From a virus, in the IMG/VR virus record IMGVR_UViG_3300009024_000029, positions 1-40,032 of that record: a DNA stretch of 40,032 nt, one strand, 5' to 3'. Of this stretch, positions 1-40,032 are shown one piece after another. The stretch's first letter is position 1. Every line of letters begins with the position of its first letter. Position numbers and translations under genes: made by a program. A model generated the notes under the pieces. It searched no databases. It saw nothing but the letters and a program-made list of their open reading frames with translations, and had not been told where the DNA came from.

Positions 1-420
1 AATGTTACATTTGAAACAAATACTTCTCAAAAGTTACGAGACGACTTTAGAGACTATATCAGTAATCAAGAACGATTTGAAGTTACTTGGAGTTGTTCCC
101 CAAAACTTAGTGTCAGCGGAGAACGCTGGGAGGATGCTATTAACCCTGATATTGCTAGTGAGTATTTCGCTGTTCATGGTAGTGAACTTTATCTTAAGTT
201 TGTTGTGGCTGACAGTGTGGACGTCGAAGAAGTTAAAAGAGCTGTTGCTGAGTATAGGAGCGCCGGGATCGAGTGTCCGGTATATCTTATGCCGATGGGC
301 GGAAGAAGCGAAGAATATTCCCTCAATGTTAAAGAGGTTGCGGAACTATGTATGGCGCAAGGGTGGAGATTCACCCCAAGACTCCATATCGACTTATTCG
401 GCAATGCATGGGGGACTTAG
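1..420 (+). CDS. queE: 7-carboxy-7-deazaguanine synthase QueE, C-terminal part (5' end outside window)
   Basis: The frame is open from base 1 to the TAG at 418-420 and gives 139 residues, the C-terminal part of a radical-SAM QueE. Seen in the translation: a TFETNT segment near the left edge, WSCSPKLSVSGE, then VYLMPMGG, and the terminal RLHIDLFGNAWGT. These match the usual QueE pattern of ETnG, SPKLS, LMP and RLHxxLxGn. QueE converts 6-carboxy-tetrahydropterin to 7-carboxy-7-deazaguanine in the preQ0 pathway, which feeds queuosine or 7-deazaguanine DNA modification. The CxxxCxxC iron-sulfur motif would lie upstream of the window and cannot be checked. The stop overlaps a short downstream ORF. 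Whether the product serves DNA modification or host tRNA cannot be told here, because queC, queD and folE are not visible. Confidence 0.88.
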   Translation, partial: NVTFETNTSQKLRDDFRDYISNQERFEVTWSCSPKLSVSGERWEDAINPDIASEYFAVHGSELYLKFVVADSVDVEEVKRAVAEYRSAGIECPVYLMPMGGRSEEYSLNVKEVAELCMAQGWRFTPRLHIDLFGNAWGT

Positions 421-523
421 TCCAAATGATCTTGATAACTACTATAACGAACAACACAAGAAAGCGATGAACGCAGAAATTGATAATAACTTAGAACAAA
501 GAGTTCGAAAGGCAGGTATATGA
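404..523 (+). CDS. 39-residue hypothetical protein overlapping queE and the next gene
   Basis: A short ORF begins with ATG inside the last codons of queE, in another frame, and ends with TGA at 521-523. It overlaps the ATG of the next gene (520) as ATGA. The product begins MHGGLSPNDLDNYY and continues as a charged, soluble peptide with no membrane segment. The ATGA junction suggests translational coupling. No clear Shine-Dalgarno sequence precedes the ATG, so it could also be a chance open frame. The same frame stays open to base 2, but that upstream part is a shadow of queE. Confidence 0.4.
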   Translation: MHGGLSPNDLDNYYNEQHKKAMNAEIDNNLEQRVRKAGI

Positions 524-936
524 TGGGATGGTTAAATAAAAAAGTAAAAGACTTAACAGGAGTAACAGCTAAAGAAAAAGCTCTTGAAGTTGAAGCGGCA
601 CGTCTTAAAGAAGAAGAAAGCGAACTTCTTAAAAAGAAAAACCCTAAAGAATATGCAACACGCAGAAAAGAACCGTGGGTAAATGTACTTGACATGAAAG
701 TAAATCAAGACAATATTCGAAACGGGTTTTTTGAACTTGATTGGAACAAGTACTTCATTAAAGATCTTATTACAGCAGGTTACGGAGTTGATAACGATCC
801 AGAAGAAGAGATTGTAGATAGATGGTTTCGTGATATTGTATATGGCATGTTAGAGCAAGAAGGAATGGACACTGATCGAGGTGCTGGCTATATTAATATT
901 GTGCCAATTGATAAAGGTAAAAGTGAAGTATCTTAA
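520..936 (+). CDS. Conserved hypothetical protein of T4-like marine phages
   Basis: The product has 138 residues. The first 50 or so are highly charged and probably helical or coiled-coil (runs of K and E). They are followed by a compact part containing EPWVNVLDM, NGFFELDWNKYFI and DPEEEIVDRWFRDI. From memory, the FELDWN and DPEEEIVDRWF patterns occur in an uncharacterised protein shared by T4-like cyanophages; no function is known to me. An alternative start one codon later (523) is possible. The gene is coupled to the short ORF before it and is the last one before the promoter at 940. Confidence 0.8.
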   Translation: MMGWLNKKVKDLTGVTAKEKALEVEAARLKEEESELLKKKNPKEYATRRKEPWVNVLDMKVNQDNIRNGFFELDWNKYFIKDLITAGYGVDNDPEEEIVDRWFRDIVYGMLEQEGMDTDRGAGYINIVPIDKGKSEVS

Positions 937-939
937 TGC

Positions 940-968
940 TTGACAACAGCCAGATCTGGTGCTATAAT
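940..968 (+). promoter_or_regulatory. Sigma70-type promoter with a perfect palindrome in the spacer
   Basis: TTGACA at 940-945 and TATAAT at 963-968 are separated by exactly 17 bases, a consensus host promoter. The spacer holds the perfect 10-base palindrome CCAGATCTGG at 950-959, and a second palindrome, ATAGTACTAT, covers 967-976 near the expected start site. It would drive the leader-like ORF and RNase H. The palindromes could be operators, but no regulator is identified. Confidence 0.85.
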
Positions 969-997
969 AGTACTATAAATTACAAAAAGGCAAGACT

Positions 998-1084
998 ATG
1001 TTAGAAATCTTAGGCATTACACTATTAGTTGCATTAATACAAAATGGCGACATTTTCTCATTATGCATATCAGGGTGTTCATAA
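998..1084 (+). CDS. 28-residue hydrophobic leader-like peptide upstream of RNase H
   Basis: The ATG at 998 follows an AAAAAGG Shine-Dalgarno-like sequence by about seven bases. The ORF ends with TAA at 1082-1084, one base before the ATG (1086) preferred for RNase H. The product is hydrophobic at its start (MLEILGITLLVALIQ) and contains two cysteines near its end. The promoter is only about 30 bases upstream, so this is the first translatable ORF of the transcript. The tight stop/start junction suggests coupled translation. It could be a leader peptide, a tiny membrane peptide, or a chance ORF. Confidence 0.45.
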   Translation: MLEILGITLLVALIQNGDIFSLCISGCS

Positions 1085-1085
1085 T

Positions 1086-2072
1086 ATGGCAACTCATATA
1101 TTAGTAGACACAGCAAATACGTTCTTTAGAGCTCGTCACGTAGTACGTGGTGATTTAGATACTAAAGTAGGTATGGCATTACACATTACATTGAGTGGTG
1201 TTAAAAAGGCATGGCAAGACTTTGATGCAGATCATGTTGTATTTTGCTTAGAAGGTCGTTCATGGCGTAAAGACTTTTATGAACCTTACAAGCGTAATAG
1301 ACAAGTTGCTCGTGATAAAATGACTGTTACTGAGAGTGAAGAAGATAAAGTCTTCTGGGAAATCTTTGACGAGTTTAAAGACTTTGTAACTACTAAAACT
1401 AACTGTACTGTTATGCGTCATCCGCAACTAGAAGCAGATGATCTTATTGCAGGTTGGGTACAAGCACACCCTAATGATAATCATGTTATTATTAGTACTG
1501 ACGGTGACTTTGCACAACTTATTGCACCTAACTGTAAACAATACAATGGCATACAAGACATTACTATAACACATGAAGGTTACTTTGATAAGAAAGGTGA
1601 TCGTGTAATTGATAAGAAGACTAAAGAAGTAAAGCCTGCACCGCAGCCTGACTTTATGTTGTTTGAGAAGTGTATGCGTGGCGACACAAGTGATAATGTG
1701 TTTAGTGCATACCCAGGTGTACGTAAGAAAGGCACTAAGAACAAAGTAGGACTTATTGAAGCATATGACGATAAGACTTCAAAAGGCTTTAACTGGAATA
1801 ACATGATGTTGCAACGCTGGACTGATCATGAAGGCGTAGAACATCGTGTACTAGATGACTACAATCGTAATGTTGTGCTATGTGACTTAACAGCACAACC
1901 TACAGATATTAGAGAGATTATTGACACAACTATTGCCGAACATGCAGTAGCAAAAGATGTTAAACAAGTTGGAATGCGTTTAATGAAATTTTGTGCTAAG
2001 TGGGATATGCAGCGCATTGCAGATCAAGCACAGTATTTTGCAGAGCCACTAAATGCAAGATACCCGGAGTAG
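1086..2072 (+). CDS. rnh: RNase H / 5'-3' exonuclease, T4 Rnh (FEN) family
   Basis: This is a flap-endonuclease-type nuclease like T4 RNase H, which removes RNA primers and short flaps from lagging-strand DNA. From the chosen start the product has 328 residues (T4 Rnh has 305). Seen: an N-terminal ILVDTANTFFRAR with the first metal-binding Asp, VVFCLEGRSWRKDFYEPYKRNR-like arch residues, QLEADDLIAGW, ISTDGDFAQL, and KCMRGDTSDN followed by a glycine- and lysine-rich helix-three-turn-helix part. These supply the acidic residues expected for two-metal catalysis. The frame is open 14 codons further to an ATG at 1044, but that ATG lacks a ribosome site and lies inside the leader ORF. The ATG at 1086 follows AGGGTG at a good distance and fits the family N-terminus. 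Confidence 0.9.
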   Translation: MATHILVDTANTFFRARHVVRGDLDTKVGMALHITLSGVKKAWQDFDADHVVFCLEGRSWRKDFYEPYKRNRQVARDKMTVTESEEDKVFWEIFDEFKDFVTTKTNCTVMRHPQLEADDLIAGWVQAHPNDNHVIISTDGDFAQLIAPNCKQYNGIQDITITHEGYFDKKGDRVIDKKTKEVKPAPQPDFMLFEKCMRGDTSDNVFSAYPGVRKKGTKNKVGLIEAYDDKTSKGFNWNNMMLQRWTDHEGVEHRVLDDYNRNVVLCDLTAQPTDIREIIDTTIAEHAVAKDVKQVGMRLMKFCAKWDMQRIADQAQYFAEPLNARYPE

Positions 2073-2078
2073 GAATTA

Positions 2079-2555
2079 ATGATGAAAGCAAAAACCATTT
2101 TAAAAGATAAATTTTGGATTGTTGAAAGTGACGGTGAACGAGTAGGTACACTATCACTTACGGAAGACAAGTATCTTTTTAGTTCAGGAGCGTCTACACA
2201 ATATTTTGATAGTGAACGTGCCTTAAAAAATACATTTGGTAAAGATGTATTTACAGATACTATTACACAAGTAATAGAAGACAAGGAAGTACCAGTTAAA
2301 GAAGTTTATAACTTTCCAACTAGTTGTTCTCCATATAACAGTTTATACGATATAAAAAACAAACTGCCGTTGTTTACTAAGAGCAATAAAAGTAAGAGTT
2401 TGTATTGTGCAGGATACTATATAATTCACTTCGACAAGGGTTGGGTTAAAAGTTTTTGCCCAAAACTAATTACTATCGAACGTTACAACTTTAAAGGCCC
2501 ATTCAAAACAGATATTGAAATGAGACAAGCATTGAGTATTGAAAATGCAAAATGA
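2079..2555 (+). CDS. Conserved hypothetical protein of T4-like marine phages
   Basis: The product has 158 residues. The N-terminal half (KTILKDKFWIVESDGERVGTL) looks like a small beta-rich domain. The C-terminal half has the segments NFPTSCSPYNSLYD, SKSLYCAGYYIIHF and GWVKSFCPKLIT, which I recall as conserved among T4-like cyanophages but without a known role. Two adjacent ATG codons exist (2079 and 2082), and AGGA lies just upstream, overlapping the rnh stop region. The gene follows rnh by six bases, so it is probably cotranscribed. Several conserved cysteines and aromatics suggest a folded globular protein. Confidence 0.8.
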   Translation: MMKAKTILKDKFWIVESDGERVGTLSLTEDKYLFSSGASTQYFDSERALKNTFGKDVFTDTITQVIEDKEVPVKEVYNFPTSCSPYNSLYDIKNKLPLFTKSNKSKSLYCAGYYIIHFDKGWVKSFCPKLITIERYNFKGPFKTDIEMRQALSIENAK

Positions 2556-2790
2556 GCCGTTAAACACTTTTCCAATTCAGCAATTTATACAAAAGGTAAA
2601 GGTTGCTGACAGTAGTAATTCTAGAGAAATTAAACTTAGTATAGCTGAAGCAAAGGCTTTAGCATATACTCTAGGTATTACTATGTCACGCTTAGAAGGC
2701 GATTTAGAGCGTCTTATAGCGTCATACAGCAATGGTAACGAGGAAGTTATACAAGTTAGTATGGATGGCGGGAATAGCGACTGGAAGTAA
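2545..2790 (+). CDS. Small conserved hypothetical protein
   Basis: The product has 81 residues from the ATG at 2545; a TTG two codons earlier is also possible. The start overlaps the end of the previous gene by 11 bases. The core reads REIKLSIAEAKALAYTLG followed by MSRLEGDLERLI, probably two helices, and the protein ends in a short strand with MDGG and a terminal tryptophan region. It resembles, from memory, a small conserved cyanophage protein. No enzymatic motif is visible. Confidence 0.75.
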   Translation: MQNEPLNTFPIQQFIQKVKVADSSNSREIKLSIAEAKALAYTLGITMSRLEGDLERLIASYSNGNEEVIQVSMDGGNSDWK

Positions 2791-2799
2791 ACGTTAAAG

Positions 2800-2817
2800 G
2801 TAAACTGCGTAGTTTAC
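2800..2817 (+). terminator. Small hairpin after the 2545-2790 gene (weak terminator or processing site)
   Basis: GTAAACT (2800-2806) pairs with AGTTTAC (2811-2817) over a four-base GCGT loop, starting ten bases after the stop codon. Only a short, mixed T-containing stretch follows and there is no run of T, so termination would be weak at best. Confidence 0.35.
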
Positions 2818-2828
2818 TGTCTTAAAGA

Positions 2829-2836
2829 GATAAATA
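2829..2836 (+). promoter_or_regulatory. T4-late-like promoter motif GATAAATA
   Basis: GATAAATA differs in one base from the T4 late promoter -10 element TATAAATA and lies 28 bases before the ATG at 2864. The same motif precedes several structural genes in this window. Here it overlaps the left arm of the start-site hairpin by one base. Confidence 0.4.
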
Positions 2837-2865
2837 TATGCGTACATAATTAAGGATACGCATAT
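2836..2865 (+). promoter_or_regulatory. Inverted repeat whose right arm covers the ATG at 2864
   Basis: ATATGCGTA (2836-2844) is the exact reverse complement of TACGCATAT (2857-2865). In RNA this makes a nine-pair stem with a 12-base loop. The Shine-Dalgarno AAGGA (2852-2856) sits in the loop and the first two bases of the start codon are in the stem. It could control translation of the gene that begins at 2864. Confidence 0.55.
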
Positions 2866-3154
2866 GAGCAGACCAAAACCAAAAATACTTTTAGAGTACG
2901 TAGATAAACAAACTTATCGTGCAGAACAGATTTTAGATGCGGAAGCAATATGGGCTGTGTTTTATAAAACTAAACCATTTAATCTTAAAAGCCTAAACGC
3001 TATTACAAATTACCCTGGACCAAAATATAAGAAAGTATCTTTTTCAAATCCAGGACATGCAATAAACTTATCCAAAAAACTTAACAGTTTATTCAACTGT
3101 GATGATTTTACTGTTGTTATGTTAACATCAGGCGAGATAGTTACAGACGAATGA
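2864..3154 (+). CDS. Conserved hypothetical protein of T4-like marine phages
   Basis: The product has 96 residues, begins MSRPKPKILLEYVDK, and contains IWAVFYKTKPFNLKSLNA, YPGPKYKKVSFSNPGHA and LSKKLNSLF. I recall closely similar short proteins in T4-like cyanophages, without a known function. The YPGPKYKK stretch is basic and could contact nucleic acid, but this is only a guess. The ribosome site AAGGA lies in the loop of a hairpin whose stem includes the start codon. The end overlaps the next gene by four bases (ATGA), suggesting coupling. Confidence 0.8.
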   Translation: MSRPKPKILLEYVDKQTYRAEQILDAEAIWAVFYKTKPFNLKSLNAITNYPGPKYKKVSFSNPGHAINLSKKLNSLFNCDDFTVVMLTSGEIVTDE

Positions 3155-3537
3155 ACTGGAAAGAAACATATACTAAAGTCTTTCTTAAACAACTTAACAA
3201 AACTGTAAACGATGCAGCTGTTTCTGAGTATATGCCTCTTTGGTGGCAAAATACAAGAGAGAAAACTTCCGGTGGATTGCGTTTAACTGAGCTTGGGTTT
3301 GATATAGTTAATCAAATTGATTTAGCAACATACGAAATACCATATCCAGCTGACATGCCTATTACTACACAGATCATAATCTTCTTAGACAAATTTATTG
3401 ACTGTCCTTACTATATTTCTAGAGGCAGTATATTCGTTACAAGCGAACGAAAGGCTGTTGAACTGGGTCTCTTTTCAGGAGATCTACGCAAGTACGGACT
3501 ATCCAAAGCATTAACTAGACAAAAAAAAGACAAATAA
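3151..3537 (+). CDS. Conserved hypothetical protein of T4-like marine phages
   Basis: The product has 128 residues. It contains MPLWWQNTREKTSGGLRLTELGFD, a pattern suggestive of a small winged-helix-like fold, then FLDKFIDCPYYISRGSIFV and LFSGDLRKYG, and ends in a basic tail rich in K and R. From memory the GGLRLT and LDxFIDxPYYI patterns recur in an uncharacterised family of T4-like cyanophages. The first four bases overlap the previous gene as ATGA. It is the last gene before the promoter at 3552. Confidence 0.8.
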   Translation: MNWKETYTKVFLKQLNKTVNDAAVSEYMPLWWQNTREKTSGGLRLTELGFDIVNQIDLATYEIPYPADMPITTQIIIFLDKFIDCPYYISRGSIFVTSERKAVELGLFSGDLRKYGLSKALTRQKKDK

Positions 3538-3551
3538 AGTTCCATTAACGG

Positions 3552-3580
3552 TTGACAACCGTCCTATTAGATCGTATAAT
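3552..3580 (+). promoter_or_regulatory. Sigma70-type promoter with an inverted repeat over the -35 box
   Basis: TTGACA (3552-3557) and TATAAT (3575-3580) are 17 bases apart. ACGGTT (3548-3553) and AACCGT (3557-3562) form a perfect inverted repeat with a three-base spacer that overlaps the -35 hexamer, as expected for an operator. It lies about 60 bases before the ATG of the AAA+ ATPase gene. Confidence 0.85.
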
Positions 3581-3638
3581 AGTATACATAGTTAGAAATT
3601 AGCACTGATAACTTAATACACTAGAGAGGTAATACAAA

Positions 3639-4727
3639 ATGGAAAACGTAGCTATTCGACAAATTACACCCAACAGAGCAAAGGGCAGTCTTTTTCACGC
3701 AATGAAAAAGAAACGTCCAGTGTTTTTATGGGGTCCCCCAGGTATTGGTAAATCTGAAATTGTTCATCAAATTGGTGAATCGTTAGAAGCCCATGTTACA
3801 GACATTCGTTTATCACTATGGGAACCAACAGATATTAAAGGTATTCCGTACTTTGATTCAAATGCAGGTACAATGGTTTGGGCTCCGCCAGCAGAACTTC
3901 CTACAGAAGAATTTGCAAAAAAACACAAATATATTATTCTTTTCTTAGACGAAATGAATTCTGCGGCTCCTGCTGTACAGGCGGCTGCATATCAACTTAT
4001 TCTTAATCGCAAGATTGGCACTTACAAACTTCCGGACAATGTTTTAATTGTTGCGGCAGGTAATCGTGATGCAGACAAAGGTGTTACATACAGAATGCCA
4101 GCACCGTTGGCAAACCGTTTTGTTCACTTAGAACTTACTGTGTCATTTGACGATTGGTTCCAGTGGGCTGTAGTAAACAATATACATGCAGATGTTGCTG
4201 GTTACTTACAGTTTGCAAAGAAAGACTTATATGACTTTGATCCAAAAAGTCCTAGTCGTTCTTTTGCAACTCCCCGTTCGTGGACATTTGTATCAGAGCT
4301 GTTAGATGATGGCTTAGATGCAGAAACCACAACAGACCTTGTATCAGGTGCCATTGGTGAAGGTCTTGCTGTTAAGTTTATGGCACACCGTAAAGTAGCG
4401 TCAACTATGCCTAATCCAACTGATATTTTAGATGGACAGGTAACTGAGTTGAAACAGAAAGAAATCAGTGCTATGTATTCCCTCACTGTTTCACTTTGCT
4501 ACGAACTAAAAGAAAGCTCAGACAAAAACGATAAGAAGTTTAATTCGAAAGTTAATAACTTTTTACGTTTTGCAATGGACAACTTCGAAACCGAGCTGGT
4601 AGTAATGGGTATGAAATTGGCGTTGACCCAATATGAATTACCAATTGATCCAGATGAAATTGAGTGTTTTGATGAGTTCCACGAGCGTTTCGGCAAGTAT
4701 ATTAAGGCCGCTCAAACAAGGTCTTAA
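3639..4727 (+). CDS. MoxR-type AAA+ ATPase
   Basis: The product has 362 residues and is an AAA+ ATPase of the MoxR type, a group that usually works with a von Willebrand factor A partner to remodel or load proteins. Seen: Walker A GPPGIGKS at 32-39, Walker B LFLDE at 101-105, sensor 1 VAAGNRD near 138-144, and an arginine-finger candidate in LANRFVHLEL (Arg160). The C-terminal third is helical and unassigned. GAGAGG lies upstream of the ATG. The gene has its own promoter, and the vWA/zincin partner follows 110 bases downstream behind another promoter. This pairing supports a two-component chaperone-like module. The substrate is unknown. Confidence 0.88.
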   Translation: MENVAIRQITPNRAKGSLFHAMKKKRPVFLWGPPGIGKSEIVHQIGESLEAHVTDIRLSLWEPTDIKGIPYFDSNAGTMVWAPPAELPTEEFAKKHKYIILFLDEMNSAAPAVQAAAYQLILNRKIGTYKLPDNVLIVAAGNRDADKGVTYRMPAPLANRFVHLELTVSFDDWFQWAVVNNIHADVAGYLQFAKKDLYDFDPKSPSRSFATPRSWTFVSELLDDGLDAETTTDLVSGAIGEGLAVKFMAHRKVASTMPNPTDILDGQVTELKQKEISAMYSLTVSLCYELKESSDKNDKKFNSKVNNFLRFAMDNFETELVVMGMKLALTQYELPIDPDEIECFDEFHERFGKYIKAAQTRS

Positions 4728-4739
4728 GGTGTGTTGGGT

Positions 4740-4768
4740 TTGGACGTTCCCGTACAAAAAACGTCCAA
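4740..4768 (+). promoter_or_regulatory. Hairpin between the ATPase and vWA genes
   Basis: TTGGACGTT (4740-4748) pairs with AACGTCCAA (4760-4768) over an 11-base loop, 13 bases after the ATPase stop codon. No T run follows, so it is not a classical terminator. It lies directly upstream of the next promoter and could be an attenuator, an RNA-processing site or a protein-binding site. Confidence 0.45.
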
Positions 4769-4774
4769 TTACTC

Positions 4775-4803
4775 TTGACTTTTATGTCAAAATACTATAT
4801 ACT
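4775..4803 (+). promoter_or_regulatory. Sigma70-type promoter with inverted repeat at the -35 box
   Basis: TTGACT (4775-4780) and TATACT (4798-4803) are 17 bases apart, with one mismatch in each hexamer. TTGAC at 4775-4779 is repeated inverted as GTCAA at 4786-4790. A second inverted repeat, TATAC/GTATA, spans 4798-4812. The ATG of the vWA/zincin gene is 34 bases further on. Confidence 0.78.
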
Positions 4804-4836
4804 TATAGTATAAACAATGCAGAGAGGACATAGCAT

Positions 4837-6120
4837 ATGAGCGTTGCGGGCAAACAACTTTGGACACCAGACCCAGATATTACAACTGAAGCATTAGATG
4901 CAATGCGAGTTGATGTGCTGGATAGAATTATTGTTGCACGAATTGGGCTTTTATTACGTCATCCTTTCTTTGGTAACATGGCTACACGCTTACGCATTAA
5001 AGCCGCAGACGATTGGTTACCTACTGCCGCAGTAGACGGTAGAAACTTATTTTTTAACACTCAGTTTTTTAATGCAATGTCAAATCAAGAAATTGAATTT
5101 GTTATTGCACACGAAATTCTACATTGTGTATTTGATCACTTAACTCGTAGAGACGATAGAGATCCAATGATCTTTAATATTGCAGCAGACTACATTGTAA
5201 ATAATATTCTTGTTAGAGATCGTATTGGCGATAAGCCTAAACTAGTTGATTGTTATCAAGACTTTAAATACGACGGTTGGGCATCAGAAGAAGTTTATGA
5301 TGACATATTCGAACAAGCTAAACAGAACGGTGAAGAATTTCTTAAAGAGCTTGGAGAATTATTAGACGAACATTTGGACTGGGAAGGCAACGGTGAAGAA
5401 GAAGGTGGTAGCGGCAATAATGGTAACGTAAGTAAATCGCAACCAAAATATTCTAAAGAAGAATTACGTGAAATACGTGATGAAATTAAAGAGAATATGA
5501 TGACAGCGGCGCAATCATCTGGTGCAGGTAATACACCTAAAGAAATTGAAAGAATGATTTCCCAACTTACAGAGCCTAAAATGAACTGGCGTGAAATATT
5601 ACGTCAACAGATTCAAAGTACTATTAAGAATGATTTTACATTTATGAGACCATCACGTAAGGGTTGGCATATGAATGCTATTCTTCCAGGACAAAATTTT
5701 GATGAAACTATTGATATATGTGTAGCTGTTGATATGTCAGGATCAATTGGCAATCAACAAGCAGAAGACTTTTTAGGTGAAGTGCAAGGTATTATGGACG
5801 AATATCAAGACTATAATATTAAGTTATGGTGTTTCGATACAGCCGTTTATAATGAAGCAGAATTTAGTGCAGACGGTGGTGAACGATTAGAAGAATATGA
5901 AATTATCGGTGGCGGTGGTACTGAGTTTGACTGTAACTGGGAATACATGAAAGAACACAATATTCAACCTAAAAAGTTTATTATGTTTACAGATGGTTAT
6001 CCTTGGGGTAGTTGGGGTGACGAAGATTACTGTGAAACAGTATTTGTTATTCACTCTAACTTTGATAGAAAATTACAGGCACCATTTGGTATAACTACTC
6101 ACTATGAGGATGCCGCATAA
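4837..6120 (+). CDS. vWA-like protein with zinc-metallopeptidase motif (DUF2201-type)
   Basis: The product has 427 residues and two recognisable parts. The N-terminal part has FVIAHEILHCVFDH, with the zincin HExxH motif at His92-Glu93-His96, followed by a conserved NIAADYIVNN helix. A charged, Gly/Glu/Asn-rich linker lies near residues 185-205. The C-terminal part has a von Willebrand A fold with the metal-site motif DMSGS at 299-303 and TDGYPW further on. This matches the predicted metal-dependent peptidases of the DUF2201/VWA-like group, which usually sit beside MoxR ATPases. AGAGGA precedes the ATG. Whether the peptidase site is active, and what it acts on, is not known. The next gene is coupled by TAATG. 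Confidence 0.85.
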   Translation: MSVAGKQLWTPDPDITTEALDAMRVDVLDRIIVARIGLLLRHPFFGNMATRLRIKAADDWLPTAAVDGRNLFFNTQFFNAMSNQEIEFVIAHEILHCVFDHLTRRDDRDPMIFNIAADYIVNNILVRDRIGDKPKLVDCYQDFKYDGWASEEVYDDIFEQAKQNGEEFLKELGELLDEHLDWEGNGEEEGGSGNNGNVSKSQPKYSKEELREIRDEIKENMMTAAQSSGAGNTPKEIERMISQLTEPKMNWREILRQQIQSTIKNDFTFMRPSRKGWHMNAILPGQNFDETIDICVAVDMSGSIGNQQAEDFLGEVQGIMDEYQDYNIKLWCFDTAVYNEAEFSADGGERLEEYEIIGGGGTEFDCNWEYMKEHNIQPKKFIMFTDGYPWGSWGDEDYCETVFVIHSNFDRKLQAPFGITTHYEDAA

Positions 6121-6401
6121 TGGTTAAACTCAAAGAACCAAATCCGTTAAATGTATTTAGGATTCGGCAAACTAAAGTTAAACCTCATCATTTTGAATCT
6201 ATAGCCATTCCTTACACTTATAATGTTGAAGAAGCGTTAAATAAATGGATACGGAAACATCTTAAAGGAAGGTTTCACGTAGGAAAAGTTTTAAAAGTAG
6301 ACGACCAGAATCAGATAAACAGCATGATAAATATTGGCTTTGAAGACGGAAAAGAACTTGCATACTTTATGTTAGCTTGTCCACTTTTAAAATATAAATA
6401 A
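6120..6401 (+). CDS. Small hypothetical protein coupled to the vWA/zincin gene
   Basis: The product has 93 residues and its start overlaps the preceding stop by one base (TAATG), which implies coupled translation and a possible shared role with the ATPase/vWA pair. It is basic, begins MVKLKEPNPLNVFRI, contains EEALNKWIRKHLKGRFHVG and ends in a hydrophobic strand (AYFMLACPLL). I do not recognise a family. A perfect TATAAATA late-type motif is embedded in its last codons. Confidence 0.7.
   Translation: MVKLKEPNPLNVFRIRQTKVKPHHFESIAIPYTYNVEEALNKWIRKHLKGRFHVGKVLKVDDQNQINSMINIGFEDGKELAYFMLACPLLKYK
6393..6400 (+). promoter_or_regulatory. T4-late-like promoter TATAAATA
   Basis: This is an exact match to the T4 late promoter core, overlapping the stop codon of the preceding gene and lying about 40 bases before the ATG at 6442. 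A second, weaker copy (GTTAAATACTA, 6411-6421) follows. It marks the change from early/middle-type to late-type genes on this strand. Confidence 0.6.
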
Positions 6402-6441
6402 CCAACGACAGTTAAATACTACTATTATTAAGGAGATAATT

Positions 6442-6702
6442 ATGTCAGAAGAAACTAAAGTAAACGAAACAGAAGCACCGGCAGCACCAGCACCTGATCT
6501 TACTGTTCAAGACTTAAATGGATTAAAAGCTATTATTGACGTTGCTAGTCAACGTGGCGCATTTAAACCAAATGAAATGACTACAGTGGGTCAAACATAC
6601 ACTAAGTTAGAAAACTTCCTGCTTGCTGTACAAGCATCGCAAGTACAACCAGAAGGTGGAGAAGAAACAGCGGCACCAGCAGAAGCTCCCGCAGGAGAAT
6701 AA
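6442..6702 (+). CDS. Conserved small hypothetical protein with Ala/Pro/Glu-rich ends
   Basis: The product has 86 residues. Both ends are low-complexity and rich in A, P and E. The centre reads DLTVQDLNGLKAIIDVASQRG followed by FKPNEMTTVGQTYTKLENFL, which looks like two helices. I recall near-identical cores in T4-like cyanophages, always uncharacterised. AAGGAG stands seven bases before the ATG, a strong ribosome site. The late-type motif upstream suggests late expression. The next ATG follows one base after its stop. Confidence 0.82.
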   Translation: MSEETKVNETEAPAAPAPDLTVQDLNGLKAIIDVASQRGAFKPNEMTTVGQTYTKLENFLLAVQASQVQPEGGEETAAPAEAPAGE

Positions 6703-6703
6703 T

Positions 6704-7300
6704 ATGGCACAACCATTAAAGCATATTGGAAGACATGTAGGTAGCAGAAAAAAAGTTGCGGTAGCATTTAGAGTGTTACCTGGCGAAGCAGACAATTGCT
6801 TAGTAGTACCTACAGAGTCATTAGATGCTGCAGAACATGATTCATTAATGACATTGATTGAATCAAATGCAGGTCAAAATGCAGAAGAATTAGCAGACGC
6901 AATGAACAGAGTAACATTACCGGATGGCATGAATATGTTAAAAGGTTTTCATAAGTATGGAAAATTATACAAAATGAAAACTGATGAAATTGAAATGACT
7001 CCTGATAATAAAAGCTCAGTGAAGTTAAGTGAACTTAACAAACTAATTGCTGAGCAAAAAGGAATTACAGTCGAAGATTTAGCTGTTAGTGGTACAAGTG
7101 GTCAACCTGTTGCGCCAGCAACAAGTGAAGCAATGCCAACAGCAAATACAGATGAGAAAGTGTTAGATGATGCTACACTAGCTGCTCAGTACCGTTCACA
7201 GGCAGATGCTCTATATAAAGAAGCAAAGAGTTTGAGAGAACAGGCAGAGGAGTTGGTCCCTACGAAAAGGAAGACCAAATCTAGTGCCAAAAAAACCTAA
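6704..7300 (+). CDS. Conserved hypothetical protein of T4-like marine phages
   Basis: The product has 198 residues from the ATG at 6704. An upstream in-frame extension would only overlap the previous gene. The N-terminal part reads MAQPLKHIGRHVGSRKKVAVAFRVLPGEADNCLVV, with a compact domain to about residue 110 that includes ESNAGQNAEELADAM and EIEMTPDNKSSVKLSELNKLI. The C-terminal part is a helical, coiled-coil-like stretch rich in A, E, R and K that ends in a very basic tail. From memory this family is common in T4-like cyanophages. A virion or assembly role is plausible but not shown. The end overlaps the next gene by 17 bases. Confidence 0.82.
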   Translation: MAQPLKHIGRHVGSRKKVAVAFRVLPGEADNCLVVPTESLDAAEHDSLMTLIESNAGQNAEELADAMNRVTLPDGMNMLKGFHKYGKLYKMKTDEIEMTPDNKSSVKLSELNKLIAEQKGITVEDLAVSGTSGQPVAPATSEAMPTANTDEKVLDDATLAAQYRSQADALYKEAKSLREQAEELVPTKRKTKSSAKKT

Positions 7301-7604
7301 AAACAAAAAACTACCTCCCGAAGTAATAACTCATTGGCCAGAAGTTTTTGACGAAATTGATATGAATGTAGTACCATTAGAGTATCTACATTCTATCAGA
7401 GTTACGTTTAAAGACGGTAAAGTGTGGGATATTGATCTTAATAGTCCTAAAAATAAAGAAGTCACTAGCGTACAAGATAGTCTAGATGAACTATTTGATG
7501 AATATGAAGATCAAATACAAAATGTAGACTTTCGACTAGACACCGACCGAGTTAAGAAAGATATTACCAAACGTACCCGTCGATTCCTTAAACTTGGAAA
7601 GTAA
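7284..7604 (+). CDS. Conserved small hypothetical protein with GTG start
   Basis: The product has 106 residues and starts with GTG, preceded by AAGGAAG at a slightly long distance. It opens with a basic, proline-containing arm (MPKKPKNKKLPPE) and continues with VPLEYLHSIRVTFKDGKVWDI and an acidic DELFDEYEDQI helix, ending with a basic KRTRRFLKLGK tail. It resembles, from memory, a small conserved protein of T4-like cyanophages. The 17-base overlap with the preceding gene suggests coupling. Function unknown. Confidence 0.78.
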   Translation: MPKKPKNKKLPPEVITHWPEVFDEIDMNVVPLEYLHSIRVTFKDGKVWDIDLNSPKNKEVTSVQDSLDELFDEYEDQIQNVDFRLDTDRVKKDITKRTRRFLKLGK

Positions 7605-7622
7605 TTGTTTCTGTGTTAAAGG

Positions 7623-7630
7623 CATAAATA
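7623..7630 (+). promoter_or_regulatory. T4-late-like promoter CATAAATA
   Basis: CATAAATA followed by CTAG lies 33 bases before the ATG of the fibre gene. The leader between them contains TATTATTACTAGGAG, similar in layout to the leaders at 6411-6436 and, on the other strand, 12542-12569. Confidence 0.5.
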
Positions 7631-7663
7631 CTAGTAGAAACTATTATTACTAGGAGTTAAAGA

Positions 7664-9595
7664 ATGGCTTTACAGATCAGACGAGGTATTGAGTCAGAAC
7701 GCACAGGTGTTGTATTCGCCGAAGGTGAGCTGGTCTATATTACAGATACCGATAAATTATATATAGGCGACAATAGTACCGCTGGCGGTATTGAAGTTGG
7801 GCCAAAAACATTATCCGAATTAGGTGCTGTTTCGCTAAGTGGAAATTTAACACTAGGCGGCAACAATATTGATGGAACTGGAAATATTAATATTACCGGT
7901 GATATTACAGCATCAGGAAACATTACAGCAGGCGGCAATATTGATATTGGTGATGCTGCAGATGATACACTTACTATTTCAGCTAAAGTAGACAGCGGTA
8001 TAACTCCGAATGCGGACGCTACATACGATTTAGGTTCAACTACATTAAAATGGAATAACATACACGCAGTAAGACTTGACGGTGACGTAGAAGGTAGTGT
8101 ATTTGGCGATGATAGCACACTATTAGTAGATGGTGTTAATAATAAAATTGTTGGTGTAGTAGATACAACAAGTATAAGAACAAGTGAAGATAGAATTGCA
8201 CTTGGTGATAGTGCTGGTGCAACCAATCAAGATAACGGTGCAGTAGCAATTGGTAGCTTAACTGGTACAGTAGATCAAGGTTCACAAGCAGTTGCAGTTG
8301 GTGTTTCTGCTGGTAGAGAAAGACAGGGTTATTATGCTACAGCACTTGGACGTTACGCTGGTCAAAATGATCAGGGTGTATCCGCAGTAGCAGTTGGCCA
8401 CTCGGCGGCTAGAGAATCTCAAGGTGTTGAAGCAATAGCAATTGGTAAGTTAGCAGGTGAAACTAACCAAGCCGCAAACTCAATTGTATTAAACGCAACA
8501 GGTAGTGCAGTAGAAAATACCACAGCAAGTAGTTTAGTAATTAAACCAGTACGTGATGCAGTTGGTACAACTGTAATGATGTACAACAATGCAAACGGCG
8601 AAGTAACACATACAGCAAGCCCTGCATTTGATTTACAAGGTGATTTAACTGGTAATGTAACTGGTAACGTAACTGGTGATGTAAAAGGATCAGGTGCACA
8701 AACAGTATTGGCGGCAAACACAGGTCCATCAGATGCGGCTTTAAGTGTAAGTACAGTTACAGCAACAACACTTTCAGGAACACTAACAGGCAATGTAACT
8801 GGTAATACAGCAGGTTATCACACAGGCGATGTTAAAGGTTCAGTATTTGGCGATGACAGTACTGTTATTGTAGATGCTGTGAATAACACATTAATTGGTA
8901 ACGTAACAGGTGATTTAACTGGTAACGTAACTGGCGACACAGCAGGTACACATACTGGTGCAGTAGTTGGTAATGCGGCAGGTGATCATACAGGCACATT
9001 TACAGGTAACGTGTTTACTGCTTTAATTGATAGTGCAGATTCAAGTGCTATTACAGTTACTCCAGCAGTAGTTATGAGTAGTGACTTAACTGTTGACAAT
9101 GCTGTAAGCATAGGTGGCATAACTGGCGTTGTAATTAACGATAATAACATTAGTGCATACAGTGCAAGTAACCCTACAAAACTTGCTATTAACAGCATAT
9201 GTGCAGATGCAAACGATTATACAACTGAATTAGTAATTGACAGTAACGTTAATGTAACTAACGACATGACTGTTACAGGTAAATTTACAGCGTTTGGCGA
9301 CCGTGCAATTACTGCAATTCACAGAACAGCATTAAGTGAAACAAACAGTGGTTTCTTTGTAACTGAATATGCAGGTTCAGTAACTGATGCGGCAGAGCTA
9401 CAAGACATTTCAAACTATACAATTAAAACTAAAATTGTAGAAGATGTTGCAGACTTTGGTACTGCTGTTAAATTTGCTAGTATGACAACTAGTGTTCGAA
9501 ATGCACTAACACCGGCAGCTGGTATGGTTGTGTTTAATACTACAGAGACAAAATTACAAGTATACACAGGTTCAGCCTGGGCCGACCTACACTAA
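7664..9595 (+). CDS. Tail fibre protein with Mtd-like N-terminus, YadA-like repeats and GNVTG repeats
   Basis: The product has 643 residues. The first 42 (ALQIRRG, AEGELVYITDTDKLYIGD) match the short beta-hairpin module found at the N-terminus of phage receptor-binding proteins and major tropism determinants. It is followed by GNITAGGNIDIG-type glycine-rich strands. Six 16-residue repeats of the form xAxGxxAGxxxQxxxA fill residues 178-273, like the left-handed roll of YadA heads. Residues 327-450 carry many GNVTG/GDVKG units. The C-terminus (GMVVFNTTETKLQVYTGSAWADL) is the familiar closing strand of phage fibres. It is therefore probably a trimeric, elongated fibre. AGGAG precedes the ATG. 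It is the only large fibre gene on this strand, facing the minus-strand tail operon. Confidence 0.85.
   Translation: MALQIRRGIESERTGVVFAEGELVYITDTDKLYIGDNSTAGGIEVGPKTLSELGAVSLSGNLTLGGNNIDGTGNINITGDITASGNITAGGNIDIGDAADDTLTISAKVDSGITPNADATYDLGSTTLKWNNIHAVRLDGDVEGSVFGDDSTLLVDGVNNKIVGVVDTTSIRTSEDRIALGDSAGATNQDNGAVAIGSLTGTVDQGSQAVAVGVSAGRERQGYYATALGRYAGQNDQGVSAVAVGHSAARESQGVEAIAIGKLAGETNQAANSIVLNATGSAVENTTASSLVIKPVRDAVGTTVMMYNNANGEVTHTASPAFDLQGDLTGNVTGNVTGDVKGSGAQTVLAANTGPSDAALSVSTVTATTLSGTLTGNVTGNTAGYHTGDVKGSVFGDDSTVIVDAVNNTLIGNVTGDLTGNVTGDTAGTHTGAVVGNAAGDHTGTFTGNVFTALIDSADSSAITVTPAVVMSSDLTVDNAVSIGGITGVVINDNNISAYSASNPTKLAINSICADANDYTTELVIDSNVNVTNDMTVTGKFTAFGDRAITAIHRTALSETNSGFFVTEYAGSVTDAAELQDISNYTIKTKIVEDVADFGTAVKFASMTTSVRNALTPAAGMVVFNTTETKLQVYTGSAWADLH
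8195..8482 (+). repeat. Six in-register 16-residue YadA-head-like repeats
   Basis: These 288 bases encode six consecutive units of exactly 16 residues: IALGDSAGATNQDNGA, VAIGSLTGTVDQGSQA, VAVGVSAGRERQGYYA, TALGRYAGQNDQGVSA, VAVGHSAARESQGVEA and IAIGKLAGETNQAANS. Positions 2, 4, 8, 12 and 16 are strongly constrained (A/G, G, G/A, Q/D, A/S). The period and the xAxGxxAG pattern match the left-handed beta-roll of trimeric adhesin heads. Confidence 0.85.
8642..9015 (+). repeat. GNVTG/GDVKG short tandem-like repeats in the fibre
   Basis: The segment encodes many LTGNVTG, GNVTG, GDVKG, TAGxHTG and VVGNAAG units of four to five residues. The corresponding DNA recurs as ggtaayGTAACtGGT-type copies. 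A longer unit, GSVFGDDST(x)5VNN, occurs twice, at 8090-8146 and 8834-8890. Such repeats build beta-helical fibre shafts and are prone to slippage or recombination. Confidence 0.75.
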
Positions 9596-9613
9596 TAACT
9601 AAAAAGAGTTAAC

Positions 9614-9841
9614 ATGACTTTAGAAGAAGTACAAGCAAGGCTTGAATCTGGTATATCAGAATCTATTGTAACTATGCAAGGCGACGGATGCAACTGTTCA
9701 GCAGTTATTATTTCGCCTGCTTTTGAAGGAATATCAAAAGTAAATAGACAAAGACTAGTTTTAAAATTAGTAAAAGAAGAAATGGCAAGTGGTGAACTTC
9801 ATGCACTTACTGTAAAAACTTTAACACCCTCAGAACAATAA
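9614..9841 (+). CDS. BolA/IbaG-like protein
   Basis: The product has 75 residues, the normal length of the short BolA-like proteins such as E. coli IbaG. Seen: QGDGCNCSAVIIS (24-34), AFEGISKVNRQRLVL (36-50), LHALTVKTLTP (62-72). These match the family pattern GDGxHF..V.S..F.G...V.R...V then HAL.I.T.TP. BolA proteins bind [2Fe-2S] clusters together with monothiol glutaredoxins and act in iron-sulfur trafficking or regulation. The invariant C-terminal His is kept (His63), while the usual GDGsH region reads GDGCNC, giving Cys26-x-Cys28. The gene lies 18 bases after the fibre gene and ends at a terminator. It is small enough to be an added auxiliary gene. Host origin and function are unproven. 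Confidence 0.82.
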   Translation: MTLEEVQARLESGISESIVTMQGDGCNCSAVIISPAFEGISKVNRQRLVLKLVKEEMASGELHALTVKTLTPSEQ

Positions 9842-9856
9842 TATTTTTTAGTCGTA

Positions 9857-9883
9857 AAAAAAGGAGCGTAATGCTCCTTTTTT
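9857..9883. terminator. Bidirectional intrinsic terminator between convergent operons
   Basis: A6-GGAGC (9857-9867) pairs with GCTCC-T6 (9873-9883) around a GTAAT loop. The stem is 11 pairs, with T runs on both strands. It ends the plus-strand fibre/BolA transcript and the minus-strand tail operon. Confidence 0.92.
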
Positions 9884-9899
9884 ATTGAGTGGATTATTC

Positions 9900-12533
9900 T
9901 TAAAGAATTATCATACACTCAACTACTTTTTCTTCTTCAATAGTACTTGTAGTAAGTGCTATAGCAACTTTTTGTGCGCCGTCTTTAATTAGTACACCAT
10001 CATAACTTGCATAAAGTATATCACCTTTATTAACTGCTCCTAGTACACGAGTTGGTACACGACCTTTAAGTGCTATTGCTTGTCCGTCTGCACTTGCGTT
10101 CATTAAGTAAGCTGGATCAGTAGATATAATTCCTACTGGAAAATCGTTTGGTCCACATGCTTTAAGTTCGCTATCTTCATCTGCACTAACACATACTACT
10201 GTGCCTGGTGCTAATTCTTCGTTTGTTGTATATTTCTCAGCTAAGTCAGCAAAGTCTGCTTCTGTTGCTGTACCAATAAATTTAAATCCTGCTTCTAAGT
10301 CAATACCTGTAGATTTAACTTTACCAATTACAGTACCATTATGCGTAAATGTTGTATCGCCGCCGTTTGCTACTGCTACGCTACTATTACCATTTGATAT
10401 TGATGTAGAGCTAACACCAGCAATCGCACTATTTAAGTTAGATACTGTTGTATCAACTTCACCTTTACTATAAACATCTAAATTAGTTCTAGCAAGAGGA
10501 GCAGTTGTTGCGCCTGTACCACCATTTGCAATAGCAGTTACAATACTGTTAAAGTTAAAGTTAGTAGCATTAAGTGTTCCAACAGTTAAGTTATCAAACC
10601 AACCATCGTTTGCTGTACCTGATTCGTTTACGTGTCCTGTAAATCTAGTACTTGCTGTTATTATACTACCGTCTATAGTAGTAGCAGTAATATCATCTGA
10701 ACTAATAGGACCTACAGCAATAGCATTAGATGCATCTCGTGCAACTAATGAGTTTGAAGTTTTAGTTGTACTAGCATCAAGTCCTAATTGTAGTACTGCA
10801 CTTTCTGCGCCTGCACCGTCTAATACATTGTTTACATAAACATTAAGATAAGGATCACTGTTGTATGTTGATATATTTTGTACATAATTACCTGTAGTAT
10901 CTGTTCCTAAAGCAACACTGTTACTACCAGCTGTTAGTGTTAAAGTAACATCTTGCGAGCCATCTATTGTAACTTGTCCTGATAAATCACCGTCTACTGT
11001 TAATATTCTTGCAGTAGTCCATTTATTTGCTGTTGCGGCCGCACCGTTTAATGCACCTATAAATTCTGTAGCATATAGTTTTCCGTTGCTGTCTCTAACT
11101 GCAACTGTGTCTGGCTGTGCCGCACCGTCTGCAACTTGACCAACTCTATATTCATATGTATTTGCACCTGTAGCAACTTGTAGTGTTGCCGCTCTTGATG
11201 CTAGTCCACTAAATTGTGTTGCTGTAATATTACCTGCATTGTCTCTAGCAACTAGTGTGTTTGCTGTAGCAGTAGTTGCCGCACCAATAAATGTTGCTCC
11301 GTTGTCTACTTGTACACCATCTGCTTTAGTAACTCTACCTGTAAGCGCCGCTGTAGCGTCTGTGCTGTTGTATAAGTGCGTTCCGCGGAAACTAGTACCA
11401 AAGATGTCACCTACGCTATCTCTTGTTACAAGAGCGTCAAATGTGTTTCCTTTAGTAGCAATTTTGTATGTTCCGTCACTTAATACAGTATTTGCTTCGT
11501 CTGCTATACCTCTAAAGTTTACAGCATGTACTTCGTTCCAACGCTTAGTTGTAGAACCAATATCCATTGTGTTATCTGCATTTGGCATTGGGCCAGTTGC
11601 TGAAAGTTTTAATGGAATAACTGTTGAGCCGCCTGCGTCTTTAACTTTAAATGACATATCAGCATTTGTAATAGTTGACTCAAGTATTGTTTCGCCGCCG
11701 GATATTTTAACTAGTAATTCGTCGTTTGGTCCAATTAATAAACCATCATTGTCAGCAATATCAACTTGTGTAACAAACGTTGGGTTTGAACGTTGTACAA
11801 ACTCTGCCGCTAGTGTTCCACCTAATTGTAATGCATTTGAAACAGTACCATGTAATTGATAGTTACCTGTTGTAACTCCGCTGTTTGCATTTTGTGTATT
11901 AAGTAATGTAATACCTTTTTTAATTCTATCAAAGCCAGTAATTGGGTTTGAATCATCTAATGTAAATTCGTCATTACTTACTGTAAAGATAACAACGTCA
12001 TCTACGAAACCTTTTAAAATTCTGTGCTTGTATGGAGTATCGTCTGCTTGGCCTGCAAACAAGTTATCATAAACTTCAGCATCATCTACTGTTGTTTTAA
12101 CAGTTTGGTTGCCTTTTGGTCCAACTAGTACAAAAGGATCTCCTGATACTGCACCGTTATGTGCATATAGCTGACTTGTTACATCGTCCCACCATAAGTC
12201 ACCTTTGTTAACATTTGCCGCTGTAATTGCTGAACCGCTTGGCTTAGAACCAATGTGAACGTTTCCAAGGGGAACAAAAACGCTTTCACTATTACCATCA
12301 TATACTTCTATTTTTTTAGAAGTAGTGTTAAACCATAACTGTCCTGCTATTGGTCTTGGTGGTTGGTTTGCACCAGCAAAGTTTTCTAGTAAGTAAACAA
12401 AATTTTCATTTTGTATTTCGCCGTAACCTGCATAGTTTTTACCTATTAGTTTTAGGTCAGTTGTGTTGTCGATAGTACCATCTTCAACTACTGCTACGCT
12501 GTTATTACGAGTATTAAATATTGTATAAGCCAT
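9900..12533 (-). CDS. Tail fibre-like structural protein (paralog 3 of the tandem set)
   Basis: The product has 877 residues. Its first 200 or so share a pattern with the two upstream genes: V.DGTIDNTTDLKLIG.NYAGYGE, NFVYLLENFA, PIAGQLWF, then a GDLWWD strand and LVGP. The centre consists of fibre-like strands (VTIDGSQDVTLTL, VVARDSNGKLYATEF-type units) typical of phage fibres. The C-terminus (AEKYTTNEELAPGTVV from about 763, then GIISTDPAYLMNA and GRVPTRVLGAVNKGDIL) is a conserved fibre-tip module seen, from memory, in other marine phages. It is the last gene of the minus-strand tail operon, preceded by a 56-base gap with a late-type motif and an AGGGGATA-type ribosome site. Confidence 0.82.
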   Translation of the reverse strand: MAYTIFNTRNNSVAVVEDGTIDNTTDLKLIGKNYAGYGEIQNENFVYLLENFAGANQPPRPIAGQLWFNTTSKKIEVYDGNSESVFVPLGNVHIGSKPSGSAITAANVNKGDLWWDDVTSQLYAHNGAVSGDPFVLVGPKGNQTVKTTVDDAEVYDNLFAGQADDTPYKHRILKGFVDDVVIFTVSNDEFTLDDSNPITGFDRIKKGITLLNTQNANSGVTTGNYQLHGTVSNALQLGGTLAAEFVQRSNPTFVTQVDIADNDGLLIGPNDELLVKISGGETILESTITNADMSFKVKDAGGSTVIPLKLSATGPMPNADNTMDIGSTTKRWNEVHAVNFRGIADEANTVLSDGTYKIATKGNTFDALVTRDSVGDIFGTSFRGTHLYNSTDATAALTGRVTKADGVQVDNGATFIGAATTATANTLVARDNAGNITATQFSGLASRAATLQVATGANTYEYRVGQVADGAAQPDTVAVRDSNGKLYATEFIGALNGAAATANKWTTARILTVDGDLSGQVTIDGSQDVTLTLTAGSNSVALGTDTTGNYVQNISTYNSDPYLNVYVNNVLDGAGAESAVLQLGLDASTTKTSNSLVARDASNAIAVGPISSDDITATTIDGSIITASTRFTGHVNESGTANDGWFDNLTVGTLNATNFNFNSIVTAIANGGTGATTAPLARTNLDVYSKGEVDTTVSNLNSAIAGVSSTSISNGNSSVAVANGGDTTFTHNGTVIGKVKSTGIDLEAGFKFIGTATEADFADLAEKYTTNEELAPGTVVCVSADEDSELKACGPNDFPVGIISTDPAYLMNASADGQAIALKGRVPTRVLGAVNKGDILYASYDGVLIKDGAQKVAIALTTSTIEEEKVVECMIIL

Positions 12534-12561
12534 TCGTTAATATCCCCTATTACGATAATAG

Positions 12562-12569
12562 TATTTATC
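12562..12569 (-). promoter_or_regulatory. T4-late-like promoter GATAAATA (minus strand)
   Basis: On the minus strand the sequence reads CGATAAATACTATTATCG, a late-type core inside a CGATA/TATCG inverted repeat, 29 bases before the ATG at 12533. It lies in the only sizeable gap between the three fibre paralogs. Confidence 0.5.
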
Positions 12570-12589
12570 GTATTTCCCTGTTAATGTTC

Positions 12590-14833
12590 TTACGGAGTTT
12601 CACCGTTTGGACCCGTAGCAGAAGTTACCCATGTCTTTGTTCCGCCTACATCCTCTACTTTAAAGAATCTTTTAACTCGAGTTGTATTTGCTGTAGGTGT
12701 TGCTCCGTCATCTGCCTTTAACGTAACATCACCTGTTGTTGTTCCTGTAAATCCAATATCTTGTACTAGTTGCTGGTTTGCTGGACCTGCCTCTGTTGGT
12801 GTTACACCATACGGTTCAATAACATTTAAGTCTGAAAAGTCTACACCAATTTTTGTTGTACTAATACTTGATCCAATTGCAATGTTACTAACTGCTCCTC
12901 TTAGCGAAGTAGTAATTACTCTTGCATATGTATTAATGCGTTTTTCTGACGCTGGATGTAAAAAGTTTATACTGTCAATAACTTGTGCATCTAAACTTGC
13001 AAAACCTGTTTGTGGCATGTCTGTAACATCTATTATTAGTGCTATAGTATCACTTGCCATCTGTTGATCTACATAGTCTTTGTTTGCAACATCAGTTGTT
13101 GCACCTGTAGCATAGTTAGTAGTAGCAACACCTGTAATTTTTACATTGTTGAACACAACTGTTCCGCCACTATTGACTTGCAGACCTGCTGTTGTATCTA
13201 TGATTGGAGTACCACCGCTATCACGTATCTCCATAGAAGATTTTATACGTACTCTGTCCATTTGGCCAACTTCACGCAATCCTGCCGCTACTTCAATCGC
13301 AGACCCTAATTCATGGAATGTACCTCCTGAATTTTCTTGTGCTATAACAACATTATTAATTTTGTATGCTTTGCCGTCATAAAGATTTAAATGATCACTA
13401 ACTTGCCAGTTGTCGCCTTCAGTTCCATCATTTAACCATTTAAGATACTTGTCATTTGCATTTACATTTGACGGAGCACCTTTAATTATAACACCAGCAT
13501 TATTTGCTGTTGAGTCACTACGTTGCACTACGCTAGATACTACTGCATTTGCTCCGCCTTCTTGATTTAATAAACCAACTGCTGAGCCTGTTAATGTGTC
13601 AGCGCCTGAGCTAAATGTTCCGTTAGTTGGTTCTAATGTAAGTGTAACTAAGTCTGAGCTAATACTTTTAAAAGTACCTGTTGCTGATGTGCTTGATTGT
13701 GTAACAGTTTCACCTACTGTAAATTGTCCTGCAATAGTAGCATCCAATGCCGCATTAAGTGTTATTACTGTATCTGCATGTCCTAGTTCAATATTGTAGT
13801 CATCAACTGTTAAGTTTTGTGTTTCAATAGTTGTACTTGAACCTTCAATAGTTAAGTTACCTCTAATAAGAGCATCACCATTAATATCTAATGTAGCAGT
13901 CGGTAACTGACCTAAGTCCATATTAATACCAGCTCTTCTATTATTAGAAGTTAAAACAAATCCATCATATTCAGTAGACCCTAATAAGTTAATTCTAAAC
14001 CTATCATCTTTACCAGTAAGTTCAATACTTGTAAGTTCGTCTGTTGCTTGAAACTTTGCTTCGCCTGATTGTCCAACAGTTAAACCGCCGGAGTTTTGAA
14101 TAAAGATTGTTCCAGTTGTAATACTGTTAGCATCTGATGCTAGGAACTGTCCTGCTGTTTTTCTAATTCTTAATTGTGTGTCAGGATCAATTTGGTCTGT
14201 AATTAGTGAGTTAGATGAATCAGCAACACCATAGAATCTAAAGTTATCAGCATCAATAATATTGAAGCCACGTTTAATATCTTGTGTGTAATTTAGTCTT
14301 GATTGTTCTGCAAGTGTTGGACTATACGCATCGTTACTAATAAGAGCAACTGTAGTTTCACCGATAAACAATTTAATTAGTGTATGGTCAACTGATGATT
14401 TATCTCTAACTGTATCAACTTCAAATCCACTCTTGCCTTGGGCATCTGTATATATTGGTCCAACTAGTACAGGATCTCCTGTACCATCAAAGAACTTCAT
14501 TTGGTTAGTAGCATTGTTGATCCAAATATCACCTGCAACCATTTGTGGTTGTGTGTTACTAACTATAGGACCATTTGATTTAAAACCTGTCCCGTCATAT
14601 ACTTTTAGTCTGCCTTGTGATTTATCGTACCATAACTGTCCTGTAATAGGAGTTGCTGGTGCCGCTGTACTTGCAAAATTTTCTAATATTTTAATAAGGT
14701 TTTCGTTGAACGCTTCACCAAACCCTACGTAGTTACGTCCTATTAATGTTATGTCCGAACTAGTAGTGTCTATTTGGCCGTCAACTAGTTCTGTTAATAG
14801 CGTTCCGTCTGTCTTGTTTAGTTTATAAGCCAT
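12590..14833 (-). CDS. Tail fibre-like structural protein (paralog 2 of the tandem set)
   Basis: The product has 747 residues with the same N-terminal domain as its two neighbours: LVDGQIDTTSSDITLIGRNYVGFGE, LIKILENFAS, PITGQLWYD, GDIWINN, LVGP. The middle contains ATLDINGDALIRGNLTIEG and TQNLTVDDYNIELG strands of the kind seen in marine phage fibres, and later GTVVFNNVKITGVA and KDYVDQQMA. The last 130 residues form a distinct end with an AEPxGVTPTEAG-like part and KRFFKVEDVGGTKTW. No collar domain is seen. AGGGG stands well upstream of the ATG, overlapping the end of the preceding gene, from which it is separated by three bases. The role is inferred from the shared N-terminus and operon position. 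Confidence 0.8.
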   Translation of the reverse strand: MAYKLNKTDGTLLTELVDGQIDTTSSDITLIGRNYVGFGEAFNENLIKILENFASTAAPATPITGQLWYDKSQGRLKVYDGTGFKSNGPIVSNTQPQMVAGDIWINNATNQMKFFDGTGDPVLVGPIYTDAQGKSGFEVDTVRDKSSVDHTLIKLFIGETTVALISNDAYSPTLAEQSRLNYTQDIKRGFNIIDADNFRFYGVADSSNSLITDQIDPDTQLRIRKTAGQFLASDANSITTGTIFIQNSGGLTVGQSGEAKFQATDELTSIELTGKDDRFRINLLGSTEYDGFVLTSNNRRAGINMDLGQLPTATLDINGDALIRGNLTIEGSSTTIETQNLTVDDYNIELGHADTVITLNAALDATIAGQFTVGETVTQSSTSATGTFKSISSDLVTLTLEPTNGTFSSGADTLTGSAVGLLNQEGGANAVVSSVVQRSDSTANNAGVIIKGAPSNVNANDKYLKWLNDGTEGDNWQVSDHLNLYDGKAYKINNVVIAQENSGGTFHELGSAIEVAAGLREVGQMDRVRIKSSMEIRDSGGTPIIDTTAGLQVNSGGTVVFNNVKITGVATTNYATGATTDVANKDYVDQQMASDTIALIIDVTDMPQTGFASLDAQVIDSINFLHPASEKRINTYARVITTSLRGAVSNIAIGSSISTTKIGVDFSDLNVIEPYGVTPTEAGPANQQLVQDIGFTGTTTGDVTLKADDGATPTANTTRVKRFFKVEDVGGTKTWVTSATGPNGETP

Positions 14834-14836
14834 CTA

Positions 14837-17041
14837 TTATTCCCCTGCGTAAATTAAGTAGTTGAGTGTTAAGAATGGATTCATAACATCTATCGATTGC
14901 CCTAGGGTCTGTTGTGTATCAATACCGCCTGACCCTGAGTATAATGCGCCTGTTCCTGTACCAACTAAGTCTGTCTTTTCTACTGTACCTGATGCACCTA
15001 AGTTAGCAACAGATGATGTATCACTAAATGCATAAAACTGTGATCCTTCGCCACCGTCTCTATCATTTATCATATCGTGTTCGTGTTCTGGTAAGTTACT
15101 AACTGCTAGTGTTACTTTTTCTGTACCACTGGAAGCACCTAAAGTATCTGCCGCCGCATTGTCTGTAACGTTTGCACTACCTTTACCCATGTTATCTTTA
15201 CCCATTGGTAGTCTACCACGTAAGTCTGGTACTGCAAAGTATGCGTCTGAGTCACCTGTTTCTGTTTCAATTTGTGATTTTGATTTAAATGACCATTGTA
15301 CTACTGCATGTAACGATGTTTTATCAGCAATCAAATAGTTAGTACCATCACAAACTAACCAACCATCTGGAATAGGAATGTCTACATTATCAATAATACC
15401 TGCATAAGGAATAATTGACCCTACTGGTACAATAGCCTTAACTCCTGCTAGTATTCTATCTCTAGGCATTTTAAATACGCCTGACGGTTTGTTAACTAAA
15501 AACTCATCATTGCTTTCTGATGCAACTGGAGTAGCGTTTGCACCATCGCCTATTACACTAGGTCTGTTTGCAATAAAGTTATTACTAACTGCTGTAGTAA
15601 ATGTTACACTACCTTGTTGTCCATCAAAGGAAATATTGTTTGCAACAACATCGCCTGTTAATTGGAATACTGTTGGCGATGACAATCTATCTGCTTGACC
15701 AGCTCTACCTGATACAGAACCTTGTACTTCACCTTTTAAACTACCTACAAATTCTGTAGCATACATACTAGCAAACACTTTGTTTGGTGTACCTATAGTT
15801 CTTAAATTATTTTCATCTGGTAACAACGCAACATTGTAAGTATTTCTTAAATCATCGATACCTATCTCAGATAAGTCTGTACTTGTAAGTGGAATACTAT
15901 CTGGAGATCTACCTATTATCAACGGACCTGCTACTTTTGCTTGTCCACCAACATTAACATTTTTAGCAATACCCATTCCGCCAGTTGAAGTAATACTTCC
16001 TGTGCTTATTGTTGCACTTTCAAGTAAACTTGTTGAACGTATTTGGTTATCTGATTGTATAACACCGCTTACATCTAATGCAACTTCAGGTCCTGACTTG
16101 TTAATACCAACTTTTCTAGTACTATCAACTGTAAGTATTGACTCTAATGGAGCATTTGCTTGATTAGAACTTGTATTCATTCTAATTTGTAAGTTTGCAC
16201 CTGGACCAGCATGTGAAATAATACCTGCTTGTCCGTCCATTTGCATTTTTACTAAACTACCTTCACCAACACTAATACCTTCTGAGTTTTTAACGTTAAT
16301 TGCAAAGTTAGTAATGTTAATAGCGTCTTTACGCATAACATTAGCCGCTGTAATTAATACATCTTGTGCTGTTGTTGCACCTGGTACTACTAAACCTAAT
16401 GCTTTTTCTGAAATACCATTAAACTGTGGTACTCCATCGCCGCCTACATTGGCTGCCGATAAGTTTACACCTGGTTTTAGTCCACTTTCAAAACCTACTA
16501 TAGTAGCTTTTGGATTAAATGCTTCACTTGCTATAATAGCAACTGGACTACCTTTAACTTCTATGAACACAACATCGTATTCGTTATTGTCAATCGCTAC
16601 AACTTTGTCTGGTCTAGAGCCAGTTGCTAGTCCTTCTGCAAACTCTGGTCCTACTAATAGCCAACCTGAACCTGCAAATAGGTATAACTGTTGGTTATCG
16701 GTGTCAACCCAAAGGTCGCCAATGACTGATGTTTCTGCATCTGGAGCAATATTTGCTTTTTTAAGGCCACCGGCCGCTACCCAAGCACTACCGTCCCATA
16801 ATTTTAACTGATCAACACCTGGACTATTGTCATACCATAGTTGACCTTCTACTGGACTACCAGGATTTGAACTGTTAGCAAAGTTTTCTAGTAAGTGTAA
16901 AAAGTTTTCTGCAATACTAGAACCATACGCTGTAGTATTACGCCCTGGTAATTTAAGAGAAGTCTCTTGGTTAATAGTGTTGTCTTCAACAGTAATACTG
17001 CCTTTATTAACAAAATCGGAATATTTAATTGCGTATGCCAT
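14837..17041 (-). CDS. Tail fibre-like protein with phage tail collar domain (paralog 1)
   Basis: The product has 734 residues. The N-terminal 200 match the shared domain (VEDNTINQETSLKLPGRNTTAYG, LHLLENFAN, PVEGQLWYD, GDLWVD, LVGP). The centre has short repeats typical of fibres (VGINKSGPEVALDVSG, STGSITSTGGMG). From about 535 comes a tail collar domain: VGSIIPYAG, IPDGWLVCDG, FAVPDLRGRLPMG, then SNLPEHEHDM and the terminal MNPFLTLNYLIYAG. Collar domains occur at the tips of short tail fibres and related receptor-binding proteins. AGAGG precedes the ATG. The gene lies three bases after the 205-residue structural gene. This is the most typical fibre-tip protein of the three paralogs. Confidence 0.86.
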   Translation of the reverse strand: MAYAIKYSDFVNKGSITVEDNTINQETSLKLPGRNTTAYGSSIAENFLHLLENFANSSNPGSPVEGQLWYDNSPGVDQLKLWDGSAWVAAGGLKKANIAPDAETSVIGDLWVDTDNQQLYLFAGSGWLLVGPEFAEGLATGSRPDKVVAIDNNEYDVVFIEVKGSPVAIIASEAFNPKATIVGFESGLKPGVNLSAANVGGDGVPQFNGISEKALGLVVPGATTAQDVLITAANVMRKDAINITNFAINVKNSEGISVGEGSLVKMQMDGQAGIISHAGPGANLQIRMNTSSNQANAPLESILTVDSTRKVGINKSGPEVALDVSGVIQSDNQIRSTSLLESATISTGSITSTGGMGIAKNVNVGGQAKVAGPLIIGRSPDSIPLTSTDLSEIGIDDLRNTYNVALLPDENNLRTIGTPNKVFASMYATEFVGSLKGEVQGSVSGRAGQADRLSSPTVFQLTGDVVANNISFDGQQGSVTFTTAVSNNFIANRPSVIGDGANATPVASESNDEFLVNKPSGVFKMPRDRILAGVKAIVPVGSIIPYAGIIDNVDIPIPDGWLVCDGTNYLIADKTSLHAVVQWSFKSKSQIETETGDSDAYFAVPDLRGRLPMGKDNMGKGSANVTDNAAADTLGASSGTEKVTLAVSNLPEHEHDMINDRDGGEGSQFYAFSDTSSVANLGASGTVEKTDLVGTGTGALYSGSGGIDTQQTLGQSIDVMNPFLTLNYLIYAGE

Positions 17042-17044
17042 TTA

Positions 17045-17662
17045 TTATACCTCTGTAAAGCCAGTTAAACTCTGTACCCTTACAGTGTAGTCAATTTGAA
17101 TAAGTCTATTCAATGATTTCTGTACTGGATGGAAGATAACGTGTGTTAAAAGTCTACCGTCTGTACCGCCTGCCCCAGCACTTATTAGTCCTAGTTCATC
17201 GAATACATATAAGTTTTCTGTATTTGTTGTAGTATCAAATGCATCTTGTCCACTTGGTTCACCATAGTCTAGCAAACAACTAACAAGTATGTCTGTATAG
17301 TTTGTACCACTAACGTGTCTTGTTTCTATTTTGTTTCTTACAGGATCTGTATTATTACCTGCTTGATCGTCTACTACTTTAGCAAACGTTTGGTTGTACA
17401 AACTTGCATTTGTACCTGTACTGTTTGGTGTTAAGTAAGTAATAATTCCTGTTGGATCAACTGCTGTGCCACCGTTACCAAATGCCATTTTATATATAGG
17501 CCCTTGTCCTGCGTTGGCTAGTGATTCCGCTAGTGCCAAACTCATGTTCTCATAATGAATAGCATTACGCTTATCAATAAGAATCTCGCCACTCTCAGGA
17601 TCACTAATTTTGATATGTCCTTGGAGTAGTACTCCGTTTAAATCTTTAAATGTATCTGTCAT
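17045..17662 (-). CDS. Baseplate/tail structural protein (conserved in T4-like marine phages)
   Basis: The product has 205 residues. It contains LLQGHIKISDPESGEILIDKRNAIHYENM, the glycine-rich KMAFGNGGTAVDPTGI, and DELGLISAGAGGTDGRLLTHVIFHP. The closing IQIDYTVRVQSLT looks like an exposed beta strand. I recall similar proteins in the tail regions of T4-like cyanophages, annotated only as virion structural proteins. It is separated from the giant gene upstream by 21 bases and from the fibre gene downstream by three, with AGGAAG before its ATG and a late-type motif (AATAAATA) overlapping the giant gene's stop. It may link the baseplate arm to the fibres; this is inference. Confidence 0.75.
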   Translation of the reverse strand: MTDTFKDLNGVLLQGHIKISDPESGEILIDKRNAIHYENMSLALAESLANAGQGPIYKMAFGNGGTAVDPTGIITYLTPNSTGTNASLYNQTFAKVVDDQAGNNTDPVRNKIETRHVSGTNYTDILVSCLLDYGEPSGQDAFDTTTNTENLYVFDELGLISAGAGGTDGRLLTHVIFHPVQKSLNRLIQIDYTVRVQSLTGFTEV

Positions 17663-17680
17663 TTTATCTTCCTGCTAGTG

Positions 17681-17688
17681 TATTTATT
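17681..17688 (-). promoter_or_regulatory. T4-late-like promoter AATAAATA (minus strand)
   Basis: On the minus strand AATAAATACACTAG lies 19 bases before the ATG at 17662 and overlaps the stop codon of the giant gene. It would let the 205-residue gene and the fibres be transcribed apart from the 15.6-kb gene. Confidence 0.45.
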
Positions 17689-20600
17689 TAGGTAAGTCAG
17701 TTGTTGCCTCGCGGATGAATTCAGCAATTGAATTATTTGCGTATCTTAACTGCTCCCCTGGTGTTTGCCACGTTTTTCCTATTTTTCTTACTATAACAAC
17801 CCTAGTACCTGTTACTGGGGCGTCTGCAAGTGTTACTGTTGCTGATGAATCTGTAATATTTAACGTAAACTCTGGTGCTAAAGTAATGTCGCCTTCTGGG
17901 CTATCTTTAGCAATAAGCTCTGTTGTTACAATTCCATTAGCATCAACTACTTGATTTTGGTACATACTAATTGAATTCTTACGTAGTCTACGTCCTGCTA
18001 CAAACACTTCAAACTCGTTTACCCCTTTAGTAGGGATCCAATCTAGCAATATTTGTGTACTTTCATCATCTAGTGCTATTGAACTTACCATTTCGTCTGT
18101 ATAAGGAATAGTTTCAGAATTACTTTGATCCATAATTTCTGTTCCTGCAGGGTAAGTATCAGCAGGTCCTGTTCCTAATGTACCTCTACGTAGTTGTCTT
18201 AATTCTTTTCCAACTACTTCAAAGTATTCAATTCTTTCTCCGTTAACAAATATTACGCCTGGAACATTTAGTTCTTTACTTGGTTGTGTAATACCTTGTG
18301 CGTCTGTAAGTTGAATTGCTTGATCTGATATACTTAACGGCTCTGCTAAGAAGTAAACATTTGCTTGGTTCAGTCTCTTATAGTGCGTTCTGTTAAGCAT
18401 GTCTTTAAACATTCTATATCCAAACTTTTCACTTGCTTTGTCAGCCGCAAAATGAATTACTTGTATTTTATCATTTGGTTTAACGGGTCTATCTATTTGT
18501 ACGTAATTATCCATTTTAACTAACTTGTAGTCAACGTTTGGAGTTAACAATGTTCCGTTTAAACTTATCCAAAGGTACGCAGTATCTACTGCTGGCGCAC
18601 GTAGTTTAACCAAGCCTTTTGTTAGTCTATTAAATTCATAATAGTCATCTGTACCAACTGTAAGTACACTACGTGAAACGTTAGTTTTTGTTTCCATTTG
18701 TATATCTTGTAGTTCGTGTCTATTAAATTTATATACATCAATTTGTTTACCATCTGCAGGTATGCTATCTAATACTAGTCTATCGCCTGCTTCAACAAGT
18801 GTTATACTTACAATCGATGATGCTGTTGCATTACTTGTTAAGCCTACAATTGGAATACTACTGTCAAGGTCAACTGCTTGGGATAGTCCTGGAACAGTGC
18901 CTACTACAACTAAGTTACCTGTACCAGTAGTAAATGATTTTACTGTTGCTGTATAAACTGTACTGTCTCCAGTTCCTATTTCTACAGTTTCGCCTGGTTC
19001 AAATGTACCTGTTACTGTTGGTAGTCCAATTAATGTATTTTTACTAAATTCATATTCTGCTGAATCTGTAATAACAATTTCTAAGTCATCGCCAGTTTCA
19101 CCTACGTTATCAAACAAAGTAACTGATGAGTTATTAAAGTTCCAACGATAGTCTTTTAGTAATACTTTTTTAACACCGTTAATGTATACATCAACTGCAT
19201 CTGGACTTAGACTGCTTGTTGGATACTGTGATCTATCTAATACATATTCACGTGATGTAGTGATGTACCATTGTTGTGTGTATCCTGGAAATAATATTTT
19301 ATCATCAACTTTAACAATAATGTTATGACTTAGTGGAAGCCTTGAAGCAGGCTCAGGTGACAATTCAAACTGTACTGTACTACCATCTCCAATAAATCTA
19401 TCAATAATTACTTCGCTATATCTTTGTATTGTTTCTTCATTAGTATCAAACAATGAGTAATAAACAAACGCATTATCGTTTGGCGGAATAACAAAGTCTA
19501 GTCCAACTAGTCCTGCTTTATCACCATAGGAACTATCTGTTTTAAATAATGATACTTGAGCATTTGCTCCGTCTACATTGATGTAACTTTGTATACCGTC
19601 TGACCATATCACACTTGTTACAAATGTTCTTGTTGTGCCGTCACCAATAAAGTGATCTGTGTCTAAAATTCTTTCTCCACTGCCTGCCATTGACAATACA
19701 TTTACTTTGTCTCCTGCTACTAGTGCATCTCTTAGAACTAATTTCTTATCTGTAAAGTTTATACTGTACTCTGGTGTTCCAACTACTGAACTATCAGATC
19801 CTGGAACGTCTTCGGATTGTAATATTTTTCCGTTAACTTTAACAATAGCACTGAATATGTTGTGTGGTAAAACATCTAAATCAAAGTTTACTTGTCCATC
19901 AGTTGCAGTATAGTTTCTTGTGCTAATTAAACTTCCGCCGTCTGCTGATCTATCGTAAACTTTTAAGTCTAATGTATCATGTAACTGTCCTGGAACTAAT
20001 TCTTCTGGACCTTTTGATGTTGTTGGTGTAACAAATCCGTCACCGTCAAGGTTAATATCACCTGCATCAAGTCCTGTTGCAGTACCATACTGTAAGTTAC
20101 CACCTTCAATTAAACTATCAAAGCCAATGCCTTCTGGTAGGAAACTACCATCGCTTGTAGATTTTCTAAAAGTAATTGTTGGATTAGAAGTAGCAAAGAA
20201 CTCTTCCCATTCCTCAACATTTTGTATATCAATATAATAGTTTCCGTTCTCAACTACATACTCAGTACTGTCTGAAGTAATTGATAACATAATTGCATTT
20301 GGATTACCTAATGAAAGAACTGTTGAACCATCACCTGCAATATAAGTTTTAGTACTACCGTCATAGTTAATATCATCAACTCTTGTAGCATTAACATATA
20401 CATTGTATATTGCATCTTCTTGTAAAGGTTTAGATAGTTGGAATCTAAATGTAGGACCAGTTGTTACAAAACTTTCATCATCAAAGTTTTCATCATATGA
20501 ATCCCATGAAGTAGTGTACCATTCTTTACTGTCCCAACCTAAGTCTTGACCAAATTCAAAACTCTTAACTTCAACGCCACCGTAGTCAACACCGTCCATT

Positions 20601-23600
20601 AGTTGTCCTAGGTCTTTACCTAACTGCCCATCAGTTGCATTGTAGAATAAGTTAATTCTATCTGCCGCTGTAAGCATACTAATATCTTTGTTGTACTCAA
20701 CTCTAATTATTGTTCCAACTAGTTGTGCATTAGTTAATGTAATATAACCTTGGTTACGAATGTGTGTTTTGTTTGTACTAAACAATTCTTTGTTATTGAA
20801 ACTATACTGACTGCTTAGTGCTTCAGTATCGTTAAAGAACACTCTAACATTAGTTCTTGTTAAGTCCATTGGAAACTTCAGTGTTAGTGTAAGTTCAGTA
20901 CCAGTACTTGTAAATAATTCTGTTTCTGGTAAGTTTAATATTTCTAAGTTTGGAGATAGTCTGTCAAACTTTTGTGTAATATTTAAACTTCTTACTTTTT
21001 TGTTTCCTAATACAATACTTACTTTAGGTGGTGTTCCGCCTTCGTCTTGTACACCGTCGATTGTAATAGTTGGAATACTTGTAAAGCCTGAGCCACTGTT
21101 AGTAATAACAATATTTTTAACACTACCACTACCTATATATGCACTTGCAGTTGCACCTGAGCCGCCGCCTCCAGTAATAGTTACTTGTGGAATATTAGTA
21201 TAGCCCGAGCCACCATTTTCAATTTTAATTTCTTCAACACTGTATGTAAAATTATCAACCCAATGCTTTTGTGGATACTGATCAATATTAAAGTTTATAC
21301 CTGATAACACTCCGTCATTAATTTTAACTTGTGGACTAACTATTTCGCCACGCTCTGTATCATAGAACGGCGATAGTTCAAAGTCTGTTACAACACTTTG
21401 AGTATTATCTGTCTTATCATATGCTGATAAGTATTCTCTAACTTTTGTTCTGTAAGGTTTAACTTCTTCAATGTACTTTTCAAAACTTGGTAAGTTATCA
21501 TTTTGATATGTAGTTTTTTCTTTTAGCTCGCCTACATTGTGTTTTGCTTTTATGAAACTTGTTTTAAATGCCCAGTCAACATAATTTTGTTCTGTAAACA
21601 CATAACGCAGTCCTGCAAAGAACAATTGGTTATATTCATTTGCAAGTTCGTCAACAAATAAATCATCTCTAATAGTTTCTAATATTTTACGTAACTCTAA
21701 TGATCCACCGTCTTGTGTATAAAGTTTTGATAGGAATTCTAGTGTACCGTCTTCACGTCCAACAGTTTTGTATCCTGAACTATAGTCTGGTGTATCTACG
21801 TTTACAATTTTTTCTAGTAATATCCAGCCGCCTGTGCCTACACTAGATACCTTAACAATGTCACCAATAGTATCTTGTATAATATTTAATTCGTATAGAT
21901 TATCAATTAAGTAGTCTACTGAAGTTAATTCACTGTAACCTTCTGCATACCAATCTTTGTAATTCCAATATTCTGCTACATCATACGACTGTTGATTTGA
22001 TATTGTCCAATTTCTATTTGTACTATCCCAAACATAAATTGACCACTTGCCACCTAGTGTACTATCTGACCTTACAAGGGTGCTAAGAGGTCTTACAGTA
22101 AGCGTTAAGTCGTCTGTGTAGTTAGTGCCGCCATTAACAACAGTAACGCTTGTAATAGCGCCTATGTTGTTTAAAACAGGTGTTAGTTCTAGGTCTGTTC
22201 CAGTTCCGTTAATAGTAATTTTTGGAAGATTTTTATAACCTCTACCTCTAGTTATTACCTTTATTTTGGTTACTGTGCCGTCTACACAAACAGGTTCTAA
22301 TACTGCTTGCTCTGCTCTAACAGTACCAACAAATCTTAATTCTGCTTCTGTATCAATAATACTATCAAACATGCCTGACAGTATTGTTGGGCGAGGATCT
22401 TTATTAGATAATTTTGTAAGATCTAAGTTATCAACCGCAAGCTCTTTTATAAGAACTCTGTTTACTCTTTCAATAAATTGTTTTAGTGCTTCTTTACGAT
22501 TTACAAACCAACTCTGTCTTGGTCTATTTAAGTTACCGTATTTTTGTTTTATACTTAATGTTGGATCTGGTACTGCTCTGCCATACTTGTCAGTTCCGAT
22601 TAAACTATCAAACCATTTCTGTTCAATACTTGATTTAGGTTTACTTGTTTCAAATCCGTCTGTAACAATTTGATATTCTGTATGAATATTATTATCTTGA
22701 TTTTCAATAGTCCAGTAACGGAAATTAATTGCAACATCTGTATCGCTAACTAAGTTATTACAGTTATATAAAACAAATCTATCATTGCCAAGTATAGTAA
22801 CGAATTTTAATTTCTGTCCTGCAGGGTCTGTTATGATATTTTGTATATCATATGCTGTTAAATTTCTACCTTCAATTTGTGGTAGTACCTTAGTTGCTTT
22901 AACCCAGAAGTAATATTTTGTAGTAAACACTTGTCCAACACTATCATATATTTCTTGTGTTGCATATTTTGTATCGCCATATTTAGAAGTACCACTTATA
23001 CCTAATGCTGTGCCTCTATTAGTATCTGCTAAGTTATCCCATGCTGACGGTAATATGTTTGACTCTACCCACTCGTAAACATCAATACTTGCGCCTTCTG
23101 CAAGTTTGTTAAATGTATTTTGTGAGTATGTTATTGAACCTTGATGATAGTCAATGTATTTTACTGTACTTAGGTCCCACCATAGTTTACCTTTATTTCT
23201 ATCGTCCCAAGCAATGTACTGTTCTTTATTATTAGTAAAGCCTACATTATAATTTGCAGGATCATAATATGTTTTGTATGATAATTCTTGTTCTGCTGTG
23301 CCAGGTATCTTACCTAATATAGGATCAAGTATATCAAGTCTTGTTAGCATATTATTTTGTTTAGTGTCGTAAACAAAACTTCCTCTAAACTTGTTTAGGT
23401 CTGCAGGATCAATTGGTTCTCTGTAAACTGACCAAGTGCTGTCAATATCATCTTTGATGTATACTGCTACCTGACCTTGAATATTTCCTGTAACGCCTAG
23501 TGCAGGTAAACCTACTAGTATTGTGTTGTTGTTTACAATAGCGTTCTTGCCAAAGTTTTTAACATTAAAGTTTGAATATTTTAAACGCTGTCCAAACACA

Positions 23601-26600
23601 AGAGTATCATTTATATTTTCATAAACATAAACATTGCCACTGTCACTTACACGCTTAACAAATGTAGTAAATCCATTATCGTAAGTTGTTTCTGCTATAT
23701 TAAATCCTTTAGTTGGATCGTTAACATAGTCATTACGTGTTGTGTCTCTATTCTCATATCTATCAAATGTAGTGTCAAGTAGTATATCACTAGTTGCACC
23801 TGTTACAATTAATTGATTGCCGTCAAATCCTAAAGTTTGTCCGAAGCCTTCAACTAATTCTGCATTAGGACTGTTTAGTTCCTGTTGTAATGAATATGTT
23901 CCTGCAACATTTTTGTAAACAAATACTTTGCCTTGTTGCGACTCTCTAGCGTCTGTGCCAGGAGCACTTACAACAATTAAGTTACCATTGTCTGAAACTG
24001 TTATACTGTTACCATAACCGTCTGAGTCAATAGGTGCAGTAAATTCTGTTACGTATTGGAAGTGCATATCCTTGAGTGTGTATATTACAAGTTTATTGCC
24101 ACTGTCATATCTTGCTACTGTTGCTAATACTCTGCCATTATCACTAATATCAAATACTTCGCCGTATCCGCTAGTTGATAAGTTTACAATACTACTATCA
24201 TCACCCGGAATAACAAGTCCTGATGTATTTGGTAAGTAACCAACAAAGTCTATATCACTTCCTATTACTTTCCATTTGATTGGAGTAAACTCTTCGTTAC
24301 TTAAATTAGTAAGTGCTCTGTAGAATACATCATTATAAATTACAACTTGATCTTGATAGTAAGATGAAATAGCAGTGTATTCGCCTTTGAAATCTGGATC
24401 TCTACCTAGTGACCAATTATATGTGCCAAACTCACTTGTACCGTTTAGTACAAAGTAAAGTCTACCATTACCATCAGTGCCGTCATTGGTGTGTGCCTCT
24501 TTACTGTTGATAACAAGTTTATAGAAATTATTATCTTTAATAAGTTTTACACTGTGTCCTAGTTCGCGATTGTTTGCACGATTAGGAAGAATATATCCAC
24601 TAACTAAATCATATTGTCCAGTTGTACTGTTGTTTTGATATACAAAGTATGCTCCTTCTTTAGTATAAGAACTTGCATCTCTACCTATGTTAATAGGAAT
24701 GTTATCTACCTGTGCCCAGTCATTGTTTTCTGTACTAGGTTCTAATGTTACACGAGGTAAGCCTGGTTTAAATTCTTCAATCCATGTTTGATATTCAATA
24801 CCTGTAATGAATTTTGTTTCATAGTCAGCAACTTCATCTGTAATACTGTTTACTGCAAATGTTAACTTTGGAGGTATACTTAAATTTGTAGTGTGAGTAA
24901 ACACTGCAAGGTAACCAATATCTTCGTCTGCTAATTGTCTTGATTCAGTAGTACCAATTCTTGTTAGGTTTGCACCTATTTGTTTGTATAACCACATTGA
25001 TTGCGGTGCTAGTCCGTCAATATAACGTGAACCAAAACTAAATTCGCCTGCAACACCTTTAACATACAGTCTTGACTTATCTAAATCTCTTTGTATGAAT
25101 GTAATTACTGCTGTTGCACCTGACTGACCTTCTCTAATAGTATCGCCTGGGGCTAAATCTACTTCAGCAAATACATCATAGTCAATATAACCATTCCATA
25201 AGTCTGTTGGAAGTCGTTTGTCTACATTAATAATAGCATATGGGTCTGCACCAAATCCTGTATCAGATATATCTGGTAGTACGCCATTTGCTGGAATATC
25301 ATTTAAGTAAACACCAACATACGGATTAGGCGTTGTACCATCAGCTGTTGCTGATACTGCCTTGTCAGATACGTTTTTAGGTAAACGTACAACAAATCTT
25401 GGATCTAATATATCAACTTCAGTAACGTTGCCCGCAACACCTTGACTCTTATGACTAAGCACTCTAATAAGATCAGTTTCTTTCTTAAATGCTTTTGATG
25501 TTGACGAAAGAACTTCAACTGGATTTTCTAAAGTATTTTGTATACTACTCTTATATGGCAGTCTTGCTGTACTTTCTGTCCAACCAACACCTGGTAACGT
25601 TGCTGGATTGTAATTGTTTTTAACATCAACAATAACTAGTCCTTCTCCTGAATCTGTTGTTGGAGTATTTGTTAACTGTTGGTCTTTAGGTATAAAGCCT
25701 GATGCTAATGGTATTTCCCAATAGCCACCTAATATAGTACTTCTATCTACATTGTCAGCTAGTGGTCTTGTATAACTACCTACTAAGAACTGATCGTTAA
25801 TGTATAGCGTACCTGACTCGTCAAATACACCATTCTTTCTATCTGCATAAATTACTAGACGTCCTAATTCATTTCTAACACGAACAACATCAGCATTACC
25901 TGTTGCAGTAGTTACTCTGTCGCCTGCTGAAACACTAGGAACATTAACAGGATCAAGTATATAAAATACTTCCTGTACTTTACGTCTTATAATATGTGGA
26001 TTTAGACTAAGGAAGTCTTTATTAATTCCACTAAACGTATTATCAAAAGGTTTGTTTATTTTATTTAGGTAACCATTAAAGCCACCAATATTTGCTGTAC
26101 CTACAAATCCTACACTACCATTAACTTTAATTGTTAATGCTTCATCGCTGTATAATTCAATTTGTTGATTTGTTAATACTTTAGCATAATATTTTGTACC
26201 TTCGATACCTTTAACACTACTTTGTTGTACTGTATCAAATGGTGTGTTAATATCGCTGTTGTCATACAAGTATGGGAACGCAATAGGTCTAAATGATAAG
26301 TTATCATTTGGAACATCAGTTAGTATAACTTGATCACCATCTGCTAAACTATGGTTACTATTAGTTGTTAGTCTAACTGGATTAGTTAATTCAATATTAA
26401 CAATCTCTGGCTTAACATCTGGTGTATAATTTAAACTTAATTCATTCCAATCAAGATATAAAGTATCTCCAATGTTACTTCCTTCGTATGCATCTAACGG
26501 AGCTCTAACTAATATGTGATCAATCTCAACATCTATAAGTGGTAAATCACCTAATGCTATTAATGGTATATCATCATATGCGCCGTGTAATTTATAAAGT

Positions 26601-29600
26601 TCTGATCTCCAACGACTAGCACTATCAAATGTGCCAAATACTACGTTATCAGTTCTGCCTTTAACAGTTCTTCTTGACTTATATAAGTTACCATTGTATT
26701 GTACAATAGAACCTAACTTGTAGTCAGTAGCAAAAGTAAATTCATCTTTATATGCAGTCTTAACATTACTTGAATTAGGAGCAGTAACAACCAAGTATTC
26801 ACCATCTGGGCTCATAGACATTGCTTGTCCAAACTTGCCTGGAGTAGTTGAATAATTAGCAATAGGTTCTATTACTTGTTTAGGTTGTAATGTTCCAAAC
26901 GTTGTACTACCGTCTTGTTGTCTTTCATAAATGTAAACTTTTCCGTCACCGTCTAGTGGCGAGCCTACAGCAACTACAGTATTTGCACTATCGTTTGCAA
27001 TACTTTCGCCAAAGGATATATTATTCTCTACAGGGTTAATTAAATTTTCATCTAAATCAAAACTATTACCTGCTTTAATAACATTCCATTTACCTTTGCC
27101 GTCAGCAGTAATACTATCTACCCAAAGTGTTTCTCCGAATTCAACATCTGTTTCAGCAAACGCATTCGCATCTGCAAGTGTTGCAACACGGTTTGAAACA
27201 AACGTTGTAAGTATTCCTGTTAAGCCTGTAGCTTCTGTTGTTAGTGCTACGTCTTCTGGTAGTGTTATAGTAATTCTATTCAGTTCTACACTTTTAACTT
27301 TGAAAAAGCCTTGTACTTCTTCAGTAACATCATACAATCCTACAATGTCATTTACTTTTATTGTTGTTAGTCTATCTAAAACTAAAACAGCATCGTTTTC
27401 TACTGGTATTGCACTTTGAATAGTACAAGGTGTATCTGTATATTTGTATACATTCCAATCATTTTTATCAAATGTTACCCAAACATACTGTCCTTGTTTT
27501 ATAACAGTATGATCAATATTTAATATGTCATCAAATGTTTTTACAGTATAGTTTACATCTTCTTGTCTTACATAACCAGCAGTTTTTAATGCTGGATCAT
27601 TTACATATTTTACTGGAAACGGTTTATGTGCATAACCATTAGGTGCTACAAATACGCTTCCTGGTAGTTGGCGATAAATTAAATCTGATACGTCATCTGG
27701 TATTGTTTCTGTTAATAGAATTGGCTGTGGACTTAATTGGAACTGTTCTTCATCTAATAAAAATTCTAATTCTTCAAAACCATCACTAGCACCGTACTGT
27801 CCTGATCTAACAGCCCACTCTTCATAAAATTCTAAACTCTCTTTATCTGCACTACTTAATGCATCAAACAATTTTGTAAGAACATTTTTAGTTCCTTTGT
27901 CTGCAATCATTCCTTGATAGAATTTATACTGACTTACATCATCATTAATAATGTTTGCTAAGTATTCACGCTTCTGATAACCAATTAAATGCTGTGCAAT
28001 TTCTTGTTGGTTAACATCAAAGTTGTCTGTATCAAGATCATAAAAATCTGCAAACTGATTTGTTTTGTATTCAAGGTTAGTAAGTAATTTACTTTGAGGT
28101 TTTTCTTCTAGTCTGTACCATTGACTGTCAACAAATAATTCTGAGCCTGTAACTTTTGTAATAGCCGCATAATAAAATTCTTTATACTTAACAGCATCAC
28201 CAATTGCATAGTCTTTCCATTGTTGCCAAGTTGTAACAATAGCATCATCATATATAAAGCCTGGAATGTTTAAGCCACCTGCCCAATCAGCAGTCCTGTA
28301 ACCTAGTACACGAATACGTTCTTGTCTATAACCTGCTTCTTGATCGTAAATAATATCTTTAAATACAGTTTCGTTATCAAGTACAACAACATGTTCTTTT
28401 TGTACTAACGGAAGTTTTAAAGCATATATTCCATCTGCTGTATTTTTAACTGTAAGTGAAAAAGTATTTTCATTTGTTCTTAAAATGTTTACAAATTCTT
28501 TTCTTAACTTTGTACCGTTTGCAGATACTAAACCATATTCATAAAATGGATCAAATATATCATCTACTACTGCATAGGAAGTTGAAAACTCAATACGTTG
28601 TGCTGAAGGACTTACAGTAATTAAACTTCCTGCGTCCCAGTTTTGTAATGTCCAGAACATAAATTCTTTTGCACTTAATTTCCAATTTTCAACTGCTTCT
28701 AAAGTAGGATTAAAATTATCAAATACAAATCCTGCTTTTTGTAAATAGTCTCCGTAACCTAATAAAAAGTCAACAACTTCTTGTGTTGTTCTTAATAATG
28801 TTCCGTATGGTAATTGTTTTACAAATCTAGAATCAAATCTTGTTCTAAACTGTGCAGAACGCCCGCCAACAACTGGTAAGTCCGGAAGTTTAGCAAATTT
28901 TGATTGATCAAAAATTGTATCACTAGTATGTGCTGTAGTAACTCTATAAAAAGTTTCTTGATACTTTACAACTCCGTCTGCAACATAACGCTTGTCTGAA
29001 TCCCATTCAATAAACGAATCACTTACTCCGCCAACATTTACTAATGGATCATTTTGATTAGGCACATAGTTGTAATATTTAAAACTTGGATTAGAAGAAT
29101 CGTATCCTCTAATAATATAACCTGCTGATGCTTTTTCAATTACAACACCACTGTAAGTAACAACATCAATTGGACTACTTGTTTGTAGTGTAACTTGATA
29201 GTTTTCTTCTGGAACAAAAACGTTACCTTGGTTTAAAGGAGTTCTACTGTCAAGTAATAAATTAAATTTACTCTTGTCTGTAAAGCCGCCTACTTTAAAT
29301 GCAACTTGGTTTGTAATACTCGCAACATTGTTTTGATATGTTTCATAATTAGATACAACATTACTTGCAAGATAGTTTGCAATAAAGTTTACAAAGCCTG
29401 ATGTAAACACTCTTACTGAGTCTGAACCTGTTGTACTATTATTTGGATATACTAAATCTACTAAACGCATACGCTTACTAGTTGTAGAATAAACAATTTG
29501 ATTTGAATTATCTCTTATAGTTCTTAGTCTATCAAAACCTAGTCCAATAATTTTTGTAGGTTGATTTAACATCCATGCTTTAAATAATGAGAAAGCATAT

Positions 29601-32600
29601 TCTGAACTTCTGCGCCAAGCAGTTTCTACTGGTGCTTCGTCACCAAATACAAACGAAGCTCTTGTTAAACCATTTACATAGTTTTTAGCATAGCCCGAAT
29701 CTAATGGACTTAATAGTTGTCCTAAATCATTTACAGGAATATGTATTGTAAGTCCAGGTCTTTTGTATTTTTCTAATACAACTTTGTTTACACCTGGCTT
29801 TGCAATAATACCTTTTTCTAAGTCTTCCCATAGTAACAAGTTATTACTTGTATAAGGAGCAGGACCATAAACTGTTTCCCACCAGTCTGGCTTACTTGTT
29901 AGTCCTAGCATTTCCCATGGATGAGTATGTGGACGATCAGTATCGTATGCTTGTTTATATACTCCTCTCCAATAACCTGGTAACGCTGTGTCTAATGGAG
30001 ACTGCATTGAACTATAGTTATATGAGAATGAATTGCTTCTATTGTAAAAGTCAAATGCTGTATAGTCAACATCGTCAATGTTTGTTAACCAAGACGCAAA
30101 GTCTTTAAGCATTACATTATCAATGTTTTCTTTAGTTACAGTTGTATTTCTATATGTTCCTGGAATAAAATCGTGTATGTCAATAATATCTGAATTGTAA
30201 TTAGTTCTAATATTATTATAAATTCTTTTTTCAAATTCAAGTATTAAGTCATCTCTAAAATCGCCATATGCTTTTGTTATAGATCCATCATGTCCTTGAA
30301 TTACTTCTGTTGGCTCAGTGTATGAATTGTCAATAAATTTAACAGGAGCAAACTTTGGATACAAACCTAACTTAGTTGGAGTTGGCGGAACGTATGATCC
30401 GTCAGTAGTTTCATATTCGTTAATTGTAATTACTTGACCAGCAGTAAGTTCTTTTGTAATTTCACAAAAGCCATCTGTATTAAAAGTATAGTCTTGACCA
30501 AATACTAATTGTTCATCATCTATGTATACTGTAACTGCTTTTACACTTGGTTCAGTTATGTTATATATTGCATTTAGTGCATAATATACATTACCTGGTA
30601 TTGCATCGTAAGTAATTGTTCTTGCGCCACCTGTAGGTACCATATCACTAAAGTAAAACGGTAAGTTACTTGTTTTGTTTTTATTAAGTTCTGCAAATAT
30701 TAAATCAACATGTGCTTTAGGTGTTCCGTCAAATCCTAAACCTAATGATGTTTGAATAAACAATCTTTTAAACTTAGCATACTCACGTCTGTTAAAGTCA
30801 ATTGCTTTAATAATGTTTGCACTCTTATCTGTAATATGATATAATGCAAGGTTTGTTGGGCCACTATGCTGTACAAACTTTCTACCAAATGTAGACAAGT
30901 TTCCAATGTCTCTTAAATTTCCTGGTCCAGGGTGTATACCAAAGAACTCATTTACTTCTTGTACAATACTTGTTACATGATCGTTAACTTCACCTAGTGT
31001 AAATGTTGTAATATCATTGTTAAGTGGATTACGTTCTAAGTTAATTGGTAATTCATATATACCGTTTGCATTTTTAGTAGCACTTGAACGGCATCTAAAA
31101 ACAACTACATCATCTTTTGTAAGTGCTGTGTTAAATCTAACAATTACATTTGTTTCAGTTTTATCAAATACATAGTCTGTAGTTTCAAATTTTAAGTTGT
31201 TGTTTACTGTAACTTTAACGTCTAAATCACTTAATGACGAACTATTATCAAATACGTCAACTACAAAACTAGTTTGATTATTAGTTGCTACGTACTGTCG
31301 TAAAACTCTTTGTGTACTTTGTGTATTTGCTTTTATCCAACCGTTGACACTACTGTAGTCTGTTCTTGTTTTGTATTGATGTAATGTACACACATCAGTT
31401 GATGCTGTTACTGTTTCAAATGTTGCATCAGTATATGTAAAACTACTGTTAAGTAAATTAAAATCAAAAACTATGTCACCAATATTTTCAATACTTCTGT
31501 ATGTAATAGGAAAGCCTAGTTGTGCATCATTAGTTCCTGTACCTTCGCGATAACTAAAAACTTTATTACCTGCAAACGTAGAGTTAGGATATGTAGAACT
31601 GTCGCCATAACTAATACCACTTGAATCAAACAAATCAAACAATGGTGGTTGATTTACTTTAGTTTTTTCTTGTGTTAAATTCCATGTGTTGCCATCGTAA
31701 TAAAACATACGACCTTTGTATTCTAGTCCATCAAGAGCTAATACAGTTTCGTTTTCTAAAGGAGCAGTATCAGGTTCTTCAATTAAACTAATTTGTCTGC
31801 GACCTTTTTGTGTAATAAATTTAACTTTAAATATTTTACCGCTTTCACGAATGTCTTCTTCAGCAGTAAATAATACACGCATGCCTTCTACAAGATCAAT
31901 GCCGTCTATATTATAACCTACTGCGCCTTCAACTGTTGAAAATATATCTTTTGTAAATGTATCAATAACGTTTACGTTATTTTTAGTTGAAGTACCAAAG
32001 TTAAATAATTTTAAGTTTGCATTAAATTCAATAATAGGTCTTGTTGCTCTTGCATTTTGATCAATGTCAACTTCTTGACCATTTATTCTAGCAGACTCTT
32101 CAATTACATTTTTGTGGAACCATCTATTATATCTACTCCACATGTTTCTATCATTACTGCTACGATTAACTATAATGTAGTCTTTTGTAGCAGGATATCC
32201 GTTAGCATTAGCAAATGGCAATCTATCAAATGCATTTGTATCAAATGCAACATCTCTGTTATCTGAATATGAACCTGGAATTGCAAGTTCGTTTTCAGGT
32301 ACTAATTTAATATTACTACCAACGCCTTCAACATACCAATCGCCTGTTGCGTATTTTTCAGGAGTAACAAATCCTGCAAAGGATACTTTCATACCTGTTG
32401 ATAGTTGTATACCGTTTGAACTTTTGTATTTCTTTTTACCTAGTATTTCTTTTTCAACATCTATGTCTGTATTTTCATCTATGTCTTTAATTTGTATTAG
32501 GCCACTATTATTAATGTCATTTTCTGCAACATAGTATAATACTTCAGGTGCATTAACATCTACTTCAAATGTTACTGTACCTTTTTCAACGCCTTGGGCA

Positions 32601-33307
32601 CTAACACCGTCATTGTAATTAAAACTAGATTCTAATGTTCTTTTTGTTTTAAATGTAATTGGTGTGCCAATTGCATCAATGTCAAATGTGTATGTTTGAC
32701 CTTTGTATAAAATAAGTGTTGGATTGTTTACTAATTCATCTGATGAAAACTTATATGCAACGTTGTCTACGTTATTAAATAACGATACTTCAACAGTACT
32801 TTCTACGCCACGTTCTTGTCCTGCAATCCTTACAGTTTGTGGTCCATATGGTAACCAATAGTATTCGCGGAAGTTACTAAACTTATCCCAGTCAACATGC
32901 GGTTGCCAAGCATAATATTCTTGCGAGTTTAATACTTCTTGGTTTTCTGTGTTGCCACCAAAACTTTTAATTTGATTTAGATAGTCATTATAGTCTTTAT
33001 AAAATGTAACATTATCTAATTCATCTTTTATAAGTGTTACAGGTTCAAACTGATAATTTTCTCTTTGTGTAGATATATCGCCTACATAATTATCGTCAGC
33101 ATTGTATGCTTTAGATATTTGTCTGCCGTAGTAACCGTTAAGTTTTTCTGCAACGCCTGGCTGTACTAATTGATCTAATGTTGCTTGTAAAAATTTACTG
33201 TTAGCATCAGTTCTAAAGTACTTAGGAAGTAAGTTCTCACTTTTACGACTTCCTTCATTACCACCTGCTGGTAATGGAAAATCTGACTGGTTATTTTCAT
33301 ACGCCAT
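17684..33307 (-). CDS. Giant baseplate/tail structural protein, 5,207 residues (gp7 position)
   Basis: One uninterrupted frame of 15.6 kb. It lies directly after gp6 and overlaps its stop (TAATG), the place of gp7 in T4 (1,032 residues), but no sequence similarity to gp7 is visible to me. Rough residue map: an aromatic-rich N-terminus with HVDWDKFSNFREYYWLPYG (150-190); YVPPTPTKLGLYPKFAP and VIQGHDGSITKAYGD (970-1030); four carbohydrate-binding-like modules (near 1434, 1693, 2190 and 2974); propeller-like FG-GAP segments (2092-2177 and 3042-3286); glycine-rich GYxxxPxITI units (3680 and 4029-4084); fibre-type VNGxxL repeats (4500-4950); and FVNGERIEYFEV with RRGTLGTG near 5020. It probably forms a large baseplate arm. 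Possible cleavage is not visible. Confidence 0.85.
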   Translation of the reverse strand: MAYENNQSDFPLPAGGNEGSRKSENLLPKYFRTDANSKFLQATLDQLVQPGVAEKLNGYYGRQISKAYNADDNYVGDISTQRENYQFEPVTLIKDELDNVTFYKDYNDYLNQIKSFGGNTENQEVLNSQEYYAWQPHVDWDKFSNFREYYWLPYGPQTVRIAGQERGVESTVEVSLFNNVDNVAYKFSSDELVNNPTLILYKGQTYTFDIDAIGTPITFKTKRTLESSFNYNDGVSAQGVEKGTVTFEVDVNAPEVLYYVAENDINNSGLIQIKDIDENTDIDVEKEILGKKKYKSSNGIQLSTGMKVSFAGFVTPEKYATGDWYVEGVGSNIKLVPENELAIPGSYSDNRDVAFDTNAFDRLPFANANGYPATKDYIIVNRSSNDRNMWSRYNRWFHKNVIEESARINGQEVDIDQNARATRPIIEFNANLKLFNFGTSTKNNVNVIDTFTKDIFSTVEGAVGYNIDGIDLVEGMRVLFTAEEDIRESGKIFKVKFITQKGRRQISLIEEPDTAPLENETVLALDGLEYKGRMFYYDGNTWNLTQEKTKVNQPPLFDLFDSSGISYGDSSTYPNSTFAGNKVFSYREGTGTNDAQLGFPITYRSIENIGDIVFDFNLLNSSFTYTDATFETVTASTDVCTLHQYKTRTDYSSVNGWIKANTQSTQRVLRQYVATNNQTSFVVDVFDNSSSLSDLDVKVTVNNNLKFETTDYVFDKTETNVIVRFNTALTKDDVVVFRCRSSATKNANGIYELPINLERNPLNNDITTFTLGEVNDHVTSIVQEVNEFFGIHPGPGNLRDIGNLSTFGRKFVQHSGPTNLALYHITDKSANIIKAIDFNRREYAKFKRLFIQTSLGLGFDGTPKAHVDLIFAELNKNKTSNLPFYFSDMVPTGGARTITYDAIPGNVYYALNAIYNITEPSVKAVTVYIDDEQLVFGQDYTFNTDGFCEITKELTAGQVITINEYETTDGSYVPPTPTKLGLYPKFAPVKFIDNSYTEPTEVIQGHDGSITKAYGDFRDDLILEFEKRIYNNIRTNYNSDIIDIHDFIPGTYRNTTVTKENIDNVMLKDFASWLTNIDDVDYTAFDFYNRSNSFSYNYSSMQSPLDTALPGYWRGVYKQAYDTDRPHTHPWEMLGLTSKPDWWETVYGPAPYTSNNLLLWEDLEKGIIAKPGVNKVVLEKYKRPGLTIHIPVNDLGQLLSPLDSGYAKNYVNGLTRASFVFGDEAPVETAWRRSSEYAFSLFKAWMLNQPTKIIGLGFDRLRTIRDNSNQIVYSTTSKRMRLVDLVYPNNSTTGSDSVRVFTSGFVNFIANYLASNVVSNYETYQNNVASITNQVAFKVGGFTDKSKFNLLLDSRTPLNQGNVFVPEENYQVTLQTSSPIDVVTYSGVVIEKASAGYIIRGYDSSNPSFKYYNYVPNQNDPLVNVGGVSDSFIEWDSDKRYVADGVVKYQETFYRVTTAHTSDTIFDQSKFAKLPDLPVVGGRSAQFRTRFDSRFVKQLPYGTLLRTTQEVVDFLLGYGDYLQKAGFVFDNFNPTLEAVENWKLSAKEFMFWTLQNWDAGSLITVSPSAQRIEFSTSYAVVDDIFDPFYEYGLVSANGTKLRKEFVNILRTNENTFSLTVKNTADGIYALKLPLVQKEHVVVLDNETVFKDIIYDQEAGYRQERIRVLGYRTADWAGGLNIPGFIYDDAIVTTWQQWKDYAIGDAVKYKEFYYAAITKVTGSELFVDSQWYRLEEKPQSKLLTNLEYKTNQFADFYDLDTDNFDVNQQEIAQHLIGYQKREYLANIINDDVSQYKFYQGMIADKGTKNVLTKLFDALSSADKESLEFYEEWAVRSGQYGASDGFEELEFLLDEEQFQLSPQPILLTETIPDDVSDLIYRQLPGSVFVAPNGYAHKPFPVKYVNDPALKTAGYVRQEDVNYTVKTFDDILNIDHTVIKQGQYVWVTFDKNDWNVYKYTDTPCTIQSAIPVENDAVLVLDRLTTIKVNDIVGLYDVTEEVQGFFKVKSVELNRITITLPEDVALTTEATGLTGILTTFVSNRVATLADANAFAETDVEFGETLWVDSITADGKGKWNVIKAGNSFDLDENLINPVENNISFGESIANDSANTVVAVGSPLDGDGKVYIYERQQDGSTTFGTLQPKQVIEPIANYSTTPGKFGQAMSMSPDGEYLVVTAPNSSNVKTAYKDEFTFATDYKLGSIVQYNGNLYKSRRTVKGRTDNVVFGTFDSASRWRSELYKLHGAYDDIPLIALGDLPLIDVEIDHILVRAPLDAYEGSNIGDTLYLDWNELSLNYTPDVKPEIVNIELTNPVRLTTNSNHSLADGDQVILTDVPNDNLSFRPIAFPYLYDNSDINTPFDTVQQSSVKGIEGTKYYAKVLTNQQIELYSDEALTIKVNGSVGFVGTANIGGFNGYLNKINKPFDNTFSGINKDFLSLNPHIIRRKVQEVFYILDPVNVPSVSAGDRVTTATGNADVVRVRNELGRLVIYADRKNGVFDESGTLYINDQFLVGSYTRPLADNVDRSTILGGYWEIPLASGFIPKDQQLTNTPTTDSGEGLVIVDVKNNYNPATLPGVGWTESTARLPYKSSIQNTLENPVEVLSSTSKAFKKETDLIRVLSHKSQGVAGNVTEVDILDPRFVVRLPKNVSDKAVSATADGTTPNPYVGVYLNDIPANGVLPDISDTGFGADPYAIINVDKRLPTDLWNGYIDYDVFAEVDLAPGDTIREGQSGATAVITFIQRDLDKSRLYVKGVAGEFSFGSRYIDGLAPQSMWLYKQIGANLTRIGTTESRQLADEDIGYLAVFTHTTNLSIPPKLTFAVNSITDEVADYETKFITGIEYQTWIEEFKPGLPRVTLEPSTENNDWAQVDNIPINIGRDASSYTKEGAYFVYQNNSTTGQYDLVSGYILPNRANNRELGHSVKLIKDNNFYKLVINSKEAHTNDGTDGNGRLYFVLNGTSEFGTYNWSLGRDPDFKGEYTAISSYYQDQVVIYNDVFYRALTNLSNEEFTPIKWKVIGSDIDFVGYLPNTSGLVIPGDDSSIVNLSTSGYGEVFDISDNGRVLATVARYDSGNKLVIYTLKDMHFQYVTEFTAPIDSDGYGNSITVSDNGNLIVVSAPGTDARESQQGKVFVYKNVAGTYSLQQELNSPNAELVEGFGQTLGFDGNQLIVTGATSDILLDTTFDRYENRDTTRNDYVNDPTKGFNIAETTYDNGFTTFVKRVSDSGNVYVYENINDTLVFGQRLKYSNFNVKNFGKNAIVNNNTILVGLPALGVTGNIQGQVAVYIKDDIDSTWSVYREPIDPADLNKFRGSFVYDTKQNNMLTRLDILDPILGKIPGTAEQELSYKTYYDPANYNVGFTNNKEQYIAWDDRNKGKLWWDLSTVKYIDYHQGSITYSQNTFNKLAEGASIDVYEWVESNILPSAWDNLADTNRGTALGISGTSKYGDTKYATQEIYDSVGQVFTTKYYFWVKATKVLPQIEGRNLTAYDIQNIITDPAGQKLKFVTILGNDRFVLYNCNNLVSDTDVAINFRYWTIENQDNNIHTEYQIVTDGFETSKPKSSIEQKWFDSLIGTDKYGRAVPDPTLSIKQKYGNLNRPRQSWFVNRKEALKQFIERVNRVLIKELAVDNLDLTKLSNKDPRPTILSGMFDSIIDTEAELRFVGTVRAEQAVLEPVCVDGTVTKIKVITRGRGYKNLPKITINGTGTDLELTPVLNNIGAITSVTVVNGGTNYTDDLTLTVRPLSTLVRSDSTLGGKWSIYVWDSTNRNWTISNQQSYDVAEYWNYKDWYAEGYSELTSVDYLIDNLYELNIIQDTIGDIVKVSSVGTGGWILLEKIVNVDTPDYSSGYKTVGREDGTLEFLSKLYTQDGGSLELRKILETIRDDLFVDELANEYNQLFFAGLRYVFTEQNYVDWAFKTSFIKAKHNVGELKEKTTYQNDNLPSFEKYIEEVKPYRTKVREYLSAYDKTDNTQSVVTDFELSPFYDTERGEIVSPQVKINDGVLSGINFNIDQYPQKHWVDNFTYSVEEIKIENGGSGYTNIPQVTITGGGGSGATASAYIGSGSVKNIVITNSGSGFTSIPTITIDGVQDEGGTPPKVSIVLGNKKVRSLNITQKFDRLSPNLEILNLPETELFTSTGTELTLTLKFPMDLTRTNVRVFFNDTEALSSQYSFNNKELFSTNKTHIRNQGYITLTNAQLVGTIIRVEYNKDISMLTAADRINLFYNATDGQLGKDLGQLMDGVDYGGVEVKSFEFGQDLGWDSKEWYTTSWDSYDENFDDESFVTTGPTFRFQLSKPLQEDAIYNVYVNATRVDDINYDGSTKTYIAGDGSTVLSLGNPNAIMLSITSDSTEYVVENGNYYIDIQNVEEWEEFFATSNPTITFRKSTSDGSFLPEGIGFDSLIEGGNLQYGTATGLDAGDINLDGDGFVTPTTSKGPEELVPGQLHDTLDLKVYDRSADGGSLISTRNYTATDGQVNFDLDVLPHNIFSAIVKVNGKILQSEDVPGSDSSVVGTPEYSINFTDKKLVLRDALVAGDKVNVLSMAGSGERILDTDHFIGDGTTRTFVTSVIWSDGIQSYINVDGANAQVSLFKTDSSYGDKAGLVGLDFVIPPNDNAFVYYSLFDTNEETIQRYSEVIIDRFIGDGSTVQFELSPEPASRLPLSHNIIVKVDDKILFPGYTQQWYITTSREYVLDRSQYPTSSLSPDAVDVYINGVKKVLLKDYRWNFNNSSVTLFDNVGETGDDLEIVITDSAEYEFSKNTLIGLPTVTGTFEPGETVEIGTGDSTVYTATVKSFTTGTGNLVVVGTVPGLSQAVDLDSSIPIVGLTSNATASSIVSITLVEAGDRLVLDSIPADGKQIDVYKFNRHELQDIQMETKTNVSRSVLTVGTDDYYEFNRLTKGLVKLRAPAVDTAYLWISLNGTLLTPNVDYKLVKMDNYVQIDRPVKPNDKIQVIHFAADKASEKFGYRMFKDMLNRTHYKRLNQANVYFLAEPLSISDQAIQLTDAQGITQPSKELNVPGVIFVNGERIEYFEVVGKELRQLRRGTLGTGPADTYPAGTEIMDQSNSETIPYTDEMVSSIALDDESTQILLDWIPTKGVNEFEVFVAGRRLRKNSISMYQNQVVDANGIVTTELIAKDSPEGDITLAPEFTLNITDSSATVTLADAPVTGTRVVIVRKIGKTWQTPGEQLRYANNSIAEFIREATTDLPK

Positions 33308-36300
33308 TAGTAACCGCTTCCTCCGCTATTGCTACTACTTGAACCACTGCTTTGATTCGAGCTACTACTATTTGAACTTGAACTAGTACCTAAGTTCAAA
33401 CTACTGTTACTTGATACTGCTTCACTAGCACTTATGTCTTGTGTTGTGCTAACTATTGCACCTTGTGATTTTAGTTTAGTTGCTGTAAGAGTTGTAACAA
33501 CTTCAATGTTATCAACTGTTGCACTGCTTATAAACACTTCGTCTGCTTCTGACTTAACTTCAAACAAACTACCAAAAGTAAGTGAGTCTTGTGTAGGAAC
33601 AATAACAAATGCCGCTAAGTTTGGAGCAAGTTGTGTCATTACATAAGCACTAAGCTCTGTAAAGTAAAACGTATCGCCAAACTCCCAATTTTCTATAGCA
33701 AAGAATTCATTAATTGCTGTAATAACACCTGCCTTTAATTCATTTTCATTGACAACTTTATCTGTATTTTTTACAATTTTAAATGATGCTTTCAAGTCGT
33801 CACTTGCTCCGATGCCAAACAGCTCTTTGTACTTAACTGGATGATAAATTACTTCGTCACTAATTGATTTAATTTTGTTTATTTCTTCACCAAAGTTAAT
33901 AAACAATACATCACTGCTTGGCGGCAACGGTTTAGTTGCTAGGGCGCCTGCTACATATTGTCTATAAGACGTGTCATACGATCTTGTTAATACATAAGTG
34001 TCAATAATGTTAGAGCTACTTGGATCTATTCTGTTGCTTTCGTCTGCTGAATGCTCATATTGGAATATAATTCCATCTCTACCTGTGTAAGCTCTAAAGT
34101 TTACTGTTAACTCTAACTTTTCAGTTGTTGTATTGTAAACTTTAAAAATATTTTTATCTATGATATAAAAAACTGTGCCTGTTGCATAACTTTCAATACC
34201 AGTATCAGTAATAACTGTTTCTGTTGCTACTGCTGTAATTTTTTCATCAACAGCATCTACATATCTAAAGTCTTCTACAGCATCAGTTGTAGTATATTGT
34301 TTTTGGTATATAAATTTACCTGTGGATGATGTTGTAATAAACTTATCAAAAATTTCTGGATCATCTACAACGCCATCATCGTCGCTGTCATAAAATCCAA
34401 CTTCAATCTTTTTACTATCTACATAGCCTTCTTTATCTCTATACTCATTTACAATTTCCCAATTAAAAGGAACTGTAAACGGAGTAAGTGCATATCCGTT
34501 ACTAGTTGGCTGTGTGTTAATACTCATTAAACTAATTTTATCTTTTACAACTTCGTTAGTTAATGGATCATATACTTTATCTGAATTATCGTAATAGAAT
34601 CTAATTTCTTTATCGCTTTCAAACACATAACGCTGTCCACGATATGTAATTGTATATGTTTCTCCGTCTGTTTGGAATAACAATAACCAACTACTGTCTA
34701 AGTTTTGTCCTGTTATGTCACCTGTTTTACCTGTAGTAAACACATTTAAAATATCAAGATCGTCTTCTACTATAACACGCCATGTTGATGATTTAAAATC
34801 AAATCTTAAACCAAACGTTTTATAAGTAAACACTTGATCAATAATTTGAGTTTTAATTTGATTTTCAATTGCTGTAGTAAACACAGGTTTAATTTCTTGT
34901 ATAATAGGAGCAGTTGATAAATCGTTGTTAATTGGTCCTGGAATAATATCATTTAATGCTATTGGACCTGAACCGTCATTAGTGTTATCAACACCTGGGC
35001 CATTAACACTTATAATTTTTGTCCATTTGTAAGTAGTTGCACCTGGATGATCTGCGGCGCCTGCCATTATAGATCCATCAGGCATAAAATGATACCCTGT
35101 TGGTGCTACAAACTTTATCATACTACCTGGTTCAAGGTATTGTAATGTAGAGCCTGTAAATGTTCCTACTCTTAATTTTCTATTATCAATATCTGTTAAG
35201 TAACCTGTTGTTAAATTAGTTGCTGTCGAAACTTGATTCCATCTTGCACCTAATTCTTCTACAATTATTTTTGCAAACTGTGAGTAATAAAAGTTTTTAA
35301 TTTTATAGTTCTTAAGAATAACTTCAATTTGATTCTTAATAATACCCTCAATGTCTGTTTTTGTTGCAAAAGAAAATACTTCTTTGCTAGTTAAGTTTTG
35401 TGTATAAAGTATACCGTCTTTACCATATAAATTAGTTTTACTATATTTGCCAGTAGCATCAAGTAAATCATAATATCTACTAATACCACTTGCTGTTCTG
35501 TTTACACTCTTAACTTTAATAATTTCTTGACTTACTCCTAGTGGAGCAACGTTGTAGTCTTCGCCTGTAACCATTCTATTTTGTGTATAGTATGTTGCAG
35601 GAGCATTTGCTTTGATACTTGCATTAGTTTCTGAAGTACTTGAATTTTCAACAGGATATTTTAGCTCTAAGCCTATTGTAAGATTTTCTGATGTTCCTAA
35701 TTTACTTCTGTAAGGAATAGTAATTGTAATGTTTATAAGCTCTGATGGACTTACAACAAATGTTCTATTATCACTTACACGGTAATAAACTTTAAATGTA
35801 CCTTTTGGCAATGCACCAAATGTACCATCTGAGAATATTAAACTAATTCTATCTTCAACTCTAGTTAGTACTGAATAAATGTTTCTAATATTTTTACTTA
35901 AACTGTTATAAACAATGTTGTTACCTTCTACAGCATCAACTTTGTTCCATAATTCATTTTCATTACCAATGTCATCTAATTTGTACAACCAAACATCTGT
36001 ATTGTTAACGTCTACAGCATCGATTGCAACAACTTGGTTTGAACTTGGAGTTGCTATTGAGAAGTTACCTTGATCTAAACGTCCTTGTCTAAAGTGCGCA
36101 AAGAAGCCTGTATTATTTGATCCAGCACCCTGACCATCATCTCTGTAAAGGAATGCAAAGTTGTTGCCTGGTAGCGGAGACTCTTCTACAATATTTCCAC
36201 TTTCAACATTAGTACTTGTAATTTCAAACTGTGTTGATTTACCATCAACGTTTTTACTAAATCCAAATACTGGAATATCTACGTTTACACCATTAACTCT

Positions 36301-36861
36301 GTACTGCTCAACACTAATGCCATTAACAGTATCAGTTTTTACAGGACGACCAAACACACTGTTTGCAGGTAGTGCAGAATTTATTACTTTAATAAATTGC
36401 TCATACCAGTCTTGATTTGAAACATCATTCCAAATAACTGTTTGTCCAGATAAGTTAGTACCATTTGAATCATACAATTCTTCTGTAGAACTAATTGTTT
36501 CAAATTTTAGTAGTCCGTTTGCTGATTGGTTACGTTTTGGATTGTAAGATAGTAAACGAGCTAAACGTAGTACCGACTCTCTACGTTCTGCTAGTTCTAA
36601 GAAATTTTCTCTTGCATTAAGGTCAACACGGAAAGACATGTTTTGACCTAAGAAAGCAATAAGGTCAATCAATGCCAAGTATTCACTTGATTCGATGTAG
36701 TCGTTAAAATCCTCCGGATAGTTCTGACGGAGGTAATTTATCATTGTTCTGCGCAGGTTATCAAAGTCGTAACTTTGGAAATCTGCATTTCTAAAAGACT
36801 GATATACTCGCTTCCAATCTTCAGCTAGTAATAGTCTATTTTGTCTGTCGGTTGTTGACAT
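33307..36861 (-). CDS. 6: Baseplate wedge protein gp6
   Basis: The product has 1,184 residues, against 660 in T4. The N-terminal 130 carry the gp6 pattern: LLLAEDWKRVYQSFRNADF, MINYLRQNYPEDFNDYIESSEY, LIAFLGQNMSFRVDLNAREN and LARLLSYNPKRNQSA. Gp6 joins neighbouring baseplate wedges into a ring. The extra length is spread through the middle and C-terminal parts (IAYRSK-like strands, ELGARWNQVS near the centre), and the protein ends in a serine-rich tail of about 45 residues. AAAGGAAG precedes the ATG, with AATAAATA 26 bases upstream. The stop overlaps the giant gene's ATG, indicating coupled translation and probably defined stoichiometry. Confidence 0.9.
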   Translation of the reverse strand: MSTTDRQNRLLLAEDWKRVYQSFRNADFQSYDFDNLRRTMINYLRQNYPEDFNDYIESSEYLALIDLIAFLGQNMSFRVDLNARENFLELAERRESVLRLARLLSYNPKRNQSANGLLKFETISSTEELYDSNGTNLSGQTVIWNDVSNQDWYEQFIKVINSALPANSVFGRPVKTDTVNGISVEQYRVNGVNVDIPVFGFSKNVDGKSTQFEITSTNVESGNIVEESPLPGNNFAFLYRDDGQGAGSNNTGFFAHFRQGRLDQGNFSIATPSSNQVVAIDAVDVNNTDVWLYKLDDIGNENELWNKVDAVEGNNIVYNSLSKNIRNIYSVLTRVEDRISLIFSDGTFGALPKGTFKVYYRVSDNRTFVVSPSELINITITIPYRSKLGTSENLTIGLELKYPVENSSTSETNASIKANAPATYYTQNRMVTGEDYNVAPLGVSQEIIKVKSVNRTASGISRYYDLLDATGKYSKTNLYGKDGILYTQNLTSKEVFSFATKTDIEGIIKNQIEVILKNYKIKNFYYSQFAKIIVEELGARWNQVSTATNLTTGYLTDIDNRKLRVGTFTGSTLQYLEPGSMIKFVAPTGYHFMPDGSIMAGAADHPGATTYKWTKIISVNGPGVDNTNDGSGPIALNDIIPGPINNDLSTAPIIQEIKPVFTTAIENQIKTQIIDQVFTYKTFGLRFDFKSSTWRVIVEDDLDILNVFTTGKTGDITGQNLDSSWLLLFQTDGETYTITYRGQRYVFESDKEIRFYYDNSDKVYDPLTNEVVKDKISLMSINTQPTSNGYALTPFTVPFNWEIVNEYRDKEGYVDSKKIEVGFYDSDDDGVVDDPEIFDKFITTSSTGKFIYQKQYTTTDAVEDFRYVDAVDEKITAVATETVITDTGIESYATGTVFYIIDKNIFKVYNTTTEKLELTVNFRAYTGRDGIIFQYEHSADESNRIDPSSSNIIDTYVLTRSYDTSYRQYVAGALATKPLPPSSDVLFINFGEEINKIKSISDEVIYHPVKYKELFGIGASDDLKASFKIVKNTDKVVNENELKAGVITAINEFFAIENWEFGDTFYFTELSAYVMTQLAPNLAAFVIVPTQDSLTFGSLFEVKSEADEVFISSATVDNIEVVTTLTATKLKSQGAIVSTTQDISASEAVSSNSSLNLGTSSSSNSSSSNQSSGSSSSNSGGSGY

Positions 36862-36886
36862 ACTTTGCTTCCTTTATATGTTACAG

Positions 36887-36894
36887 TATTTATT
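36887..36894 (-). promoter_or_regulatory. T4-late-like promoter AATAAATA (minus strand)
   Basis: AATAAATACT on the minus strand lies 26 bases before the ATG of gp6, in the 59-base gap after gp25. It differs from the T4 core by one base and shares the CT that follows the core at other sites. Confidence 0.5.
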
Positions 36895-36920
36895 AAGAAC
36901 GGTAAAGTGCGTATTTAATT

Positions 36921-37367
36921 CTATGTTAAAATAGCGTTATCTTCATCGAATTTCATACGCATACTTTCAGAAATATTGTAAGGCAAGTATGTAAGTGTAC
37001 ACTCAACCATAATACCGCTTTCATAAGTGTCGACTGTAACTTGTTCAACGCTCACTCTTGGGTCAAAATTAATAATATCTGTTACATTGTTTGCGATAGC
37101 ATCTCTTAAGCCATCTGTCATTGGTTCAAAAATGACATCCCAAATAATAGTTCCAAATTCTGGATTCTCTAGTCTTTCACCTACTCGAATATGAAAGTGG
37201 TTTATGATATCCTGTTTAATAAGTGCAATATCGTAGAGATTGAAACTGGTGTTCTCAGGATTTGTTGTAGAAATACCTCTATAGGCTCTACTTTGTACCT
37301 GCGGTTGCGGTCTTTTATTTGACTTTACTGTAACATCTTTATACAGTTTTTTCTCTTGTGTACTCAT
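36921..37367 (-). CDS. 25: Baseplate wedge protein gp25 (GPW/gp25 family)
   Basis: The product has 148 residues, close to the T4 length. After a basic N-terminal arm it shows NLYDIALIKQDIINHFHI, then RVGERLENPEFGTIIWDVIFEP, the signature of the gp25/W family, and a C-terminal part with VTDIINFDPRVSVEQVTV and YLPYNISESM. Gp25 is the core wedge component that touches the sheath and starts its polymerisation. The first base follows gp5 by 16 bases and gp6 comes next, the conserved T4 order. Confidence 0.93.
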   Translation of the reverse strand: MSTQEKKLYKDVTVKSNKRPQPQVQSRAYRGISTTNPENTSFNLYDIALIKQDIINHFHIRVGERLENPEFGTIIWDVIFEPMTDGLRDAIANNVTDIINFDPRVSVEQVTVDTYESGIMVECTLTYLPYNISESMRMKFDEDNAILT

Positions 37368-37383
37368 AACTATATTTACCTAC

Positions 37384-39846
37384 TTATTGTGGACCCGATA
37401 TTGGCGTATCTACACGCTTGCCTGCTTCAATATTAGTTCCTGCTGGCTCTGTTGTAATGCTATCTCTTGTTACAAGATCTCCGGTTATCATTTTACTTGC
37501 AAAACCTCTACCTAGTCCAATACGTTTATTAGTTTCTGCACCACCTTGGTTTGCATAACCAACTGCTTTACGATATTGTTCGCCTAGTGTTCCAAAATCA
37601 AAACTATCCCAACTTATTGTTTTACTATTAATATATCCAGCCGCAACTGCAACTGCAATTTCTGGATCATTAACTAAGTCAGGGTTTTGAACAATTTCAG
37701 GGTGTCCGGCTTTTCTACCGTATGTTTCGTAGTTGCCTTTGAATGTTAACTGAATAAGTCCTCTACCACGATACTTGTAGCCTTCATTTTGTGCATTACC
37801 ATATCTGTTGCCATATAATGTATTACCTATAGCGGCAGGTCCTGCGGCCGCAAGTTCTTGTGCAAACGCATCAGATTTAACACGACTTGGATATACTTGA
37901 CGCAGACGTCTAGCACTATAGTTTAAGTTTTCGCTTCGTGGTTTAAATCCGCACTCTGCTTGTATCTGTGCCATAGCCATACCAAGTGCTTCTGCATTGC
38001 CTGGAGTTTCACCTTCAGCAAGTTTCGAAGCGTCTGCTGTATTAAGTGCAGTAGCAGGATCTAGTCCTGCTTTCTTTATCATTACACTTAAGAAATATTC
38101 TTGTAAGTCTGTTACTGGTACAGGATTAGCAGGTTGATCTCCTGATGGCCCAACTACTCCTGGAGTAACTGTTTGTGCGCCGCCAACATTTGCCGCTGAT
38201 TGATTTGTTGTGTTTATTACACTTGCATCTGAATCTGTATTAATTAACGGAGTAGTTTCTCTAAGTGCAGGACTTGGTGAGCCACTTGCTTGTGTAAAAC
38301 TTGGAACAAACGTTAGTGGATCTAAATGTTCATGTGCAGTCCACGGCTCATGTACAGGAACTCTAACAGGCCAAAGTGCTGGTGCCGCAACTACTGCTGT
38401 TGCCGCTGTACCTGCCGTTGCCGCTTCTACAGCCGCTGGACCATTCATGTGAATCTCTGCGGCAGTTTCTGTATGATTGCCTCCACTGAGTATGTCAGTA
38501 TTACCACCTGCTGTAAGATAGTTATAGCCGGCTGTGTTTAGATCTAAGTTTGCTTGTGTATCTTTTCTATCACCTGTTGTATTAACATCAAGTGTTGCTT
38601 TGTTACTAATAGTATGTGCGCCTGTTATTATTGTATTTCTAGTTGCACCTACAAATAATTTTTGATCAGCACCTACATAGATATCATTATTTGAACCAAT
38701 GTCAATTTTATGATCAACACCAACTTTAACATCACTGTTATTTGATACAGTAAGTTTATAGTCACGTCCGGCGTTCATATTAATATCTCTTGCCGCGGCT
38801 AAATTTATATCTCTATCTGCACTTATATTCAAATCGTTTTGTGTTCTAACACTTACACTATCTTGTGCATAGATATCAATCTTACCGTTAGCAGTCATTT
38901 CAATCCAAGAACTGCCTTGTGCATTAGCAATGTAAATTAAGTCTTCGGAGTTGTGTAAAAGTATTTGGTGACCTGTTCTAGTTCTTAAACGTACACATTC
39001 GCCTTTAGGAACTTGTTTAAGACCAGATTGTGGATTGTCTTCTTCAATTAAATCTGTATATATTTGGGCATCACTTTGAGCAAAACTATTTCTTACATAA
39101 CGCTCATCGCCGTCATCAAATACTAAACTTGATCCGCCAAGTGTACTTGAAAATCTTTGTGTTCTTGTTTCTGAAGCGCCTACTGTAGCTTTTGGTGCTC
39201 CGTCCCTTTTGTCTCTTGGTCCTGGAGTTGATATACCAAACACACTGCTGGGCAAATTACGCCTACTAGAACTGTTAGCAGGGCCTCTTACATCGTCATA
39301 CAGCAGACCTTGTCTGCCAAGTATAGTATAGAAGTCTAAATTTGCAGGCTTCTCATATAAGCTAGGATCTGTGCCTTTGCCTGTTTGCAAACGTTTGTTA
39401 AATTCACCTACTGGTAATTTTAAATTAGGATCATAATTATTTGCTGTTGTACCGCTCCAAGGATCTGGAGTCATCCAATTCATATATGCGTCTTGAATAC
39501 AACCAATCCAATAACCTCTTGCTAGGTTACCTTCAGCAAATACAACAAGAACCTTTGTTCCTGGTGTTGGCGGAACAAACCACATACCGTAACTTTTTTG
39601 TGTTCCTGCAAAGTCTTCGTTTGCTGTGTTGCCACTGATAGGTGTTGAACCAGCAAATGGAGACATGTACTTTACTTGTACAACTTGTCCGCTACGTTCT
39701 GTTTGGTTACCTGAACTACTATTCTTTAATAGTTCAACTGATAGTGTTCCCATCTTTTTTGGATCTAGATGTGATACAACTATTGCTTCATACGGTCCTG
39801 GGTTAGTTACTAACTTGGGCCTAGCACTACGTCCGTCAATTGCCAT
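37384..39846 (-). CDS. 5: Baseplate hub spike protein gp5 with C-terminal GH19-type domain
   Basis: The product has 820 residues. N-terminal OB-fold (about 15-135): YEAIVVSHLDPKKMGTLSVE, YGMWFVPPTPGTKVLVVFAEG. Next, RLRTRTGHQILLHNSEDL and a beta-helix of DI-rich repeats (about 337-467: DLNISADRDINLAAARD, DHKIDIGSNNDIYVGADQ), the membrane-piercing spike. After an Ala-rich linker with a HEPWTAHEHLDP part comes a GH19/chitinase-like lytic domain (about 575-770): AQIQAECGFKPRSENLNYSAR, GYKYRGRGLIQLTFKGNYE, NPDLVNDPEIAV. The Glu in QAECGF is the likely acid catalyst. T4 gp5 carries its lysozyme between OB-fold and spike, so the layout differs. AAGGAG precedes the ATG, which overlaps the previous stop as TAATG. 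Confidence 0.9.
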   Translation of the reverse strand: MAIDGRSARPKLVTNPGPYEAIVVSHLDPKKMGTLSVELLKNSSSGNQTERSGQVVQVKYMSPFAGSTPISGNTANEDFAGTQKSYGMWFVPPTPGTKVLVVFAEGNLARGYWIGCIQDAYMNWMTPDPWSGTTANNYDPNLKLPVGEFNKRLQTGKGTDPSLYEKPANLDFYTILGRQGLLYDDVRGPANSSSRRNLPSSVFGISTPGPRDKRDGAPKATVGASETRTQRFSSTLGGSSLVFDDGDERYVRNSFAQSDAQIYTDLIEEDNPQSGLKQVPKGECVRLRTRTGHQILLHNSEDLIYIANAQGSSWIEMTANGKIDIYAQDSVSVRTQNDLNISADRDINLAAARDINMNAGRDYKLTVSNNSDVKVGVDHKIDIGSNNDIYVGADQKLFVGATRNTIITGAHTISNKATLDVNTTGDRKDTQANLDLNTAGYNYLTAGGNTDILSGGNHTETAAEIHMNGPAAVEAATAGTAATAVVAAPALWPVRVPVHEPWTAHEHLDPLTFVPSFTQASGSPSPALRETTPLINTDSDASVINTTNQSAANVGGAQTVTPGVVGPSGDQPANPVPVTDLQEYFLSVMIKKAGLDPATALNTADASKLAEGETPGNAEALGMAMAQIQAECGFKPRSENLNYSARRLRQVYPSRVKSDAFAQELAAAGPAAIGNTLYGNRYGNAQNEGYKYRGRGLIQLTFKGNYETYGRKAGHPEIVQNPDLVNDPEIAVAVAAGYINSKTISWDSFDFGTLGEQYRKAVGYANQGGAETNKRIGLGRGFASKMITGDLVTRDSITTEPAGTNIEAGKRVDTPISGPQ

Positions 39847-40032
39847 TACCGAGCTCCTTCGCTTGCTGTACTAGCTGGTGCTGTATCTGTTTTAGTTACT
39901 GCTGATGGATTATTTTTATCTTCAACTTTATCTTTTTTATCTGTTGTTTCAAGTGCTGATGTATTATCTGGAGTACCTGGTATTCCAATATCTGACTCTT
40001 GATTGTTTCTACGTATTAGTGAAAGTACTTGT
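39846..40032 (-). CDS. C-terminal end of an unidentified gene upstream of gp5 (continues beyond window)
   Basis: On the minus strand a frame enters from the right edge and ends with TAA at 39846-39848, overlapping the gp5 start by one base. The 61 visible residues begin QVLSLIRRNNQESDIG and turn into a hydrophilic tail rich in D, K, T, S and A with no folded domain. A baseplate or tail-tube gene is expected here from T4 gene order, but the visible part is too short and too low in complexity to name it. Confidence 0.6.
   Translation of the reverse strand, partial: QVLSLIRRNNQESDIGIPGTPDNTSALETTDKKDKVEDKNNPSAVTKTDTAPASTASEGAR

Follow-up and report, generated by a model that had tools for sequence, protein, structure and literature searches.

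The virus record analysed here, a stretch of 40,032 bases that we refer to as the window, encodes a MoxR-type AAA+ ATPase (moxR) followed by a protein that joins a metallopeptidase-like domain to a vWA domain (vwa). We propose, with a probability of roughly 0.55, that the two products form a remodelling machine, powered by ATP and equipped with its own metallopeptidase, that acts before the late phase of infection, and that they do not serve chiefly as a virion-assembly chaperone. The pair is real, functional-looking and conserved, yet of an already known type, having been reported in phages before (Iyer et al. 2021, PMC7824862), and it is therefore not the unusual find for which the sequence-only reading had taken it. 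What is new is the evidence for conserved promoters and a third gene that is limited to one lineage. The features of the window are as follows.

940-968: sigma70-type promoter of the exonuclease gene, the second perfect site, kept in 76% of relatives
1083-2069, plus strand: 5'-3' exonuclease, followed by several small genes
3552-3580, plus strand: sigma70-type promoter of moxR, TTGACA-17-TATAAT, 12/12
3639-4727, plus strand: moxR, MoxR-type AAA+ ATPase of 362 amino acids, PHROG 1297, relative of phage N4 gp24
4775-4803, plus strand: sigma70-type promoter of vwa, TTGACT-17-TATACT, 10/12
4837-6120, plus strand: vwa, 427 amino acids, NH2-terminal DUF2201_N metallopeptidase-like domain and COOH-terminal vWA domain (DUF2201), PHROG 1314, relative of N4 gp25
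6120-6401, plus strand: lineage-specific protein of 93 amino acids, overlapping the vwa stop by 1 nucleotide
6413-6420, plus strand: T4-type late-promoter motif TAAATACT, upstream of the gene at 6442
6442-7604, plus strand: further small genes downstream of the 93-amino-acid gene
7625-7632: TAAATACT, before the gene at 7664
7664-9595, plus strand: fibre-like gene
12560-12567, minus strand: TAAATACT, before the gene at 12533
36885-36892, minus strand: TAAATACT, before the gene at 36861

The coordinates and lengths that had been given for moxR, vwa and the 93-amino-acid gene proved exact. The claim that moxR encodes a complete AAA+ ATPase was likewise borne out. Its product contains Walker A (GPPGIGKS, residues 32-39), Walker B (...FLDE, ending at 104-105) and the sensor-1 GN (141-142), and the Walker motifs, the sensor-1 Asn and the Arg that follows are invariant or near-invariant among 88 homologs. 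This Arg (R160 by our count) fits an arginine finger in the alignment, and by Walker A, Walker B, sensor 1 and this candidate finger the protein belongs to the MoxR-type AAA+ ATPases. It matched the Pfam family AAA_3 (PF07726) at 32.7 bits (cut-off 27), the match to bpMoxR being below the cut-off (20.1 bits against 27). The region of the helix-2 insert has a typical-looking sequence, and the nearest solved relative by sequence is midasin.

The second protein carries an HExxH motif (HEILH, residues 92-96) together with the MIDAS motif DMSGS (299-303), as had been noted from the sequence, and both are conserved in 91 homologs. The domain order, DUF2201_N (138.3 bits, cut-off 23.2) followed by DUF2201 (52.6 bits, cut-off 26.4), is that of COG3864-like DUF2201 metallopeptidase-vWA proteins. 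Zinc-site and MIDAS residues are intact. Across the 91 homologs the patterns HExxH...D...N and D-x-S-G-S...T...TD are kept, with the H, R, D and N downstream of HExxH invariant or nearly so; in an alignment of 41 sequences that included bacterial homologs, H92, E93, H96, H101, D118 and N122 as well as D299, S301, S303, T362 and D386 on the MIDAS side were invariant. Given that they are kept across 88 and 91 homologs, respectively, the motifs of the MoxR and vWA proteins are not due to chance. The full pattern HExxHx4Hx2R was present in 169 of 176 distinct vWA proteins, and HQxxH replaces HExxH in that of phage Atu_ph07 alone (L116, 6223-7512). This substitution predicts a dead peptidase with metal ligands kept in the published type example, so that peptidase activity would not always be needed.

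An AlphaFold model of the vWA protein (mean pLDDT 80, pTM 0.57) places HExxH on a helix at residues 83-98 and D118 on a helix at 110-127, a predicted arrangement that is compatible with a zincin-like active site with a putative third ligand. Residues 292-423 of the model form a vWA fold. A Foldseek comparison of the COOH-terminal half with the PDB returned vWA domains, with the MIDAS domain of midasin among the best, and sequence profiles showed the NH2-terminal half to resemble selecase MJ1213 and projannalysin. The label "HNH endonuclease" attached to PHROG 1314 was considered and rejected: no HNH Pfam match was obtained, and the label is unsupported because the DUF2201 domains account for the protein. 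It has been copied to this metallopeptidase-vWA family in many RefSeq phage records (among our loci L105, L108, L111, L113, L114, L245 and L246, in addition to 4837-6120 of the window), and this widely repeated error is corrected here.

The two genes travel together. In tblastn searches of isolate phage records, moxR was found in 846 and vwa in 814, with matching host tallies for the two (Escherichia 214/214, Pseudomonas 112/112, Klebsiella 70/70). When 19 isolate records were sampled for linkage, weakest matches included, 17 had both genes intact and within 10 kb of each other. The moxR and vwa genes of Listeria phage LPJP1 (L243, 7680-10531) are adjacent but split over several frames, as a result of either gene decay or sequencing errors. 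The one exception was Vibrio phage SRILMA (L242, 8007-9116), in which a distant MoxR lacks a DUF2201 partner beside it and the adjoining gene is unrelated. In the rV5-like phages CM1 and Mydo, the genes lie approximately 4-5 kb apart on opposite strands. Of 103 viral loci, 101 carried both genes, and in the remaining two the sequence is cut at vwa. Bacterial assembly contigs were scanned with an alignment of closer relatives, a 10-member diverse alignment being too divergent, and a same-strand MoxR near vwa was found in 44 of 50 loci, some of which are phage contigs. Homologs are thus linked both in isolates and in bacterial assemblies and are not found widely without each other, in agreement with the proposal of a true two-part module.

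This module is not specific to marine phages. Its carriers include the laboratory phage N4, the roseophage DSS3phi2 (an N4 relative), rV5-like phages, RaK2, Munch, PA5oct, S-TIM5, PBS1, G, Atu_ph07, SCTP-2 and Phosso. Lytic phages with the pair number in the hundreds. Most of the annotated genes around it in the isolates that were sampled serve DNA replication, nucleotide metabolism or RNA repair.

Given that baseplate and tail genes are present on its minus strand, the window derives from a contractile-tail phage; the tail gene block also holds an open reading frame of 5,207 amino acids (17684-33307, minus strand). Related blocks were found on contigs of up to 236,751 bp (L063), and a full phage block occurs on L127 (PBPT01000016.1), a 335-kb contig assigned to the bin of a Neomarinimicrobiota genome; the contig sizes point to what is probably a marine jumbo phage lineage. 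Another full phage block lies on a contig binned with a Puniceispirillum genome (L126, JADHOR010000039.1). L126 and L127 are probably phage contigs mis-binned into bacterial assemblies. Upstream of moxR is a gene for 128 amino acids (3151-3537), whose position is kept in RaK2 and Phosso (22-23% identity).

The ATG of the 93-amino-acid gene shares one base with the TAA of vwa (TAATG), confirming the overlap that had been described, and an overlap of -4 or -1 is kept in 53 of 109 relatives. Among 103 marine viral loci, 102 contained the gene and one was truncated. It was missing from isolates, from relatives of N4, rV5 and RaK2 and from bacterial loci, so that the proposed three-gene neighbourhood is confined to one marine lineage. 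The protein gave no family match in Pfam, PHROG, NCBIfam or PADLOC and, a single chance-level match aside, none among 50,697 phage records at a threshold as lenient as E=10. A structure model (pLDDT 87) predicted a beta-alpha-beta-beta-alpha fold, for which a comparison with the PDB gave nothing below E=0.4. In Klebsiella phage RaK2, the block consists of a g3151-like gene, moxR, vwa, g7 (PHROG 13789) and g8 and is without the 93-amino-acid gene only. The absence from an otherwise similar block indicates a lineage-specific insertion, and from these comparisons the gene is best read as a lineage-specific addition rather than a core part of the module.

Two small genes of Phosso downstream of vwa showed weak similarity to the 93-amino-acid profile (hhalign, 74% and 22% probability), so that a distant, fast-evolving third component is conceivable. 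The best fold match was to a protein of phage BcepSauron (TM 0.52, E 0.08), a phage without DUF2201_N. These matches were insufficient for us to accept the gene as a general core component. Small proteins at the conserved third-gene position in other lineages (L128, 94 amino acids; L130, 73 amino acids) gave no score against the profile. The suggestion that the small protein is a general adaptor or target is not supported by this distribution. An obligate three-gene complex in which it acts as adaptor or substrate would be consistent with the stop-start overlap, with the near-universal presence of the gene in the marine loci and with the Phosso similarity; we nevertheless consider it unlikely, in that RaK2 retains the neighbours on both sides without the gene, the phage records provide no counterpart and the best fold match comes from a phage that lacks the peptidase-like domain.

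Evidence for the time of action comes from the promoters. The best site within 120 nucleotides upstream of each gene was scored against the sigma70-type consensus, with a threshold of at least 10/12, and compared with shuffled sequence. Such a site was present in 80% of 128 distinct upstream regions of moxR (6.2% of shuffles) and in 93% of 104 distinct upstream regions of vwa (5.1%), although the counts are not independent because the loci share ancestry. The separate sigma70-type promoters claimed for the two genes are therefore conserved. The corresponding value before the exonuclease gene was 76% of related loci (5-6% in shuffles), whereas sites were found in only 0-5% for g2079, g2864, g3151, the 93-amino-acid gene and g8; g7, at 10%, was close to the 8% obtained for its own shuffles.

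The late genes appear to be marked differently. The T4 late promoter core TAAATAC preceded the fibre gene in 84% and the gene at 9900-12533 in 100% (n=9) of relatives, compared with 0-1% for the exonuclease gene and moxR; it also preceded vwa in about 12%. All four sites of TAAATACT in the window, a T4-type motif that relatives share, are located 22-31 nucleotides upstream of genes. The site at 6413-6420 is a probable marker of the end of the early unit in the window phage, although it is weakly kept (8% of relatives) before the gene at 6442. The sequence TATAAATA was rejected as a late promoter: it is depleted in the window (1 match on both strands, 6.7 expected), and the shorter TAAATAC is the conserved motif. 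The simplest reading of these motifs is that host sigma70 would activate moxR and vwa along with the early or middle genes, the tail genes following at a later time. With sigma70-type promoters on the pair and the late motif on the tail genes, early or middle action is favoured over a role in assembly, and the promoters together with the replication and nucleotide-metabolism neighbours indicate action before the late phase. The early or middle expression that had been suggested thus gains support by inference from promoter conservation.

The pairing of MoxR with a metallopeptidase-vWA protein was described for group 2.2 jumbo phages by Iyer et al. 2021 (PMC7824862), who proposed that it takes part in virion assembly, including peptidolytic processing. 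The Atu_ph07 pair (ASV44729.1/ASV44728.2) is a direct sequence relative of the window pair: both proteins are homologous, with like domain order, and the genes are adjacent and co-oriented, so that the window pair belongs to the set of adjacent ASV44729/ASV44728 homologs described there. The window lineage differs in keeping the catalytic Glu and in adding the 93-amino-acid gene. A MoxR pair was named in the 2007 paper on 0305phi8-36 (PMC2147016), and N4 gp24 and gp25 appear in PMC2784036 as an AAA ATPase and a vWFA protein with no function assigned. N4 gp24/gp25 (Schitoviridae) share the PHROG and Pfam families of the window pair and lie adjacent in the pre-replication gene region, but N4 is a podophage with a dCTP deaminase gene after vwa in place of the 93-amino-acid gene. 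RavA-ViaA of E. coli likewise combines a MoxR ATPase with a vWA partner; no Pfam or NCBIfam family for the RavA LARA domain or the ViaA helical region was found in either window protein, the window partner is a DUF2201 metallopeptidase fusion, and the window MoxR is shorter (362 amino acids). Midasin/Rea1, the closest solved AAA relative by sequence, with its MIDAS domain among the best vWA fold matches, differs in being a single giant eukaryotic polypeptide for ribosome assembly without a peptidase. No experimental study of the function of the pair was found in the open-access literature searched; the CRISPRi-ART paper covers T4, T5, SUSP1 and PTXU04, not N4, in its genome-wide screens, and MoxR is absent from its main text.

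The only published proposal that we found, in which the pair is a chaperone for folding or assembling proteins of the tail or head, with structural proteins processed by the peptidase, was made for exactly such an architecture, and experimental precedent for a viral MoxR-vWA complex exists in the archaeal virus ATV, whose MoxR p618 binds the vWA protein p892 and virion proteins (PMC4124505). The gene types correspond to those of the window, but the ATV partner lacks a peptidase domain (PMC7824862), and the ATV protein is part of the virion and has been connected with tail growth outside the cell. In addition, an Hsp20-labelled gene adjoins the pair in S-TIM5, and the MoxR of PA5oct bears an "ESI-MS/MS" note, which may mean detection in virions and which contributes to our regarding assembly as a serious rival. 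Against it, the conserved promoters of the marine lineage are of the sigma70 type rather than late and challenge the assembly role proposed for the group 2.2 pair, the pair is shared by podophages (N4 group) and myophages with little tail architecture in common, and the neighbouring genes are mostly replication or nucleotide genes. We therefore view virion assembly as a possible but clearly less probable function. With regard to takeover versus assembly, the promoter evidence leans towards pre-late action.

Two other roles are suggested by bacterial MoxR-vWA pairs. A chaperone for metal insertion or enzyme activation, comparable to CoxD/CoxE or MoxR proper, that supplies an enzyme of phage or host (for example one of nucleotide metabolism) with its cofactor would correspond to a known job of such pairs (summarised in PMC7159879) and to the thymidylate synthase or deaminase genes near the pair in several phages; the absence of a constant metalloenzyme neighbour and of an explanation for the fused metallopeptidase-like domain makes this role improbable. 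Bacteria also possess ternary conflict systems (VMAP, iSTAND, FtsH, beta-propeller) built on MoxR-vWA pairs (PMC7159879), and PADLOC gave weak partial matches to the AAA domain of MoxR only. No full PADLOC match was obtained, with zero matches for the vWA protein and bpMoxR under its cut-off, and neither a conserved third component nor an effector gene was found; moreover, lytic phages carry the pair far more universally than they do a typical accessory defence gene. A phage-carried defence or counter-defence system, among the roles that had been suggested, is thus very improbable.

In the preferred reading, that of a pre-late remodelling machine, the products of moxR and vwa would act as one unit. 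MoxR would form an ATP-driven AAA+ ring, presumably a hexamer, and, as is known for the family, hydrolysis of ATP by the ring would pass force to a client bound by the vWA protein. The MIDAS metal site may hold an acidic residue on the client, like the MIDAS domain of midasin, and, after remodelling by the ring, the client, or else an internal linker, would probably be cut by the zincin-like domain. Host-type sigma70 promoters would turn on moxR and vwa separately in the marine jumbo-phage lineage. Given that these promoters accompany early or middle genes, the client is most likely a transcription, replication or nucleotide-metabolism complex of host or phage. The 93-amino-acid protein, a later addition that would be co-translated with vwa, may tune the machine or merely share its mRNA. 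A more specific version, which we put forward only tentatively and consider rather doubtful, is that of an early takeover protease-chaperone that dismantles or processes a specific replication or transcription complex and that is steered by the small protein in this lineage. If true, this would represent a new class of phage takeover protease-chaperone, common to N4-like and jumbo phages.
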